Of a stretch of 64,000 bases of DNA, positions 1 through 64,000 are shown in pieces. The DNA is from an uncultured Methanomicrobiales archaeon. Its GTDB lineage: Archaea > Halobacteriota > Methanomicrobia > Methanomicrobiales > Methanospirillaceae. Under the pieces are notes generated by a model, which searched no databases, was not told the origin of the DNA, and was given only the letters and a program-made list of their open reading frames with translations. The position numbers were made by a program, and so were the translations under genes. Within the stretch, counting starts at the first letter, position 1. Each line of letters opens with the position of its first letter. The stretch is from assembly GCA_903926075.1 (NCBI GenBank), contig CAIYHQ010000074.1:1-64000 (forward strand), in the 5' to 3' direction.

Positions 1-144
1 CTAAAGCATAGAAAATACATTTTCACATATTAAAATTATATATCAAAGATAGAATAAAAGGTCTTAATAGTTGTAAGATCAAAAAAATAGTGGAAGCCGG
101 AGCTACGATTAAGAATTGAGCACACACACCGGCTCTCCAATCAG

Positions 145-1383
145 TTAAAGACTACAATGTCGTAACTTCGTTTTTTGTTTCATTCTTGACCTTCTAGAGT
201 TTTTTCTATTCTTATGATTTTCTAAAATTATCTTTGCGACAGTAAGGGGACTTAAAATTTTTTGAGGAAGTTTAAGTCTGATGATTTGTACGACATCCTG
301 GCGTGTAAAATCTTTAGAGATCTCACTCAAAACATCAAGTTCCTTCGTTATCCAGAACATTGCAAGGAGAACTAAAGACATATGATGATGCCATGCATTC
401 CAGTTTCTCACTTGGTAATCTACCATTCCAGCTAAATCGATAGAATCCTGAAATATTCGTTCAACCCAATATCGTTCACTTTGCATCCTGACCAACTTTC
501 CCCATGATCTAATATGAATAGCATTGCACAATGAATATTTCACATCTGAATCATCGAGTTCCTTGCGAATAAGAAGCCATACAGGGAGAGGTTTTTGGAC
601 CTCTTTGTCGATTCTCCAAACTCGGATTGCAAAAAATTTTACATCCAAAAATCCTTTTGTAGAAGTTCGAACACGGATAGTTCTCCATTTAGTGATCCTT
701 TCAATAATTTTATCAACACGAATTGAACTTGTATTGGTGACCACAACCTTGGACTTTTTTCTCCCTTTATTTCCATTACGGGATGGAATTCCATATTTGG
801 GTTCACTACAATATACATATTCATCTGCCTTGATGTCAGCGACAAAAAGTATCTTCATCTGTTCTAATCTGGTGAGTAGCCATGGTTTTGTACCATAAAA
901 TCCATCCATGCAGACATGTCGAAATCGAATTCCTGTTCGAACCGCTTGAACTATCATTTCATATGCGAGCTCAGATTTTGTTCGAAACACTCGTTCACTT
1001 TCAGGGATACCTGCTTCATCACATCGATTCTGATCAGCAATCCAACAATATGGGAGATAAAGACGAAAATCAAGTAATATTCGGGCACCCTGCTTTACAT
1101 AAGCAAGAAAGACTCCTACCTGGCAGTTTTCAACTTTACCCAGATTCCCACAATACTGACGGTGGACTCCCACTGACTTTCTACCGGATTTTGGAGTGCC
1201 ACACTCATCAATGATCAGGACACCATTTTTTCCAATAAGTTTCCAGCCGTTACTGCGGATCCAATCTAGAAGTAATCGATAATCCCAAGGTGATTGGGAG
1301 AGAAAATGGCTAAATGCCTGATTATTGATCTCACTACTTCTTGTTGATATTTCGGTGAGATGACGCCTTTTAGTACATATCAC
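145..1383 (-). CDS. IS701-family DDE transposase, 5' end doubtful
   Basis: The protein carries the IS701-type signature: an acidic residue before CGTPKSGRKSVGVHRQYCG, then LGKVENCQVGVF, and a later catalytic region around CMDGFYG. The first start codon in this frame is the GTG at 1381-1383, which gives 412 residues and would cut off the family N-terminus. The same frame stays open upstream to a stop at 1555-1557 and encodes plausible N-terminal sequence (RLDELAEQIGEH, then THNCWNHALEYIKG), but without an ATG, GTG or TTG. An ATG at 1547-1549 is one frame away. A one-base change between about 1510 and 1549 may have inactivated the gene, or it uses an unusual start. Transposition is the inferred role. 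Confidence 0.8.
   Translation of the reverse strand: MICTKRRHLTEISTRSSEINNQAFSHFLSQSPWDYRLLLDWIRSNGWKLIGKNGVLIIDECGTPKSGRKSVGVHRQYCGNLGKVENCQVGVFLAYVKQGARILLDFRLYLPYCWIADQNRCDEAGIPESERVFRTKSELAYEMIVQAVRTGIRFRHVCMDGFYGTKPWLLTRLEQMKILFVADIKADEYVYCSEPKYGIPSRNGNKGRKKSKVVVTNTSSIRVDKIIERITKWRTIRVRTSTKGFLDVKFFAIRVWRIDKEVQKPLPVWLLIRKELDDSDVKYSLCNAIHIRSWGKLVRMQSERYWVERIFQDSIDLAGMVDYQVRNWNAWHHHMSLVLLAMFWITKELDVLSEISKDFTRQDVVQIIRLKLPQKILSPLTVAKIILENHKNRKNSRRSRMKQKTKLRHCSL
152..161 (+). repeat. Left inverted repeat of the IS
   Basis: CTACAATGTC, the exact complement of 1617-1626. It overlaps the 3' end of the transposase gene. Confidence 0.5.
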
Positions 1384-1616
1384 AAGACCCTTGATATATT
1401 CCAGGGCATGGTTCCAACAGTTATGGGTGGTTGTTGAAAAACATTGTTTAAGCGACGCTTCTTGAAAGAGAAGAAATAAAAGGCTTAAATGTTCCCCTAT
1501 TTGTTCAGCAAGTTCATCTAACCGAAGTTGTGGGCGATTTTGAGCACATATGTATTATATTGTCTTCTTTATATATTGATCTTTTGATATAAATTATATG
1601 GGCTCTGTTCTAACTT

Positions 1617-1626
1617 GACATTGTAG
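1617..1626 (-). repeat. Right inverted repeat of the IS
   Basis: GACATTGTAG, about 70 bases upstream of where a full-length transposase would begin. The match to 152-161 is 10 of 10 and does not clearly extend further outward. Confidence 0.5.
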
Positions 1627-1820
1627 AGGTAATAACACGGTAAAAATTTTAGTATTAATATTTATCGGTAAATATTCGTATTTTTTAATGAAAATCACAA
1701 AGATTTAGGGAGATTTTTTCCAGGGTATTAAAAAGAGCGCTAAGACCCGGCTGAATAGTTACGAATATTCTATCATTCCAAAAAAAAGCATGCTGAGTTA
1801 TCCAACGCCGTGAGAAAAAT
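1627..1820. other. AT-rich intergenic stretch
   Basis: No convincing gene. This lies between the IS and the 3' end of the secreted Cys-rich gene. Short T-runs near 1726-1731 and 1784-1790 could serve as terminator signals for one strand or the other. Confidence 0.4.
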
Positions 1821-2645
1821 TTAGGATTTGGGGACGCTCGGTGTTGCACTGAGCGGATTAGCCGGGCAGTCCTTACAGTTTGGACAGTAGTCCATCGCAT
1901 AGGGCTGGTTTGGGTCAGGGTTTTTCTGCAGATAATTTGCAAGAATGCCTACTCCACCCTCTATCGTGTTACTGGGCCCTGCAGACCATATGTAATCAGA
2001 ACAAATCGTTTTACTACTGCAGTCATTGTTATTCTGCACCACTATAAAATATCCCGGCTGGTTTTTCTTCATGTTGCATACACAGACTGCATAATCGGCT
2101 GCACTCCGGTCAGCATCGAGGGGGTCGTTAATTGGATCAGCCGGAGGAATATAGCACGGTGCATCAGTACAATCAGTCCATGCTGCATTCGTGTCACATC
2201 TCTTGAACCACCAAGTGCCATTATATCCGAAAGGTGTACTATTTGGATTAATCAGATTATCTGTGGACGGAGCTGCATTGATGAATGAATAGGTAGAAGT
2301 CAACTGCCCAAATGGCGCTCCTTTCTTAATCATCCAGCCTTTTACACTATCACGGTAGATATTCACCGGTGTTCTGTTGTCACATGATGTCAAACCCATT
2401 GAAACCCCTTGCTCAATGGCACAGCCGCAAAGAGCTTTTGTTGGGTCATTTTTTAAGGGTGTGCACTTGGAAAAGTCGCATAATGCATAAGGCTGAGTGC
2501 ATGCGACATGAGAGACGGGCGAAGAATTAATTACTGTTTTTGTAGGTTTCACTGATACGGCAGAACTTGCCGGATTAGCAATCAGAAAACAACACATAAT
2601 CAATAATAACAGAACAAAAGCATTTCTTACATTCATACCTTTCAC
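1821..2645 (-). CDS. Secreted cysteine-rich protein, unknown function
   Basis: I do not recognise a family. The 274-residue protein starts with a signal peptide (hydrophobic run at about residues 9-30, ending NPASSA), so it is probably exported. The mature part has many cysteines spread along its length, including CGCA, CVCN and a C-terminal YCPNCKDCP cluster, suggesting disulfides or metal binding outside the cell. There is no clear transmembrane anchor at the C-terminus. It is on the same strand as the stressosome-like genes but 135 bases downstream of the histidine kinase, so co-transcription is uncertain. It could be a surface or extracellular binding protein. Confidence 0.65.
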   Translation of the reverse strand: MKGMNVRNAFVLLLLIMCCFLIANPASSAVSVKPTKTVINSSPVSHVACTQPYALCDFSKCTPLKNDPTKALCGCAIEQGVSMGLTSCDNRTPVNIYRDSVKGWMIKKGAPFGQLTSTYSFINAAPSTDNLINPNSTPFGYNGTWWFKRCDTNAAWTDCTDAPCYIPPADPINDPLDADRSAADYAVCVCNMKKNQPGYFIVVQNNNDCSSKTICSDYIWSAGPSNTIEGGVGILANYLQKNPDPNQPYAMDYCPNCKDCPANPLSATPSVPKS

Positions 2646-2780
2646 TTAATTCTGTTATGTAACCTGTACTATTTTAAGAGTGAAGATGATCTCTATTACC
2701 TATCTTTAGCAAAAAATTTGTTTGCTATAGTTTACATTTCCTATAGGGTATGTGACCAAACCGGCAAACTTGAATTAAAC

Positions 2781-3554
2781 CTATCCAAATTTATATGCAC
2801 TTTTTGGGACTAAAATTTCAAAACGTGCTCCGGCCCCAGGAATTCCGGTTTCTTTAACAGATAAACCTGTCATTGCAAGAATATCAACTGCGATAAACAT
2901 CCCAAAGCCGGTATTTTTTCCAAAGCCGAGCTCAAATACCTTCTCTTTCTCCTGGGTAGGAATTCCGACGCCATTATCCTCGTAAATAAGAATTAATTCA
3001 CTGTTTTTCACTATATAAGATGAACAAATCTCAGTTACATTCTCCCCATGGCGTTTTGAGTTGTCAATAAAATTATAGAATACTTTTTCGAGGAGCGGGT
3101 CGGCATAAATAAAAAGTCCATCCAGTTTAATATCTATGGATATCCCCATAATATCAAGAAGTGAGAAAGCTTTGATGAAAGTATCCTTTACATTCTGCCA
3201 TATTGCAGTATTTACTCCAATATCCTGATACTCTTTTGTGAATTCTATCTGGCGTTTAATTGTTAAAGCAGAATTTTTCTCTCTTTTTATGTACTCTAGC
3301 AGGTGAGGGTCTTTTGTCTCCATCTGGGTTATTTCAAGGTATCCAAGAAGTACCGTCAGCTGGTTGAGTATGTCATGCCGGGTTATACTGTTAAGCAGAT
3401 TCAATTTTTTATTTGTAGATCCAAGTCTCTTATTAGCATCATCAAGTTCACTAAATAGTGCAATGAGTCCTTTATTTGTCTCTTCAAGTTCTTTCCTTAG
3501 ATTAGTTATCTCATGTTCCTGCTTTTTAAGATGTTCATGGAAATCCTCAGTCAC
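2781..3554 (-). CDS. Soluble sensor-type histidine kinase
   Basis: A 257-residue kinase with a predicted coiled coil at about residues 5-50, a phosphoacceptor region SITRHDILNQL with His60, and a HATPase_c domain with an N-box (NFIDNSKRHG, 161-170), DNGVGI (193-198) and a glycine-rich lid (GFGMFI, about 216-221). It has no transmembrane segment and no PAS domain, so input probably comes from a partner. The GTG start is one base after the stop of the RsbT/RsbX-like gene, which places it as the last gene of the stressosome-like operon. Inference: it may be the output of the module, replacing the sigma-factor branch found in Bacillus. Its response regulator is not adjacent. Confidence 0.8.
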   Translation of the reverse strand: MTEDFHEHLKKQEHEITNLRKELEETNKGLIALFSELDDANKRLGSTNKKLNLLNSITRHDILNQLTVLLGYLEITQMETKDPHLLEYIKREKNSALTIKRQIEFTKEYQDIGVNTAIWQNVKDTFIKAFSLLDIMGISIDIKLDGLFIYADPLLEKVFYNFIDNSKRHGENVTEICSSYIVKNSELILIYEDNGVGIPTQEKEKVFELGFGKNTGFGMFIAVDILAMTGLSVKETGIPGAGARFEILVPKSAYKFG

Positions 3555-3555
3555 A

Positions 3556-4557
3556 CTATTTCACCACAACAACTGTTGCATCATCGTTCATCTTCCAGTA
3601 ATTCTTTATTATCCTGTCTGCAATATCAAGTGACCTTAATTTTTCAAAATCCTTTTCATTTGAAAATTTACTGCTTATCCCATCACTAAAAATAATGAGG
3701 GTATTCCTTCTCTGCTGCCAGTTATACGAAAAAACTTTTATTTTTGGGATGGTTATTCCAAGGACCCCTGGAAGATTTATAGGTTTTAATTCATTTGAAG
3801 ACGGAAAAATAGTTGCATTAACATCACCGACTCCGGCATAATCTAAAGTACCTCTGACCTCATCAATTCGGGCAATACTCATAACAGCTCCGCGTGTGGA
3901 ACGTAAAGCTGAATGAATCTCTTCAAAAATCTCTTCCAAAGATAAAATATGGTATGTCTCTCCCAATATCTTTTCAGCAACATTTGTGGCTTCATGGGCT
4001 GATGGACCATGACCTAGACCATCAATTACAGCAACAAATATCTTTTTTTTCTCGTTGCGAATAAAAAAACCATCACCTGATAGAGTTTCCAACGGATGAA
4101 CCCTAGAGAAGACACTAACTTCTGTATTATTCTGTTGGAAGTCTTTTTTATTGCCTGCAAATTTTTTTACCTTAATAGTTGTTCCTTCAATGCACGATTT
4201 AATTGAAAATTCATCTGATAGTCTCCTTACAGAGCCAAGTCCCACTCCCATACTTCCTTTGGTTGAACTTGTGTGATCTTTTAATGCAAAATTAACATCT
4301 TTAATACCCGGGCCCTTATCTACAGACTGAATTTCAATTCCGATCTCCTCATTTTCACCAAAAATTAATTCTGCTAAAATTTCACCTTTGATTGCTTTGT
4401 GCTTTAGAAGGTTTGTTACAAGTTCTATTACAATAAGGTCAATATCGCCACACGATCTCTTAGAAAAATTATTTCTAAAACATAATGCGCTTATCTCTCT
4501 TTTTACTGCTGCAATATCGGATTCGTCACAAACAGCATATCGATGGAGAAGAGTCAT
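3556..4557 (-). CDS. RsbT-type ATPase fused to RsbX/SpoIIE-type phosphatase
   Basis: Two domains in 333 residues. Residues 1-133 form a GHKL anti-sigma-type ATPase domain (IELVTNLLKH, DKGPGI and GSMGVGLGSVRRL). Residues 148-333 form a PP2C/SpoIIE-type phosphatase with its metal-binding acidic motifs present: LSGDGFF, VIDGLGHG, FSDG and NDDATV. The gene overlaps the upstream RsbT-like gene by four bases (4554-4557). In Bacillus, RsbX dephosphorylates RsbS and RsbR to reset the stressosome, and RsbT phosphorylates them. Here a kinase-type and a phosphatase domain share one chain, which suggests a combined switch and reset enzyme. The N-terminal domain could be only a regulatory binding domain. 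Confidence 0.82.
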   Translation of the reverse strand: MTLLHRYAVCDESDIAAVKREISALCFRNNFSKRSCGDIDLIVIELVTNLLKHKAIKGEILAELIFGENEEIGIEIQSVDKGPGIKDVNFALKDHTSSTKGSMGVGLGSVRRLSDEFSIKSCIEGTTIKVKKFAGNKKDFQQNNTEVSVFSRVHPLETLSGDGFFIRNEKKKIFVAVIDGLGHGPSAHEATNVAEKILGETYHILSLEEIFEEIHSALRSTRGAVMSIARIDEVRGTLDYAGVGDVNATIFPSSNELKPINLPGVLGITIPKIKVFSYNWQQRRNTLIIFSDGISSKFSNEKDFEKLRSLDIADRIIKNYWKMNDDATVVVVK

Positions 4558-4946
4558 GGCATCTTCTTAAATATTATCACTTTTGTGCCTTTTCCGGGTG
4601 TTGATTCAATTTTCATTTCATCTACAAGCCTTTGCGTCCCTGGAAGACCAAGACCAAGACTTCCCTGTGTGGTTGTGAAACCCTCCTGCATCGCGAGGCT
4701 GACATTTTCAATACCCGGACCTTCGTCACTAAATATGGCCCGCATTCCGTGAGGTGATAAGACATCCTGCAGTTCAACCAGGCCTTTTCCAGCATATCTG
4801 AAAATATTACGTGCGAGTTCAGATGTGGCAGTAGCTATTTTTGTCTGATCAACAATACCAAATCCCATCTCTTTGGCAAAATCACGTACAACCCTCCTGG
4901 CTTCAACAATATCGCCTTCATCCTGGATTGTAACTGTCTGCATCAT
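4554..4946 (-). CDS. RsbT-like serine/threonine kinase
   Basis: A single GHKL ATPase domain of 130 residues, the usual size of RsbT. The N-box is SELARNIFRYAG (42-53), followed by DEGPGI (74-79) and the G2 lid GSLGLGLPG (95-103). These motifs and the order RsbR-RsbS-RsbT match the bacterial stressosome kinase, which phosphorylates the STAS domains of RsbR and RsbS and then leaves the complex to act on its output. The gene is 13 bases after the RsbS-like gene and overlaps the next gene by four bases. No sigma-B or RsbU gene is seen here, as expected for an archaeon. Confidence 0.85.
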   Translation of the reverse strand: MMQTVTIQDEGDIVEARRVVRDFAKEMGFGIVDQTKIATATSELARNIFRYAGKGLVELQDVLSPHGMRAIFSDEGPGIENVSLAMQEGFTTTQGSLGLGLPGTQRLVDEMKIESTPGKGTKVIIFKKMP

Positions 4947-4959
4947 TCTAAATAATCCA

Positions 4960-5340
4960 CTATAATTTATTTTTAAAATCTTCTTCTGTGATCAATTCGT
5001 TTAGAATTTCAAACCCATGGTCAAGATTATTGGCAGTATAGACCTGGTTCATCTTAAGACCAAGTTCTATAAGGGTTATTGCAACTGCAGGCTGAATCCC
5101 GGTGACCACAACCTTAGCACCGATAAGGCCTGCCATTATTGCTGAATCACGAAGTGTACGTGCCATAAATGAATCCATGATATCAAGCGCTGATACGTCA
5201 ATTAGAACTCCCCTGGCATGAGTCTCAATAATTTTATTGAGAATATCCTCTTGCAGGATCTTAATTATCATATCATGGATATCGGTCTGGATAGAGATGA
5301 TAAGAAAATTTTTAAGTTTTAAAATTGGAATACGTTCCAT
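4960..5340 (-). CDS. RsbS-like stand-alone STAS protein
   Basis: A 126-residue STAS domain. The phosphoacceptor loop reads IDVSALDIMDSFMARTL, and Ser57 sits at the position of the serine phosphorylated by RsbT in Bacillus RsbS. The later VVVTGIQPAVAITLIELG segment is typical of RsbS/RsbR STAS domains. RsbS forms the stressosome core with RsbR proteins and holds RsbT. The start codon follows the rsbR-like stop by four bases, with AAAGGA as a likely ribosome site overlapping the end of the upstream gene, so translation is probably coupled. Confidence 0.85.
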   Translation of the reverse strand: MERIPILKLKNFLIISIQTDIHDMIIKILQEDILNKIIETHARGVLIDVSALDIMDSFMARTLRDSAIMAGLIGAKVVVTGIQPAVAITLIELGLKMNQVYTANNLDHGFEILNELITEEDFKNKL

Positions 5341-5344
5341 CGCT

Positions 5345-6166
5345 TCAATTTCCTTTTAGCTCTAAAGCTTGTCTCGGAACGATAACATATCCACGTGCAT
5401 TCATGGCATACTGGACTCCTTCCTGCAAAGTTGCCCGTGTCATAATATCACCGAGTTCAATTCCCAGGTGTACCATAGTCATTGCAACATCAGGACGAAT
5501 TCCGGTCATTATCACCTGTGCACCCAGGAGTTTTACTGCACTCGTAGCCTTGAGCATATGAGCAGCTACTGCGGTGTCAATGGCCCCCATACCGGTGCCA
5601 TCCATTATAATGTACCTGGCACCGGTATCTCTGATAACTTCAAGAAGTTGCTCCATCATCTGATTTGCCCTGTGCGAGTCCAGAGTTCCAATTAATGGGA
5701 GGACAAGAATTTCATCCCAGATCTTTGTAACAGGTGTTGAAAGTTCTAAAATTTCTTTTGTTTTAAGTTTTAAAGTTTTTTCTGCCTTTTTTTGTTCTGT
5801 TACATCCTCAAATCTGATAAGGATCTGTTTCTCTGTCGCTTCGGTGTACCTGCGCATTGGACGGGGGTTTATAATAAAAATCCTGTACCCTATTAGTGGA
5901 AACTCCTTTTCAAGTTGAAAACCCTCGCCCTGAACATCACAAGTCAGAATCGCTTCAAGGCTTTCATGGACCTCCCTCGTATCAAATGCACCTTCACAAA
6001 TCTTAAAAATTGAATTCCCTTCTATAAGACTCCGGTTAGTCTGGAAGGTTTTGTCAAAAGCCCTGTTTCCAAATATAATTGAGAGAAATTCGTCGAGAAC
6101 AATTAATGGTTCGTTAACTGTCTGTATAATTTCAAAAGGATTAACATTCATTTTTTTATCAGTCAT
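5345..6166 (-). CDS. RsbR-like sensor: PAS domain plus C-terminal STAS
   Basis: A 273-residue protein. Residues 10-125 look like a PAS domain ending in the usual IRFEDVTEQKKAE linker, followed by a short helix and a STAS domain at about 143-260. The STAS part contains LPLIGTLDSHRA and MDGTGMGAIDTAVAAHML. Thr198 matches the conserved second phosphothreonine of RsbR, and Thr161 or Ser164 is near the position of the first. RsbR proteins form the stressosome shell, with a variable N-terminal sensor. The PAS domain suggests a small-ligand, redox or light input, but no cofactor residue can be assigned from sequence alone. It is the first gene of the operon. Confidence 0.85.
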   Translation of the reverse strand: MTDKKMNVNPFEIIQTVNEPLIVLDEFLSIIFGNRAFDKTFQTNRSLIEGNSIFKICEGAFDTREVHESLEAILTCDVQGEGFQLEKEFPLIGYRIFIINPRPMRRYTEATEKQILIRFEDVTEQKKAEKTLKLKTKEILELSTPVTKIWDEILVLPLIGTLDSHRANQMMEQLLEVIRDTGARYIIMDGTGMGAIDTAVAAHMLKATSAVKLLGAQVIMTGIRPDVAMTMVHLGIELGDIMTRATLQEGVQYAMNARGYVIVPRQALELKGN

Positions 6167-6216
6167 TCTATCATTTTCATTAAATGTTTGATCTTATAGA
6201 AATATCGAAAAAAATT

Positions 6217-7533
6217 TTATGGGACCGGATTTGTTACACGACCTGCAAAAAGAATTGCCCCAGTTTCATCATCTACTATTAAGAAGATAAAGGGATGATC
6301 AGCCCTGAAAACAGGTGTTTTTGTTGAAACCGGAAAAGCTGCACCTCCGACTGCAATTACTGCGGTAGCTGCAGCAGCTTCAGTACCTTCTTCATTCACA
6401 TCAATATATGCCTTATGAATTATTTTATCTATATACAGGTTTTTTGTGCCACCCATTCCGGAAAAATTTGCATTATTACTAAACGCAGAAAGCATTCCCA
6501 TTGATACAAGATTTTCCTTTAAATCGTATTCAGTCTCAAGTTTGAATTTAGGTAAATAAACCATTACATGTTCTTCATCCAGTGAAGAAATTATATTAGC
6601 TGATTTTCCCGGATCGAGATATCCCAGAGCATCATTAAGTGTATTCCCCTTGGGAAGCAGAATTATCATTGATAATCCTGTTCCATTGCCTTTTGAATAG
6701 GGTAATTTTATTACCTGGACCCTGGATGTTTCAGTATAGTTATAGATGGCATTCTCATCGGTTTTTTCCATCATACTGACTTTTTTCGTTTTCTTTTCTG
6801 ATATCCTGAAATCCGCATCTTTGGTAAGGGCCGGGTCGAACTTTTTCTCCCAACTCCCATTAAAATACACCGAATTTGTTATTACAAGCCTTGTATCCGG
6901 TTGAATCCCCCCTGGAGGGATAAGGTTTTTTATTTTTCCGCCAGTTTTATTCAGGGTCCACGTGTTAATTACTTCTCGTGAGCCGCCCGGATTCATCATA
7001 AAATCAAGATTTGACGTATTCGCATTGTAATATATTTGAGAAAGGTTGATATATCCGGGATTAAATGCATAAGATTTTTCGGCCCACAAGGCATTGGCTA
7101 TATCGAGGGTATAACCTTTATCTTTACGGTTAAATCCGGATGTGAGATTATAATAACCATTTCTTAGCGTTTCGTTATTTTTTGGAAAATTAAAAACACT
7201 CTGAATCTCATCTGCGGTCTTACCCCTGGCACCTTCAAATGCAATAGCGAGAGCGGAGGAGATACTGAACGGGGAGTATAGGATGTTATCCGGATTACTA
7301 ATATTTTCCCTGACAAGATTTGAAAACAAAGCCGAAGAAAACTTGTTATTCGCTGCAGCGATACTTTTTTCCGGAGAAGAGACTTGAACGACTGGTTTTT
7401 CAAGAACTCCATTAACTATTCTGGCTCCGGAATTCACAACAGTATTTGAATCGGCAGATACCAGGCAAATCTGCGCAAGTAAGCAAAAAATAACAAGCAT
7501 TACAGTTATTATTAAAGATTTTGCAGGTGTCAT
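6217..7533 (-). CDS. Exported serpin (serine protease inhibitor)
   Basis: A full-length serpin of 438 residues. It has an N-terminal signal peptide (hydrophobic residues about 6-27), the ILYSPFSISSAL helix-B region, LVITNSVYFNGSW, and a C-terminal ADHPFIFLI. The reactive-loop hinge is NEEGTEAAAATAV, with small residues at P12-P9 as in inhibitory serpins. Counting from the hinge puts P1 in a Gly-Gly-Ala-Ala-Phe stretch, with a somewhat long segment after it. It probably acts outside the cell and traps a serine or cysteine protease irreversibly. The target is unknown. It lies 50 bases upstream of the stressosome-like operon on the same strand. Confidence 0.92.
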   Translation of the reverse strand: MTPAKSLIITVMLVIFCLLAQICLVSADSNTVVNSGARIVNGVLEKPVVQVSSPEKSIAAANNKFSSALFSNLVRENISNPDNILYSPFSISSALAIAFEGARGKTADEIQSVFNFPKNNETLRNGYYNLTSGFNRKDKGYTLDIANALWAEKSYAFNPGYINLSQIYYNANTSNLDFMMNPGGSREVINTWTLNKTGGKIKNLIPPGGIQPDTRLVITNSVYFNGSWEKKFDPALTKDADFRISEKKTKKVSMMEKTDENAIYNYTETSRVQVIKLPYSKGNGTGLSMIILLPKGNTLNDALGYLDPGKSANIISSLDEEHVMVYLPKFKLETEYDLKENLVSMGMLSAFSNNANFSGMGGTKNLYIDKIIHKAYIDVNEEGTEAAAATAVIAVGGAAFPVSTKTPVFRADHPFIFLIVDDETGAILFAGRVTNPVP

Positions 7534-7550
7534 TTGTATTCCTTGAAATC

Positions 7551-8054
7551 CTACGAATAAGAAATCTTTGTTAATTTTACCCTGTAGTATATAAATAATG
7601 CAGAAATCAAAACAGGGTACAAAAGGTCCACATACATTACAATTCCTGCATTATTAGGAGAATTATTTCCATGTACTACAAGTTCCCAGATATGACCGAT
7701 ACCGGCACCAAAATAAAATAGTCCAGTACCTGCAATCATTGCAGTCCAGAAATCATTTTTAATTTTTAGACATAATAAACCGACAATACCAATCGCAGCA
7801 TCCCACATCCCCACTTCACGTTGAAATGGACTTCCTGATGGCCAGCCTATTGATTCTGCAATTTTATCAGGAAGAATTAAGTGACCCATGCCGCCAAATA
7901 GGAGGGACAGACCAAAACCTATTGCAAGCTGCCACATAATAAAAGTTTCAAGAGCATGTAACCCTTTGAATTTCTTCCACATGATATGGATTAATGCAAT
8001 TATTGTTGCAATGAGCGGGAAAAAAACAGACCATATTATCTCAAGGAAATTCAT
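7551..8054 (-). CDS. Small integral membrane protein (DUF6790-like)
   Basis: A 167-residue protein with about four hydrophobic segments, at roughly residues 3-25, 38-62, 83-118 and 140-160. It resembles the DUF6790 family of archaeal and bacterial membrane proteins, by my recollection of the FGGMGHL and FYFGAGIGHIWEL patterns. No catalytic motif is evident. It is 17 bases upstream of the serpin gene on the same strand, so they are likely co-transcribed. The function is unknown. Confidence 0.6.
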   Translation of the reverse strand: MNFLEIIWSVFFPLIATIIALIHIMWKKFKGLHALETFIMWQLAIGFGLSLLFGGMGHLILPDKIAESIGWPSGSPFQREVGMWDAAIGIVGLLCLKIKNDFWTAMIAGTGLFYFGAGIGHIWELVVHGNNSPNNAGIVMYVDLLYPVLISALFIYYRVKLTKISYS

Positions 8055-8094
8055 GTATTGAGATTGACAGCGCTATAATAAATTTAAAGCGGAT

Positions 8095-8100
8095 AAAAAA
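8095..8100 (-). terminator. T-run downstream of rnpB
   Basis: A run of six T on the minus strand, about 12 bases beyond the expected 3' end of RNase P RNA. Archaeal transcripts commonly end at such T-rich tracts. Confidence 0.5.
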
Positions 8101-8111
8101 CTGACAAAATT

Positions 8112-8453
8112 TGAGTGGGAGGAGTAAGCCCCCTTCTGTTCTATGCGGCATTCAGCTCTGCGTCATACCCGGACCGGGGCTAAGCGCCCGACTATGTCCT
8201 GTTCTGACTTGCACCCGCAGGGATTCACCGTTTCATCGCATCCTCCCCCTGCGCTCAACGAGTTACCATACCCTTAAGGTATCGCTTGCATTAAATGCTC
8301 AATCGCATCATCGCTATTAAGGAGGCCGTGTCGTTTCTGTGTCATTGCCGTAACTCTCGCCACCCATACTTGCGTATGGCTGCGTACTCAGCTGGTGGGG
8401 GGACTTTCCTCAGCAGCATATATCTGCCACCGTCAGCCGCACTCTCCCTCTCG
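8112..8453 (-). ncRNA. rnpB: RNase P RNA, archaeal type A
   Basis: The minus strand has the RNase P landmarks in order. The 5' part is GAGAGGGAGAGTGC, followed by the conserved GAGGAAAGTCC block (near 8400), a central GATGAAACGGTGAATCC region, and the 3' part AACAGAAGGGGGCTTACTCC. The terminal GGGAGGAG-like ends can pair as helix P1. The length of about 340 bases is normal for an archaeal type A RNA. It removes 5' leaders from pre-tRNAs together with protein subunits. The ends are inferred from pairing, the upstream TATA-like box and the downstream T-run. Any reading frames across it are spurious. Confidence 0.93.
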
Positions 8454-8486
8454 TATAATAATAGGGAGCAACATTATTTACTCTTG
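8454..8486. promoter_or_regulatory. Divergent promoter region, rnpB and AMMECR1 gene
   Basis: Two oppositely oriented TATA-like boxes share 33 bases. On the minus strand TAAATAAT (8473-8480) lies about 24 bases upstream of the rnpB 5' end. On the plus strand TATAATAATA (8454-8463) lies about 28 bases before the ATG at 8487, the spacing expected for a leaderless archaeal transcript. The two polymerase complexes could not easily bind at once. Confidence 0.55.
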
Positions 8487-9053
8487 ATGGAACGCCTGAC
8501 CGAAGAAGAAGGTGCTGTTGCAATCAGACTTGCAAAGGATGCCCTGTCTCAAAGAGTTGCCGGATTATCAGCTGAAAAGATCAATGTTACGGCAATTTTT
8601 CTGGAAAAACGAGGGGTTTTTGTAACTTTGACAAAAGCAGGTGAATTAAGAGGCTGTATAGGGTTTCCACACCCGGTTATGCAATTAAAGAATGCAATCC
8701 ATGATGCGGCAATAGCTGCAGCCACAGAAGACCCAAGGTTTCAGGCTGTGACAAAAGCCGAACTTTCATTACTCGATATTGAAGTAACTGTTCTTACCCT
8801 TCCCCAGGTCGTGGAAGGAGAGCCAAAAGAGCGCGTACATAAAGTGATTACCGGCAAACACGGGCTTATTGTAAAAGGGCTCGGGAGGAGTGGACTCTTG
8901 CTGCCTCAGGTTGCAACGGAATATGGATGGGACGCAAAGACATTTCTTTCTCATACCTGCAGAAAAGCCGGACTTCCAGGTGATTGCTGGATGAAACCTG
9001 ATATTACACTATTAACTTTTGAGGGGCAGATCTTCAGCACAAAGAGGTCCTGA
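8487..9053 (+). CDS. AMMECR1-family protein
   Basis: A 188-residue AMMECR1-domain protein. The signature LRGCIGF is present (about residues 54-60), followed by [23 protein letters not shown] and the C-terminal [10 protein letters not shown] region. The frame is open further upstream, but that part would lie inside rnpB. The ATG at 8487 starts the conserved domain and sits at leaderless distance from a TATA-like box. The stop overlaps the tgtA start. The family is nearly universal in archaea and present in eukaryotes. Its biochemical role is not firmly established, although a link to RNA modification is plausible from this context. Confidence 0.88.
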
Positions 9054-10507
9054 TGACTGCAGCCTTTGAAGTACTTGAAAAAGATATAGGGGGCAGAGTA
9101 GGTAAACTGAAAATTGGAGACAAAACTATCAGGACGCCTGCATTATTGCCTGTAATTAACCCACATTTCCAGGTCATTCCTCCAAAAATGATGGCTTCCT
9201 GGGGTGTTGAGGCAATAATAACGAACGCATACATCTTTTCGAGGAGTGAAGAATATCGGGAAAAAACCTTAATTAAAGGTCTTCACGATGTCCTGGATTT
9301 TCCCGGAGTTATTATGACAGATTCTGGTTCATTTCAACTATCAGTATATGGAGATGTTGAAGTAACAAATGCAATGACACTCAGTTTTCAGGAGAAAATT
9401 GGTAGTGATATTATTGTCCCTCTGGACATTCCAACCTCTCCTGACGCAGAATATAATGTTGCAGAAAATGATCTTGAAATAACTCTGTCTAGAATAAAAG
9501 AGGGGATTTCCATTCTCCCTGACTCTGCAACCCTTGCAGCCCCGGTTCAGGGGGGACGGTTTCTTGACCTTAGAAAGAAAGCAGCGGAGAATGTTGACTC
9601 ATTAGACCTGACAATATGTCCCATAGGTGCAGTTGTCCCTCTTATGGAATCATACAGGTATTTAGATCTTGTATCCATCGTAAAGGCAGCAAAAAGTGGT
9701 TTATCACAGTCACGGTGTGTACATCTCTTTGGTGCAGGTCACCCGGCAATGTTCGCTCTTGCAGTAGCAATGGGTTGTGACCTGTTTGATTCGGCTGCAT
9801 ATGCACTCTATGCAAAGGACGGAAGATATCTGACACCACATGGAAGTTATCATCTTGCCGATTTAAGAGAGTTCATCTGCCCTTGCAGGGTTTGTTCATC
9901 ACATGCACCTGAGGAACTTTTAAAATCTCTAGATAAGGAAAAACTCCTTGCAGAACATAACCTGCTTGTGACAATAGCAGAGATCAAAAGAGTACGGCAG
10001 GCAGTTACTGACGGTGTCCTGTGGGAACTCCTTGATGAAAGATGCCGATCACACCCTTCACTTCTTAGTGCTTACAGGGAGTTTATAAGGACCGATAAAT
10101 CAATTTACAAATCTGAAGCAGTTAGTAAGCGACGTTTTTTCTACAAAGGTAGTGAACACTGTGCAAGGTCAGAAGTTATTCGTTATCACTCAATGCTGGA
10201 GCGGTTCAGTATTGATGAAAAAGTTCTCATAACCTTTGACAAGAAAGGGGATAGAGATGATGGAAGTGTCTTTTTTTTCAAACCACCTTTCGGACCCTAT
10301 CCTCCTGAACTTAGGGAGACATTTCCTATTGGACAAAGTGAAATCCCTACCTGGGATGAGGATATGGTCAGAACAGGTGCAAAAGGTTTAAAAATCCTTA
10401 TCCAGAATAATCCGGATAGCAAATTTACAATCCGTTGTGATGGAAACTGGAAAACAATGATTGAAGAAGAGATCTCTCCATACAGGGCAAATTATGAGAT
10501 TATTTGA
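9053..10507 (+). CDS. tgtA: Archaeosine tRNA-guanine transglycosylase
   Basis: Exchanges guanine-15 of archaeal tRNAs for preQ0, the first tRNA-bound step of archaeosine synthesis. The N-terminal catalytic barrel is complete: Asp90 in [10 protein letters not shown] and Asp246 in [18 protein letters not shown] sit at the positions of the catalytic aspartates. The zinc site is CPCRVC (276-281) with a following His. At 484 residues it has the catalytic domain plus the first C-terminal domain, while the PUA part is in the next gene. The start overlaps the AMMECR1 stop, and arcS begins inside its 3' end, so the three genes form one operon. Confidence 0.93.
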
Positions 10508-12128
10508 GATAAAAAACCGTGATGGCCTTGCTCTTGCAGGGCATCTCACTCTTGACGGAGTGCAGACTGCTTTCCCTGTTGCACTGGATATGAATGAAAA
10601 ATTCCCGGACCTGATGCATTATCACCATGATAATTTATCACTTTTTCAAGAGAAAATGCAGGAAAATTGGTCGGATCTTCAAATTAATCCAGGGATGCTT
10701 CACCCAGGCGGAAAACCGGTCACTCGCCATGGAGATATCCTCCTCGTACCAAACTGGCATACTGCTTTTATTAATCCGCGAAATTATATCGAATGGCTCG
10801 TGTCAATCAGGTTAAAATCTCCTCCTGACACATTATGGTATGCTCCTGCGTGTGCTTTGCCCTCAAACGTGCATCTGCTGGTATATTCTGGTTTCTCTAT
10901 ATTTGACTGGACCTCGGTAGATTTAAAGTCAGCCCAGGGAATCTTTTGTCTGCAAGGATGCGAACTCCCTAAAGTGGTTGAAAGAGAAGGATTTTGTTCA
11001 TGTGAAGGGTGCAGGTCAGGATCTCTATTACTCCATAACCGGCTTGCCCTTCTTTCTGAACTTAATACAGTCCGTTATTACATCTATAAGCAGCAGTTAA
11101 GGGAATATGTCGAATCGCGTTCGAGGCTATCTGCATTCCAGGTGACAGTTATGCGTCTTCTTGATCAGTGCCCGGTCTTCCTTGAACCGTTTATACCGGT
11201 AACAAGGTCAGTCCAGATGCTTGCTACAACCGAGGACAGCCTCCAAAGGGTCGAAGTAAAGAGATTTATGCATCGAGTCCTCTCGCGTTACATTCCTCCA
11301 CGTAATGATGTTGCAATTCTCATCCCATGTTCTGCAAGAAAACCCTACTCAACTTCAAAAAGTCACAGACGACTTAAACATATAATAAGGGGAAGAGGTC
11401 ACGAGCTAATAATCACATCACCTCTGGGTATTGTACCAAGAGAACTTGAAAGAATTTATCCAGCAGCTCATTATGATGTCCCTGTAACCGGGTACTGGTC
11501 ACAAGAGGAAAAGAAGATAATAGGGGCACAAATTCACGAATATTTCAAGAATAATCAGTATAGGCGAGTTATTGCTTATCTCGAAGGTGGAGCACTCGAA
11601 ACAGTAACTGCAGCTTTTTCGGCTCTTGAGGTCGATTGTGAAATTATTACAAGAGACGACCCGAAAAAAGATTCAATGTCAGGAGAACTTGATGATGCAC
11701 TTTATGGTGAGAAAAGAAAGAGATCTGATATTGTCCGGGGTACCTGCCTTTACCAGTTTGACACCAGTATTAACACTGAAAACTTCATATTGAAGGGCTA
11801 TTCCCCGGAAGAACGTGTATTCAGGAATAAAATGCAGTTATTCAGTTTTGACGCCCATACAGGGTATTTAAGACCTACCTTCCAGGGTTGGGACCTGATT
11901 AAAGACAAATACAATGTATGCATTGATCCTTTCATCCCACAGGGTGACATCCTCGCGCCAGGTGTTGTTGGTGCCGACCCTCAAATCAGAGAGGGTGATG
12001 AAGTAATTGTGCGTGGGAAACAGGCTATTGCGACAGGCAGGGCTTTAATGTCAGGTGATTGTATGGTAGAATCCACTCAGGGAGTGGCCGTCAAAGTGCG
12101 TAAAGTAATGAGGATTGAACCTCAATAA
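10494..12128 (+). CDS. arcS: Archaeosine synthase with C-terminal PUA domain
   Basis: Converts tRNA-bound preQ0 towards archaeosine by amination of the nitrile. The hallmark ArcS motif [14 protein letters not shown] is at about residues 280-293. A C-terminal PUA RNA-binding domain follows (about 465-544, including [15 protein letters not shown] and [16 protein letters not shown]). I choose the ATG at 10494, giving 544 residues. It begins [11 protein letters not shown], overlaps the tgtA stop, and is more natural than the in-frame ATG 33 bases upstream. The N-terminal part is a degenerate TGT-like fold with a CSCEGC cluster. Confidence 0.9.
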
Positions 12129-12154
12129 TATGTAAGAATGAGAGGAGTAATTAA

Positions 12155-13000
12155 TTGTATTTAATAAAGAGCATTAATGAACTTGCTCCTAAAATCTGGC
12201 AGATCTGGGTAAATGCACCTCATGTAGCCTTTCATGCAAAAGCAGGGCAATTTGTTATTCTGAGGATAAATGAATTTGGTGAGAGGATCCCACTTACGAT
12301 TTCCGCAATTGAGGGCGATGATATCAGATGTATCTTCATGGCTGTTGGAAAAACGACATCCGCCCTTGCTGCCCATCGTTCTGGAGATTATATACGTGAT
12401 GTCGCAGGACCACTGGGAAAACCAAGTGAAATAAAAAAATATGGTACCTGTGTCGTAATCGGAGGCGGTGCAGGAATAGCATGCTGCCCGATAATTGCCC
12501 GGAGTTTGAAAGCAGACGGAAACGTTGTCAAGGGAATAATAGGGGCAAGAAATGCAGAACTTCTTATATTGGAAGATGAGATGAGGGATTCATGCGATGA
12601 ACTGTTCATAACAACGGATGACGGGAGTAAAGGAGTTCATGGGTTTGTAAGTGATATCCTCAAAACAGAAATCCAAAAAGGAAGTATTGATGCAGTATGG
12701 ATAATTGGCCCGGCAATAATGATGAAGGTCACGTCCGAGGTTACTCGTCCTGTTAAAATCAGAACTTTTGTGAGCCTTAACCCAATTATGGTAGACGGTA
12801 CTGGCATGTGTGGTTCCTGCAGAGTGAAAATAGGAGATCAAATTCAGTTTGCCTGTGTAGATGGACCGGAATTCGATGCTCATAAAGTTGATTTTGATCT
12901 TCTTATGAAAAGGCAAAGAGCATATCTCCAGGAAGAAAAGTTAGCGCTTGAATACCATAATAAGGAGCAATGCAAATGCGGTGGGCCAAATAATGAATGA
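12155..13000 (+). CDS. NAD(P)H-ferredoxin oxidoreductase subunit, NfnA/SudB-like flavoprotein
   Basis: A 281-residue ferredoxin-NADP reductase-type subunit. The FAD domain is at the N-terminus (GQFVILRINEFGERIPLTIS), then an NAD(P)-binding fold (CVVIGGGAGIACCP), and a C-terminal [2Fe-2S] region with GTGMCGSCRV and FACVDGPEFDAHKVDF. It starts with TTG at 12155, preceded by GAGAGGAG at a good distance. It overlaps the next gene, its large-subunit partner. The pair resembles electron-bifurcating NfnAB or sulfide dehydrogenase SudBA. Sequence alone cannot decide which reaction it runs. By homology it moves electrons between NAD(P)H and ferredoxin in the cytoplasm. Confidence 0.85.
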   Translation: MYLIKSINELAPKIWQIWVNAPHVAFHAKAGQFVILRINEFGERIPLTISAIEGDDIRCIFMAVGKTTSALAAHRSGDYIRDVAGPLGKPSEIKKYGTCVVIGGGAGIACCPIIARSLKADGNVVKGIIGARNAELLILEDEMRDSCDELFITTDDGSKGVHGFVSDILKTEIQKGSIDAVWIIGPAIMMKVTSEVTRPVKIRTFVSLNPIMVDGTGMCGSCRVKIGDQIQFACVDGPEFDAHKVDFDLLMKRQRAYLQEEKLALEYHNKEQCKCGGPNNE

Positions 13001-14333
13001 CCGTCCGGTAAACGAACGTCTGAAAGATTTTAAGGAAGTTGATTCGGGGTTAACTTCTGATGAAGCAGTCCTTGAAGCATTACGCTGTATCCAGTGTAAA
13101 AAACCATTATGTATCGGCGGATGCCCTGTTGGAATTGACATCCCCGGATTTATAAAGTTGATTTCAGAGCGGGAGTTTGAAAAAGCGCTTGAAGTTATCT
13201 ACAATGATAACCTCCTTCCAGCTATATGCGGAAGGGTCTGCCCTCAGGAGAACCAGTGCGAAGGAGTCTGCATCCTCTCGAATAAAGAAAAGGGCGTCGC
13301 AATAGGATCTCTTGAAAGGTTTGTAGCTGACAGGGCTTTAGTGCAAAAAAGCAACAGAAAATGTTCTGTAAATCCAACAAATAAGCAGATTGCAATCGTA
13401 GGATCCGGTCCTGCAGGCCTGACTGGTGCTGCCGAACTTGCAAAGAAAGGTCACTCGGTTACAATTTTTGAATCACTTCATGAAGCGGGAGGGGTTCTCG
13501 TTTATGGAATTCCTGAGTTCAGACTGCCAAAATGGATAGTAAAAAGAGAGATAGAGCAAATCCTTTCGCTTGGTGTTTCTCTAAAGATTAACCACCTGGT
13601 AGGGAAAAGTGTCTCTCCAGAAGAATTGCTTCAGTTTGATGCAGTACTCATCGCAACAGGGGCAGGTCTTCCCCATTTTATGGGTTTACCAGGCGAACAC
13701 CTTTCAGGTGTCTACTCTGCAAATGAATTTCTAACAAGAGTTAACCTTATGCATGCAAATGATTTTCCGAAGTATGACACCCCCGTAAAACAAGGGAGCC
13801 GAACAGTTGTCATAGGTGGTGGAAATGTTGCAATGGATGCAGCGCGCGTAGCAAGGAGGATGGGAGCAAAGGTTACTCTCATTTACCGGCGTCGAAGAGA
13901 TGACCTCCCTGCACGAAATGCAGAGGTAATACGTGCTGAAGAAGAAGGTGTCTCATTCGTTTTCTGTTCAAACCCAATTAAAGTCCTTGGAGATGAGGCT
14001 GTAACTGGCGTTGAATGCCTGCAAATGGCATTGTGTGAACCGGACGAATCTGGCAGACCTGGAACAGAACCTGTTCCAGGCACTAACTTCGTGATAGACT
14101 GTGATATATGTATTCAAGCAATAGGGCAGGACCCTAATCCACTCCTTCTTCAGTCTATGCCATCTCTTAAATCCGGAAAGAAAGGGACAATAGCCGTAGA
14201 TATAAATGGAAAAACTTCAATTCCTCATATATTTGCTGCAGGAGACATTACAACCGGAGCTGCAACTGTAATACTTGCAATGGGAAGTGCAAAAACAGCC
14301 GCGGACGAGATCCACAAAATGATAAGTATATAA
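12993..14333 (+). CDS. gltA: Glutamate synthase-type/NfnB-SudA oxidoreductase subunit
   Basis: A 446-residue flavoprotein of the GltD/NfnB family, often annotated as homotetrameric NADPH glutamate synthase (gltA). N-terminal cysteines for FeS clusters occur as CIQCKKPLCIGGCP and ICGRVCPQENQCEGVC. Then come an FAD site (AIVGSGPAGLTGAAEL) and an NADPH site (VVIGGGNVAMDAARVARR). I choose the ATG at 12993, which overlaps the stop of the upstream gene, over the in-frame ATG at 12948, because the conserved sequence starts here. Paired with the preceding subunit, NfnB/SudA is the likelier role than true glutamate synthase. Confidence 0.85.
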   Translation: MNDRPVNERLKDFKEVDSGLTSDEAVLEALRCIQCKKPLCIGGCPVGIDIPGFIKLISEREFEKALEVIYNDNLLPAICGRVCPQENQCEGVCILSNKEKGVAIGSLERFVADRALVQKSNRKCSVNPTNKQIAIVGSGPAGLTGAAELAKKGHSVTIFESLHEAGGVLVYGIPEFRLPKWIVKREIEQILSLGVSLKINHLVGKSVSPEELLQFDAVLIATGAGLPHFMGLPGEHLSGVYSANEFLTRVNLMHANDFPKYDTPVKQGSRTVVIGGGNVAMDAARVARRMGAKVTLIYRRRRDDLPARNAEVIRAEEEGVSFVFCSNPIKVLGDEAVTGVECLQMALCEPDESGRPGTEPVPGTNFVIDCDICIQAIGQDPNPLLLQSMPSLKSGKKGTIAVDINGKTSIPHIFAAGDITTGAATVILAMGSAKTAADEIHKMISI

Positions 14334-14334
14334 A

Positions 14335-14363
14335 TTATTTTCTTATTTTTTGAGATTTTTTTT
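14335..14363 (+). terminator. T-rich tracts after the flavoprotein pair
   Basis: Several T-runs, the longest of eight T at about 14356-14363, directly after the stop codon, as expected for archaeal termination. There is no strong hairpin. Confidence 0.45.
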
Positions 14364-14443
14364 ACTAATGAAATAAAAAACGAGAATGTTTATCTCTTAA
14401 GTCTGTGTAAATCCATATATCAAAGATTAGAGGTTTGAGAACA

Positions 14444-16156
14444 ATGAAATGGATATTGTTTACTGGAATTTTTCTAATCCTTATTTTTGCAGGTATTCAA
14501 GTCGTATCTGCAGAAATTGGAATAGGAGCAAAAGGAATTGAGGCAATACCAGATCAAAACACCTACTATTTTCAGGTTAATTGTAATGTGGAAGGTGCGA
14601 CGGTCTATTTTACTGATTTAAACGGAGTAGAATCCTATGAAGGGGTTATCACGAATGGTCAACTAAGGGTTATGGTAACCGGTAAGACGATGAGGTCATA
14701 CCGTGTAACTGCCGATGGATACAAACCATACCTGGGCACGATCACTTCGTATCCACTCAATGGCGGAGTTATAGCTTTATATGCGACACTTACCCCACTT
14801 CTGCCAACCCAGACTCCGACGCTGATAGGTGGGAACACAGGTTACTATCTTGTCCACACCAATGTTGATTTCGCAAAAGTCTATTTTACTGATGTTAACG
14901 GTATTGAGACTTATGAAGGGACTACCAATAACAAAGTACTCAGGGTGATGGTCTATATCACTGCAACTCCTTTCAGATCGTACAGGGTTGAAGCAAGCGG
15001 ATACCAATCTTACACCAATAGCATATACTCAGTTCCCTCTTCAGGTTCGACGGTGGACCTTTGGGCAACGCTCGTACCTGTAACACCAACGCCAACTGTG
15101 ACAAGTGATGGTGGAAGTACCGGATACTTTGAAGTCGATTCTAACGTTGATGGTGCAAAAGTCTACTTTACTGATGTAAACAGTGTAGAAACCTTACAAG
15201 GTACAATTGCAAATGGCGAACTTACTGTAAGGGTGTATCTGACAGCAACACCGTATAAATCATACAGGGTTGCTATGGACGGATATGTCCCGTATACTGC
15301 ATCGATACCAGCCTATCCAACAGTCGGGGCAACAGTAGTTCTTCAATCAAACCTTATTCCGATAACACCAACACCAACGCTGATAGGCGGTTCACAGGGT
15401 TCTTTCCTTGTTAAAAGCAATGTGAATGGTGCATCAGTGTACTTCACCGACGTGAGTGGCGTTGAGACACAGCAGGGTACAATTGCAAATGGCCAGCTTA
15501 TTGTGACCGTTTATCTAACCGCGACACCTTACAAATCTTACAGGGTCTCTGCAACGGGCTATAATTCAGCCACAGGAAAAATTACAACATATCCAACTTC
15601 AGGTGGTACTGTTACTATTACAGCAAACCTTAAAGCAGTCACACCCACAAAAACGCCTGTTGGTGGAGATTATGGTTACTATGCAGTATTCTGTAATGTA
15701 AATAATGCAAAAGTCTACTTTGATGACAAGCTTGTAGGAACAATTAAGGGTAACAGCCTTCTTGTCAAGGTATACACAACTGCTACGCCGTACACGACTT
15801 ATAGGGTTGAAGCTTCCGGATACCAGCCTGCATCAGGAGATATTCCTAGTGTACCTGGAAAGGGTGAAGTCGTTTCTATTGATGTTATACTTCAAAAGAA
15901 CAATCCCATAGGCGGTTCAGTAGGTTATTACATTATCACAACAAATGTCCCGGGTGCAAATGTTTACTTTGACAACAAACTCATGGGTACAACAACAAAT
16001 TATGGTCTTGTAGTACCGGTGTATCTGACAGGTACCCCATATAAAACTCTAAAAGTTACAAAATCCGGATATACGGCATTTACAGAGTCGTTTTCAGATA
16101 TCGGAATTCCTGATGCCGACGGCTATCTTGAGGTCCCGGTAGTTTTGCAAAAATAA
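14444..16156 (+). CDS. Exported six-repeat surface protein (PEGA-like repeats)
   Basis: A 570-residue exported protein. It has a signal peptide (hydrophobic residues about 3-22, ending VVSA), followed by six repeats of about 85-95 residues. Each has the frame GYY.V.(T/S)NV.GA.VYF.D, then a turn, then (T)ATP(Y/F)(K/R)SYRV.A.GY, and ends in a hydrophobic strand. Repeats are joined by Thr/Pro linkers such as TPTPT. No C-terminal anchor is seen. The repeats resemble PEGA-type beta domains. I prefer the ATG at 14444, with GAGGT nine bases upstream, over the TTG at 14435. A TATA-like CATATATC is at about 14411-14418. A cell-surface structural or binding role is inferred. Confidence 0.8.
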   Translation: MKWILFTGIFLILIFAGIQVVSAEIGIGAKGIEAIPDQNTYYFQVNCNVEGATVYFTDLNGVESYEGVITNGQLRVMVTGKTMRSYRVTADGYKPYLGTITSYPLNGGVIALYATLTPLLPTQTPTLIGGNTGYYLVHTNVDFAKVYFTDVNGIETYEGTTNNKVLRVMVYITATPFRSYRVEASGYQSYTNSIYSVPSSGSTVDLWATLVPVTPTPTVTSDGGSTGYFEVDSNVDGAKVYFTDVNSVETLQGTIANGELTVRVYLTATPYKSYRVAMDGYVPYTASIPAYPTVGATVVLQSNLIPITPTPTLIGGSQGSFLVKSNVNGASVYFTDVSGVETQQGTIANGQLIVTVYLTATPYKSYRVSATGYNSATGKITTYPTSGGTVTITANLKAVTPTKTPVGGDYGYYAVFCNVNNAKVYFDDKLVGTIKGNSLLVKVYTTATPYTTYRVEASGYQPASGDIPSVPGKGEVVSIDVILQKNNPIGGSVGYYIITTNVPGANVYFDNKLMGTTTNYGLVVPVYLTGTPYKTLKVTKSGYTAFTESFSDIGIPDADGYLEVPVVLQK

Positions 16157-16242
16157 CAAGCAAAATCTAACAAATTTTTCGATCCTTTTTTAAGCACAAA
16201 TATACTTCTATTATTAATGATTTCTTAATAGAGGATGGAAAT

Positions 16243-18411
16243 TTGAGAAAAACTGTTGCAAGAACTGGCTATAATGATATACTAAATATCCTCATTCTCA
16301 TCACTCTTGCTAGTTTATTTATCATAATCAATGGAAATGCAGTTTCACTATTCGCTGATAACTTATCAACAGACCTCCATGGTACAGTGAATTTCAAAAT
16401 TCAGGATATGTCTGATATTGAAGAAAAAAGTATTATCTGGTTCTTTGATGGTCATGTGGATGTTAATAATAATGGAAAATCAAGTCTGGATTATGTATTC
16501 AACCATCCTGGAGATTATTCAGTACTCGCAAGATACAAAGCAAAGAACGATGAGAAAGGTGGCGAGACAAACGCAATACGGATTCATGTTAATAGTCCTC
16601 AGTTTAAACTTCTCGTTCCAGACAGTACGACACTTATTTCTAATACCAAATTTACTGCACTATCTTTACCACAGGGATTCAATATTGCTTGGGACTTTGG
16701 GGATGGTTCATTCGCAAAAGAGACAGTTGCAAGCCATTCTTATATAAAGCCAGGAATATACTCAATCAATGCTACGTTTTATGATATATTTAACAACGAA
16801 TTCATGCTTTCACGACAAATAAAAGTTTATCCCCTGGCAAAATGGTATGAAAAAATATTAAGCGTGAATTCAACATCAGGGGGACAGGTTAAATTTATAG
16901 ACGATTCCCCGGGTAGTGTTTCCGGATGGCTATGGAATTTTGGTGATGGTGAAAGTTCTACAGAGAAATCACCTGTGCACACTTACAAGAGATTAGGGAC
17001 ATACAGTGCCAGTCTTATAGTCACAAAAGACGGACTCACAAGCACAAACGAAAATGAAAAAAATGTTGTAATATTCAATTCAATCGAGGAGATAAATGTT
17101 AATCCGGTTCAGCCGGAACCAAATACACCAGTAACCGTATCTGTTGATATAGCGGATGATTACAAGGATAAAGTGAATTATATAAGATATCAGTGGGGTG
17201 ACAGCAGCCCTGATGAATATGGCACACAGGGTCCAGATTTTCAGAGCTCACATACGTACAACTGGGAAGCTATCTTTACCCTTACTATTGTATCATACGC
17301 TGTAGGGAGTTCTGACCCTATTGATATAGTAAAGATACCAATAAAAGTCTATAAAAAAACAACTCCCTCTTCAGACTTTGAAGCGATTCCAAAACAGAAT
17401 GGAGTGGCCCCGTTTCCAGTAAAGTTCAAAGTAAAACTTGATGAAAAGGGAAGTAATCTGCCTACCGGATACGTTTGGAATTTTGGAGACGGTAGTTCTC
17501 TCTCTTCGGAAGCATCACCATTGCATACCTATGAAAAACTTGGAGTTTATACTGTCGACCTCTGGACTACTAACGAAAAAGGTAACAGTAATACGACGAA
17601 AAATGGATTTATCCTTGTTGGTGACCCCCCAAATAATCCTTGTGATTTTACCGCAATTCCTGATACAGTCTATCCAGGAGAACCGGTGCAGTTTATTGAT
17701 ACTTCAATTGCTGAACATAACTCAAATTACTGGTCTTTTGGTGATTCTTCCGAAGATAATTCCAATGAGATGAATCCGGTTCATGTTTATAAATCAGCGA
17801 ATCCTGAGGGGTATAATGTCTATCTTAATATTTACAAGGATGGCAGAATTGTAGGCACGAGCCCTATAAAAAAGATAATCGTTAAGCAGCGAGAGAAAAA
17901 TGACTCAAATTTTTACCTCCTTTTAAAACCAGGGTGGAACCTGGTCTCAACTCCATTAAAGTTGGCAAAAGGATTCGATAACATAGAGAGATTATTTAAA
18001 AATACCGATATGGAAAGTCACTCGGTTTTTCAATATAACCCTGTTACAGGTTGGAAAGTAATGAAAGGAACAGACATACTCCATCCACTTGACGCGGTGT
18101 GGGTTTACTCAAATACTACAACTAATGTAGACCTCTATTTTGAAAATCGCCAGAATATTATTCAAACTGATAAAAACCTAACTGAAGGCTGGAACATGAT
18201 TGGTGCTTCGGGGGTCGAATCTTTTTCTGTTACTGACTTTTTAAGCCAGTTACAAGGTAACTGGACAACTCTATATTATTTTGATGCTGATAAAAGGGCA
18301 TTCCAAGCAATCCTAAAAAACAGTATTGGAAATGCTAAAGTTAACCCGGGTGAAGGATACTGGATATATGCCAATGGGCAAGGAACAATTAAAGAAATAA
18401 ATATAACCTGA
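16243..18411 (+). CDS. Exported PKD-repeat surface protein
   Basis: A 722-residue exported protein starting with TTG at 16243, after GAGGATGG. The hydrophobic N-terminal segment (about residues 12-33) is a signal peptide or anchor. About six PKD-type beta domains follow, recognisable by WxFGDG cores (WDFGDG, WNFGDG, YQWGDS, WNFGDG, YWSFGDS) and H(T/V)Y motifs. The C-terminal part has two copies of a GWN(L/M)xxxP-like domain (GWNLVSTPL and GWNMIGASGV), which is common in archaeal surface proteins. It ends without a membrane anchor, and the next gene, five bases on, encodes a small anchored protein. It is probably a cell-envelope or adhesion component. Confidence 0.8.
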   Translation: MRKTVARTGYNDILNILILITLASLFIIINGNAVSLFADNLSTDLHGTVNFKIQDMSDIEEKSIIWFFDGHVDVNNNGKSSLDYVFNHPGDYSVLARYKAKNDEKGGETNAIRIHVNSPQFKLLVPDSTTLISNTKFTALSLPQGFNIAWDFGDGSFAKETVASHSYIKPGIYSINATFYDIFNNEFMLSRQIKVYPLAKWYEKILSVNSTSGGQVKFIDDSPGSVSGWLWNFGDGESSTEKSPVHTYKRLGTYSASLIVTKDGLTSTNENEKNVVIFNSIEEINVNPVQPEPNTPVTVSVDIADDYKDKVNYIRYQWGDSSPDEYGTQGPDFQSSHTYNWEAIFTLTIVSYAVGSSDPIDIVKIPIKVYKKTTPSSDFEAIPKQNGVAPFPVKFKVKLDEKGSNLPTGYVWNFGDGSSLSSEASPLHTYEKLGVYTVDLWTTNEKGNSNTTKNGFILVGDPPNNPCDFTAIPDTVYPGEPVQFIDTSIAEHNSNYWSFGDSSEDNSNEMNPVHVYKSANPEGYNVYLNIYKDGRIVGTSPIKKIIVKQREKNDSNFYLLLKPGWNLVSTPLKLAKGFDNIERLFKNTDMESHSVFQYNPVTGWKVMKGTDILHPLDAVWVYSNTTTNVDLYFENRQNIIQTDKNLTEGWNMIGASGVESFSVTDFLSQLQGNWTTLYYFDADKRAFQAILKNSIGNAKVNPGEGYWIYANGQGTIKEINIT

Positions 18412-18416
18412 TTCAT

Positions 18417-18932
18417 ATGAGACCATTAATTAATAGATATATACTTTGTATTGCTATTTTGAGCATAGTATTTTTGCAGATATCTTCTGCCATCCCTCCG
18501 CTTCCCAGTGAGTTTTATGGAAATATCCAGATTGACGAGAAACCTGCCCAGGTGGGCCTTATGGTCATTGCCAAACTAGATAACAAAGAATGCGGGAATA
18601 TCACTGTAAAAAAAGAGGGAATTTACGGGGGTGAGTCTACATTCGATCAAAGGCTTATTGTGAGCTGCGGAGATGTGCCTGTTTCAGGGACGGTTACATT
18701 TTGGGTAAACGGCAACTGCGCTGATAAGGCTGCAGTTCTCTCGGCGGGCTCATCCCAGAAGATTGATCTAAATGTAAGGACAGGAAATAAAGCACCTTCC
18801 ATAGTTGTAACCCCTGGAGAAAATGAAAATATTTTTTCTAATTCAGTGCCCACAAAGAAGGCAACATTTACTGTTATTCCCATTATTGTTTCGATTTTAC
18901 TAATATGCATTTTTATGAGGAGAAAACTGTAA
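18417..18932 (+). CDS. Small exported, membrane-anchored protein
   Basis: A 171-residue protein with an N-terminal signal peptide (about 8-24, ending SSAIPPLP) and a C-terminal transmembrane helix (about 149-167) followed by MRRKL, so the central domain lies outside the cell. The middle contains PLPSEFYGNIQIDEKPAQVG, a pattern I associate with archaeal surface proteins carrying a small beta domain, and three cysteines. It begins five bases after the PKD protein stop and is probably in the same transcript. It could anchor or assist that protein. The precise function is unknown. Confidence 0.7.
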   Translation: MRPLINRYILCIAILSIVFLQISSAIPPLPSEFYGNIQIDEKPAQVGLMVIAKLDNKECGNITVKKEGIYGGESTFDQRLIVSCGDVPVSGTVTFWVNGNCADKAAVLSAGSSQKIDLNVRTGNKAPSIVVTPGENENIFSNSVPTKKATFTVIPIIVSILLICIFMRRKL

Positions 18933-18962
18933 AGAAATTCTCAATTTTAATAAAATTCAGTG

Positions 18963-20447
18963 TTAATGACGGAAATGCCGGATTCCCGTAAAAACAAGCG
19001 CCATTTTTTTATTATTCGCTTCTCTTATCACTTCTTCATCTCGGATGGAACCACCAGGTTCAACAAGTGCAACTGCTCCGGCTTCATGCGCGATTTCAAG
19101 TGTATCAGCAAATGGAAGAAATGCATCTGAAGCAACTGCCGACCCGGCAAGTGGCTTAAGTGATTTAGAAATTGCAATCTTTGCTGCATCGACCCTGCTC
19201 ATCTGCCCAGCTCCAATTCCAAGACATTTTGTCGAATCCGCAAAAATTATCGCATTACTCCTTGTGTGTTTACACACCTTCCATGCAAATGTCAGGGCCT
19301 CCATCTCCTGATGAGTAGGGTCACGGTCAGATACAACTTTCCAGTGCTCTTTGTATGGTGGAGAACGTTTTAGAAGAATACCACCATTTATTGACCGGAT
19401 TTCATCTTCTTCATTCTCTTCAGGAAGGATAAGTACTCGCATGGCAGCTTTTGCCTGCATTACGTAAAGTGCCTCTTTGGTATAGGAAGGGGCGACAACC
19501 ACCTCTACAAAAGTAGAACAGATCTCTTCTGCAAGTTTTTTATCGACTTCTCTATTAAAAGCAGTAACAGATCCATATGCTGACACTGGGTCTGTTTCCC
19601 TTGCCGATACATATGCTTCAAAAATTTGTGTTCCTGAGGCAACTCCGCACGGGTTATTATGTTTGACAATCACGGCGGTCGGCTGATCAAATTCATTAAG
19701 AAGCGAAACTGCAGCATTCAGGTCAAGATAATTGTTATATGACATCTCTTTTCCCTGTAGGGGAAAAAGGCCTGCAATGCCATTATTTCCATAAATAACC
19801 GCCTTTTCGTGGGGGTTTTCCCCATATCGGAGAGGACGGCCACATGAAAACTGAAGAGAGAGCACACTAGGAAACTCTTCCCCTATTCCATTCAGATAAT
19901 TACTTATTGCACAATCATATTCAGCTGTCCTTGAAAAAGCTATTTTTGCAAGGGAAAATAGTTCTTCAGTCGAGAAATCACTTTTTTCCAGTGCGGTTTT
20001 TACTAGATCATATTGATCAGGTGATGTGATTACAGCAACAGACCTGTAATTTTTTGCCGCTGCACGGATGAGTGCAGGACCACCGATATCAATAAATTCA
20101 ATTAATTCTTCATGCGGAAGTCCTTTTTTTAGCATCTCCTGAAACGGATAAAGGTTTGAAACGAGAAGATCAATTGGTTTTATTCCATTCTCTTCCATCT
20201 CCTGTTCATCTCTCCCGCGAACCCCAAGAATTCCACCATGGATTTTTGGATGGAGTGTTTTTACCCTCCCGCTCATCATTTCAAGAGAACCGGTATACTC
20301 TGATACATCTGTGTAAATAACTCCGGCTGAGGATAGTACAGTCCCTGTTCCACCTGAACTGATTATTTGAAGACCATGGCGCCCGCATTCCTTTGCAAGG
20401 TCTACAATCCCGGTCTTATCCCAGACTGAAAATAAAGCCCTTTTCAT
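18963..20447 (-). CDS. purH: Bifunctional AICAR transformylase/IMP cyclohydrolase
   Basis: Catalyses the last two steps of IMP synthesis. The N-terminal MGS-like cyclohydrolase domain (about 1-190) contains ISSGGTGTVLSSAG and MSGRVKTLHPKIHGGILG. The C-terminal transformylase (about 195-494) contains the catalytic KHNNPCG segment, and the protein ends in the family-typical ALVFTGIRHFRH. At 494 residues it is slightly shorter than typical bacterial PurH (about 520-530). Many archaea use other enzymes (PurP, PurO) for these steps, so a bifunctional PurH is a lineage trait probably acquired from bacteria. It faces the surface operon (convergent, 30-base gap) and is divergent from grpE. Confidence 0.95.
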   Translation of the reverse strand: MKRALFSVWDKTGIVDLAKECGRHGLQIISSGGTGTVLSSAGVIYTDVSEYTGSLEMMSGRVKTLHPKIHGGILGVRGRDEQEMEENGIKPIDLLVSNLYPFQEMLKKGLPHEELIEFIDIGGPALIRAAAKNYRSVAVITSPDQYDLVKTALEKSDFSTEELFSLAKIAFSRTAEYDCAISNYLNGIGEEFPSVLSLQFSCGRPLRYGENPHEKAVIYGNNGIAGLFPLQGKEMSYNNYLDLNAAVSLLNEFDQPTAVIVKHNNPCGVASGTQIFEAYVSARETDPVSAYGSVTAFNREVDKKLAEEICSTFVEVVVAPSYTKEALYVMQAKAAMRVLILPEENEEDEIRSINGGILLKRSPPYKEHWKVVSDRDPTHQEMEALTFAWKVCKHTRSNAIIFADSTKCLGIGAGQMSRVDAAKIAISKSLKPLAGSAVASDAFLPFADTLEIAHEAGAVALVEPGGSIRDEEVIREANNKKMALVFTGIRHFRH

Positions 20448-20491
20448 AATGCACAGTTATCTTTCATCACAGAAAGAAGGTACTGGTAAAT

Positions 20492-20509
20492 AGTAAAATT
20501 ATATATAGA
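20492..20509 (+). promoter_or_regulatory. Putative grpE-dnaK-dnaJ promoter (BRE/TATA)
   Basis: AGTAAAA followed by TTATATATAG, about 35 bases before the grpE ATG, is a strong archaeal BRE/TATA match. The purH start lies on the other side. Confidence 0.6.
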
Positions 20510-20538
20510 ACTACAATACAACAATTATTGATCTACGT

Positions 20539-21069
20539 ATGGATGATTATATGGAGGAAGGAAGTGATGCTCAATTAGAGGAAAAACAAGAGCAAATACC
20601 TGATGAATTTTCTAGTGAGAATTCGCATAGTGAAGAAAATAAAAAAAAGCAGTACGATGAACTCAAAGACCGATTTTTGAGGCTTGCGGCTGATTTTGAT
20701 AATTATAAAAAAAGGACTGATAAGGATATGGCTCAACGGGTCCGTTATGCAGTAGAGTCTTTTTCACTTGATATGCTTGAAGTAATGGATAACTTTGAAA
20801 GGGCGTTAAAAGTTGAAAATTTAAATCTGCAGGAAGGTCTGGAACAAATTCATAAATTATTCTGTTCAGTCCTTGAGCGTCATGGAGTAAGATCATTTGA
20901 ATCGGTAGGAAAATCATTTAACCCTTCAGAACACGATGCAATCGCATATGTACCGTCAAATAGTGAAAACGGGATTGTAATCGATGAAGTTTGTAAAGGA
21001 TATCTGATGAATGATAAAGTGATACGCTGTGCAAAAGTTGCAGTGTCAAAAGGAAAGGAGAATGAGTAA
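20539..21069 (+). CDS. grpE: Nucleotide exchange factor GrpE
   Basis: A 176-residue GrpE. An acidic, flexible N-terminus (about 1-35) is followed by the long coiled coil containing [17 protein letters not shown], and the C-terminal beta domain with [21 protein letters not shown] and [19 protein letters not shown]. It releases ADP from DnaK. It is the first gene of a grpE-dnaK-dnaJ set, an arrangement of bacterial origin found in many mesophilic methanogens. Confidence 0.95.
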
Positions 21070-21070
21070 T

Positions 21071-22918
21071 ATGTCAAAAGAAAAAATACTTGGAATTGAC
21101 CTTGGCACCACGAATTCATGCATGTGCATTATGGAAGGAGGCCAGCCTGTAGTAATCCCGAACGCAGAAGGCGGCAGGACGACCCCGTCAGTTGTTGCAT
21201 TTTCAAAGGAAGGTGAACGACTTGTTGGAAGCCTTGCAAAACGCCAGGCTGTAACCAACCCACAAAAAACAGTCATCTCGATAAAGAGAGACATGGGAAC
21301 AGACAGGAAAATTAGAATTGACGACAAGACCTATTCGCCTCAGGAAATCTCGGCAATGGTCCTTCAGAAACTGAAGATCGATGCTGAAGCATATCTTGGA
21401 GAAAAGATTTTAAAAGCGGTTATTACGGTACCGGCATATTTCAATGATGCCCAGAGGCAGGCTACAAAAGATGCAGGGAAGATAGCGGGTCTTGAAGTCA
21501 TGAGAATTATCAATGAACCTACCGCAAGTGCCCTTGCATATGGAATCGATAAAGAACAGGATTCTATGGTTCTCGTCTATGATTTGGGGGGCGGCACGTT
21601 TGATGTTTCAATTCTTCAGCTTGGTGACGGAGTATTTGAGGTAAAGTCAACAGCGGGGAATAACCGGCTTGGCGGTGACGACTTCGATAAAAGGGTTACT
21701 GACTGGCTTGTAGCAGAATTTAAGAGAAAAGAGGGGATAGATCTCACATCTGATCCATTTGCAATGCAGAGACTCCGTGATGCGGCGGAAAACGCAAAAA
21801 TCGAACTCTCTCAGGTCCAGAAGACAAATGTTAACCTTCCTTACATAACCACAGGCTCAGATGGCCCAAAATTCCTTGATATAGATCTGACAAGAGCCAA
21901 ATTCGAGCAATTAATAGGCGACCTCGTTGAACTAACTGTAGGTCCTGTAAAACAGGCGCTTTCTGATGCAAAACTCAGCCCAGCAGATATTACCCATGTA
22001 CTTCTGGTAGGAGGTTCAATCCGGATCCCGCTTGTTCAGGAAACTGTTAAAAAGATTATGAACAAGGATCCGGATAAAGGAATCAATCCTGATGAATGTG
22101 TAGCAATAGGTGCTGGCATACAGGGTGCTGTGTTATCAGGAGAGACAAAAGACATAGTGCTCCTTGATGTAACACCTTTATCGCTTTCAATTGAGACTTT
22201 GGGAGGCATTGCAACGAAACTCATAGAGCGAAATACGACAATTCCAACAAGAAAGAGTCAGATATTCTCGACTGCAGCTGATGGACAGACGAGTGTTGAA
22301 ATCCACGTTATTCAGGGAGAAAGAGCCCTTGCAAAAGATAATTTTACCCTGGGAAGGTTTCAGCTCACTGGAATCCCACCGGCACCGCGTGGAATTCCAC
22401 AAATCGAAGTCACATTTGATATCGATGCGAACGGCATAATCCATGTCTCAGCTAAAGATCTCGGATCCGGAAATGAACAGGCGATAACAATCAAGGGATC
22501 TAAAAAGTTGTCTGAGGACGAGATAAGCCGTATGGTAGACGATTCAAAGAAGTTTGAAGAAGAAGACAAAAAGAAGCGGGAAGAGATTGAACTTAGAAAC
22601 TCAGGCGACACTGCAATATTTACAGCTGAAAAACTCCTGAAAGAAAGTGCTGATAAAATCGATGAAGATGATAAAAAGAAGATCGAAGAGGGCATTGCAG
22701 GAGTAAGAACTGCATTAACAGGGGAGAATAATGACGAGATTAAAAAGTCACTCGATACCCTGACTGAATCTGTTTACTCGGTAACAACAAAAATTTACGA
22801 AAAGACACAGGCAGAAGCTGCTTCACAGAAAGCTGAACAATCCACTGCCGACAACAATTCCGGGAATTCAGACGACCCGAATGTGGTTGATGCTGACTAT
22901 AAAGTAAAAGATGAGTGA
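21071..22918 (+). CDS. dnaK: Chaperone DnaK (Hsp70)
   Basis: A 615-residue Hsp70. The ATPase domain starts [13 protein letters not shown], with [12 protein letters not shown] and [13 protein letters not shown]. The substrate-binding domain carries [16 protein letters not shown], and the C-terminus is the usual acidic tail ([15 protein letters not shown]). I choose the ATG at 21071, which has GGAAAGGAG ten bases upstream. The in-frame ATG at 21062 is too close to that site, and the longer frame back to 21029 lies within grpE. It folds and protects proteins in an ATP cycle with GrpE and DnaJ. Confidence 0.96.
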
Positions 22919-22924
22919 TCTGAA

Positions 22925-24061
22925 ATGAGCTCGGGTGATTACTATGAGGTTCTGGGCGTTCCGCGCAATGCTGACGAGAAGGAGATAAAAAAGGCATACC
23001 GGAACCTGGCGCGAAAGTATCACCCTGACGTCTGTAAGGAAAAAGGGGCAGAAGAAAAATTCAAATTTATTAATGAAGCCTATAGTATCCTTTCTGATCA
23101 ACAAAAGAGAAACCAGTATGATCAGCTGGGACATGAAAATTATACCAACGCTTCTAAAGGTTCTTATTCAGGAGCAGGTGGTTCACCTGGTGGTGCCGGT
23201 TTTAGTGCCGATTTCAGTGGCTTTGGAGATATTTTTGATTTTTTTGGCGGAGGTTTTGGAGGAGGAAGGCGCTCTCGTGGTCCTCAGCCTGGTTCAGATA
23301 TTCTGATGAGGCTTCAGATTAATCTCGAAGATGCAGCATTTGGAGCTGACAAAGAGATAGAAGTGATGCATAATGAGGCATGCAGTTCATGTGGCGGGAC
23401 AGGGAGCGAGAATAAAAAGCTCAAAACTTGTCCGGCGTGTGGAGGTTCAGGTCAGGTTCAGCAGATGAACCAGACTGTATTTGGTCAGTTCATCCGGATG
23501 AATACGTGTTCACAGTGCCACGGGAGAGGCAAAACTCCTGAAAAAACCTGTACATCCTGCCGCGGATCAGGTACAAACCGCATAAAACGGAAAGTCAGTG
23601 TCCATATTCCAGCTGGTGTTGAGACCGGGATGCAACTCAGAATGGAGGGCTATGGTGAAGCCGGTGACTATGGAGCTTCAAATGGTGATCTTTATATAGA
23701 GATGCAGGTACGTGCGCATCAGAAATTTACGAGGAATGGTGACAACCTTGAAACTTATGTAGAAGTTTCCCCGGCAATGGCAGTAATAGGATCATTTGTT
23801 GAGATTGAAACAATTGACAAGCGTCACGTAGAAATGAAGATCCCTCCCGGAATTCAGAATGGCATTGCATTAAAGATTCAGGGAGAGGGTGTCAGAAAAC
23901 GTGGGCGACATGGTGACCTCCTTGTGAAAGTGAAAGTAATTATTCCAAAGTCTCCAGGAAGCGAAGAAAAAGAACTTTATGAAAGGCTGCTTGAAATAGA
24001 GGGTAAAAACCGTGAAGGCTCCAGGAAGGGATTTTTCAGTCAGTTTATGGGGAAAAAATAA
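22925..24061 (+). CDS. dnaJ: Co-chaperone DnaJ (Hsp40, type I)
   Basis: A 378-residue full DnaJ. The J domain has the HPD motif (KYHPDVCKE, about residues 35-43), then a Gly/Phe-rich linker (about 75-115). The zinc domain follows with [24 protein letters not shown] and CTSCRGSG repeats (about 153-220), and then the C-terminal substrate-binding domains. It stimulates DnaK ATPase activity. It starts seven bases after the dnaK stop. Confidence 0.96.
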
Positions 24062-24091
24062 ATTTTTTCCACGTTTGTCATTTTATTTAAA

Positions 24092-25048
24092 TTGAAAGTA
24101 ATAATCCATCTTTCAGGTGAAAATCCTGAATTGCCATTTGCTGAGATAGAGGGAAGGGGTAAACTTATCTCTAGGTTTACCCAGCTCGCTATTGCTGATT
24201 TTCCTGAAAATTTTGAATTTTCAATTCTTGCATATGCACATTCCGCTCTATACTATATTGGCGAATGTGAAGCATCAGAATCAGCTATTCATAAATTAAT
24301 TAGTAAAAAGTCACTTAAAAGTCCAGGACCCTTTGTCGTAAGAGTGAAAGCGGTCCAGGGATGTAAATCAGGAACAACAACACCTGAAATTGAAAGGATG
24401 ATCGGATCCCTGATTAAAGGTGATGTATCGCTTTCCAGCCCATCTGTCGAATACCGGGGTGTTTTAACAGATAACAGATTTTTCTTTGGAGTATTAATTT
24501 ATAGAGCAAATTATTCCCTTTATTCATCCAGAAAACCAGGAAATAGACCTTTTTTTCATCCTGGAGTGATGATGCCGAAATTTGCAAGGGGACTCATCAA
24601 TATTTCCGGATTAAAAAGTGGCGAGAAAATGCTCGATCCCTTCTCTGGCACCGGAGGTATATTAATTGAAGCCACCCTTCTTGGAATTAAAGCTATAGGA
24701 ACTGATGCCGACCCGGTGATGAGCAGGGGAAGCAAAATAAATTGTAGTGACACTGATGTCTGTTCTGCAGATGCGCTTACCCTGCCATTTAAGGATAATT
24801 CTTTTGAAGGGGTTGTCACAGATCTACCCTATGGTCAGTCTTCCAGAATCAGGGCACCAGATAAAAATAATCTTTATTTGTCTGCCATAAGTGAAATTTC
24901 AAGGGTCCTTATACCAGGACGAAAAGGAGTTATCGTTTCTAACTGTGAATTGACATGGGCTGCTTCTAATTTTTTTGATGATTTTGCACTTTATGAGCAC
25001 AGGGTTCATAAAAGTCTGACACGAAGAGTACTCGTTGTCCAAAAATAG
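24092..25048 (+). CDS. tRNA (guanine-10 N2) methyltransferase, Trm-G10 type
   Basis: A 318-residue protein with an N-terminal THUMP-like RNA-binding region (about 1-150) and a C-terminal SAM methyltransferase domain. The SAM site is MLDPFSGTGGILIEATLLG and the catalytic motif is VTDLPYGQS, as in archaeal Trm-G10 enzymes that make m2G or m22G at tRNA position 10. It starts with TTG at 24092 (MKVIIHLSGENPELPFAEIE). It lies 30 bases after dnaJ across a T-rich stretch, so it may be on its own transcript. Confidence 0.85.
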   Translation: MKVIIHLSGENPELPFAEIEGRGKLISRFTQLAIADFPENFEFSILAYAHSALYYIGECEASESAIHKLISKKSLKSPGPFVVRVKAVQGCKSGTTTPEIERMIGSLIKGDVSLSSPSVEYRGVLTDNRFFFGVLIYRANYSLYSSRKPGNRPFFHPGVMMPKFARGLINISGLKSGEKMLDPFSGTGGILIEATLLGIKAIGTDADPVMSRGSKINCSDTDVCSADALTLPFKDNSFEGVVTDLPYGQSSRIRAPDKNNLYLSAISEISRVLIPGRKGVIVSNCELTWAASNFFDDFALYEHRVHKSLTRRVLVVQK

Positions 25049-25067
25049 TATTTTTTCAGGGATGCAT

Positions 25068-25319
25068 TTAGGTTACCTGAACTTTTCTTTCATCACTCTC
25101 ATCCATGGCTTTCCAGACTTCACGAAAGATCTCAAGTGTCTCCAGTCCCTCTTCCCTTGATAGGCGCTGAATGGCAAAGCCAACATGTACAAGTACAAAA
25201 TCGCCGACTTTGACATCAACAAGGTCAAGCCGTACCTCCTGGGTAAGTTCCCCATAATCTACTACGCCAATATTTCCTTCCTTTATTTCTTTAACTTCCG
25301 CAGGTATTGCAATACACAT
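25068..25319 (-). CDS. hypC: Hydrogenase maturation chaperone HypC/HupF
   Basis: An 83-residue HypC-family protein. It begins MCIAIPAEV with the essential Cys2, followed by the small beta-barrel residues and VGDFVLVHVGFAIQRLS, then a helical tail. HypC carries the Fe(CN)2CO group with HypD and delivers it to NiFe-hydrogenase large subunits. No other hyp gene is nearby, so it must act with factors encoded elsewhere. It is convergent with the methyltransferase gene. Confidence 0.93.
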   Translation of the reverse strand: MCIAIPAEVKEIKEGNIGVVDYGELTQEVRLDLVDVKVGDFVLVHVGFAIQRLSREEGLETLEIFREVWKAMDESDERKVQVT

Positions 25320-25530
25320 TTTATTTATCCAGATTTCATTGGTATCTGCTCTGATTTATACATGATGAAATTACAATTGAAACTTACCAGAAAATTTTCA
25401 GATAAGTCTGATACACTATTAATGGAAAATTCAAATAACAATTCTAAAGAAGCTGAGAGTTGAAAAGTAAAGGATGACTGATTCTCCAGATTAATCATCT
25501 GGGATGTGACAGGCATTTTGAGGGAGTAAA
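25320..25530. other. Intergenic region between hypC and the zinc-ribbon gene
   Basis: Holds the divergent starts of hypC (minus) and the microprotein (plus). A 33-codon frame at 25362-25460 (plus) has no recognisable features and may be chance. An imperfect hairpin (GATGA ... TCATC) is at about 25473-25499. Confidence 0.35.
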
Positions 25531-25671
25531 ATGGGAGATATCCTATGTCCTAATTGCAAATCCAAAGACACTGATTTTGATGATTTAAAGACCAATTCAG
25601 ATGGTTCAATGGTCTCTCTCTGTAGTTGCAATCAATGCAAGCATAAATGGGAAACCCCATTCCAATTATGA
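25531..25671 (+). CDS. Zinc-ribbon microprotein, 46 residues
   Basis: A short frame with a good ribosome site (GGGAG at 25522-25526) before ATG at 25531. It encodes MGDILCPNCKSKDTDF at the start and has a second pair CNQCKHKW near the end, so it reads CxxC...CxxC, a classic zinc ribbon. The final HKWETPF resembles the closing part of TFIIS- or RPB9-like ribbons. Free ribbons of this kind are common in archaea and may bind nucleic acid or partner proteins. The function is unknown. Confidence 0.75.
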   Translation: MGDILCPNCKSKDTDFDDLKTNSDGSMVSLCSCNQCKHKWETPFQL

Positions 25672-25697
25672 AAATTTTAATCATTCAGAGTATTTCA

Positions 25698-26249
25698 TTA
25701 TTTTTCATCTGGTTCTGCCGGGCAAAACGGGCAGATAGCAAGGAGAACCCCATTTGTTTTCTCTTTTACCGGGCACAAAAACCGATTTCCACTCCTTTTT
25801 ACTGTTAAACCTCCGGGAAAAGGTGTACCTACAGGGTGTCCAGGTTCATTTTTCACAAACATGGTATGTGCTGAAAGAAGATAGTACAGAAGATGAATTG
25901 CTACATCATCTATTAGATTTGTTGTGAGGGTGTTTTCAACCATATCACAAAATTTTTTATATGTCTCAGGTAATTCCCGTGAATTTCCACCTCGTCTTCT
26001 GGTGTTGTGGGAAAGGATTACTGAATGATATGCACCGAATATCTGTTCTATTGTTTTTGGATAGAGCCTGGCTTTATAATGGACAGGAAGATCCTTGTAT
26101 TGATTCTCAACAAAACCTCTGACGCCCTGAAGGTCTGAAAGGGTATATCTACGCACAATAGTGAATATACAATCAAGAAGATCCTCCTGGGTCTTTGCTT
26201 TATAAAGGTCCCTGCATACAGAACTGATAAAAGCATAATCAATATTCAT
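25698..26249 (-). CDS. DUF2115 family protein of methanogens
   Basis: A 183-residue protein matching my recollection of DUF2115 (UPF0305), a family largely confined to methanogens. It is mostly helical, with a C-terminal cysteine set (FLCPVKEKTNGVLLAICPFCP) that suggests a metal or FeS site. It overlaps the upstream metallo-hydrolase gene by four bases, so the two are translationally coupled. The function is unknown. Confidence 0.7.
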   Translation of the reverse strand: MNIDYAFISSVCRDLYKAKTQEDLLDCIFTIVRRYTLSDLQGVRGFVENQYKDLPVHYKARLYPKTIEQIFGAYHSVILSHNTRRRGGNSRELPETYKKFCDMVENTLTTNLIDDVAIHLLYYLLSAHTMFVKNEPGHPVGTPFPGGLTVKRSGNRFLCPVKEKTNGVLLAICPFCPAEPDEK

Positions 26250-26989
26250 ACATTTAGAACCATCCCATCGTATGAAATGATAATATCTTTTCTGCTATAA
26301 TTCAAATCTTCTTTTATCCTGTCTCTTTCTTTCTGAGATTTATAGATATTCGCATCAAAGTGTGTGAGAAGAAGTCTTTTTGCACCACTTTCCTCTGCTA
26401 TCCTAAGCGCAGATTCCGGATTCAGATGTGGCCACAATTCATTACTCATCCCTGATTTATATGCACATTCGGTTATCAGGAGATCTGCATCCTTTGACAA
26501 TGCAACTGCATTTTCACAATATCCGGTATCAGGGCAATATACAATTATTTTTCCACCAATGTTTAATCGGACTCCCATTGACCCCCCAGGATGAATGAGC
26601 TGATTTGTAACAACAGGATAAGGAACATTAAATGTTCCTATGCCAAGTTCCTGAATCGATACAGAATAAGGAAGATCTTCAAATGCCGCAGTAAAGGGAG
26701 GTGCAACTATTGTTCGTAAATATTTTTCACTGCCATCGTAACAAAAGATAGCCAGGCCCTGGGTAAATATGAATTTATTAAGGATATGAAGACCTGCGAT
26801 ATGATCGAGATGGAGGTGAGAGAGATAGAGATGGACTTTGCGTTCTCCAAGTTCAATCCGGGATAGTTTTTCAATTCCATATCCTGCATCCAGTATAATG
26901 GCATAATCCTCATCAAGAATTAATGTACAGATAGTGGAACTAACCCTGGTATCGTACCACCCATTTGTTCCAAGCGTGTGAATTTCCAT
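26246..26989 (-). CDS. MBL-fold metallo-hydrolase, RNase Z-like
   Basis: A 247-residue metallo-beta-lactamase fold protein. The metal motif is SHLHLDHIAG (HxHxDH), followed by YCPDTGYCE, LITECAYKSG and LLLTHFD, the order expected for class II-like/RNase Z-related hydrolases. It lacks the long exosite arm of true tRNase Z, so the substrate may be a small phosphodiester or another ester. It is coupled to the DUF2115 gene. Confidence 0.8.
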   Translation of the reverse strand: MEIHTLGTNGWYDTRVSSTICTLILDEDYAIILDAGYGIEKLSRIELGERKVHLYLSHLHLDHIAGLHILNKFIFTQGLAIFCYDGSEKYLRTIVAPPFTAAFEDLPYSVSIQELGIGTFNVPYPVVTNQLIHPGGSMGVRLNIGGKIIVYCPDTGYCENAVALSKDADLLITECAYKSGMSNELWPHLNPESALRIAEESGAKRLLLTHFDANIYKSQKERDRIKEDLNYSRKDIIISYDGMVLNV

Positions 26990-27043
26990 TTTGTTGTAAT
27001 ATAATTATTCAGCTTATTCTTTTAATAGAGGATAGTTAATGGT

Positions 27044-27067
27044 AAAAAAATTTTCTTGAAAAAAAAA
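27044..27067 (-). terminator. Double T-run after the PEGA gene
   Basis: On the minus strand, runs of nine T (27059-27067) and seven-plus T (27044-27050) follow within 35 bases of the PEGA gene stop. A typical archaeal termination zone. Confidence 0.55.
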
Positions 27068-27076
27068 GAGATTTAT

Positions 27077-29524
27077 TTAATAAGCGATTTGCATAATAAT
27101 TGCAGGAACTCTTGTTATCTGTCCGGGGTTGATGTAAACAGGATATGTTCCTGATACATAGCCTTTCTTCTGAACGAGAATTTTGTGCAGTCCCAGATCA
27201 AGATCATTTACAAGGATGGGTGTTGTCCCGACTGAGACATCATCAATCAGCAATTCAGCACCCGCCGGCATTGTAAATACTGCAAGAGATCCTGTTGTAG
27301 GCGGTTCCGGCCGTTCTCTTTCAAGGAGCACCTGGGAAACCTGGGTGAGGGAATTCTGTTCAACCCAGGCAGGACCCTCGTAATCGACATAACCAGTCAA
27401 ATGCAACCTTATAAGGTGGTATCCGGGATTTATTGCATTTAGATAAGAAGGTGTAGTTCCGGCATAGCTGTCATCAATATAAAGATCGGCACTGGTCGGT
27501 GTTGAACTCACAGAGAGTGCGCCATTTTTTGGAATTGTTAAATCAATCGTTGTGGTTACTGTCTCTGCCTGACCAACGTGTACAGCGTTCGAATATTGAT
27601 CGTATGTATCTTTTTGTGCAAGGAGTGTATGCCAGCCAGGGGATACACCTGTAAACGTGTTTGGTGACGTTAATACTAATGCCCCATCAAGTGTGACTTT
27701 GGCTCCTGCAGGATTTGTAATTACCTGTATTGTTCCACTTGCAGGGTTCAACCTGCCATTTATTGTAACGGTCTCCCCTACTTTGGGATTTCCATAATAG
27801 GTATTCTTCCAGTCATCATATCCCGCAAGAGACAGAACAATTGCATGGTTTGGATTTCCGGTTGAACTGACCTGGACCTTTACTGGTCCTGTACCCACAT
27901 CAGTTCCATCAAGATTTACTTTCGCACCTGAAGGGATGGAATCAATCAGGAAATATCCCATCTGACCAGTGGAGGTCTGAGTAGGTGTAGGGGTTACAGG
28001 AGTTACTGTAGGGGTTGGGTTTGTAGTAGGCTGAAGTTTGGCGGTCAGTACTTTGACTTCCTGTGCCTTGAGGTCTACACTTGTAGTATAGTCATTGTAT
28101 CCAGACATCTGTAGTGTAATAGTATTGGTTCCGGCAGCTACATCCCATAATATAAGAGGAGATGAACCCTGATAGATACTATTTAAATAAACATCTGCCA
28201 ACTGTGGTTGAGATTCAATAATAAGAACCCCGGTCTTTGAAGGTGTGGAACTGGGTTTTAGAGTTACAATTATTGTTGAAGTTTTTCCTTTTGTTACAGT
28301 TACCTTCTGGCTTGTGTCAACATATCCACTCAGTTTAACAGCAAGTGTATGTGAACCCGGCTGAACATTGGTTATATCAAGGGTGTCATCCGGCCATGTC
28401 TGACCTTTAAATACTGAATCCAGGAAAACTGCTGCACCGGGGGGAACCGATGAGACCTCAATACTTCCTGTTGTTGGATCTACTACTGTGTCAAGTTTAA
28501 CATCAAGTGTATTCTGGCCAGGGTCAAGAACAACCTTGTCAGTCCAGTCCTGATATCCTACCTTCATGAACTCAACGAAGTGGTTACCAGGGGAAAGCCC
28601 GCCTACAGTCAGAGGTGTAAATCCAGCATATAATTGATCAATAAAAACGTCTGACCCAACCGGATTCGAAGTTAAAGTCAACTGGCTTGATGTTGATATA
28701 GGGGTCAGATATTCATATTCAATCTGAGTATCCCCTGCTACTACGTTTGAATAAGTACTAAATGTGTAATAACCCTTCTTTGCATAATTTAAAACATGCC
28801 ATCCGGGTTCCACTCCAGTGAAGAAGTCAGGGGTAGTAATCCTTTTCCATCCGTCCAGCGTCACAGTAGCACCTGATGGGTCAGTGAATACACCTATTGA
28901 ACCTTTTGTCGAACTTTCTGCTACTAAATTTGCTGAAACAGTAGTTGTTTTATCCACAGCAGGTGGAGCAAACTTCTGGGACCAAATCTGATACCCTTTC
29001 TTTAGAACAAGTATAAGGTAGTCCTCAGTCTTACTACTTGGTACCTGAACTTTTACAGGTGTCTTTCCTTTACTATCAAAATCAATATAGACATCTGCAC
29101 CGGAAGGTGTGGATTTAATATCAAAAGTGCCGTTTTTCCCTGAAGGTTGTGGAACAACCTTCGTAAGTGCCGCATATATGTTTATTGTATCTCCAGGCCA
29201 GGGATTCCCTGCAACCTGCCTTACCCAGGGATAATATCCATCTTTCGTTACAATTATAGTATGACCCGGAGTTCCGGTGGTTGAGACCCTGACGGTAATC
29301 GGGGTTACGCCCTGATTTATCCCGTCAAAGTTTACGCTTGCACCGGATGGTTCGGATTCTATTAGATAATACCCGCTTCCTCCCGTTTGTGCAAGAGAAG
29401 ACTGGCCAAAAATTAAAGTCTGGTTATTCCAGTCTGTGGTCTTGTTCTCAGATGCTGCAACATAACCAAAAAACATTGCAACAATTATGAGAGTGATCTG
29501 GGCAACAATCAAATTTCGCGACAT
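27077..29524 (-). CDS. Exported protein of ten PEGA repeats
   Basis: An 815-residue exported protein. After the signal peptide (about residues 5-25) it is built from ten PEGA-type repeats of about 65-75 residues, with cores such as GSIEVSSVPPGAAVFLDS and G.TP..V...PG.H.(I/V)....GY. A Thr/Pro linker (TPTVTPVTPTPTQT) separates repeats 1-6 from 7-10. No anchor is visible at the C-terminus. PEGA domains occur in surface-layer-associated proteins, where they are thought to bind or span the wall. It is a single-gene unit with its own promoter and terminator signals. Confidence 0.85.
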   Translation of the reverse strand: MSRNLIVAQITLIIVAMFFGYVAASENKTTDWNNQTLIFGQSSLAQTGGSGYYLIESEPSGASVNFDGINQGVTPITVRVSTTGTPGHTIIVTKDGYYPWVRQVAGNPWPGDTINIYAALTKVVPQPSGKNGTFDIKSTPSGADVYIDFDSKGKTPVKVQVPSSKTEDYLILVLKKGYQIWSQKFAPPAVDKTTTVSANLVAESSTKGSIGVFTDPSGATVTLDGWKRITTPDFFTGVEPGWHVLNYAKKGYYTFSTYSNVVAGDTQIEYEYLTPISTSSQLTLTSNPVGSDVFIDQLYAGFTPLTVGGLSPGNHFVEFMKVGYQDWTDKVVLDPGQNTLDVKLDTVVDPTTGSIEVSSVPPGAAVFLDSVFKGQTWPDDTLDITNVQPGSHTLAVKLSGYVDTSQKVTVTKGKTSTIIVTLKPSSTPSKTGVLIIESQPQLADVYLNSIYQGSSPLILWDVAAGTNTITLQMSGYNDYTTSVDLKAQEVKVLTAKLQPTTNPTPTVTPVTPTPTQTSTGQMGYFLIDSIPSGAKVNLDGTDVGTGPVKVQVSSTGNPNHAIVLSLAGYDDWKNTYYGNPKVGETVTINGRLNPASGTIQVITNPAGAKVTLDGALVLTSPNTFTGVSPGWHTLLAQKDTYDQYSNAVHVGQAETVTTTIDLTIPKNGALSVSSTPTSADLYIDDSYAGTTPSYLNAINPGYHLIRLHLTGYVDYEGPAWVEQNSLTQVSQVLLERERPEPPTTGSLAVFTMPAGAELLIDDVSVGTTPILVNDLDLGLHKILVQKKGYVSGTYPVYINPGQITRVPAIIMQIAY

Positions 29525-29545
29525 GGCATCCTCTATACGAAATTA

Positions 29546-29555
29546 CTTTATAAGG
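29546..29555 (-). promoter_or_regulatory. TATA-like box for the PEGA gene
   Basis: CCTTATAAAG on the minus strand, about 25 bases before the ATG. GAGGATG just before the start can serve as a ribosome site. Confidence 0.5.
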
Positions 29556-29672
29556 ACTGTATAAGATATTCTCAAATAAAAATGTATTGGGCATTTTTTC
29601 AAAAATTGTAAACCGTAAAGTACCTGATCATGATTTTACGTCATAAATGCAAGTATAAAATGTATTTTTTTC

Positions 29673-31946
29673 TCATTGACTTACATTTTTAAAAGATCGC
29701 GCCAATGATGACAAAATCATAATTGTTCCACGTTTATCAAGTGGCTGGTTCTCATTTCCACATTTTGGAGAATAAATGCAGGATGGACAACCATGAGTAC
29801 AGGTACATTCTTTGACAACAGTGTATGCAGCTGAGATCAAATCACCGAATCTCTCATAAGCTCTATCAGTTAAACCAATTCCACCTTCATATCCATCATA
29901 GATAAATACTGTAGGACATCCGGTTGATATGTGAAAAGGCGTTGAGAGTCCACCTATGTCCCTCCTGTCACAGAGGACAAGGAGAGGCATCATTGCAATT
30001 AACGCATGTTCGGCCCCGTGCAGGCTGCCTGCAATATCAAATCCATTTTCACTCATTATCTGTATTATTTCGTGATTAAGTGTAAAAAAGAGAGATTTAG
30101 TTGTGAATGTTAAAATAGGGAGTGAAAGAGGCTCAATTCCAATTATATTATCCCCTTCTATCTTTTTGAAGGCAGAATAACATTCAGTCACACTGACTTC
30201 GCCTTTTACAAGCCTCCCAAATTCCCATTTAGACTCACAGTCTTCTTTAATTAAATCGAGAGTTATGTCTTTCAAGGGTTTTGTAAAATATTCCACATCG
30301 GTTCGCTCAACATGGACAATATGATTATCGAGGTCGAGCATATTTGAGAGGTATTTTTCACCCTGATGAAGAAGGATTGCCCCTGGATAAGCCTCACGGT
30401 ATGCCTGATTCAGAGAGAGAGTCTCAATTACTTTCCCATGACAAAGAACAAGATATGAAATTCCAGATATTGTTCCAAGAGGGATAAGTTCGTATGGCCT
30501 TTTTCTCCCACAATAGACATATCCCTTTAATGTATTTGCAAGAAGCTTTGATTTACGATGAGATTCTACAGCTTCATGTAGATCATAGGGGAAATAAACA
30601 GCATCTGATACCGGGTTAACCGGCAGCTCAGCTGATGCAAGAAGAACCTGACCAGAGATAATAAATGGATTTGTCAAATCAATTATCGCTTCTTCATTAG
30701 GACTTCCAAAAAAAACCTCATGATGATTTACATAATATTGTGATAGCGGGTCGGGAAATGCAACAAGAATTGAACATGAAGTAGTATTTCTTCTTCCGGC
30801 TCTGCCTGACTGCTGCCACGTTGAGATCATGGTCCCTGGATAACCAGACAAAATGACTACATCAAGAGAACCTATGTCGATCCCAAGTTCCAGGGCATTT
30901 GTGGATACAAGCGCCTTAATTTGTTCGGTTTTGAGGTCATTTTCAAGTTTTCGCCGATCTTTTGGGAGATAACCTGCCCTGTATGATGCTATTTCATCTT
31001 TTTTCCCTGTTTTAAATTGAAAGAGCCTTTCGTTTGACCAGAGTGAAATTTGTTCAGCCATTTGTCTTGACTGAGTAAAGCATAATGTGTGAAGTCCATT
31101 CTTCACGGACTCGGTTAACAGGCGTACCGTTTCCCCATGTACACTAAGTTCACGAGACAGAGATTTTCCTGGATTATAAAGAATAAAATATCTGGCCCCT
31201 TTTGGAGAACCGTCAGTATCGATAAAAGTGAATTTTTCTCCTATAAGTTGTTCCGCAAATTCTAACGGATTGGCGAGTGTCGCTGATGAAAGAAAAAAAA
31301 TGGGTGATTTTCCATAGTACTGAACAACTCTTTTTAATCTCCTTATCAGATAAGCCATCTGAGAACCGAAAATTCCTCTGTATTGGTGCACTTCATCAAT
31401 TACTATAACCTGAAGTGAAGAAAAGAACCTCTCCCATTTGTGGTGCCAGGCAAGTACTGCGTTTATCTCATATGGATTTGTTAAAATTATCCTGGAATTC
31501 TCTCTTATTCCGGATCTCTTATGTGTTGATGTATCTCCATCATAGACTGCCGGAAAGACACAAATTCCAGTTTTATTTTCAAGAAATTTTAGTGAATTAA
31601 GCTGATCATTTGTAAGGGCTTTGGCAGGGTAAATATAAAGGGCCGTTCCTTTTTTGTTAAAGAACAGAGATTCAAATACAGGAATATTGAAAGCAAGTGT
31701 TTTCCCTGATGCTGTTGGTGTCGAGAGAAGGATATTCTTACCTTCCCGCATGCATCTCAGAGCCTTTGTCTGATGTGAATAGAGTTTCAGGTTATTTTCT
31801 TCCAGGAAACGGTTGAGAGGATCTGCGGGTTTAATATCAATATCGCCATATTCTGGTTTTTTTTCTGGCATCTCTTGAATATATTCGATACATTCACGAA
31901 ATGAAGGTGATTCTTTGATATAATGAACAAATTCATCTGCCTTCAT
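29673..31946 (-). CDS. DEAH-type helicase with C-terminal DUF1998 cysteine domain (MrfA/Hrq1-like)
   Basis: A 757-residue superfamily 2 helicase. Motifs in order: LLSTPTASGKT (Walker A), VIDEVHQYRG, SSATLANP, STNALELGIDIG and QQSGRAGR. The C-terminus has a DUF1998 domain with a four-cysteine cluster in CTCTHGCPSC and CGNENQPLDKRG. This is the layout of Bacillus MrfA (YprA) and fungal Hrq1, helicases for DNA crosslink repair. I place the start at the ATG at 31946, which has AAGGAG upstream and overlaps the previous gene by 14 bases, not at the in-frame codon 36 bases upstream. Its upstream partner encodes a MrfB-like exonuclease. Confidence 0.88.
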   Translation of the reverse strand: MKADEFVHYIKESPSFRECIEYIQEMPEKKPEYGDIDIKPADPLNRFLEENNLKLYSHQTKALRCMREGKNILLSTPTASGKTLAFNIPVFESLFFNKKGTALYIYPAKALTNDQLNSLKFLENKTGICVFPAVYDGDTSTHKRSGIRENSRIILTNPYEINAVLAWHHKWERFFSSLQVIVIDEVHQYRGIFGSQMAYLIRRLKRVVQYYGKSPIFFLSSATLANPLEFAEQLIGEKFTFIDTDGSPKGARYFILYNPGKSLSRELSVHGETVRLLTESVKNGLHTLCFTQSRQMAEQISLWSNERLFQFKTGKKDEIASYRAGYLPKDRRKLENDLKTEQIKALVSTNALELGIDIGSLDVVILSGYPGTMISTWQQSGRAGRRNTTSCSILVAFPDPLSQYYVNHHEVFFGSPNEEAIIDLTNPFIISGQVLLASAELPVNPVSDAVYFPYDLHEAVESHRKSKLLANTLKGYVYCGRKRPYELIPLGTISGISYLVLCHGKVIETLSLNQAYREAYPGAILLHQGEKYLSNMLDLDNHIVHVERTDVEYFTKPLKDITLDLIKEDCESKWEFGRLVKGEVSVTECYSAFKKIEGDNIIGIEPLSLPILTFTTKSLFFTLNHEIIQIMSENGFDIAGSLHGAEHALIAMMPLLVLCDRRDIGGLSTPFHISTGCPTVFIYDGYEGGIGLTDRAYERFGDLISAAYTVVKECTCTHGCPSCIYSPKCGNENQPLDKRGTIMILSSLARSFKNVSQ

Positions 31947-33012
31947 AAGTCTCCTTTTTAATATAATGGAACAACAAAGCAAGGCTTATCAGGTCCTGTC
32001 GGTTATGTTCAATTAGTGGTATGAGCAGACCGGAGTTTCCTGAATTGAGAAATTCTTCATATAACTCAGGTACAAGCACACCTGGAATATCATGTTCCCT
32101 GAAGATACCAAGGACCTCCCTTTCTATTGTAGAAAGCCGACAGTTATTCAGTTCGTTTTTATACCTCGACCTTGCAACATGAAGCATGTCATAATGAGGG
32201 AGTGATATGTCCAAATTGAACCCATAGAATGATGCACGCTCTTTTATGTAGGGGATATCAAAAGATTTCCCATTATAAGTAACAAGGACTGGTTTTTCAT
32301 AAAGAAATTCCAAAACTGCAGAAATAGAAGCTGGTTCTTCAGCGATTTCACGAAGAAGATATTGCTCAATTAAGAGGCTGCCTTCCCTTTCAATCGCAAT
32401 ACCAAAGAGAATTATAGGTCTTGAAAATAGACCAAGAGTTTCGATGTCCAGAAATATAGTGTCGCGGTCTGTAAAAAGATCAGAAGATAGTAAAGCATAT
32501 GGGTGAGATGAACGGTGCCTTTTTGAGAGCATTAAATTGACATTTTCAGGGTCTGATTCCTCAATAATCTTTAAACACCATGCTGCTTCCTCACGAAACT
32601 GTCTAATACGTAACAGGTCACGTATAGACCTGCATCCCTTCCCATGAAGCACTTCGGCAGTCTTTTTTCCAATTCCGAATACAAGTGTCAGGTCAGATAG
32701 ATAATGCTCTTTTATCCTACATTGCTCCTTCTCTCTTTGCGGAATTTTTTCTACAGACTGGATTCTGTAGCACATTCCAGCGGGAGTTGAGAGGGTATCG
32801 CCCTGAAAACAGTGTTCAAATGGAATACCTTCATATTGCACCTTAATCTTCTCAATGTAATCTCTGATATCCTGGTATTCACTCTCAAAGATAAATGAAT
32901 CGTAAAATCCTGCCTTATAACAGTTATCATTCCGAATTACTTTATAATCCCTGGACTTACGAACCTCATCACTCCACCGGTTACTTATCCCCTCATAGCA
33001 GGATGCAGACAT
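31933..33012 (-). CDS. RNase H-fold exonuclease with helix-hairpin-helix (YprB/MrfB-like)
   Basis: A 359-residue protein. The middle has a helix-hairpin-helix (LVFGIGKKTAEVLHGKG), probably for DNA binding. The C-terminal half is a DEDD-type RNase H-fold exonuclease domain with FLDIETLG (DxE), VTYNGKSFDIPYI and EHNRQDLISL, which hold the expected metal-binding acids. Bacillus MrfB (YprB) has the same domain and works with MrfA in mitomycin-damage repair. The two genes overlap here in the order exonuclease then helicase. The N-terminal 110 residues are less conserved. Confidence 0.82.
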   Translation of the reverse strand: MSASCYEGISNRWSDEVRKSRDYKVIRNDNCYKAGFYDSFIFESEYQDIRDYIEKIKVQYEGIPFEHCFQGDTLSTPAGMCYRIQSVEKIPQREKEQCRIKEHYLSDLTLVFGIGKKTAEVLHGKGCRSIRDLLRIRQFREEAAWCLKIIEESDPENVNLMLSKRHRSSHPYALLSSDLFTDRDTIFLDIETLGLFSRPIILFGIAIEREGSLLIEQYLLREIAEEPASISAVLEFLYEKPVLVTYNGKSFDIPYIKERASFYGFNLDISLPHYDMLHVARSRYKNELNNCRLSTIEREVLGIFREHDIPGVLVPELYEEFLNSGNSGLLIPLIEHNRQDLISLALLFHYIKKETYEGR

Positions 33013-33407
33013 TTATTCTGGGTATACATCCTTTTTGTTTAAATTCATTGTATGAGGAGTGTGAAAGTGATAAATTGAGAGAAAACAACTGGAAGAGCAG
33101 CTTACAATTCGTGCGAGCGACCTTTCAAGTACATTAAGTGCTTATCAGATGACAAAAAAACTTAATCGCTCACCTCTGTAACCCGGCATGATATAAACAA
33201 CCGGATGATGGCAGCTAACGGCTTCCTGAATTTATTAAGAATGGATGTTTTGGATCTTGCTTTTAAAGAACATTTCACATTTATTGTGAATGCAATTGCC
33301 AGGATCTTTTCGAATACGAGATTAAAATGAGACAAATATGCTTAAAATTTTCAATATTATATAAAAAAGGAGGGCTCGAAAGAAGCAAAAATATTAAGGA
33401 TATTGGT
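33013..33407. other. 395-base region without a clear gene
   Basis: Contains the upstream region of the exonuclease gene and the downstream region of the Tes-like gene. A 29-codon plus-strand frame beginning MDVLDLAFKEHF (from about 33241) has no supporting signals. I find no tRNA, CRISPR or long repeat here. Confidence 0.4.
33363..33368 (-). terminator. T-run downstream of the Tes-like gene
   Basis: Six T on the minus strand, about 40 bases beyond the stop, just after GAGCCCTCC. The nearest candidate terminator for this gene. Confidence 0.35.
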
Positions 33408-34859
33408 TTATTTTTTATATTTCTGCCAGATCTGCTCTCGATAAACAGGTCCGCTGTTATAAGTACAGAACGGTATTAATGTTCCATCAGGCGTGGCATA
33501 ATGAATGCAGCAGCGTTCGACCCTTGCCAAATCGTAATTATATCTGTCCATAAAATGCATTGTTCCTATAAAAAGGGCATTCCAGTGAAAATCACGGAGA
33601 GCATCGAAATTCTGCGAAATAAGAGCTTTTCCTATAAGTTTCCAAATTTCACCACCTTTTGGTGATTCAGCTTTTTTAACGGATTCTCTCAGTGATTTAA
33701 CTCCATCAATCAGGGCGAGAGATTTATTTATCGAACCACCTTTTGTCAATCTCTCGGCCATCCGTTCAATAGCTTTGAAAAAAGTTTCAACATCAACCAT
33801 ACGGTTTATCGGTACAATTCCTTCATCTGTTACAAAGATATAGGTTGCAGCACCACAATGCTGATGAGCTGTAAATTTAATCACAGGTTTTCCTGTGTAT
33901 GCTTCTACAAGCTCAGAAAAAGGTACAACACAAGGGACAGGGTAAAAATCTTCCTTTTTAATGATTCCATCCGTTTGAATTTCGATATATTTTACAACTT
34001 CCGGAATTGTTATCCTTGACTTTTTAATATCATCCTCACTTGCTGCACCAGTAAAAGCGATAGGCTGGAAATTGACTCCTCGGATGACATTGATATTATC
34101 TGCAGCAAAACGGACGATATCTCCCAATTCCTGCGAATTTTTATCTTTAATAACAGTAGGGACAAGGACTATTCCGAGTTCAACACTTGCACAGTTTTCT
34201 ACGGCCTTTAAATTCAATGAAAGGAGAGGGTTTGTCTCTTTGGTGACTCCGTCAAAATGAAGATATATTGTAGAAACTCCTATATCTTTAAGAACCTTTG
34301 CATAGCCTGGTTCATTCGCTAATCTGATTCCGTTTGTTGCAATCTGGATCTGCTGAAATCCAAGCTCTTGTGCTTTTTTAACGATTTCAGGAAGATCTTC
34401 CCGCATCGTGGGTTCTCCACCGGAAAACTGAACGGCCGGAGCTGGAACCGGCTTTTCTTCTCTCAGCAATACGAGCATATCAACAATCTGTTCAAATGTT
34501 GGCTCATATATATACCCGCATGCCTGAGCATTTGCGAAACAAAAATCGCAATTGAGATTACATCGGTTAGTCAGATCAATATTTGCAAGGAGAGTTGTTG
34601 ATTTATGATTTTCACATAGTCCGCAGTCGTCCGGACAACCTTTTTTGGTTGAGGTATTAGGGTTTTCTACGCCTTTACCAACAGTATCATATTTATCATA
34701 AAACTTATACATCTCTGCATCAGCCCAATAAAGGTCTTGGAATTCTCCATGTGACGGGCAGGAGCGTGTCATCCATATCTGACCTTCTTTCTCGATAAGA
34801 TCAGCAGGAATCACTATTTTGCATACTGGACAGAGTGTTTTTGTTATCTTTATTCGCAT
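33408..34859 (-). CDS. tes: Radical SAM enzyme, probable tetraether lipid synthase (Tes)
   Basis: A 483-residue radical SAM protein. The N-terminus has a rubredoxin-like zinc site (LCPVCK and SCPSHGEF) and an extra cysteine cluster (GCPDDCGLC). The SAM cluster motif is CNLNCDFC (CxxxCxxC), and the C-terminus has another cysteine set (ERCCIHY, then LIPFC). This three-cluster arrangement and the opening KTLCPVCK match the MJ0619/Tes family, which joins archaeol tails to make tetraether lipids. The neighbour on the other strand is carS, also a lipid gene, which supports the call. A related radical SAM enzyme with another substrate remains possible. Confidence 0.78.
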   Translation of the reverse strand: MRIKITKTLCPVCKIVIPADLIEKEGQIWMTRSCPSHGEFQDLYWADAEMYKFYDKYDTVGKGVENPNTSTKKGCPDDCGLCENHKSTTLLANIDLTNRCNLNCDFCFANAQACGYIYEPTFEQIVDMLVLLREEKPVPAPAVQFSGGEPTMREDLPEIVKKAQELGFQQIQIATNGIRLANEPGYAKVLKDIGVSTIYLHFDGVTKETNPLLSLNLKAVENCASVELGIVLVPTVIKDKNSQELGDIVRFAADNINVIRGVNFQPIAFTGAASEDDIKKSRITIPEVVKYIEIQTDGIIKKEDFYPVPCVVPFSELVEAYTGKPVIKFTAHQHCGAATYIFVTDEGIVPINRMVDVETFFKAIERMAERLTKGGSINKSLALIDGVKSLRESVKKAESPKGGEIWKLIGKALISQNFDALRDFHWNALFIGTMHFMDRYNYDLARVERCCIHYATPDGTLIPFCTYNSGPVYREQIWQKYKK

Positions 34860-34948
34860 CCTATACCTACCGTTGGCCGTTAATGTATAAACTAGGATAG
34901 ATTAATGCTTAAATGTGACCTTTTGTACAGATATGATAGAGGAAAGTC

Positions 34949-35497
34949 ATGGTTGATCTGGCGATTTTATATCCGATCGCCGCAGCCTTCTGGATTATGA
35001 TCCCTGCATACCTGCCAAATTCTGCCGCTGCATTATGTGGAGGTGGCCCACCAATTGACGGAGGCAAGCTCCTTTGGGATGGCCGTAGAGTATTTGGCGA
35101 GGGAAAAACTGTGAGAGGGTTTTTTTGCGGAGTTTTTGCCGGGATCTGCATTGGTTTAGTCCTTATTTTCCTCCAGGGATTTGCCTTTTTCTCAACCATA
35201 CCGGTTCAATCACTATTATCGGTTGTTTTATTATCAACCGGAGCCCTGTTAGGAGATCTCTGCAAAAGTTTTTTTAAACGGAGACTTGGAAAAGAAAGAG
35301 GTACAAAATGGCTCCTTTTTGATATGTATGATCTTGTTGCAGGTTCAATGCTGTTGCTGCTCGTATTTGACCCTGGATGGTTGTTTAAATGGGTGACTCC
35401 GATAGTATTTCTTGTTATTCTCGTCCTGACTCCGATTTTGCATAGAGGTATAAATATTATCGGATATTTCACCGGGGTGAAGAAAGAACCATGGTAG
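34949..35497 (+). CDS. carS: CDP-archaeol synthase
   Basis: A 182-residue membrane protein of the DUF46/CarS family. It transfers CTP to unsaturated archaetidic acid to give CDP-archaeol, the branch point of polar lipid synthesis. Visible signatures are PNSAAALCGGGPPIDGGK, VFGEGKTVRGFF, and GDLCKSFFKRRLGKERG near the membrane. About five transmembrane helices are likely. The ribosome site GAGG is upstream of ATG 34949. It overlaps pyrE by seven bases. Confidence 0.92.
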   Translation: MVDLAILYPIAAAFWIMIPAYLPNSAAALCGGGPPIDGGKLLWDGRRVFGEGKTVRGFFCGVFAGICIGLVLIFLQGFAFFSTIPVQSLLSVVLLSTGALLGDLCKSFFKRRLGKERGTKWLLFDMYDLVAGSMLLLLVFDPGWLFKWVTPIVFLVILVLTPILHRGINIIGYFTGVKKEPW

Positions 35498-36027
35498 AGA
35501 GATTTATGCAGAAACTCGTAGAGCGCAAGGCAATTGAATTTGGAGATTTTACCCTGGCATCAGGACGAAAAAGCAATTATTATGTCGATATTAAGAGAGC
35601 AATAACAGATAGTGACATTTTAAGGGAAATTGCGGAGGCAATTGGAAATCTTTCAGAATTTGACTGTGTAGCGGGTGTTGCGGTCGGTGGAATTCCAATA
35701 GCGGTTGCAGTAGCACTTGAAAAACATAAACCCTTTGCAATTGTAAGAAGCGCATCAAAATCTCATGGAAAATCTGATTTTGTGATTGGAGATGTCAATA
35801 AAAAGCAAGTTCTGCTTGTTGAAGACGTCACAACAACCGGAGGCTCCGCCATTTATGGAATAGAAAAACTTCGTGAATGCGGAGCTGTTGTCACAAGCGT
35901 GATTACAGTTATAGATAGAGAAGAAGGTGCAAAAGAAGCCCTCCATATGAATGGTGTTGCATTAACTGCTCTTCTAAATGTTAGTGATATTTTTAATTAC
36001 AGAAGGAAGGTATCGACAAAGGATTAA
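35491..36027 (+). CDS. pyrE: Orotate phosphoribosyltransferase
   Basis: A 178-residue enzyme that makes OMP from orotate and PRPP. The PRPP-binding motif is VLLVEDVTTTGGSA. The catalytic loop includes SASKSHGKSDFVIG, and the N-terminal FTLASGRKSNYYVDIKRA is typical. The start overlaps carS and purD follows 24 bases on, so carS, pyrE, purD and argF look like one operon. Confidence 0.95.
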   Translation: MVERFMQKLVERKAIEFGDFTLASGRKSNYYVDIKRAITDSDILREIAEAIGNLSEFDCVAGVAVGGIPIAVAVALEKHKPFAIVRSASKSHGKSDFVIGDVNKKQVLLVEDVTTTGGSAIYGIEKLRECGAVVTSVITVIDREEGAKEALHMNGVALTALLNVSDIFNYRRKVSTKD

Positions 36028-36051
36028 TTGAGAAGATCCCAATAGATCTGC

Positions 36052-37344
36052 ATGAATGTCCTTGTAGTAGGGGGTGGTGGCCGTGAACATGCAATAGCAC
36101 ACGCCCTCTCCTGCAACAGCAGCGTCTCCCTCTATTCTGTAATGGGCCAGCGGAATCCAGGTATTGATAAACTCTCAAAAAAGGTTTTAATCAGAAAAGA
36201 GACTGATGTCGGTGCAGTTGTAAAATTTGCAGAGCATGAGAAGATTGATTATGCGGTTATAGGTCCTGAAGCTCCACTTGAAGCAGGTATTGTAGATGCT
36301 CTTTTAACTTCAGGAATTTTATCATTTGGTCCGACAAAAACTGCCGCAAGACTTGAAACAAACAAAGAATTCTGCAGAATGATGATGTCTGAACATGAGA
36401 TTGCAGGATGTCCAATGTACAGGGTATTCCATGACACAAAGTCAGCTGAAGAATTTATCAAATCTCATGATGAGAATTTTGCGATAAAACCTATCGGTCT
36501 CACCGGGGGGAAAGGAGTAAAGATAATGGGGGAGCATCTTGATAAAAAAGAAGCTGTCTCGTATATCGGGAACCTAAAAGGACAAGTTGTGATTGAGGAA
36601 CTGCTCGTTGGCGAGGAGTTCACACTCCAGGCCTTTGTTGATGGAAGCACTTTAATACCCATGCCGCTTGTTCAGGACCACAAACGGGCATTCGAAGGTG
36701 ATACTGGACCTAATACCGGAGGTATGGGTTCCTATAGTATGCCTGATCATTTATTACCTTTTGTTAATGATAGCGAACGCAGGACTGCATTCGCAATAAT
36801 GAAGGATACAATGCACGCTTTCGAAGAAATGGGTGAACCTTACAGGGGAGTTCTCTATGGTCAATTCATGAACACTAAAAAAGGTCCCATGTTGATTGAA
36901 TTTAATGCCCGTTTTGGTGACCCCGAAGCAATGAATGTCCTTACACTTCTAAGCTCTGACTTTTTTGAAATAATCGAGGCTGTTTGCCAGGGTGATCTGA
37001 AGCCAGGCAAGGTAAGTTTTTCAAATGAAGCTACAGTTTGTAAATATCTTGTTCCCGAGGGATATCCTGAAAATCCAAAAACCGGGGATGAACTGATAAT
37101 TAGAGACAATGAAAAAGCCATCCTGTATTATGCAAATATCGAGGAGAGAGAAAACAGATTCTATACCATGAGTTCCCGTACCCTTGCATTTGTAGGACGA
37201 GGAAAAACACTTGAAGAAGCGCACGAGGTTGCAGAAAAAGCAGCTTTGGATGTGAAGGGTAAAGTAAGATACCGGCATGATATTGGAACACAATGCCTTA
37301 TTGACCGCCGGTTAAAACATATGAGGGAGTTAAATAATGTGTAG
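36052..37344 (+). CDS. purD: Phosphoribosylamine-glycine ligase
   Basis: A 430-residue ATP-grasp enzyme that joins glycine to phosphoribosylamine in purine synthesis. It shows [16 protein letters not shown] at the start, ATP-grasp residues around [15 protein letters not shown], the [20 protein letters not shown] signature, and [12 protein letters not shown] near the metal site. The length is normal. It overlaps argF by eight bases. Confidence 0.96.
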
Positions 37345-38269
37345 TGATTTCATCTCCATTCTTGATATCTCAAAGGAGACACTTTGGGACCTGATAGATT
37401 CCGCAAAAAAATTAAAAAGTGAGAGGAAGAAAGGCATCCATCATGAACCACTCCGTGGTAAAAATCTAGCCTTAATTTTTGAAAAACCATCCACTCGAAC
37501 AAGGATCTCATTTGAGGTTGGAATGAATGAACTTGGTGGCGATGCTATCTATTTGAACGCAAATGATATGCAGCTTGGACGCGGGGAAGAGATAAAAGAT
37601 ACGGCAAAGGTAATTTCAAGATATGTATCTGGCGTAATGATAAGGGCATTTTATCATGCAACAATCGAAGAATTCGCCCATCATGCGGAAGTCCCTGTAA
37701 TAAACGGTCTTTCAGACAGGGAACACCCCTGTCAAATGCTTGCAGATATCATGACTATCGATGAGCATTTTGGTTCTACTGAAGGACTGAAAGTCGCATG
37801 GATTGGAGATGGTAACAATGTATGCAATTCACTTCTCCTGGCTTCATCAATGACGGGTATGGAAGTAAAGGTGGCTAGTCCTCCCAATTATACACCCCCT
37901 TCAGATGTTATTGCGCTTGCACAGAAAAATGGAGGGCTTGTTCAATTGAGTCAGTCACCTATGGAAGCTGCAAAAAATGCTGATGTTATTTTAACAGATA
38001 CATGGGTATCAATGGGTAATGAGACTGAAAGATTAAAACGTATTGAAGATTTCAAGGACTACAGAGTTACAAATGAGATAATGTTCAGTGCAAATCCTGA
38101 TGCCGTTTTTCTTCACTGCCTGCCTGCACACCGTGGAGAAGAAGTCAGTGATGAAGTTATTGACGGCCCTTCAAGTCTGGTCTGGGATGAAGCAGAAAAT
38201 CGCCTGCATGCACAAAAAGCATTGATGCAATATCTTTTTTCGAAAAATGGGTTAACCCTTAATCACTAA
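37337..38269 (+). CDS. argF: Ornithine carbamoyltransferase
   Basis: A 310-residue enzyme that forms citrulline. The carbamoyl-phosphate site is [12 protein letters not shown] and the ornithine-side loop is [12 protein letters not shown]. The DxxxSMG loop of ornithine transcarbamylases (DTWVSMGNE) is present, which separates it from aspartate transcarbamylase. It is the last gene of the operon and its end overlaps the convergent small gene by 11 bases. The product feeds argG, also in this window. Confidence 0.96.
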
Positions 38270-38495
38270 TGAACTCCTGCAATTTTTTGTTTAGAACATC
38301 CTGAACAATCTCAAGTACTTCTTTTGTTCCCCGGAAAGCAAGCACTTCCCTGATGTCATCGTCCATATTTGCAAAATTTATTTTCTCCTTTCTCTCAACA
38401 ATTTCGATATCATATTCATTTACAATGTCCCTTATAATTGTGCGTGGGACTCCTGGCTGGATTATCAGGTCATATAGTTCTTCATCTGTGTCCAA
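38259..38495 (-). CDS. Small acidic protein next to the marker 14 gene, unknown
   Basis: A 78-residue acidic protein without a motif I recognise. It is predicted mostly helical. It begins five bases after the stop of the marker 14 gene on the same strand, so co-translation is likely. Its 3' end overlaps argF. Context suggests it partners the methanogen-specific protein. Confidence 0.65.
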   Translation of the reverse strand: MDTDEELYDLIIQPGVPRTIIRDIVNEYDIEIVERKEKINFANMDDDIREVLAFRGTKEVLEIVQDVLNKKLQEFISD

Positions 38496-38500
38496 TTATT

Positions 38501-40003
38501 TCACTTCCCGACTGCAATTCGTCTGCGCATAATACATGGGCCGTTTCTCACTCCGCCTATTGGATTATTGGGTTTTCCTAGTGAATTCATGCACCGCCCC
38601 ATTAATGCTGCTCCCCTGGCAAGGCCATCATCAACAAAAACAAGGTGATCATTTGGTTTATCAAATAATTTTCTTTCAATAATCCCGTCAAGGATGTATT
38701 GTGGTTTCTTTCCTGATATTGCTGCCCTTCCTGTGAATCCAATTGAAGAATTAGGAAAGAGGAGACCTTCTTCCTTAACAACGTCTATAAGTCTTAAGGC
38801 CATGTCTGCGCAGACATTATCAATAACTTCACGGAGCATACCTATCCCATGATTTAACTGAATCTCACGGCCAATCTCTTTTAATTCATCAAGTCCACTT
38901 CCATTCACTCCGGCATCACAACCCACCATTGCAACCCCGGACTCTTTTGCAACTTTTGCATAGACTGGAACACGGCCAAACTTGGTTCTTTCAGGAGGAA
39001 CTATCCGGATATCAATAAATTTGTTGCATCTTTTAACGAAATCTATAACATCATCACTCTTTCGCTTAAATTTATAACCGCCGTCTCTTGCAGTACTATC
39101 ACCAAAAATATCAAGTGCTGTCCCGGTATGCGACTCGACGAGATTTGTACCTTTCACAATAGCGTCAGGGATAGCTCCCGCGAGACCACAGAAATTTCCA
39201 ACAGTTTTTGCAAAAGGATTTCTCTCATTTTCACTTAAATCTCCGGTTATCCTTCCGTCAAGGGTAGTGCCAAAATCGATTGAGATGCAGGGGTTTCGAA
39301 AATCAACAGTAGTCCACTTTGCCCCTTCTTTAATTCCGGCCATTGCAAGTTCACCTTCCATTTCGTTTGCTACCATTTCGACTCCGGTGCTCCCGACCGG
39401 CGGAATAACTCCTGCTACAGCGCCAATAAATACAACCTTGTCGGCAAAACTAAAAGGCTGGATTTTTTCAGACTGATTAGCTTTGGACATGGGCGGTGTC
39501 ATCTTGCGAGGAGGAACACCTGCAAGGAGGCACCCGTTTGCAAGTGCTATGACAAAATCTCCGACCTGGTCCGGGGAGTCCATGGCAGCAACAACTCCGG
39601 TACTTCGAACAACAAAATCAAGGTCTTTTTGTATGTCGAGGTGAACTTCTCTATGACAATCAATTAGGGTACCTTTTACAAGTTCAGTTACTGACTCCTG
39701 TGTAAGTTTTGTACCATCAAGAGTTTCTCCAAAAATCTCCTCGCCTGGTTTGGGTTTCCTTACATCACGACTCATTTTTACGGTTTTATTTATTACATAG
39801 CTCATTCCGGTTTCGAGGTTGACTCCTGTCAGGATACATTTTGTTGTAGTATTGCCCATCTCAACTGAGGCCACAATGAAGTAAGGTTTCACCTTATATT
39901 CCGGAATATTCATACCTGCCCCATGGGCTATCTGGGGTGGTGCCGGACTTTCAACGATATGAGGTTTTAATCCTATGAATCTGCTAAAGAAACTGCCGCT
40001 CAT
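38501..40003 (-). CDS. Putative methanogenesis marker protein 14 (DUF2114)
   Basis: A 500-residue protein matching the DUF2114/marker 14 family as I recall it, restricted to methanogens. ASKHA-like ATPase elements are visible: VASVEMGNTTTKCILTG near residues 44-60 and SIDFGTTLDGRITG near 239-252, plus VFVDDGLARGAALMG near the C-terminus. Corrinoid-activating proteins of the RamA/RACo class belong to the same superfamily, so an ATP-dependent activation role is possible. The substrate is unknown. Confidence 0.8.
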   Translation of the reverse strand: MSGSFFSRFIGLKPHIVESPAPPQIAHGAGMNIPEYKVKPYFIVASVEMGNTTTKCILTGVNLETGMSYVINKTVKMSRDVRKPKPGEEIFGETLDGTKLTQESVTELVKGTLIDCHREVHLDIQKDLDFVVRSTGVVAAMDSPDQVGDFVIALANGCLLAGVPPRKMTPPMSKANQSEKIQPFSFADKVVFIGAVAGVIPPVGSTGVEMVANEMEGELAMAGIKEGAKWTTVDFRNPCISIDFGTTLDGRITGDLSENERNPFAKTVGNFCGLAGAIPDAIVKGTNLVESHTGTALDIFGDSTARDGGYKFKRKSDDVIDFVKRCNKFIDIRIVPPERTKFGRVPVYAKVAKESGVAMVGCDAGVNGSGLDELKEIGREIQLNHGIGMLREVIDNVCADMALRLIDVVKEEGLLFPNSSIGFTGRAAISGKKPQYILDGIIERKLFDKPNDHLVFVDDGLARGAALMGRCMNSLGKPNNPIGGVRNGPCIMRRRIAVGK

Positions 40004-40080
40004 TGTCTTGAATTTCTCTCCGTTATGGCTTATTATTTTCGATATTAAATTTTATTCATCCACTTTTTTATAGGTGAATT

Positions 40081-41529
40081 TTAATCATTCTTTTTTTCTT
40101 TTCCTGTGACATCACGGCAACTACCGATAATTCCTGTAAACTCACCTTCATCATTAAAATATGGTGTTTTGGTGACTTCAAGAATTTTTTGGATCTTATC
40201 AATAATAATCTTTGTTTCAAATTTCTGGGCAGTGTGACTTTCCTTCGCTTTTTTGTCTGAATCAAGGGCAATTTTCTCAAACTGGATGACTTGACCCTTT
40301 GCTTTAAGTTCTGAAATTATCTCAATATCCGTTTTTTTGGAGCATTCGTCTTTTTTTGAAAGGAAAATATTCATCGAATATGGCTCACTTAAAAAAGTGT
40401 ACCTGAAATCCTTGTCCTTATAATAGACCATCTCTTCAAGCTGGTCTGCCATGATATTCAGGATCTTGCCCCTTTCAATATATTTGTTCTCATAAATTGT
40501 TCTTTCGGTAATATCTACCCCGACACATAGATATTCGCCAGGTATTCCTTTCTTGTTGAATATCGGCTTTATTGTCCAGGCAATGAAACGCTTTCTACCT
40601 GTCCCGTCAGTATTTTCAATTTTAAAACTCGTTTCCTGTTCAGGATTTTCAGCTGACCTTCCAATTTGGTCTTTAAATACATCTCCCTCTTTTGAGTTTG
40701 TTTTAAAGAGTACTCCTGAAAAACTATGACCTGTAACTAATTCGGGATCATCGATTCCAAAAAACGACTGTGTGTATTCATTCACAAACTGAACTTTGGC
40801 ATCCTTCGAAAGTCTGACTATGAGGCTGTTTGAATTTTCAACAAGTTCTCTGTACTTCTCTTCGCTCCGTTTAAGCAGCTTTTTTGATTTTTTATGTTCA
40901 GAAACTTCATATAGGAGTGTCTTATTTAGTTGAAGGAGTTCCATTGTTCTTTCTTCAACAAGTTGTTCAAGATAGAGCTGGTACTTTTTAAGTTCAGTGA
41001 TATCCTCAAATATGACACCAATCCCTTTTTCTCCACGGTCAAAAACAATTGGAAGTAGTTTTATCCTGAAAAAGTATTCCTCGTCACCTACCTCAATAAC
41101 CTCCTCTATGACTTTTTCATTTCCCTTGAGAGCATTCCTTATCCTCTCAAGGTGCCTGGGACTGAGATATGCCATTAGCGGGGTAAAGTCAATTTTTCTC
41201 CCTACCACATCCGTCCTCTTTAGATGAAAAACTTCAAGCAGTGGATTATTTACTTCCTGAATGAAGAACTCTTTATCGATAAGGAGGATAAGATCTGATG
41301 ATAACGATAATAGATTTGAAATTGGGACTCTCTGTGAAAGATTGTATATTTTTGCCCTTCCATATGTCCTCATCTCCACATGACCTGATATAAGAAGTGT
41401 ATTTAGGTATTTCGCAGTTGATGCTCTTGAAAGTGGTATTTTTTTGGATATTTCTAGAATTGTAAGACCTTTTGGATACTTTTCAAGAATCTTTCTTATA
41501 TTATTGAGTTCCTGTTCTTCTTCAATCAT
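40081..41529 (-). CDS. HTH-PAS regulator with three PAS domains
   Basis: A 482-residue cytoplasmic protein. Residues 1-70 form a winged helix-turn-helix (IRKILEKYPKGLTILEISKK ... ASTAKYLNTLLISGHVE), followed by PAS domains at about 72-190, 225-345 and 355-480. Each ends in a typical DxTE or DVTG segment (IFEDITELKKY, VGVDITERTIY, SCRDVTGKEKK). There is no kinase domain, so it is probably a ligand-sensing transcription factor, not a two-component sensor. Such HTH-PAS proteins are frequent in Methanomicrobiales. Its target is unknown. It sits next to, but separate from, the end of the acs operon. Confidence 0.75.
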   Translation of the reverse strand: MIEEEQELNNIRKILEKYPKGLTILEISKKIPLSRASTAKYLNTLLISGHVEMRTYGRAKIYNLSQRVPISNLLSLSSDLILLIDKEFFIQEVNNPLLEVFHLKRTDVVGRKIDFTPLMAYLSPRHLERIRNALKGNEKVIEEVIEVGDEEYFFRIKLLPIVFDRGEKGIGVIFEDITELKKYQLYLEQLVEERTMELLQLNKTLLYEVSEHKKSKKLLKRSEEKYRELVENSNSLIVRLSKDAKVQFVNEYTQSFFGIDDPELVTGHSFSGVLFKTNSKEGDVFKDQIGRSAENPEQETSFKIENTDGTGRKRFIAWTIKPIFNKKGIPGEYLCVGVDITERTIYENKYIERGKILNIMADQLEEMVYYKDKDFRYTFLSEPYSMNIFLSKKDECSKKTDIEIISELKAKGQVIQFEKIALDSDKKAKESHTAQKFETKIIIDKIQKILEVTKTPYFNDEGEFTGIIGSCRDVTGKEKKND

Positions 41530-41707
41530 TTTATTTTTTTCTCCTGTCTTTTCAGTAAATAAAACTAATCAAGTAAATCCAGGTTATAAACAACAATCTA
41601 TTATATAATCTAATATTTAGTTATACTGTTTCTAGTCGAGACTTATCAGATATAATTAAATAATTTGAATACTCCACGTGGATATATTATTAATAAAGAG
41701 AATTTTT
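41530..41707. other. Intergenic region after the acs operon, before the HTH-PAS gene
   Basis: AT-rich, with no gene. A T-run just after the cooC stop (minus) may terminate the operon. A perfect palindrome CCACGTGG lies at about 41677-41684, and AAATATTAG and ATTATATAA stretches may be the HTH-PAS promoter. Confidence 0.45.
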
Positions 41708-42463
41708 TTAAAAGGAATTCAGTAACTGAAATTCCGAAAGAAATCTTCCGGTAAAGTTGTGTACTGCCTGCCTGGCTGGAGATAATTCATTTATATCTGC
41801 AACAGGGAGATTCTCAAGATCAAACCGAAGTAATTCCTTGTCTTCAGGGATACAGGTCCAGGCTTTATCAAAACAAAATTGTCTTGTTTCGTCAGTAACC
41901 CGGTTCATTATTAACAAGATATTTTCACTTTTAAGGCCAAAATCTATTACAATATTACGTATCCTGTCAGCAGTCCGAAGTCCCCTTGCCCCAGGATCAG
42001 TTACAATTAGAAGAATATCAGGACTTCGGACAGTTCCACGCGCAAAATGCTCCATACCGGCTTCAGTATCCACAACTATAAACTTGTATTCTGACTCGAG
42101 TCCACGCATGCTGGTTGTTAGAAGGTCATTAGCAAAGCAATAACAGCCTGCTCCGGGCGGTCTTCCCATTGAAATGAGATCAAAGCCGATAGATTCAACA
42201 AGTACCTGCCGAAAACGGAGATTAATATATTCATTCCTTGACATCCCATGAGGGATACTCTTTGTAAATGCCTCTTCCCTCATAGAACCGAGAGATTCTA
42301 TTACATTGACACCCAATGCCTCGTGAAGATTTGAGTTGGGATCAGCGTCCACTGCAAGGACCGGATGAATACCCCTGTAAATTAATTCTTTTATAAGTAA
42401 CGCACTAATTGTTGTTTTTCCGGTGCCCCCTTTCCCAGATAGAGCAATTACAAACGGTCTCAT
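41708..42463 (-). CDS. cooC: CooC/AcsF-type nickel-insertion ATPase
   Basis: A 251-residue MinD-family P-loop ATPase. It has the deviant Walker A SGKGGTGKTT at residues 9-18, AVDADPNSNLHEALG, and VDTEAGMEHFARGT. CooC proteins load nickel into CO dehydrogenase, and the related AcsF loads it into acetyl-CoA synthase. Since this operon has acsB but no CO dehydrogenase, an AcsF-like role is the better inference. It overlaps the upstream gene by four bases and is the last gene of the operon. Confidence 0.85.
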   Translation of the reverse strand: MRPFVIALSGKGGTGKTTISALLIKELIYRGIHPVLAVDADPNSNLHEALGVNVIESLGSMREEAFTKSIPHGMSRNEYINLRFRQVLVESIGFDLISMGRPPGAGCYCFANDLLTTSMRGLESEYKFIVVDTEAGMEHFARGTVRSPDILLIVTDPGARGLRTADRIRNIVIDFGLKSENILLIMNRVTDETRQFCFDKAWTCIPEDKELLRFDLENLPVADINELSPARQAVHNFTGRFLSEFQLLNSF

Positions 42464-43494
42464 GATGTAAAAGAATGGATACTCTCTGAAACCGCATTTG
42501 TACTTTCCATTATATCAATTGCGGTCTCCTCGTCAGCAAGACGAATTCCACATGTCGGAGTGATGAGCGACTGTCTGTCAAAAAGATCTGAGGGTATTGT
42601 CTCAATGGCACGTTCACGAATGCTTTGAAAACGCTGGATTAATCGATCAATAGTCTCTTTCCTAAAGACTTCCCCTTCAGAAGGCACAACCCCCCATGCA
42701 ATAACACCACCGTTCCTCATAAAATCCAAAATTTTATCCCTATAAAGCAGGAATTCATTTGCATTTGTATACGCATCAAATGAGAGAACAGCAGGTTTTA
42801 ATGAGAGTACAAATTCCCAGTCAGTATTCGCGCAACAGTGCACACCAATTGCACCTTTTAGTGTAGTTACGATTTCAGTAAAGCCTTCTCTTACCTGTTC
42901 TTTATCCAGAGGCACAACTGAAGACCCAAGTGAGGCATAATACGGTTCATCCATCACAATAAGTGTTTCATCGACTCCGGTCCTTTCACGAATTGCATCT
43001 TCTGCAGCACGAGCTCTTAATGCAATAAGTTTTGGAAGCATATCGGCTAGCTCAGGGTCGTAAAGGATAGGCTTTCTTTCTCTGTCCACAACCTGCATGC
43101 CAAAAGTAACCGGGCCGGTGAGTTGAAATTTTAAAGCAATAATATCCTGAAAGTTCCTGGACAGCATGTTGTCAAAACACGAATAATAATCTGGTGTCGG
43201 AAGATATGGAATGAAATTTTTCCCTAGGAAATCCTCATATATTTTGGCTATGTCATTTGTAATGTCTCTGGAGCGGTCAATTAAAAGCCGTTCTTCTTCT
43301 ATTATTTTCCCTGGCAGATGTTCAGAATCTGAAAACACAATTCTTTCAAGAATTCCACGTTTTGGAAGTGTCGGGATGTATGGAAGCCTCTGACAATACT
43401 TCCTTACGACATCACACGCAATATCTGGGTCAATAAAAGGAAGAGAACCAACCCCTGTTGTTGCCCCCCTGGGGGACGCTAATATTTTATTCAT
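42460..43494 (-). CDS. Core MetE-type methionine synthase (folate-independent)
   Basis: A 344-residue protein matching the C-terminal catalytic barrel of MetE, without the N-terminal half found in folate-dependent enzymes. The zinc-site elements are GVHCCANTDW (HxC) and the late Cys in TPTCGIRL. TTGVGSLP begins the barrel. Such core proteins take methyl groups from corrinoid proteins. Its place after the corrinoid protein and its activator suggests the CFeSP as donor. I place the start at the ATG at 43494 (MNKILASPRGA), eight bases inside the acsV end, not at the longer frame start at 43659. Confidence 0.75.
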   Translation of the reverse strand: MNKILASPRGATTGVGSLPFIDPDIACDVVRKYCQRLPYIPTLPKRGILERIVFSDSEHLPGKIIEEERLLIDRSRDITNDIAKIYEDFLGKNFIPYLPTPDYYSCFDNMLSRNFQDIIALKFQLTGPVTFGMQVVDRERKPILYDPELADMLPKLIALRARAAEDAIRERTGVDETLIVMDEPYYASLGSSVVPLDKEQVREGFTEIVTTLKGAIGVHCCANTDWEFVLSLKPAVLSFDAYTNANEFLLYRDKILDFMRNGGVIAWGVVPSEGEVFRKETIDRLIQRFQSIRERAIETIPSDLFDRQSLITPTCGIRLADEETAIDIMESTNAVSESIHSFTS

Positions 43495-45406
43495 CAATCT
43501 TGTCTCCTGTCTGTAATCTGCATAGATTGATTGTTTTTTCAACAAGCGGAAAGAGGCTAAGGTCAGTATGCGGAAGAAAAGTACTTCGGGTATACTCATC
43601 CATAAATGCCGGTTCAGCATTGAGTTCAATATACCCCATCTTCTGTGCAATAGAATCAAGGGTTTTTCTTTTTTTCCTGCTTAATAGTGCGATATTAGCC
43701 CCTTCCACTGCACCATTACCGATATTATAAATCTGATTGAGTGGAATTTCAGGGATTAGCCCAATTATTATTGCATTCTCTTTATTGATGTAATTGCCAA
43801 AAGCTCCAGAGAAATAGATTTTACCAATATTTTCCCTAGTAATTCCTGCCATGTTTAAAAGAATAGTACATGCAGCAAGAACTGATGCCTTGCTCATTAT
43901 AAGGTTTTTAACATCATTCTCAGTGATTACTATGTCTTTCCCTAAACCGGTCTCATGTTCCCATGCAACGACATATTCATAAAAATGAGTGCCTTTTCTT
44001 ATTCTGTCATTATTTATAACAGAATTTATTCTCCCAGTCCTGTCTATAATACACGCCTTAAAAAGTTCAGCGAGCAGGTCAATTAAACCTGAACCGCAGA
44101 TCCCTTTGGGTTTAATTTGATTAATAGTACGATATACCGGAGAAAGTGTATGAGGATCTATTTTGATCTCTTCAATTGCACCTGGATTTGCACGCATTCC
44201 GAAAAGCACTTCGCCACCTTCAAGTGCAGGACCTGCTGCTCCTGCACATGAAAACATCCAGTCCCGATTTCCGAGCACTATTTCAAAGTTTGTGCCGATA
44301 TCTATCATTAGTGCGATTTCATCTGATTCAGACATTCCGGTTGCAAGGACATCCGCAACTATGTCACCTCCGATAAAATCAGAAACAGAAGGAAATACAA
44401 AGAGTGCAGCCCTTGGGTTTACTTTTATCCCGGCCCTCTCTGTTCCTGTCGTAAGATAGCGCCTGACAACAGGCACATAGGGTTCGGCAATAATGTATCC
44501 AGGATTAATCCCAAGGAGCAGATGAGTCATGACGGTATTTCCGGCTACAACCACTTCATATATGTCATGAGAATCAATTCCTCCATTTCTTACAGCTTCA
44601 GCAAGTACTGCATTGATACTATTAGATGCGAGTTGCTGAAGATCATTTAGTCCCCCTTCCTTCTTGGCATAATTGACCCTGGAAAGAATGTCTTCACCAT
44701 AACTTATCTGCTGGTTGTAATTTGATGCAATTCCAACTATCGCTCCATCAATGAGATTTCTTATATATACAACAATAGTTGTAGTACCAAGGTCGATAGC
44801 AGCTCCATATACTGCATAAGAGGTGTCACCTTTTTCAAGGTCTATAAGGCGGTAAACTCCAGGAATATGAGCGATGGTAGCAGTGACCCTCCACCCACTT
44901 TCGCGTAATACTGAAGGGACCATGCGGATGATCTCGAGAGGTGCATAGACAAGCTCAGCTTTTGGCCCTCCTTTTTTTTCAACACCCCATAGAAGGCGGG
45001 ATAAATCAGGAGATGGATCATCAAGTGATGGAGGAGGCAGTTGAAGCGGGTACTTGACGACAGAAGGGGATAGTGTCATAACGAGCTCTGACACCTTAAT
45101 TAAAATCTTCTGTTCCTGGACAAGGGACGGCTCTGGTATAAGAACCTGGATATCACTCTCAATGTAAGTTACACACGCAAGACAGGCCCCATCCTCTATC
45201 TCTTTTTTTGAAAGGAATTTTTCAAATTTTTTTTCGTCAAATGAGACAAGTCCAGTCTTAACATATACAATGCATTTCCCGCATTTGCCAATACCTCCAC
45301 AGACCACATTCATGTGAATACCGACTTTCTGGGCTGCTGCGAGGATTGTGCTATGTTCTGCTACTTCAATCTTCTTAAAACTTGGAAGAAATGTGACAGA
45401 TGTCAT
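43487..45406 (-). CDS. acsV: Corrinoid protein reductive activator (RACo/AcsV-like, ASKHA)
   Basis: A 639-residue protein. The N-terminal plant-type [2Fe-2S] domain has CGGIGKCGKC and GACLACV (about residues 36-78). A middle linker is followed by a large ASKHA ATPase-type domain with AIDLGTTTIVVYI, MIDIGTNFEIVLG and GICGSGLIDLL. RACo proteins use ATP to return the oxidised cob(II)alamin of the corrinoid iron-sulfur protein to the active cob(I) state. It overlaps acsC by four bases, which fits that job. Confidence 0.9.
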   Translation of the reverse strand: MTSVTFLPSFKKIEVAEHSTILAAAQKVGIHMNVVCGGIGKCGKCIVYVKTGLVSFDEKKFEKFLSKKEIEDGACLACVTYIESDIQVLIPEPSLVQEQKILIKVSELVMTLSPSVVKYPLQLPPPSLDDPSPDLSRLLWGVEKKGGPKAELVYAPLEIIRMVPSVLRESGWRVTATIAHIPGVYRLIDLEKGDTSYAVYGAAIDLGTTTIVVYIRNLIDGAIVGIASNYNQQISYGEDILSRVNYAKKEGGLNDLQQLASNSINAVLAEAVRNGGIDSHDIYEVVVAGNTVMTHLLLGINPGYIIAEPYVPVVRRYLTTGTERAGIKVNPRAALFVFPSVSDFIGGDIVADVLATGMSESDEIALMIDIGTNFEIVLGNRDWMFSCAGAAGPALEGGEVLFGMRANPGAIEEIKIDPHTLSPVYRTINQIKPKGICGSGLIDLLAELFKACIIDRTGRINSVINNDRIRKGTHFYEYVVAWEHETGLGKDIVITENDVKNLIMSKASVLAACTILLNMAGITRENIGKIYFSGAFGNYINKENAIIIGLIPEIPLNQIYNIGNGAVEGANIALLSRKKRKTLDSIAQKMGYIELNAEPAFMDEYTRSTFLPHTDLSLFPLVEKTINLCRLQTGDKIDE

Positions 45407-46746
45407 TTCGTCTCGCCTGATTGCAATGATTCCAGAAACGTACCTACTTCAGCTGCATCACGAGGGCCGACAAGAATCTTCCAGCCTGTCTCATCCTCAA
45501 GTTTACCTGATATAGGTGCAGCATATCCAGGGATTATTAATGTATGATGGGATACAATATTTGCCAAATCTGCCTTCTTAAGTGTTTCATTAACGAGGGT
45601 ATCGGTTAGTTTGCCGGCTGCAACTGCGGTCAGCACTGAAAGCCCTTCAGTGTCAACAATAAGCATATAACAGGATACTCCCGAACTCTCAAGATATCCC
45701 TGAAGTGTGAAAAAGGTGAGAGAAAAGTTTACAGTCATAAAGACTGGAGAATCTTTTCCGGGTTCCCCTATCTTATAAAGGCCTGGTTCCATCTGGATAG
45801 GACGCTGGGGGTCTGTGTAAATCCCCTGACGGAGGGTCAGTGCCGCCTTTTCAACAGGTTCCGGCAGATCATGAATCACTATCAGGGAGGCGTACTTGAG
45901 AATTCCTAGGTAAAGTGAACCGGATCTATCTTTAAACCGGCCAGTATCAAGATATAACGGATATCCAAGAGATGCATCTTCACGGGTTACAGCTTTTTTC
46001 CTGATAACTGTAAATTTCTTAAGACAATCTGAAAGGTTATCAACGCATGGATCAAGAATGAGGTCAGGAACCCCGATCTTTACACATTCGTTGACAAGTT
46101 CAGGAATTTTTGTAATATCACCTTCACTAATTATCAGCCTGCACCCGAATTTCAATGCAAGTCTGCACATTTCAGGATAGTTTTCCCTGGTTGCAGCATG
46201 AATAACAGGATGATAACTACCGCAATAAGTAAGGCCTGCTTCAACTATTTTTGGATCATTTGAGATCAGTATTTCAGGAAGGGAAACAAGTTCTTCAACC
46301 TTTTTTACTACACTCCCAAATGTTTCAGGATTTTTCGAATCAGAAATTATTGCAACTCCGTTTAACCTGAGGTCCTGACCTGCCCTGACAAGAAGATCTT
46401 TTTCAACCCGATTTGCAATTGTAGAAATTTGTGATTCCCCGGAACTATCCTTTAGGGCCAGGAAAAAACCGGGAGCATGATAAAATGTCTTTTCATGACG
46501 GTATAAACAGGATTCTTCCCCTATCCTGAATGAACGCTCGCCAACACCTATTCTCATCGGTTTTACTGGTGGCTTCGTGGATGACCCTAATACCTCTTTT
46601 GCCTGAGGGTCCAGGTATGGACATTTATCTGGATCTGCCTTTCCAGAGGCTAGTTTCATGGCAAAAGTAAGACATGTCGGGTCTCCACACTCTTTACAGT
46701 TCTTTTTTGGAAGAAGTTTGTAGATGTCAAGAGCTTTGAGGGCCAT
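45403..46746 (-). CDS. acsC: Corrinoid iron-sulfur protein large subunit
   Basis: A 447-residue large (gamma) subunit of the CFeSP. The N-terminal [4Fe-4S] site is KNCKECGDPTC followed by DKCPYLD. The TIM barrel and C-terminal corrinoid-binding domain follow (GVSCYMLIVDTEGLSVLTAVAAGKL). It carries the methyl group that AcsB joins to CO. The ATG at 46746 follows GGAGG and overlaps the acsD stop. A longer frame to 46878 has no support. The archaeal counterpart is CdhE. Confidence 0.93.
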   Translation of the reverse strand: MALKALDIYKLLPKKNCKECGDPTCLTFAMKLASGKADPDKCPYLDPQAKEVLGSSTKPPVKPMRIGVGERSFRIGEESCLYRHEKTFYHAPGFFLALKDSSGESQISTIANRVEKDLLVRAGQDLRLNGVAIISDSKNPETFGSVVKKVEELVSLPEILISNDPKIVEAGLTYCGSYHPVIHAATRENYPEMCRLALKFGCRLIISEGDITKIPELVNECVKIGVPDLILDPCVDNLSDCLKKFTVIRKKAVTREDASLGYPLYLDTGRFKDRSGSLYLGILKYASLIVIHDLPEPVEKAALTLRQGIYTDPQRPIQMEPGLYKIGEPGKDSPVFMTVNFSLTFFTLQGYLESSGVSCYMLIVDTEGLSVLTAVAAGKLTDTLVNETLKKADLANIVSHHTLIIPGYAAPISGKLEDETGWKILVGPRDAAEVGTFLESLQSGETK

Positions 46747-47688
46747 TATATATCCTCCACAGATGGACTTGAAAGGTCTATAATAGCCGTTTTCAGAAGT
46801 TTTATAGTCTCCGGAAGCCTTACGCAGACAATTGATGCACCTGCTACAAGAGATGATAGTGCGGTTCCAAACTCCCACTGGATTGCAGTTTCGTACTTGG
46901 TTTCAGGAGGAGATTCTCTCACTTCCCTGACACCCAGAGTATCAGGGGCTGAACTAATAATAGGCATTGCAAGATCGTCATCACCTTTCAACGCAGCATA
47001 CCTTATTCTTTCAATTGTTGAGTAAGAGTATTCAAAACCGTAACCCAATGCACCTGTGTATGAATCAATTATAATGCTGTTATCCGGCATCCCGGTTTCG
47101 CGTAATAGGATATTGAGTTGTTTTGCGAGGTTAATATCTATTGGAGACTGAGCAATAACTGCATGGTTGTAGGCAATTGCAGCTGCCGCAACCGATCGAT
47201 ATCTGTCGGCTTCAGCAGTTCCAAGTAAAAGTCTTTCACCAGACCCGGCCTCGCCACAATTCAGGAATACATCACTGTCAATTTCCGGTGAATCACTCCC
47301 TTCAATAATAAGTGGAAGAGTAGTTCCAGATAAAATTTCATCAATGACTTTTTTAATTCCAGGGAAATCAGAGAAATGTTTCTTCTTGGTACTTGTCAGG
47401 TATACTCTTATCAGGTCTGCACCCCATTCCATCTCTCCTTTTTTTGCCCATTCAGACACATCAGCCGTTATGTCGGGTAAATTATCCTTGAGAAGTCCTG
47501 GCCAGAACGCTATATCATCACAAATTTCAAGAGCTATCCGTGGTGGGTTTTTTTCAGAAAAAAAAAGGAATATTGGAAGATCCACCAATAGTATAACTCT
47601 TCCCGCGGGTTCCGCCTTCCGATTTAGTCGCACCAATCTTTACAACACCAACCCTACTACTCCACTCATAAGTACCCTTCTCAGCCAT
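46746..47688 (-). CDS. acsD: Corrinoid iron-sulfur protein small subunit, frame interrupted once
   Basis: Small (delta) CFeSP subunit. The real start is the ATG at 47688, five bases from the acsB stop. The first 43 residues (MAEKGTYEWSSR, then GATKSEGGTRGK, then TIGGSSNIPFF) match the family. The frame then stops because a plus-strand A-run at 47558-47566 has nine bases. With eight, the frame continues SEKNPPRIALEICD and runs to 46746 as one protein of 313 residues. The downstream frame alone begins near 47636 with an artificial N-terminus. This is either a sequencing or assembly indel, a recent mutation, or transcriptional slippage. All other features of the barrel appear intact. Confidence 0.85.
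47558..47566 (-). other. Frameshift site in acsD, nine-base homopolymer
   Basis: Nine T on the coding strand. Removing one T restores the full acsD frame. See the acsD entry. Confidence 0.85.
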
Positions 47689-47690
47689 TT

Positions 47691-49730
47691 TTAACCCCCT
47701 ATGAGTGGTGGCATTGAAAGAGCCGGATGCTCTTCTTTTTCCAGGAAGAGGATAAGATCTTCTATTGTTGTTGCATTTTTATCGGTTGAGATTTTATTAT
47801 AGAATGAACTGATTCCCAATTGTTCCAATTTATCAATGAGCCTCTTTCCAAGTTCATCTTTCAGTATTTGAGGGATCCAGACTAGCCTCTTTATTCCACC
47901 CTCTGATTGAAGGAAACGGTCACTAAGGATATATCCTTTTGAAATACCCATAAAACCCGGTGTCTGGGCACCTCCCCCAATTGTTCCGGCAAGTGTCGAG
48001 AATGACATCCCGGATGGAGTTTCACCTTTATAATCCCGGTTAACGACCATGATGCCGTTTACTTCTGGTAATATCAGTGCAATACACTCAAAACATCCGC
48101 AACAGGTCATGGGGTACTCCATTATACTATATAGTGAACACCGATCGATTTCCCCATGTGAGGCTTTTCGCACAAAACGGTTTACTTCCTCAAACTCGCC
48201 TTTTAACGCATCAATCACTGCCCCCTTCTGCACAGGCTGATTTGCGCCAGAGGGAGATATTTCATATGCTGTTTTCCCATCCAGCCAGCTGATTGCACCA
48301 CACAGCGCAGAACGCTCCGGGGTAATAATGCATACATGATTTGGAGCAAATGTCTGGCAGAGTGTACATGAATAAAAGAGTTGTACATCCGTGTCTTTCA
48401 TTCCTGCAACTCGTTCGTCTCTCTCCATGTAAATTTTCTCTGCCTCCTTTTTTTCAAGGATCACCTTTGGTTCATCAGTTATCAGTGTCACCTGGACTGC
48501 ATCTATGAGTGATGGAAAGTCCATTTTAAATTTCAAAGCAAGTAACTTACCAATATGCTCAATTTTCAGTCCCTTTAGAACTGCCTCTTTTGTGAGCCTC
48601 ACCCATATCAGGTCCCTCTGGGCTACATGCCATGAACCTTCTCCATAATTTACGAAATTATGTATTCTTCGCTCAAGGACCGGTTCAAAGTCCTTTTTCA
48701 TTTGCTCTCCCGCTACTTCGATAATTATTGCAAGGGAAGATGCGGACCCTTCTTTTAACTGGGAAATTTCAGGGCCTATTACTGTAACTTTTCCATCAAT
48801 AACCTCTTCTTTGGGTTTCATCGTCAGAAGTTCAAATGCCTCTTTTTTTCCCCCTCCAAATTCAACGTACATCTCCTCCCGTCGAATACTTTTTCCCTCA
48901 AATGCAGGTGAACAGGCCATGGGAATTGGAATCGCAGTAACCATAACTTTAATTCCACGTAATTCCATCCCTTTTTGGACAATATTTTCCGGGGAAGCAC
49001 GAATCCAGTTTTCGCCCTCATACCCCTTGTAATAGAGTATTGGAATTCCAAGTGGACGTAAGGCATCAATAAATGCTATCTCTTCAGGAGACAGTCCGGG
49101 TAATGCTATAACAAAGGCTTTTGCGCGTTCCTCGGCATAACGGAGCAGGCGGGAAGGGTCTCCGGGTGCCACTCCTCCAAACATCATCGCGACCCGTGCG
49201 AGTATATCTACAAAGTGAATTCCACTTAAAGTATCAGGGCCAAGAGGGACAAGTCTGTAACCAAGTCCTATCTTGACTCCTTCATTGTCCAGTCCCTTCG
49301 CAATATCTCCCGCGAGAAATGTTAAAAGCAGTTTTTCCTGAAGTTCACGTGCTATCCCTGAAACTATGCCTGCTTCACTAGCCTTTCCTGCAATGAGGGC
49401 AAGGCCGAGAATACTCCCATCAACTAAAGAGTACCCAAGCTTTCGTATTACAGAATCCCCTATAAAACCTGTATATATACTATTATCAGCAGTTGAGCCT
49501 GCAACCGACCCTGCGGCAACAATTGCTTCAGTTGCAACGAGCAGGCTGTCAGATGTCGCTTTATATGCAATTTCTGCATCCTCGCCTGAATTTACTTCTT
49601 TTCCAGTAAGTGAGTATGAGACAGGGAGATGGTATGCGGTCTCCCCATAACCCACTAAAACCTTTATATCTGCAAGTTTCTTTTCAAGGATTTTTTTACC
49701 TTCTGTCAATGATTGAGTAATATCTACCAA
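47691..49730 (-). CDS. acsB: Acetyl-CoA synthase, bacterial-type long form
   Basis: A 679-residue acetyl-CoA synthase. The A-cluster ligands are present: Cys455, 458, 467 and 477 for the FeS cube (YSCTLCQTFAPNHVC, then SALCGAISW) and the Cys544-Gly-Cys546 nickel motif (TCCGCFEC). Archaeal CdhC proteins are about 470 residues and lack the N-terminal domain. This one has about 300 extra N-terminal residues, as in bacterial AcsB, where that domain contacts CO dehydrogenase. It starts with TTG at 49730 after AGGAGG. It makes acetyl-CoA from CO, CoA and the methyl group of CFeSP. It is the first gene of the operon. Confidence 0.9.
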   Translation of the reverse strand: MVDITQSLTEGKKILEKKLADIKVLVGYGETAYHLPVSYSLTGKEVNSGEDAEIAYKATSDSLLVATEAIVAAGSVAGSTADNSIYTGFIGDSVIRKLGYSLVDGSILGLALIAGKASEAGIVSGIARELQEKLLLTFLAGDIAKGLDNEGVKIGLGYRLVPLGPDTLSGIHFVDILARVAMMFGGVAPGDPSRLLRYAEERAKAFVIALPGLSPEEIAFIDALRPLGIPILYYKGYEGENWIRASPENIVQKGMELRGIKVMVTAIPIPMACSPAFEGKSIRREEMYVEFGGGKKEAFELLTMKPKEEVIDGKVTVIGPEISQLKEGSASSLAIIIEVAGEQMKKDFEPVLERRIHNFVNYGEGSWHVAQRDLIWVRLTKEAVLKGLKIEHIGKLLALKFKMDFPSLIDAVQVTLITDEPKVILEKKEAEKIYMERDERVAGMKDTDVQLFYSCTLCQTFAPNHVCIITPERSALCGAISWLDGKTAYEISPSGANQPVQKGAVIDALKGEFEEVNRFVRKASHGEIDRCSLYSIMEYPMTCCGCFECIALILPEVNGIMVVNRDYKGETPSGMSFSTLAGTIGGGAQTPGFMGISKGYILSDRFLQSEGGIKRLVWIPQILKDELGKRLIDKLEQLGISSFYNKISTDKNATTIEDLILFLEKEEHPALSMPPLIGG

Positions 49731-49811
49731 AAAAAATTCCTCCTACGTGGATATCTCTCTTTATTCCAGAAATATGTATTGAAAGAGGAAATGAAAAATT
49801 CCAAAAAAAAT

Positions 49812-50855
49812 TTAATCTTTCTTCCACCATCGCAATGGAAAGTGTTTTTGAATGAGAGAATCACCCTCACCGATCGGTGTCTGACCCTGCCTTCTAAGGT
49901 CAGAATCGACCATTATCTTGACCAAATCTCCAAATTTTACTTTAGGTTTCCATTTCAGTATTGTTTCTGCCTTTTTTGCGTCAGCTACAAGCGATTCAAC
50001 TTCAGTAGGACGGAAGTATTTAGGATCAATACGTACATGATCCTCAAACTTCAGATCAACATAATCGAATACTGCATCCAGAAACTCTCGAACCGTATGA
50101 GTCTCACCAGTCCCTACAACATAATCGTCAGATTTATCTTCCTGGACTATTTTCCACATACATTCAACATATTCAGGTGCATATCCCCAGTCCCTTTTTG
50201 CGTCTAAGTTACCTAAATAGAGGTACTTCTCTTTTCCTGAAAGGATCTTTGCTACTGACCGTGTAATTTTCCTTGTTACAAACGTTTCACCGCGGCGGGG
50301 AGATTCATGGTTGAAGAGAATTCCATTTGCGGCAAACATACCATATCCATCACGATAATTTTTTACCATCCAGTATGAGTAGAGTTTAGCACAAGCATAG
50401 GGACTTCGTGGCCAAAAACAGGTCTCTTCTGATTGCGGAGGAGGAGTTGCCCCAAACATTTCACTTGAAGAAGCCTGATAAAATTTCATCTCACGGTTTC
50501 CTCTCCTTGCTGCTTCAAGAAGCCTTGTTGATCCAAGGGCAGTGACATTCCCTGTGTACTCAGGAGTATCAAAACTTACACGGACGTGGCTCTGTGCACC
50601 AAGATGATAGACTTCGTCGGGCTTGATATTGTACATAATGTTTGTGATCATCTCTGAATCTGAAAGGTCTCCATAGTGAAGGAACATCCGTGCATCAGCC
50701 GAATGAGGGTCCATATATATGTGGTCAATTCTGCTCGTGTTGAATGTCGAAGAGCGTCTTACAAGGCCATGGACTTCATATCCTTTCGATAAAAGAAGCT
50801 CAGCAAGGTACGAACCGTCCTGACCTGTAATACCAGTTATAAAAGCTATCTTCAT
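49812..50855 (-). CDS. gmd: GDP-mannose 4,6-dehydratase
   Basis: A 347-residue short-chain dehydratase. It has the Rossmann motif [18 protein letters not shown], the active-site region SSSEMFG, Tyr-x3-Lys as [18 protein letters not shown], and [18 protein letters not shown], which are diagnostic for GMD. It makes GDP-4-keto-6-deoxy-mannose, a precursor of deoxyhexoses for surface glycans. The usual reductase partner is not here. Its start overlaps the argG end by four bases, an unusual pairing. Confidence 0.94.
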
Positions 50856-52048
50856 AAATCTCTCCTTTCATTTATTTTCATGAGCATTCGTGCCTGAATA
50901 CCGTAATACTCTGAATATCCAATCGCATGGGACTGGTTAATGGTAGTGCTGTCAAATGAAACAAGATCTGTGGAATAAAGTGCATTTCTGGAACTCCTGC
51001 CAATTATTCTGATTGATCCTTTGTATAGTATTAGATCGACCGTTCCGTCCATCCGGTCCTGGGTCTTATCTATAAAAGCCGTGAGGGCATGGAACAGAGG
51101 TTCATGGACGAGTCCCATGTATGCGAGCTCTGACCATTTATCATCGACCATACGTTTGAATGCGAGTTCGTCCCTTGAAAGTACCAGGCGTTCCAGGTCC
51201 GCGTGGGCCTGAAGTATCACTGATGCGGCTGGATGTTCATAATTTTCGCGGGCCTTTAAACCAAGTATTCTGTCTTCGATCATATCATTTCTTCCAATGC
51301 CATGACCTCCTGCAACTTTATTGAGATATTGGATTAGGGAGTATCCGTCCATCTCTTCCGCGTCAATCGCTACCGGAACTCCGTTTCTAAAAACAAGTGT
51401 CATTTTTAAAGGGTTATTTGGTGCTGATTCAGGAGAGACCGTCCAAAGGTAAATTTCTTCAGGAGGGTGAAATGCAGGGTCTTCAAGTTCACCGCCTTCT
51501 ATACTCCTGCTCCAGCAGTTTTCATCCATACTCCAGGGTTTATCTTTTGCTACCGGTACAGGTATACTATGTTTTTGTGCATAGTCGATCTCCCACTCAC
51601 GGGTGAAGTTATACTCCCGGATTGGTGCTACAACTGACAACCCGGCTCCTTTTATAATAAAATCAAACCTTAACTGATCATTTCCTCTGCCTGTGCATCC
51701 ATGGGCGACAGCTTTTGCTCCTTCAAGTTTCGCGATTTTCACAACTTCGGATGCAATAAGAGGTCTTGCGAGTGATGTGCCCATAGGGTATCCCTCATAA
51801 AGTCCGTTTGCTTTAATTGATGGAAAAAGATACTCGTAAACAAACTTGTGACGAAGGTCGAGAGTATAATGGGCATCTGCAAGAAGCCGCCCTTTATCCT
51901 CTGCTACCCTTATCTCTTCATCACGCTGCCCCACATTTGCAGCGACTGTTACTACCCTGTCGTAACCGTACTTTTCTTTTAAGAGCGGAATGCAGATGGA
52001 AGTATCGAGCCCACCTGAATATGCCATGACAATAGTCCCATTTCCCAT
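50852..52048 (-). CDS. argG: Argininosuccinate synthase
   Basis: Joins citrulline and aspartate using ATP, the step after argF. The ATP motif is [11 protein letters not shown], and later [13 protein letters not shown] and [12 protein letters not shown] occur. The length of 398 residues is normal. I choose the ATG at 52048 ([13 protein letters not shown]), which has AAAAGGTG upstream, over the GTG at 52060. It overlaps gmd. Confidence 0.95.
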
Positions 52049-52122
52049 ATTGAAATACACCTTTTATCAGTTATTGCTGATTTATTGGGTTTCTTCCATC
52101 TTAAAACCAAAGGTGAAAAAAT

Positions 52123-55100
52123 TTAGAGATGGCCGATATAATGACTTAATGGTTCGATAGTTACTTTTTCACGTTTAATAGCATCAATTGCTTCTGCAGC
52201 AGCTGATGCTGCCTGAAGAGTTGTAATATAAGGGATTCCATAATCAACTGCAACACGCATTATCTGGTAATGATCCTGCCGTGACTGTTTATCTGCAGGA
52301 GTGTTTATAATAAGCCGGATTTCTCCCCCTCGCATAAGATCAATAACATTTGGAGACCCTTCCTGCACTTTTCTGACAAGGTCTGCATGAATACCGGCAT
52401 TATACAAGAATTCGACGGTTCCTTCAGTTCCATAGATCTTAAGACCGTGTCCTACTAGTTTTCGGGCTACTTCTATTGCTTCATTCTTCTGATCACTTCG
52501 GACTGAAAGAAACACCTTCCCTTCAACAGGGATTTCATTTTCTGCTGACAGACATGCTTTGTAATAAGCTCTGCCAAAATCATAATCAATTCCCATCACC
52601 TCGCCTGTGCTCTTCATCTCAGGGCCAAGAACCGTGTCAACCCCGGGAAGTTTATTAAAAGGCAGGAGCACTTCCTTGACTGCGACATGATCGATTTTAC
52701 ACTCTTTATAGCCCAGTTCAGATATCGTCTTACCCATCATCACTTTGGCAGCAATCTTTGCAAGTGGTATCCCTGTCGCTTTTGAGACAAAAGGAACAGT
52801 CCTTGAGGCACGCGGGTTCGCTTCGAGGATATATACTATATCTTCTTTAACTGCGAACTGGATATTTACAAGTCCCACTACGTTAAGCGCAAGTGCCAAT
52901 CTACGTGTATAATCATAGACTCGGTCAAGTATGGAGGCAGATAGAGACTGTGTGGGTATTACACATGCAGAATCACCACTGTGAACTCCTGCTTCCTCTA
53001 TATGCTCCATAACTCCACCGATGAAGACTTCAGTTCCGTCAGATACACAATCCACATCAAGTTCAATTGCGTTCTGAAGGAATGAATCGATAAGAACCGG
53101 GTGGTGCTTACTTACCTTCACCGCTTCCTTCATGTAACTATCAAGTTCCGTTGCATCATGGACAATCTCCATTGCCCTACCGCCAAGGACATATGAGGGG
53201 CGGACAAGAATCGGATAACCGATCCGTTCTGCTTTTTCACGTGCTTCTTCAATTGAATATGCAGAAGTGTTAGGGGGGCTTGGGATCTCTAATGAATCAA
53301 GAAGTATACTAAACCTGTCCCGGTTCTCAGCAATATCCATTGAATCTGGACTAGTACCAAGAATTTTTGTTTTAAGATTCCGAATTTTGAATTCATTATG
53401 AAGTGGAACAGCTAAATTAACCGCGTTTTGACCCCCAAACTGGACCATAACACCATGATAATTATCCTTTAGAATGATGTTCATCACATCTTCAAGTTGC
53501 ATAGGTTCAAAAAATAACCTGTCAGATGTATCATAATCGGTTGATACTGTTTCAGGGTTATTATTTACGATATGTACCTCAATTCCGTCATCCCTGAGAG
53601 CCTGGACTGCGTGGACAGTGCAGTAATCAAACTCGATTCCCTGCCCGATTCTAATTGGACCTGAACCAAGAATCAGGACCTTTAAACGGTCGCTTCTCTC
53701 AATTTCACAGCTTTTTTCATCAGTTGAATAAAAATAAGGAGTTTTTGCCGGAAATTCAGCTGCGCATGTATCTACCATCTTGAAGGCAAGTGGTTTAACA
53801 ATTTTCTCGATCTCTTCAGATGATAGACCACATTTTTCCTTTATTTCAGTGATAGAGAACCCGCAATTCCTAGCTTCCTTGATTATTTCAAAGTCGTTTG
53901 TCCCTTTTAATGCAGTTTCAATTTTTACAATTTTTTGGATCTTTTCAAGGAAAAAGGAATTGATTTTAGTCAGTTCTTCTATCTCTTTTAGTGATAAACC
54001 TGCACGAAATGCATCAAAAAGACACTGGAACCTTTCATCAGTCGGCCTTGAAAGGATCATCCTTATCTCAACAATACTCGTATGAGGATCAAAATCAATA
54101 TCAAGGGACCTCAAAGCTTTTTTGAACCCTTCTTCAACAGTCCTTCCGATTGCCATCACTTCGCCAGTGCTCTTCATTGCAGTAGTGAGAGTCCTGTCGG
54201 CAGTTTTGAACTTGTCAAATGGCCATCTTGGAACTTTTACGACCACATAATCGATGGCCGGCTCAAACGATGCAGGAGTGCACCCTGTTACCCCATTTGT
54301 TATCTCATCAAGTCTAAGGCCTATCGCTATCTTTGCCGCTACCTTTGCAATTGGATAACCAGTTGCTTTCGATGCTAGAGCTGATGAACGTGACACTCTG
54401 GGATTTACCTCGATAACCCGGTATTCACGGTCTTTATTAAAGGCAAACTGGACATTACACCCACCCTGAACATCAAGGGCCCTGATAATTTTTATTGCAG
54501 CACATCTTAGTGACTGGTATTCGTCATCACGGAGGGTAAGAATAGGGGCAACAACAACACTTTCGCCGGTATGTATTCCCATAGGGTCAACATTTTCCAT
54601 TCCGCAGACAATGATACAGTTATCTGCTGAATCACGCATAACTTCAAACTCAACTTCTTTCCAGCCTGCGACACTCTCTTCTATGAGAACCTGATGAATC
54701 CGTGACTTTGCAAGACCAAGTTCAACAATCCTCCTCGCTTCATACGGGTCGTGTGCAATCCCACCACCACTGCCACCAAGAGTATACGCAGGCCTTATAA
54801 TTACCGGGAGCCCTATCTGGTCAAGGGCTGTATCAAGATTTCTGATCTCTTCAAGGATGAAACTCTTTGGGACTGGTTCTCCTATCTTTTTCATGAGTTC
54901 CCGGAATTTTTCCCTATCTTCACCCTGATATATAGCTTCAAGAGGGGTCCCAAGAATCTGTATCCCTTCCAGGGCACCCATTTCAGCAAGTTCGGCAGTG
55001 AGGTTCAGGGCGGTCTGACCTCCCATCCCTGAAAGAATTCCATCTGGCTTTTCTTTAAGAATGATCTTAGCGATTATAGATGCTTTCAATGGCTCAATAT

Positions 55101-55293
55101 ATATTTCGTCAGCCATTCCAGGGTCAGTCTGTATTGTTGCAGGATTAGAATTGACTAGTACGACCTTTATTCCTTCTTCACGAAGTGCTCTGCAGGCCTG
55201 AGACCCTGAAAAATCAAACTCTGCTGCCTGGCCTATCTGAATGGGACCTGATCCAATGAGTAGTACTTTTTTTATTCCAGGGAGGACCGGCAT
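52123..55293 (-). CDS. carB: Carbamoyl-phosphate synthase large subunit
   Basis: A 1056-residue two-ATP-grasp synthase. Each half begins with a GSGPI(Q/R)IGQ motif (near residues 14 and 550), followed by RPAYTLGGSGGGI in the first and RPSYVLGGRAMEI in the second. A C-terminal MGS-like allosteric domain (about 925-1056) ends the protein. It makes carbamoyl phosphate for arginine and pyrimidines. The start overlaps the carA stop by one base (TAATG). Confidence 0.97.
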   Translation of the reverse strand: MPVLPGIKKVLLIGSGPIQIGQAAEFDFSGSQACRALREEGIKVVLVNSNPATIQTDPGMADEIYIEPLKASIIAKIILKEKPDGILSGMGGQTALNLTAELAEMGALEGIQILGTPLEAIYQGEDREKFRELMKKIGEPVPKSFILEEIRNLDTALDQIGLPVIIRPAYTLGGSGGGIAHDPYEARRIVELGLAKSRIHQVLIEESVAGWKEVEFEVMRDSADNCIIVCGMENVDPMGIHTGESVVVAPILTLRDDEYQSLRCAAIKIIRALDVQGGCNVQFAFNKDREYRVIEVNPRVSRSSALASKATGYPIAKVAAKIAIGLRLDEITNGVTGCTPASFEPAIDYVVVKVPRWPFDKFKTADRTLTTAMKSTGEVMAIGRTVEEGFKKALRSLDIDFDPHTSIVEIRMILSRPTDERFQCLFDAFRAGLSLKEIEELTKINSFFLEKIQKIVKIETALKGTNDFEIIKEARNCGFSITEIKEKCGLSSEEIEKIVKPLAFKMVDTCAAEFPAKTPYFYSTDEKSCEIERSDRLKVLILGSGPIRIGQGIEFDYCTVHAVQALRDDGIEVHIVNNNPETVSTDYDTSDRLFFEPMQLEDVMNIILKDNYHGVMVQFGGQNAVNLAVPLHNEFKIRNLKTKILGTSPDSMDIAENRDRFSILLDSLEIPSPPNTSAYSIEEAREKAERIGYPILVRPSYVLGGRAMEIVHDATELDSYMKEAVKVSKHHPVLIDSFLQNAIELDVDCVSDGTEVFIGGVMEHIEEAGVHSGDSACVIPTQSLSASILDRVYDYTRRLALALNVVGLVNIQFAVKEDIVYILEANPRASRTVPFVSKATGIPLAKIAAKVMMGKTISELGYKECKIDHVAVKEVLLPFNKLPGVDTVLGPEMKSTGEVMGIDYDFGRAYYKACLSAENEIPVEGKVFLSVRSDQKNEAIEVARKLVGHGLKIYGTEGTVEFLYNAGIHADLVRKVQEGSPNVIDLMRGGEIRLIINTPADKQSRQDHYQIMRVAVDYGIPYITTLQAASAAAEAIDAIKREKVTIEPLSHYIGHL

Positions 55294-56348
55294 TAAGATA
55301 TCCTCCTGTAAAGGGAATCAAAGAATGGTTTTTCAGTATCGCGGGGGCCTCCATGTGCTTCAGGATGAAACTGAACACATGTAACATCAAGGTCTCTATC
55401 TATGAATCCTTCAAGAGTCCCGTCATTCAGGTTTGTATATAACGGAGAACACCCCTCAGGAAGACTCTCAAAATCAACTGCAAATCCATGATTCTGTGTT
55501 GTTATTGCAACCTTCCCTTCCATGTTTCTTACAGGTTGATTTGTTCCTCTGTGACCAAATTTCATCTTATAGGTTTTTCCCCCTAGAGCAAGGGCACATA
55601 TCTGATGACCCATGCATATTCCAAATACCGGTAACTCTCCAATTAAAGATTTAACACACGATATCGCATCTTTAGCAAGCACCGGGTCTCCAGGGCCGTT
55701 ACTTACAAAGAGTGCATCCGGCTTTATCTCAAGAATCTCATCAGGAATAACGTTGTAAGGGAAAACCCAAATGTCACTTCCACGGGAATGAAGACTTTTT
55801 ACCATATTTTTCTTTGTTCCAAGGTCAATTAAGGCTATTTTCTTCCCAGGACCTCTGACTCGGTATGGATCTTTAGTAGATACAGCCGGGATAAGGTCTT
55901 CATCTGTGATTAATGGAGCTTTTTTTGCTATTTGCACCGCATATTCGGGGTCATCGCATCCGGTTACGAGAGCTGCCCTGACTGTTCCATGTTCACGAAT
56001 CTTGATCGTCAGTTTTCTTGTATCAATTCCACTCAGTCCAATGAGTCCGTTTTCTTCAAAATAATCAGGAATAGACTGGAGTGTTGCAGGTTTCCTGCAA
56101 ACCTCCCTAACTACGCATCCCCTGGCCCACACGTGGGGGTGCTGAAAATTTTTTAAATCTACTCCATAATTACCAATTAATGGAAATGTAAACATCAAAA
56201 TCTGACCATTATAACTCGGGTCAGTGAGTGCTTCCATATATCCTGTCATCTGGGTCGAAAATACGAGTTCTCCAGCACATTGCCCTTCCACTCCGAAACC
56301 TTCACCAGTCTCGTATTCCCCATCCGCAAGACCCAGAACTGCCTTCAT
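55293..56348 (-). CDS. carA: Carbamoyl-phosphate synthase small subunit
   Basis: Glutamine amidotransferase subunit that supplies ammonia to CarB. The N-terminal domain starts MKAVLGLADGEYETGEGFG. The class I triad is in PVFGICMGHQ (Cys) and VQFHPEAHGG (His and Glu). I prefer the ATG at 56348 (351 residues). The frame also permits a GTG at 56378, but the extension MQRDNKYGHE is not family-like. Confidence 0.95.
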   Translation of the reverse strand: MKAVLGLADGEYETGEGFGVEGQCAGELVFSTQMTGYMEALTDPSYNGQILMFTFPLIGNYGVDLKNFQHPHVWARGCVVREVCRKPATLQSIPDYFEENGLIGLSGIDTRKLTIKIREHGTVRAALVTGCDDPEYAVQIAKKAPLITDEDLIPAVSTKDPYRVRGPGKKIALIDLGTKKNMVKSLHSRGSDIWVFPYNVIPDEILEIKPDALFVSNGPGDPVLAKDAISCVKSLIGELPVFGICMGHQICALALGGKTYKMKFGHRGTNQPVRNMEGKVAITTQNHGFAVDFESLPEGCSPLYTNLNDGTLEGFIDRDLDVTCVQFHPEAHGGPRDTEKPFFDSLYRRIS

Positions 56349-56490
56349 TTCGTGTCCATATTTATTATCTCTCTGCACATATTAACCTCATGAGAAGAGA
56401 GAGAGTCAGGTAGCTTGCAAATTCTCTTTTTTTCTTAGATGAGTAAGAATTAAAAAGTCTTTTAATGATGAAATATAATTGGTGATTTCA

Positions 56491-56988
56491 ATGGGAACAA
56501 AAGGAAAAATGATAGTCGGGTTAGATGTTGAAAAACTTATTTTAACTTTAAACAAGGCATATTCGGATGAATGGCTAGCGCATTATCAGTACTGGATAGG
56601 ATCTCTCGTTGTAAAGGGGCCTAATAAAGAAGCTGCCATAGCCGAGCTTATCCAGCATGCAAACGAAGAACTGCTGCATGCTACCTCACTCGCCACCCGT
56701 ATCATTCAATTGGGTGGAACACCCATAACAAAACCAGAAGACTGGTATAAATTTTCAAATTGTGGTTACGAGGCTCCGGATGATCCATATGTTATTACAA
56801 TCCTTGATCAGAATATCAAAGGGGAGCAATGTGCAATAGTGACATATAACAGGCTTCTTGAGGAAATAAAAGACAAGGACCCTGTAACATACAATATAAT
56901 CCTTACAATCCTTACGCAGGAAGTTGAACATGAAGAAGACCTTGAAGCTTTGAAGGAAGATATCACAATGATGATGGAGCGCTCATGA
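56491..56988 (+). CDS. Ferritin-like iron storage protein (Dps/ferritin family)
   Basis: A 165-residue four-helix ferritin-fold protein. Metal-type residues occur in DEWLAHYQYWIG and HANEELLHATSLATRI (ExxH), and in EVEHEEDLEALKED near the C-terminus. It starts at the ATG at 56491 after GGTGA. The family stores iron or protects against peroxide, and which applies is not clear from sequence. It is a single gene, followed by a T-run at 57013-57019 that may end transcription. Confidence 0.8.
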   Translation: MGTKGKMIVGLDVEKLILTLNKAYSDEWLAHYQYWIGSLVVKGPNKEAAIAELIQHANEELLHATSLATRIIQLGGTPITKPEDWYKFSNCGYEAPDDPYVITILDQNIKGEQCAIVTYNRLLEEIKDKDPVTYNIILTILTQEVEHEEDLEALKEDITMMMERS

Positions 56989-57012
56989 ATGTGCGCTCAT
57001 AAAGTTACTCTC

Positions 57013-57019
57013 TTTTTTT
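57013..57019 (+). terminator. T-run after the ferritin-like gene
   Basis: Seven T, about 25 bases after the stop codon. Confidence 0.45.
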
Positions 57020-57084
57020 ACAGCGAAAACCTTCAGATAACAACAATTTCCATGTTTTTTCATTGTTTAATGCAATAATTTAAA

Positions 57085-57657
57085 ATGATTCTTCCTCTCA
57101 ATAGAAAAGATATGCTTGTTCCAGCGAGAATCTTCTTCACAAAAGGTGTGGGTATACATAAAGATAAGCTTGCTTCATTTGAACTGGCACTGAGGAAGGC
57201 TGGAATTGAGAAATTTAACCTGGTTTATGTCTCAAGTATTTTTCCTCCCTACTGCATACCTGTTTTAAAGGAAGAAGGAGTTGGCCTCCTATCAGCAGGT
57301 CAGATTGTATATTGTGTTATGGCAAAAAATGACACACAGGAACCCAGACGTTTGATCTCAGCAGCTATTGGTCTTGCAAGACCCAAAGATACGCATGAAT
57401 ATGGATATCTCTCTGAGCATCATGCATTCGGTGAAACAGAAGAAGTATCAGGTGAATATGCAGAAGACCTTGCTGCAACAATGCTAGCCACAACTTTGGG
57501 AATTGAATTTGATCCCAATCAGGCCTGGCAGGAGAGGGAACAGATCTACAAAGCGAGTGGGAAAATTATTGAGACCACGCAGGTCTGTCAGTCAGCTGAA
57601 GGAGATATGAATGGATTCTGGACTACAGTAATTGCAGCTGCTGTATTCATACCATAA
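57085..57657 (+). CDS. pdaD: Pyruvoyl-dependent arginine decarboxylase
   Basis: A 190-residue proenzyme. Self-cleavage between Ser50 and Ser51 in [12 protein letters not shown] makes the pyruvoyl group on the second chain. The later [30 protein letters not shown] is typical of archaeal PdaD. It converts arginine to agmatine, needed for polyamines and, in archaea, for agmatidine in tRNA-Ile2. A T-rich upstream stretch and the AATAATTTAAA before the ATG suggest its own promoter. Confidence 0.95.
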
Positions 57658-57692
57658 ACTTAAAAATAAAAAAGCGATATTAAAAATATAAG

Positions 57693-58178
57693 TCAGATCT
57701 CTATTGTGCTACCATTTGCCCTTTTCACAACTAATTTTCCATTATTAAGCGGATAGTACGTAACCGTCCTTCCAACCTCCCCTCCCAGGTCCTCTGATTT
57801 GATGGGTATACTTTCCTTTTTTAGTACCTCTTTTAGAACCTCGGCATTCCGCTGACCTATATTCAGGTTACCTGAAAAATTTTTGAACATTGCAGCCCCA
57901 CCTGCAAGTTTTGCAATAAGTGAGGTCTTTTTACTCCCTTTAATCCTAAGCTCTTCAAGCATCACTTTAACTGCAGTATCTGCATATTTTCCGGGTCTTT
58001 CCAATTTCCCATTCGAATTTGGAAGCATGACATGGGCAAAAGAACCAATCTTACGGTCAGGGTCATGAAGAATGATTCCTATGCACGAACCAAGGCCTAT
58101 CGATGACATAACATTGGTTCCAGTATGATACTCACCAATACCGATAATTACAACTCCGGAATCCAACTCACCATTCAT
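57693..58178 (-). CDS. cheD: Chemoreceptor glutamine deamidase CheD
   Basis: A 161-residue CheD. The Cys in [12 protein letters not shown] and the His in GSFAHVMLP are the catalytic pair, and the Thr in [17 protein letters not shown] completes the site. It deamidates glutamines of chemoreceptors and also interacts with CheC, whose domain is fused to the neighbouring CheA. It starts 12 bases after the cheA stop. Confidence 0.93.
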
Positions 58179-58190
58179 TGAGTGTGTCCT

Positions 58191-60893
58191 TTAGCTTGGT
58201 TTCATAAGGTCTTCGAGCATCGTCACAAGCTGCCCCAACATAGGATGATTTGGGAGGAGGAGGATATTGCAGTCAATTTCGTGCTCTGAACTTAATAGTT
58301 CTGTTTTAAAAAGAACAACTTCATCAATATCCTCTTCACCAGCATTAGATGCGATAATTGTTTCGACAGCAGCAATTGGAATATCAATTGTAAGCTGTGG
58401 AGGTGATGGAAGCATTATAATGTTTAATAAAGTTGCCACTGCATCCAGGAATGCCGACATCATAATGTTTCCGATTTCAAGAAGTGCACTCTGATCCATT
58501 TCAGTTATTTCGCGTTCGTTATCAGAAAGTCCCAGCATTACATTTGTAAGTCTGAATATCGAGTTTTTAGGTACATGAAGGACTAAGTACCCACCATTTT
58601 TAACCTGGCCGCTTATCTGGAAAAGTACAATTGCAGCTAATGTATTGTCAAGATGATTGTGAAGATCCTTAATATCAACAATATTAATTTCTGGTACTGT
58701 TATAGAGATGTTTGTCCCAAGCATGGTTGATAATGTTGTTGCTGCATGCGAAGCTCCAATATTTCCTAATTCTCTCAATGCATCAATCTGAACTGGACCT
58801 AAAGATACCATTTGATTTACTTCCTTTTGAGCTGTTGTTCCAATCTTCTCAATATTTGCTTTTTGGTGCTTCTTTCCCTGTGTCTTTATTATTGAATGAA
58901 CATCAAGGACAGGTACAACTTCGCCGTCGCCTGGTATAGTAACACCTGACACTCCTTTACATATACCGATAAATTTAGAGAGTGGTTTTATTACGACTTC
59001 CTGTTGCCCCTCAATTAAGTCTGCAACAATAACACCTTTATCATTCTGGTCATGTAGAACGATAAGAACTTCACTATCCACACAATGTCCAAACATATCA
59101 TCCATCCTGTGCAGGGGAAGCACTTCGTCTCTTAATACAATTGCTTCGCTGTCAATGACCCGGTGGATGTTGTTTGCTACAAGACTTGCGACTTCAACAA
59201 TATTATTCACAGGAATTGCAGCCCTTTTCCCATTGAACCTGACCATCATGACATTTACTATAGCCATTGTTGGAGGCAGTAATAGTTCAAACCGGGTTCC
59301 GGATCCAATATCGGTATCAATCTTTATCTGCCCCTTTAGTGATTCAATTGCGGTCCTTACTACATCAAGACCTACACCACGGCCGCTGACATCTGTTATC
59401 TTTTCCGCGGTACTGAATCCGGGAAGAAAAAGGAGGTCGATAATTGCTTCTTTTGGCTGCTCATGTGCTAATTCAGAACTTATAAGACCACGTTCCACTG
59501 CTTTGTTCCTGACTCTCTCTATATTTATCCCTGCACCATCGTCTTCAATGATAATTACAACATTATCTCTATCCCGTTCAGCTGACAATTTTAAATGCCC
59601 TTTTCTGGGTTTTCCTCTTCTCTCCCTCTCTTCCGGGATCTCTATCCCATGATCAATTGCGTTACGGATAAGGTGGAGCAGGGGGTCATTAAGTCCATCC
59701 ATAACACTTCTGTCGAGTTCTGTCTCTCCTCCTTCAACCGTAAATTCTATCTCTTTTCCTTGTTTATGGGCCAAATCACGGACTGTTCTGGGAAAACGGC
59801 TAAAAATCTGGTTGAGTGGTATCATCCTGATATTCATCATCAGGTTCTGAAGTTCAGACACTGAGCGGCCGACCATTGATAGTGTCTCGTCCATCTCTTT
59901 TATCTTATGTTTTCGCGCAATCTGAGTCAATCGTCCTCTGTTGATGACGAGGTCCTCAATGAGATTCATCATTTGGTCCAGCCGGTTAATATCCACCCTG
60001 ATGTTTCTTACTTCTCTTAATTTTTCCTGCCTGTCCTGAGGTTTTTTTAATATTTCAGACTCTTCTATTTTCTTTTCAGCTTTTCCAAAATACTGATTAT
60101 CTATTTTAACTGGCAGGATATTCTGACTCGCCAACGCTTCATTAGGGGTCATAACTGTTACTATAGAGACGTCAGTACCTTTCAAAACCGTTATTAATGA
60201 ATCAGGGTCAGAATCACTTGCTATTTCAAGATCAATTGTTCCCAAAAATAAACCGTCTTCAATAACCGCCTGTTCGGGATTAATAGAGATAATTTGACCG
60301 AAATCGTTGAGATTCTGGAGTATTAGCATACCTCTCAGGTTTTTATTGTCACATTCACTTGAAAGCTCGATATGAACAATATATCTCTCCTTTCCTTCGA
60401 CAACAATTGATTCATTATTATTAATATTGTTTTCACTATCTTTGGTAATCGGTATATCCACAACTGATAATATTTCAGATACTGGCTTAACTGAATCGGG
60501 GGAAATCTCTACATGGCCCAGCCAATCCTGAAGTGACTGGACATGATAATCAAGATCAAGGTCAAGTCCTTTTTCGCCTGATTCAATATCATCAATCATA
60601 TGTTCAATGGCATCGGTAGTTTCAAGCAGGACATCCATTAGTGACTGGTTGACAAACAGCTCGCCGTTCCGTATAAGTGAGAATACATCTTCCATTGTAT
60701 GGCAGAGACGTTCCATGTCCTTGTACTCCATTGATGCGGACATTCCCTTGAGAGAATGAGCTGAACGGAATATTTCGGCTATTGCGTTTTGATCAGGACC
60801 ATTCTCCAGTATAAGGAGATTCTTGACGACATTCTCATGGTACTCCCTGGCTTCTGCAACGTACAATGTACGATACTGGTCCAAATCCGACAT
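58191..60893 (-). CDS. cheA: Chemotaxis kinase CheA fused to a C-terminal CheC phosphatase
   Basis: 900 residues in one frame. Residues 1-120 are the HPt domain with His46 in FRSAHSLKG. A linker/P2-like region follows, then dimerisation and HATPase_c (LLHLIRNAIDHGIEIP, IIEDDGAGIN, DVSGRGVGLDVV), then the CheW-like domain (about 540-680). From about 695 to the end is a complete CheC with both phosphatase sites, RELGN (Glu708, Asn711) and LEIGN (Glu806, Asn809). CheA phosphorylates CheY, and CheC removes the phosphate. In other archaea these are usually separate adjacent genes. No internal start or stop separates them here. Confidence 0.92.
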   Translation of the reverse strand: MSDLDQYRTLYVAEAREYHENVVKNLLILENGPDQNAIAEIFRSAHSLKGMSASMEYKDMERLCHTMEDVFSLIRNGELFVNQSLMDVLLETTDAIEHMIDDIESGEKGLDLDLDYHVQSLQDWLGHVEISPDSVKPVSEILSVVDIPITKDSENNINNNESIVVEGKERYIVHIELSSECDNKNLRGMLILQNLNDFGQIISINPEQAVIEDGLFLGTIDLEIASDSDPDSLITVLKGTDVSIVTVMTPNEALASQNILPVKIDNQYFGKAEKKIEESEILKKPQDRQEKLREVRNIRVDINRLDQMMNLIEDLVINRGRLTQIARKHKIKEMDETLSMVGRSVSELQNLMMNIRMIPLNQIFSRFPRTVRDLAHKQGKEIEFTVEGGETELDRSVMDGLNDPLLHLIRNAIDHGIEIPEERERRGKPRKGHLKLSAERDRDNVVIIIEDDGAGINIERVRNKAVERGLISSELAHEQPKEAIIDLLFLPGFSTAEKITDVSGRGVGLDVVRTAIESLKGQIKIDTDIGSGTRFELLLPPTMAIVNVMMVRFNGKRAAIPVNNIVEVASLVANNIHRVIDSEAIVLRDEVLPLHRMDDMFGHCVDSEVLIVLHDQNDKGVIVADLIEGQQEVVIKPLSKFIGICKGVSGVTIPGDGEVVPVLDVHSIIKTQGKKHQKANIEKIGTTAQKEVNQMVSLGPVQIDALRELGNIGASHAATTLSTMLGTNISITVPEINIVDIKDLHNHLDNTLAAIVLFQISGQVKNGGYLVLHVPKNSIFRLTNVMLGLSDNEREITEMDQSALLEIGNIMMSAFLDAVATLLNIIMLPSPPQLTIDIPIAAVETIIASNAGEEDIDEVVLFKTELLSSEHEIDCNILLLPNHPMLGQLVTMLEDLMKPS

Positions 60894-60894
60894 A

Positions 60895-61926
60895 TTACCT
60901 CGACATTCCTGCTATCAGTTCAGAAATTTCTTTTGGTATTAAACGTAATGGCAAAACTTTGTCTACGGCATTTCGTTCAAGTGCTGAGCGGGGCATCCCG
61001 TATACAAGGCAATCTTCTTCTCTGCAGACCATAGTTTTTCCACCGGTCCCTTTTATCACTTCAGTCCCCTCTCCACCATCACTGCCCATACCACTAAGAA
61101 GAACTGAAACAATATTCTCTTTATATACATGAGCAGCTGAAGTAAATGTTTTATCGACAGCTGGTCTGACGTTATGAACAGGTGGCGATTTTGTATGCAC
61201 AATTTTTCCACCAGTCTTACCGAATGCGTTGATAAATCCTGAAATAACTGTATGAAATCCAGCTTTAGAGATGAAGACATGACCTTTAAATAAAATGTCA
61301 CCATTTTCAGTTTCCTTAACCGGTAATGGGGAGAGTCTATTGAGCCGGTTTGCAAGAGCTGCCGTGAACCCTCCTTCTGGCATATGCTGGGTAATGACAA
61401 CTGAAGCATCCAGGGTTGATGGAAGGTTTGAGAGAAGAACATCCAGCATGGGCGGACCACCGGCAGATGACCCCACAACAACACATCGGGTAGCTATATC
61501 ACCCACATTTGCCTCTGGTGCCCTTTGAATGTACTTTATCGATATGAGGTTTCTTATTCGTTCAATAAGTTCACGTTCAATTCCACGGACTGTATTAATC
61601 CCCTTGGGTTTAAGCATGAAATCGTCTGCACCAAGTTCTATTGCTGTTTTTGTTGCGAGAGCATCTTTCGAAGTAAGAGATGAGAGCATTAAGGTTTTTG
61701 GAAATTTTCTTACTGTTTTTCTCTGTCTTAACACTTCGAGTCCATCCATTCTTGGCATCTCGATATCAAGCGTCATTACATCTGGATTAGTGCTTTCAAT
61801 CATTCTTAAAGCTTCAATCCCATCCGAAGCTACTCCTATAACTTCAAAGTCCGGTTCTTTTGATAGCATATCCTCTACAATCGTCCTCATAAAGCGAGAA
61901 TCATCAACAATGAGAACACGAATCAT
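60895..61926 (-). CDS. cheB: Protein-glutamate methylesterase CheB
   Basis: A 343-residue CheB. The N-terminal receiver has Asp54 (TLDIEMPRMDG), followed by a linker and the C-terminal esterase, with the catalytic Ser in VVGSSAGGPPML, His in VITQHMPEGG and Asp in GMGSDGGEG. It removes methyl groups from receptor glutamates when phosphorylated. It is one base from cheA and two from cheY. Confidence 0.96.
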   Translation of the reverse strand: MIRVLIVDDSRFMRTIVEDMLSKEPDFEVIGVASDGIEALRMIESTNPDVMTLDIEMPRMDGLEVLRQRKTVRKFPKTLMLSSLTSKDALATKTAIELGADDFMLKPKGINTVRGIERELIERIRNLISIKYIQRAPEANVGDIATRCVVVGSSAGGPPMLDVLLSNLPSTLDASVVITQHMPEGGFTAALANRLNRLSPLPVKETENGDILFKGHVFISKAGFHTVISGFINAFGKTGGKIVHTKSPPVHNVRPAVDKTFTSAAHVYKENIVSVLLSGMGSDGGEGTEVIKGTGGKTMVCREEDCLVYGMPRSALERNAVDKVLPLRLIPKEISELIAGMSR

Positions 61927-61928
61927 TA

Positions 61929-62291
61929 TCAGGAACCGAGCACATTGTTTAGTTCTTCTATCACTTTTGGTGCCTGAAATGGCTTTACGATATATCCTTT
62001 AGCCCCACTTTTTATGGCAAGTTTGACCATCTGCTCCTGACCTACAGCAGTACACATAACAATTTTTGCATTCGGATCAAAAGCACGAATAGATTTAAGT
62101 GCTTCAATACCATTCATTTTTGGCATAACTACATCCATTGTAACGAGGTCGGGTTTTAATTCCTTATACTTCTCAACACCTTCATCCCCATCACCTGCCT
62201 CACCAACAATATCATGCCCTCCGGAGAAGATAATATTTTTCAAGAGTGTTCGCATAAAAAGGGTGTCATCTACAATTAGTATTCTCCCCAT
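61929..62291 (-). CDS. cheY: Chemotaxis response regulator CheY
   Basis: A 120-residue single receiver domain. Acidic residues are in LIVDDT, the phosphoacceptor is Asp53 (VTMDVVMPKMNG), and Thr/Lys switch residues are in CTAVGQ and GYIVKPF. Archaeal CheY acts on the archaellum motor through CheF. Confidence 0.95.
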   Translation of the reverse strand: MGRILIVDDTLFMRTLLKNIIFSGGHDIVGEAGDGDEGVEKYKELKPDLVTMDVVMPKMNGIEALKSIRAFDPNAKIVMCTAVGQEQMVKLAIKSGAKGYIVKPFQAPKVIEELNNVLGS

Positions 62292-62367
62292 ACTTATCAG
62301 ATGTATTTTTGGTGGGTGATTATATCTACTTAGTGGTTCAAATTCAGTTTATTGTCCTATTCAGATT

Positions 62368-63177
62368 TTATTGAGTAGGTGGTTTTACAGCCTCTGAAAT
62401 ATAACGCACTCCTTTTGGAGTCAATTGGACCTCACGCCTCTTTAGGACAACATCTATCATCCCAAGCGAAAGTAATTTGTCATAGATATCTTCAATCTCT
62501 TTTGGAGTTAAATTCAGCATATTCTCAATTGCCTTCGTATCCATTCCACTGTATACGAGCATTGAAACCTGAGACCCTACACTATCAAGCTCATCACCTT
62601 TCATATCGTACGTTTTTGTAGCGTCACGTAGAAAATTGAAAAGAACCTGGAGTGTTGACATCGGACAGAGGACAAAAGAAGTAACCACGTCCTGGTTTTC
62701 GAGATGTTCTATCTTAATGACATCTAATCTTTTATTCTGGACTTCGCGTTTTGTTATTTCAATTGCAGTGACTTCCGGAAGTGGAACACATACCTGCTTT
62801 GTCTGACTTACAAACCATATCCCTGTCTTTACTACTGCAATCGCGCCTTTTTCCCAGATGGCATCTGTGACAAGAACCCCTCCACGGATTGCTGGAGACA
62901 TAAAATAAGCTTTAATTCGATAAGCACCGCAGTTTATAATTATTTTTCTCTTTAAATAGAGAATTATTTTCTCAACAGATGCTATCCTGTATGTTGCTTC
63001 TGGAGTCCCTTTGACCGTCAGAAATAGAGTTGTCTTCTTTTCAGACAGATCAATTATGGATTTGTATGGGATTTCGAGATTGAAAGGTTCTGAAAATTTT
63101 ATCCGGTCTTCTATTGCTTCGATTTTTGTGTTAATCCACTGATCTCCATCCTGAACTTTTACCGGAACTTCTGGCAT
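62368..63177 (-). CDS. cheF: Archaeal chemotaxis adaptor CheF
   Basis: A 269-residue protein matching the DUF439/CheF family. The N-terminal region is PH-like with beta strands, and the C-terminal part (about 205-265) is a winged helix-like segment with MLNLTPKEIEDIYDKLLSLGMI. CheF links phosphorylated CheY to the archaellum motor (ArlCDE). It sits 76 bases upstream of cheY on the same strand. Confidence 0.88.
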   Translation of the reverse strand: MPEVPVKVQDGDQWINTKIEAIEDRIKFSEPFNLEIPYKSIIDLSEKKTTLFLTVKGTPEATYRIASVEKIILYLKRKIIINCGAYRIKAYFMSPAIRGGVLVTDAIWEKGAIAVVKTGIWFVSQTKQVCVPLPEVTAIEITKREVQNKRLDVIKIEHLENQDVVTSFVLCPMSTLQVLFNFLRDATKTYDMKGDELDSVGSQVSMLVYSGMDTKAIENMLNLTPKEIEDIYDKLLSLGMIDVVLKRREVQLTPKGVRYISEAVKPPTQ

Positions 63178-63211
63178 AACTAATTACCACTTAATTTGGA
63201 AGAGCATAGCA

Positions 63212-64000
63212 TTAACGCTTTCTCCGTTTCTTTCTTGGTCCGGAAAATGTTCCAAGGACCTCCTTTAATTCGTTTTCGATCTCATCCGCATTTACTTTTA
63301 CGTCCTTAAGGTCCCTTAAAAGCATATTTTTGTCGTCTTTCTTCTCGATTGATATGTCAGCTTTCAGGGCTGCCATCAGGTCGTCGTCTCCACCACCTCC
63401 ACCACCAAATGAGAACTGGTCCTGTTCCTGAGCTACTGGGGAATCATCATCGAATCCTCCTCCTCCTTCTCCTTCTCCAGCAATTCCCATCATTCCCTGA
63501 GTCCTTTCTGTTGATTCAAATGATGACTGCTCAGCATCAAGGTCAACATTATCAAGGTCTTCATCACTGATGCTCGAGAGACCGGGTTCACCCGATTTAC
63601 CATCTTCAAGCTCATCCGCATATGTCATGAGAATGTCAGTTACTTCTATATTTGAGTCTTCTTCGTCGATTTGCGGTGTTACCCTTCCAGTATCTGATGC
63701 AATATCAAGTTGTTCCATCTTATTATCTTCATCTGTATCATCAATTCCTGACTTTGAATCCTTCTTATCAATTTCTGGATTTATATCATCAAGCATTCCC
63801 ATATCGTCATCCAGATCAAGATTTGCAAGGAGCTCCTCATCAATCTCCTCGCCTTTGTCAGTCATAGAGGGAATTTCAAGGTCAGGACCGCTTTCCCTTG
63901 ATAATCCTGATGTCACCGGAGTACTTTCCCTATCTATGTTTTCAGGTTGTCTGTTTTGGGAAATATCAGTTGGTTGGGCAGGAGATCGCACTGTTTTGGC
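63212..64000 (-). CDS. Long acidic low-complexity protein, 5' end outside the window
   Basis: I do not recognise a family. The visible 262 residues are very acidic and disordered in appearance. They have Asp/Glu-rich runs, a Gly-rich stretch (EGEGGGGFDDD, then FGGGGGGDDD) at about residues 175-205, a small helical part near the end (LLRDLKDVKVNADEIENELKEVLG), and a basic tail KKRRKR. The frame is open through the window edge, and the GTG at 63991 is not necessarily the start. It begins the visible che cluster 34 bases from cheF. Inference: a scaffold or archaellum-associated protein (ArlCDE-like) of chemotaxis, but this is not shown. Confidence 0.55.
   Translation of the reverse strand, partial: AKTVRSPAQPTDISQNRQPENIDRESTPVTSGLSRESGPDLEIPSMTDKGEEIDEELLANLDLDDDMGMLDDINPEIDKKDSKSGIDDTDEDNKMEQLDIASDTGRVTPQIDEEDSNIEVTDILMTYADELEDGKSGEPGLSSISDEDLDNVDLDAEQSSFESTERTQGMMGIAGEGEGGGGFDDDSPVAQEQDQFSFGGGGGGDDDLMAALKADISIEKKDDKNMLLRDLKDVKVNADEIENELKEVLGTFSGPRKKRRKR

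Follow-up and report, generated by a model that had tools for sequence, protein, structure and literature searches.

A conserved N-terminal coil on the probable output protein of an archaeal stressosome operon

An operon of an uncultured Methanomicrobiales archaeon probably encodes a stressosome of a distinct class (here class A), in which RsbR-, RsbS- and RsbT-like proteins and an RsbX fused to an ATPase domain are followed by a coil-bearing output protein, with the coil acting as an RsbT-type docking and signal-transfer element. The five co-directional genes run from 6166 to 2781 on the minus strand of the window (the whole 64,000-nt stretch that was analysed), in the order R-S-T-X-HK, and neighbouring genes overlap slightly or lie no more than 13 nt apart. 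A first-pass annotation had placed a stressosome module of five genes here, and the ORFs, Pfam matches and PDB matches all bear it out. To call the operon an archaeal oddity would be too strong, as the same layout, R-S-T-X(ATPase+PP2C)-kinase, is common in bacteria according to a contig scan and plasmid records (e.g., D. radiodurans MP1 and a Xanthomonas plasmid), and archaeal rsbRSTX modules have been mentioned (PMC9237108, PMC10014275), as have HisKA/REC outputs (PMC9237108) and RsbU_N kinases (PMC12143880). Given this literature and the bacterial occurrences, the operon by itself is no novelty; the element that the earlier reading had missed is the conserved N-terminal coil of the last protein, which bears on how stressosomes without RsbU reach their outputs.

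The rsbR-like gene (5345..6166) had been read as PAS-STAS. Its C-terminal STAS domain (5456-5734) is secure, with a Pfam E-value of 2e-14 and matches to the RsbR STAS domains of Vibrio vulnificus and Listeria in a PDB sequence search (best E 6e-31), but the N-terminal PAS-like sensor gives a weak match that lies under the curated cut-off (Pfam E 0.0035). The rsbS-like gene (4960..5340) follows after 4 nt and encodes a single STAS domain (Pfam) that matches RsbS of Bacillus subtilis (6jhk, 118 bits, E 2e-33) and of Listeria (PDB, 5e-31). Alignment also upheld the phospho-acceptors that had been expected of the STAS proteins: Thr198 of RsbR (codon 5573-5575) falls on the conserved threonine of solved RsbRs, and Ser57 of RsbS (codon 5170-5172) on the serine of the B. 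subtilis (6jhk) and Listeria proteins. The second RsbR phospho-site position is occupied by Val218, which we take to be the counterpart of Thr205 in B. subtilis RsbR. After a 13-nt gap comes the rsbT-like switch kinase (4554..4946), with a HATPase_c_2 domain (Pfam, 1e-10), Asn47 in the N box and Asp74 in the G1 box; its PDB sequence matches are to SpoIIAB only, and its gene adjoins the R and S genes. By homology, RsbR and RsbS would form a core of megadalton size, to which RsbT would bind and in which it would phosphorylate both proteins.

The fourth gene (3556..4557), which overlaps the rsbT-like gene by 4 nt, had been described as RsbT/RsbX-like. It is indeed related to both, and is more exactly a true fusion of 333 aa, in which an RsbT-like ATPase domain (about 4165-4518, aa 14-131) precedes a PP2C/SpoIIE phosphatase domain (3559-4125, aa 145-333) with metal-site residues Asp162, 179, 292 and 326. 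Pfam assigns HATPase_c_2 to the first part and SpoIIE to the second. The C-terminal half matches solved RsbX structures (3w40, E 2e-15; 3zt9, E 6e-21), and the protein as a whole falls outside the single-domain definition of RsbX. Only 1 nt further on, a GTG codon starts the gene for a soluble histidine kinase (2781..3554), composed of an N-terminal coil and a generic Methanomicrobiales DHp/HATPase core (HATPase_c 6e-11, weak SPOB_a/HisKA; Pfam). His60, Asn165, Asp193 and Gly216 are all present and identify it as a histidine kinase; the catalytic residues of the T and X proteins are likewise intact. A serpin gene 50 nt upstream of the operon was considered as a further member and is not supported, since relatives carry different genes there.

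Compared with the RsbRST-RsbX systems of B. subtilis and Listeria, the window operon retains homologous R, S, T and X proteins, the RsbS serine and the first RsbR threonine, but it has valine at the second RsbR site, an extra ATPase domain on X and a coil-bearing histidine kinase as output in place of RsbU, RsbV, RsbW and sigma-B. The absence of a sigma-B cascade from the operon is as first annotated, and to our knowledge archaea lack sigma factors altogether. A scan for sigma-70 promoters and terminators returned counts equal to those of shuffled sequences, with models that are inapplicable to archaea.

The coil of the kinase (3405..3542) was recognised by an HMM built on alignment A2 (E 3e-18), whose invariant residues follow the signature EL..TN.G..AL..EL (about 3444-3491 in the window). 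Its linkage to stressosomes is tight in sequence data at three taxonomic levels. Within the order, the HMM matched 6 of 7 genomes with RsbS, the seventh having a locus cut by a contig end, and none of the 143 without (150 genomes). Across the phylum, the coil occurred in 8 of 28 RsbS genomes, always within 2.5 kb of RsbS, and in 0 of the other 364 (392 genomes), while in an Oxalobacteraceae-family sample of 79 genomes it was found in 20 of the 22 with RsbS, about 2-2.4 kb away, and in none of the remaining 57. The respective Fisher values (5e-10, 2e-10 and 9e-17) are indicative only, because the genomes share ancestry. There is one copy per genome, apart from weak second matches in G194, G221 and G232, and the same holds for 20 bacterial genomes reached via their stressosome loci, a twenty-first (G163) giving a weak match alone (5e-5). 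In the window genome, the stressosome kinase is the only carrier. Carriers were found in archaea and in 11 bacterial phyla: Cyanobacteriota, Pseudomonadota, Acidobacteriota, Gemmatimonadota, Planctomycetota, Nitrospirota, Bdellovibrionota, Marinimicrobia, Bacteroidota/Ignavibacteria, Deinococcota and Actinomycetota.

A coil at this position could conceivably be a mere dimerisation or signalling-helix linker inherited with the kinase, with RsbT acting by transient phosphorylation of the kinase, a mode that Heinz et al. suggested for VvD1 of Vibrio. Histidine kinases often have a coiled coil as their linker, such as the S-helix, which likewise lies between input and catalytic domains (PMC1592074), and binding between VvRsbT and VvD1 went undetected (PMC9237108). 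Moreover, the predicted structure of the coil protein L039 has an RsbT/SpoIIAB-like fold (top PDB matches SpoIIAB and RsbW) followed by one long helix (157-239), unbroken from the coil into the DHp domain (pLDDT 88). Such a linker is nevertheless unlikely, as the coil is specific to stressosomes in the genomes sampled and remains when the kinase behind it changes or disappears: it is kept ahead of a His-less DHp, HisKA_2, PAS-HK, HisKA-REC and the archaeal core. Its conservation also exceeds that of the H box. No other stretch of the coil-bearing bacterial gene-5 proteins is as well conserved as the coil 16-mer: mean pairwise identity is 0.88 there, 0.77 in the H box, 0.52 in the HATPase domain and 0.46 in the fused T-like domain, in a set of 34 proteins at <70% identity whose selection for having the coil favours it. 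Most bacterial gene-5 kinases are homologous throughout, and the coil's conservation among them is partly common descent. Membership of the S-helix family was rejected: that family is defined by an ERT signature in the central heptad (PMC1592074), which is missing from all 18 rows of A2, and the window coil has other conserved residues and is bound to stressosome loci. The AlphaFold model of the window kinase itself is poor (pLDDT 56) and usable for its N-terminal helix alone.

The favoured reading, in which the coil receives an RsbT-type domain, fits the architecture of the output proteins. An RsbT-like domain stands ahead of the coil in 58 of the 71 coil proteins, and the 13 without one belong to the window, its four nearest relatives, five Xanthomonas loci, L041, L153 and L154, so that the T-like partner could be received in cis or in trans. 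L153 and L154 represent more distant archaeal families. Bacterial R-S-T-X(ATPase+PP2C)-HK operons (D. radiodurans MP1, Xanthomonas pXVH29, Nostoc and Massilia) share with the window the gene order, the fused X and the gene-5 coil. In Xanthomonas, gene 5 is also a coil and kinase without a fused T, whereas bacterial gene-5 cores are standard HisKA, commonly accompanied by REC and a T-like domain in cis, unlike the window kinase.

Another property of the coil is that it appears to partition stressosomes into two classes. Among the surveyed loci, 71 combined a fused X with the coil and 14 a single-domain X with RsbU_N, with no mixed locus, in a survey where the bacterial loci were the 80 nearest to the window RsbS (so that class A is over-sampled), the loci share phylogeny and the RsbU_N cases come almost entirely from archaea. 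RsbU_N was confirmed by Pfam in seven archaeal outputs and accompanied no detectable X at two loci; three single-X loci were without it. The window kinase itself gave no match to RsbU_N (PF08673), which is the known docking domain for RsbT. The coil went undetected in 15 fused-X loci, 4 of which stop at a contig edge. The other 11, with room for a fifth gene, are mostly from Bacteroidota, together with Phaeobacter, Paraburkholderia, two Stahlbacteria and one archaeon, and a T-like domain in cis was detectable in 5 of their outputs but in none of the others. The class split also predicted the content of an Oxalobacteraceae genome with RsbS and no coil (G209), where a single-domain X was found with RsbU_N.

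Outputs that join RsbU_N to a histidine kinase or GGDEF domain (Moorella MtG, Proteobacteria; PMC12143880) share the proposed logic, by which RsbT orders a coiled-coil linker that drives a dimeric output; in place of RsbU_N, the window kinase carries a different conserved coil. The chances are roughly even that the coil is a general stressosome output adaptor, functionally equal to RsbU_N and marking a second class with ATPase-fused RsbX in archaea and no fewer than 11 bacterial phyla, so that acquiring it would bring an output domain under stressosome control, a native archaeal kinase included. The sequence NRGVVALYAEL occurred in no paper searched, and no description of the coil or of the ATPase-fused X class was found; subscription papers lay outside the search, so part of this may be known. 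The authors of the Vibrio structure noted that most outputs lack RsbU_N (PMC9237108). A coil that marks the output protein of one large class makes their control approachable by peptide-binding and would make the outputs predictable from sequence.

Mechanistically, RsbR and RsbS would hold RsbT in their STAS core until a signal at the RsbR N-terminal domain led it to phosphorylate Thr198 of RsbR and Ser57 of RsbS and to depart; X would then strip the phosphates and reset the core. By analogy with the ordering of the RsbU linker by RsbT (PMC12143880), the EL..TN.G..AL..EL coil at the kinase N-terminus may be the docking site for RsbT once released, or for the RsbT-like domain of X, and would thereby take the role that RsbU_N and its linker have in sigma-B-type stressosomes. 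With the coil continuing as a single helix into the phospho-acceptor helix, binding could switch autophosphorylation at His60, and the signal would pass onward to a response regulator. We infer assembly and phosphorylation from homology, and docking and the direction of switching from analogy. Within this scheme, the ATPase domain of X rather than RsbT might be the docking partner, so that X would couple reset to output and RsbT would phosphorylate only the core. The sole association of the coil with ATPase-fused X, and never with a single-domain X (71 vs 0), points that way. This sub-case is a minority possibility, as the cis-fused domain of most gene-5 proteins scores as T-like and the fusion and the coil may simply be co-inherited.

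The catalytic part of the kinase appears to have a different history from its coil. First-pass annotation held that the histidine kinase belongs with the set, and both the 1-nt gap and the stressosome coil agree; its conservation with the set did not hold up. In the four nearest relatives, whose RsbS proteins are 61-68% identical to that of the window, gene 5 encodes 144-167 aa with the coil and a degenerate DHp but no ATPase domain, and the acceptor histidine is replaced by asparagine (VNKTRNP, against SHELRTP in kinases; Asn read by eye, Pfam HisKA E 0.014). As these sister proteins have no kinase domain, a phosphorelay through them is impossible. A KaiC-like DUF7504 gene follows gene 5 in the same four genomes (Pfam on two, the others by eye). 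At L031, gene 5 is instead a different kinase of 1253 aa (RsbT-like, coil, PAS and HisKA_2), followed by a receiver protein. The kinase as conserved output was therefore rejected.

In sequence, the window kinase looks chimeric, as its core is 54% identical to that of the nearest paralogue in the same genome, a protein with a membrane sensor and no coil, and bacterial gene-5 kinases, whose coil it matches, share only 20-24% identity with it outside that coil. This would be explained if a stressosome coil had been joined to a native methanogen kinase core, which suggests a route by which archaea may link a bacterial stress hub to two-component systems of their own. The non-conserved core could also mean that the kinase is a mere neighbour and that the stressosome output is encoded elsewhere, unlinked, in a genome with many other kinases and 134 receiver-domain matches, none of which adjoins the operon or can be assigned as the cognate regulator. 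That is very improbable for a co-directional gene 1 nt from its neighbour that carries the genome's only copy of a stressosome-marking coil. A known parallel is V. vulnificus, where the four genes rsbRSTX are likewise followed directly by two-component genes, VvD1-VvD2 (PMC9237108). Among solved structures, VvRsbR matches the window RsbR best. The Vibrio system differs in its globin sensor and single-domain RsbX, and the window has no response regulator beside its coil-bearing kinase; for the Vibrio proteins, no stable binding of RsbT to the kinase was seen (PMC9237108).

Of the 150 genomes sampled from the order, 7 have an RsbS-like protein, encoded in every case within an R-S-T-X array; at the level of the phylum, such proteins were detected in 28 of 392 genomes, which fall in 19 of 136 genera. 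The expected gene order in other Methanomicrobiales stood for R-S-T-X, though not for the kinase core: the other 6 sampled genomes of the order that bear the module all show R-S-T-X, as do dozens of bacteria, so the arrangement is not due to chance. In a midpoint-rooted tree of RsbS and RsbT with weak deep nodes, the window and its four relatives formed one group (support 0.998), and L030, L031 and Methanoregula L109 formed another archaeal one (0.998) that was nested in bacteria. With two archaeal groups, one of them inside bacteria, the stressosome was probably acquired by archaea at least twice, the direction of acquisition being inferred.

Downstream of the His-less fifth gene, all four of the nearest relatives carry a gene for a DUF7504 (KaiC-like) protein (L026:9186-9740, L027:8677-9240, L028:9282-9845 and L029:9894-10451, by surveyed stressosome locus), and this protein may be the real output of the operon there. 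Upstream, in two of these relatives, the operon is immediately preceded by genes for CheW and for a methyl-accepting chemotaxis protein with PAS and HAMP domains (L026:3195-5906 and L027:2661-5372), hinting at a chemotaxis link in these two.

Gene 5 of L077 and L087 fuses the conserved output coil to an RsbT-like domain that has lost parts of its ATP-binding motifs, and the coil remains intact despite this erosion. Another arrangement is found in four archaeal loci of the RsbU_N type (L142, L144, L145 and L147), where a second RsbT-like gene is followed by one encoding a PP2C domain alone, an order that looks like a fused X divided into two genes.

Within the window, a full-length serpin with a signal-like N terminus (6217-7533, minus strand; PF00079, E 8e-115) is encoded in the same orientation as rsbR, with 50 nt between the serpin gene and the start of rsbR downstream of it, and is absent from the equivalent position in the relatives examined. 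Near the downstream side of the operon is an IS701-family transposase (145-1383, minus strand; E 4e-82).

Across the genome, receiver-domain matches number 134, including two adjacent genes far from the operon (window about 61594-62282, minus strand). Two further short stand-alone STAS proteins, encoded outside this region (C133:90489-90794 and C27:2943-3254 of this genome, G000), suggest a second partner-switching system.

Follow-up and report, generated by a model that had tools for sequence, protein, structure and literature searches.

The question raised by this locus is what an acetyl-CoA synthase does in a methanogen when the genes next to it include no CO dehydrogenase (CODH). The window, i.e., the whole 64-kb stretch of DNA that was analyzed, comes from a Methanomicrobiales MAG and carries a minus-strand operon, acsB-acsD-acsC-acsV-(core metE)-cooC, at 41708-49730. 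The sequence-only reading had given these six genes, with their order and coordinates, and all six were confirmed.

Gene Content of the Operon

The acsB gene (47691..49730, minus strand, 679 aa) codes for a bacterial-type acetyl-CoA synthase, as indicated by the match to NF040764 (889 bits with a cut-off of 800), the A-cluster residues and the tree described below. Its start codon is TTG, preceded by GTAGGAGG. Two genes code for the subunits of the corrinoid iron-sulfur protein (CoFeSP). The small (delta) subunit, AcsD (46746..47636, minus strand, 296 aa), scored over the cut-off of NF003376, and its closest solved structures were bacterial CoFeSP small subunits. The large (gamma) subunit with the 4Fe-4S motif, AcsC (45403..46746, minus strand, 447 aa), scored 515 bits against the NF003195 cut-off of 306 and had CoFeSP gamma (2h9a) as the best PDB match; the listed ORF, starting at GTG, was over-long, while the family match starts at ATG.

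The acsV product (43487..45406, minus strand, 639 aa) is a RACo-like reductive activator of CoFeSP with four RACo/Fer2 Pfam domains; its best PDB matches were RACo structures (3zyy and 4c1n), and its NF040756 score of 574 bits was under the cut-off of 800. The core metE gene codes for a MesB-like protein of 344 aa, a predicted corrinoid-dependent thiol methyltransferase judging from its Zn ligands, AF2 fold and profile match to MesA; its listed ORF was also over-long, and the corrected extent is 42460..43494 (minus strand). The last gene, cooC (41708..42463, minus strand, 251 aa), codes for a MinD-type ATPase with a CxC motif (GCYC). Its nearest solved structure was CooC1 (3kje), and a role as a Ni chaperone, loading nickel into AcsB, is plausible. 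From acsD through cooC, neighboring genes overlap by 1-8 bases.

CODH and AcsE Genes in the Genome

We found no CODH gene and no acsE in the window, as the sequence-only reading had stated, nor in the last 6.7 kb of the contig. The genome-wide search rejected the idea that the cell has no CODH: a complete archaeal ACDS (cdhABCDE), including the CODH gene cdhA, is situated on contig C128, together with a RACo-like protein and a CooC of its own. A cooS and cooC pair on contig C131 is decayed and broken, so that the ACDS holds the only intact CODH of this genome; CODH is missing from the operon, not from the cell. AcsE was absent genome-wide, with dihydropteroate synthase being the sole PF00809 (pterin-binding) protein. 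Therefore, the conserved unit offers methyl groups two points of entry or exit, AcsB and MesB.

AcsB Type and Conserved Residues

In AcsB, an N-terminal domain that can be aligned with those of solved AcsBs is fused to the A-cluster core. The domain is thus retained, as had been claimed, although its first segment is degenerate: the PF18537 (CODH_A_N) score was 23.2 bits against a cut-off of 32.2, compared to 80-105 bits for CODH-linked AcsBs, and 16 residues are gone from an N-terminal segment which the CODH-linked AcsBs retain. The A-cluster cysteines (Cys455/458/467/477/544/546) are conserved, and the ligands (six Cys, CGC motif) are invariant in 79/79 sequences, the one from the window included. 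Four of the five CO-alcove residues were kept (Gly99, Val103, Phe184 and Phe461), while the fifth, Ile, is replaced by Tyr100; alcove position Ile146 is Tyr in all 79 AcsBs. This acetyl-CoA synthase seems to have become independent of CODH in the course of evolution.

In the tree, archaeal CdhC splits off with 100/100 support, and the window AcsB groups not with CdhC but with the bacterial sequences and one other archaeal group. Together with the N-terminal domain, this placement supports the bacterial-type assignment. Of the proposed bacterial origin, it is the type that stands, in a tree with three bacterial sequences only, two from the PDB and one from Acetoanaerobium.

The MesB-like Protein

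Searches of Pfam and of PDB sequences with the MesB-like protein gave no match, whereas the fold search did. The AF2 model (pLDDT 94.6) has the fold of a single MetE catalytic domain, without the folate-binding half. Top Foldseek matches were MetE structures (1t7l/1xdj), and MesD (3rpd) and uroporphyrinogen decarboxylase were also returned; the latter fold is that of the coenzyme M methyltransferases. The Zn ligands H219, C221, D240 and C315 are invariant in 54/54 homologues, with a spacing of 2/21/96, compared to 2/21/97 from the MesB positions in PMC7857596.

The homocysteine-binding residues vary much more. Ser17, located by the common TTxVGSxP motif, is found in 12/54 homologues, and Asp182, located by profile alignment to MesA, in 8/54. 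Only 7/54 have both, as does the copy in the window.

Distribution across Methanomicrobiales

A comparison of gene order in Methanomicrobiales showed the identical six genes in the identical order in 54/54 other loci spanning acsB to cooC. We also surveyed 135 near-complete genomes, 63 with bacterial-type AcsB and 72 without. The MesB-like gene was found in 63/63 of the former and in 0/72 of the latter, and AcsB/MesB-like presence differs among members of the same genus in seven genera. Conversely, cooS showed no association with the operon (37/63 AcsB genomes compared to 47/72 others, Fisher p=0.48). Ten operon genomes have neither cooS nor cdhC/ACDS (G033, G040, G042, G049, G060, G081, G083, G085, G112 and G131); one of them, G033, is a single contig and 99% complete. 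These comparisons speak for a unit that can do without CODH.

A CODH gene just outside the operon had been named as evidence against the sequence-only reading. We observed none here, while among the 25 loci that reach at least 4 kb beyond cooC, three relatives have cooS about 2 kb downstream. CooS as a hidden partner is unsupported by co-occurrence, although the gene is adjacent at these three loci.

MesA, the ordinary methionine synthase of methanogens, was found in 132/135 genomes, this one included, and acetyl-CoA synthetase in 11/11 genomes tested. We also considered whether the operon accounts for the undefined role of Cdh in Methanospirillum hungatei JF1 (PMC4704411) and dropped the idea, given that the genome guessed to be hungatei-like (G120) has CdhC and no AcsB.

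Proposed Function and Alternatives

The sequence-only reading had offered two options. The first, a supply of CO by an enzyme encoded elsewhere, could apply to this genome, where CdhA is a possible source, but the missing cooS association and the ten operon genomes without cooS and ACDS speak against a need for CODH. That the operon mainly handles methyl groups is better supported, given the perfect co-occurrence of the MesB-like gene and AcsB. We consider it probable, if by a modest measure, that the operon is a CODH-independent acetyl-CoA decarbonylase and methyl relay, likely to a thiol such as homocysteine, as is proposed for Dehalococcoides. The observations behind this proposal are the gene content, the fixed order, the intact catalytic residues, the AcsB-MesB co-occurrence, the ten CODH-free hosts and the absence of AcsE here.

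Acetyl-CoA would be supplied from acetate by acetyl-CoA synthetase, and CooC would help load nickel into AcsB. AcsB, presumably working in the direction of cleavage, would split acetyl-CoA to yield CoA, CO and a methyl group. AcsCD, maintained in the Co(I) state by AcsV (RACo), would take up the methyl group, and the MesB-like zinc enzyme would then transfer it to a thiol, with homocysteine, yielding methionine, as the simplest case. CO would exit the cell or be oxidized by CooS or ACDS where present.

Several points count against the relay. With MesA nearly universal, methionine supply as such does not depend on the operon. Since methanogens have plenty of methyl-H4MPT, cleaving acetyl-CoA for its methyl group looks wasteful. 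In most MesB-like homologues the homocysteine-binding residues are replaced, and in three relatives cooS adjoins the operon.

The operon could instead be a second system of acetyl-CoA synthesis, which we regard as unlikely. CO from CdhA, CooS or the environment and a methyl group on AcsCD, taken by AcsCD itself from methyl-H4MPT, would be joined by AcsB, with MesB only draining some methyl. Such a role fits the CdhA encoded in this genome, the CooS of 37/63 operon genomes (adjoining the operon in three), the largely retained CO alcove and the high affinity of ACS for dissolved CO (PMC12289521). It fits poorly with the ten operon genomes without CODH, the unassociated CooS, the missing AcsE, the degenerate CODH_A_N and the alcove Tyr, and it leaves the constant MesB-AcsB pairing unexplained.

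Quite doubtful is a version where the terminal enzyme in most hosts is not a methionine synthase and exchanges methyl groups between CoFeSP and another thiol, e.g., coenzyme M, thereby interconverting acetyl-CoA (with or without CO) and methyl-CoM or another methylthiol. While MesA already covers methionine, the window copy keeps both homocysteine-binding residues, and the closest folds are methionine synthases (even with uroporphyrinogen decarboxylase among the matches). We give a slightly lower chance still to the more specific conjecture that, in CODH-free hydrogenotrophic methanogens, the operon joins acetyl-CoA and CO to a non-methionine methylthiol such as methyl-coenzyme M via a re-purposed MesB; if true, this would be a previously unknown carbonyl/methyl shunt from acetyl-CoA to the methanogenesis pathway. 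A relic of a transferred bacterial CODH/ACS cluster, shedding parts, CODH first, and having no important present function, would agree with the decayed cooS-cooC and the patchy distribution but is very improbable given that all 54 spanning loci hold the six genes intact and in fixed order, that the metal ligands are invariant and that the tree shows a long vertical history.

Comparison with Known Systems

The proposed relay is closest to the incomplete Wood-Ljungdahl module of Dehalococcoides mccartyi, which shares AcsB, AcsCD and core-MetE/MesB in a gene set without CODH or AcsE (PMC7005905, PMC7857596). Dehalococcoides has no CODH, and CO from acetyl-CoA cleavage accumulates (PMC6113397); its MesB is thought to take the methyl group from CoFeSP (PMC7005905, PMC7857596). 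Here, however, the genes form one conserved operon of six, acsV and cooC among them, and the hosts are methanogenic archaea that encode MesA as well and, in many cases, ACDS or CooS. Moreover, AcsB has its own deletion and the alcove Ile to Tyr change, and most MesB-like copies are without the canonical homocysteine-binding residues. The host with the window encodes CdhA, unlike Dehalococcoides, whereas the ten relatives are CODH-free. Price et al. 2021 (PMC7857596) had already described mesB-acsC-acsD operons in methanogens; their passages on these operons do not take up the lack of CODH, the bacterial character of the linked AcsB, the CODH-free hosts or the residue loss.

With the bacterial CODH/ACS of Moorella, Carboxydothermus and C. 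autoethanogenum the operon shares the three-domain AcsB, the A-cluster, CoFeSP, a RACo-type activator and CooC; it differs in the degenerate CODH_A_N of AcsB and in having no AcsE and no AcsA/CooS, neither of the latter being encoded in the window. With archaeal ACDS (CdhABCDE) it shares the chemistry. However, archaeal CdhC, a separate clade, has no N-terminal domain of ~265 residues, and cdhA and cdhB, which belong to an ACDS cluster, are found with such a cdhC on C128 and not in the operon.

Significance

New here are the CODH-free distribution, the AcsB remodeling and the variable homocysteine-binding residues of the MesB-like protein. The putative MesB-CoFeSP methyl transfer becomes experimentally approachable in methanogens, and the operon offers a clear test case for what the N-terminal domain of AcsB and its CO alcove do when there is no partner to share a CO tunnel with. 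When a methanogen genome has acetyl-CoA synthase genes, CO2 fixation is usually deduced from them. In roughly half of the Methanomicrobiales genomes surveyed, though, the conserved set of genes around acetyl-CoA synthase includes no CO source; for these, the label 'CODH/ACS' would wrongly predict autotrophy, and the release of CO is predicted instead.

Operon structure and genomic context

The six-gene acs operon proposed in the sequence-only reading is present on the minus strand (window 41708-49730), in the order acsB, acsD, acsC, acsV, core metE, cooC. GTAGGAGG and a TTG start precede acsB, and from acsD onward successive genes overlap by a few bases; the listed ORF starts of acsC and core metE were too far upstream, the starts being the ATGs at 46746 and 43494, respectively. 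Against the model for bacterial alpha/beta ACS, whose cut-off is 800, AcsB scored 889 bits. The nearest solved structures were bacterial CoFeSP (corrinoid iron-sulphur protein) for AcsC, RACo, the ATP-dependent activator of CoFeSP, for AcsV, and CooC1 for CooC, a candidate nickel chaperone. By predicted function, the unit comprises an acetyl-CoA synthase, a corrinoid protein, its activator, CooC and one zinc-dependent thiol methyltransferase; neither a CO source nor a pterin methyltransferase is among its six conserved genes. Downstream of cooC, positions 40081-41529 encode a PAS-domain protein and positions 38501-40003 encode methanogenesis marker 14 (mmp14), which comes after the operon in several relatives too. 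Several large proteins whose PEGA/PKD-like repeats were recognized by eye are encoded at 14435-18411 and 27077-29524 and are probably surface proteins.

In the host MAG (3.14 Mb, 97% complete; the window is its contig C74), searches with PF03598 and PF03063 upheld the absence of CODH from the operon, but not from the genome: contig C128 carries a second, archaeal synthase, CdhC, together with CdhA. They belong to a complete ACDS, cdhA-cdhB-cdhC-cdhD-cdhE (cdhB slightly below its model cut-off), behind which lie one RACo-like and two cooC-like genes. Since the ACDS cluster (L003, 14615-18033) has its own RACo-like activator and cooC-like ATPases, the genome holds two complete, separately maintained ACS systems. 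Contig C131 contains a decayed cooS-cooC pair (L095, 6699-8119): the cooS remnant keeps about 130 codons of its N-terminal part and, after a frame change and a loss of about 350 codons, the C-terminal part; a cooC fragment follows. Both cooS pieces match CooS from another genome, G095, at 73-74% identity, and there is a small chance that the broken state is an assembly error. No AcsE was found in the genome, where dihydropteroate synthase is the sole member of the pterin-binding family; the methionine synthase MesA is encoded on C52.

Origin and distribution of AcsB

In a maximum-likelihood tree of 36 different sequences, three of them bacterial, CdhC was split from AcsB with 100/100 support, which supported the suggestion that this AcsB is of bacterial type. 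The Methanomicrobiales AcsBs formed a single group (91/98). Within it the branching order broadly matches the families, so the gene has a long history in the order. Bacterial-type AcsB was also observed directly behind a CODH gene in another archaeal family of the same phylum, f7 (G135, G144, G153). The f7 clusters (L112-L114, from G153, G135 and G144, respectively) carry acsA-acsB-acsD-acsC on one strand and acsV and cooC on the other, and their CODH gene is intact (TIGR01702, 729 bits in L112). A bacterial acsA...acsB cluster, that of Acetoanaerobium noterae (L111, NZ_CP154629.1), is on the 2.63-Mb 'plasmid pTPELB2', apparently a chromosome that was submitted under a plasmid name.

When GTDB genome contigs were scanned, 79 loci emerged, and every title named Methanomicrobiales, a group within it, or Euryarchaeota without further specification. 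All six genes occurred in identical order in each of the 54 loci holding both acsB and cooC. cooS lay downstream of the operon in three of 25 loci reaching at least 4 kb past cooC (L033, L041, L090); in L090, and in L091, which covers more of the L041 contig, cooS sits between operon and mmp14.

Among 135 near-complete Methanomicrobiales genomes, 63 had this AcsB. A MesB-like gene was present in 63/63 of these and 0/72 others; a 20-bit match in G048 proved to be that genome's MesA. Presence varied within seven genera (g5, g7, g9, g12, g19, g20, g21), which indicates that the AcsB and MesB-like genes have repeatedly been gained or lost as a pair. CooS showed no association with the operon (37/63 compared to 47/72, p=0.48), and CdhC was found in 31/63 operon genomes compared to 10/72 others, both comparisons ignoring genome kinship. 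Thus, of the two earlier proposals, CO supplied from elsewhere or mainly methyl handling, the second gained support and a CooS partner did not. Ten operon genomes had neither CooS nor CdhC (the screen for CODH covered these two), including G033, a single contig 99% complete. Acetyl-CoA synthetase family genes occur in all ten and in the window genome; that of G085 is split over contigs into pieces each below cut-off.

Sequence changes in AcsB and the MetE-like protein

All A-cluster cysteines are conserved in Methanomicrobiales AcsB, and so are all but one of the five residues given for the CO alcove of Moorella (PMC11321310). The exception is Ile146: this position holds Tyr in 79/79 Methanomicrobiales AcsBs and Ile or Val in the compared bacteria and f7, which also retain a 16-residue stretch (Carboxydothermus-aligned positions 85-100) missing in Methanomicrobiales. 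The CODH_A_N domain, which we infer to contact CODH, scored 17-23 bits, below cut-off, compared to 80-105 bits where AcsB is encoded alongside a CODH; it is equally degenerate in L090, where cooS is adjacent.

Pfam and PDB sequence searches with the MetE-like protein gave no match. Foldseek matched its AlphaFold model (pLDDT 94.6) to cobalamin-independent methionine synthases (E 1e-8) and to MesD (3rpd). Four zinc ligands are invariant in 54 sequences, with the MesB spacing given by Price et al. (PMC7857596). The expected homocysteine-holding residues Ser17 and Asp182 are both present in the window copy and are kept in 12/54 and 8/54 homologues, respectively; judging from these losses, some members of the group may use a different thiol acceptor. 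On a Desulfosarcina ovata plasmid (NZ_AP021877.1; L126, 8971-9999), a protein with the annotation 'hypothetical' is MesB-like; its gene is surrounded by nitric-oxide/hydroxylamine genes (nitric-oxide reductase, norR, hcp, FprA), and no acs genes are nearby.

Discussion

Apparently new, though possibly described before, are the CODH-free state of the linked AcsB, the hosts without CooS and CdhC, and the residue changes in AcsB and MesB; we found no description of these in the papers searched, and Adam et al. 2018, the main evolutionary study, may contain one. Already known, from Price et al. 2021 (PMC7857596), are operons in which some methanogens combine mesB with acsC and acsD, and the joint presence of MesA and MesB in some Methanomicrobiales.

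Given a unit with ACS, corrinoid protein, activator and one thiol methyltransferase but neither CO source nor pterin methyltransferase, the most likely and economical interpretation is a methyl relay that starts at acetyl-CoA and ends in a methylthiol. AcsB would cleave acetyl-CoA, the methyl group would pass via the corrinoid protein and the zinc methyltransferase to a thiol, and CO would be freed. Methyl transfer from methyl-corrinoid to a thiol is favourable and could therefore drive the reversible ACS reaction in the direction of acetyl-CoA cleavage. Against the relay stand the redundancy with MesA, the loss of homocysteine residues in MesB-like homologues and the expense of splitting acetyl-CoA where methyl-H4MPT is plentiful. 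The relay proposed for the methanogen operon does have a CODH-less precedent in Dehalococcoides, where CODH is lacking and CO accumulates from acetyl-CoA cleavage (PMC6113397), and where the methionine methyl is acetate-derived and the core methionine synthase is proposed to accept it from CoFeSP (PMC7005905, PMC7857596).
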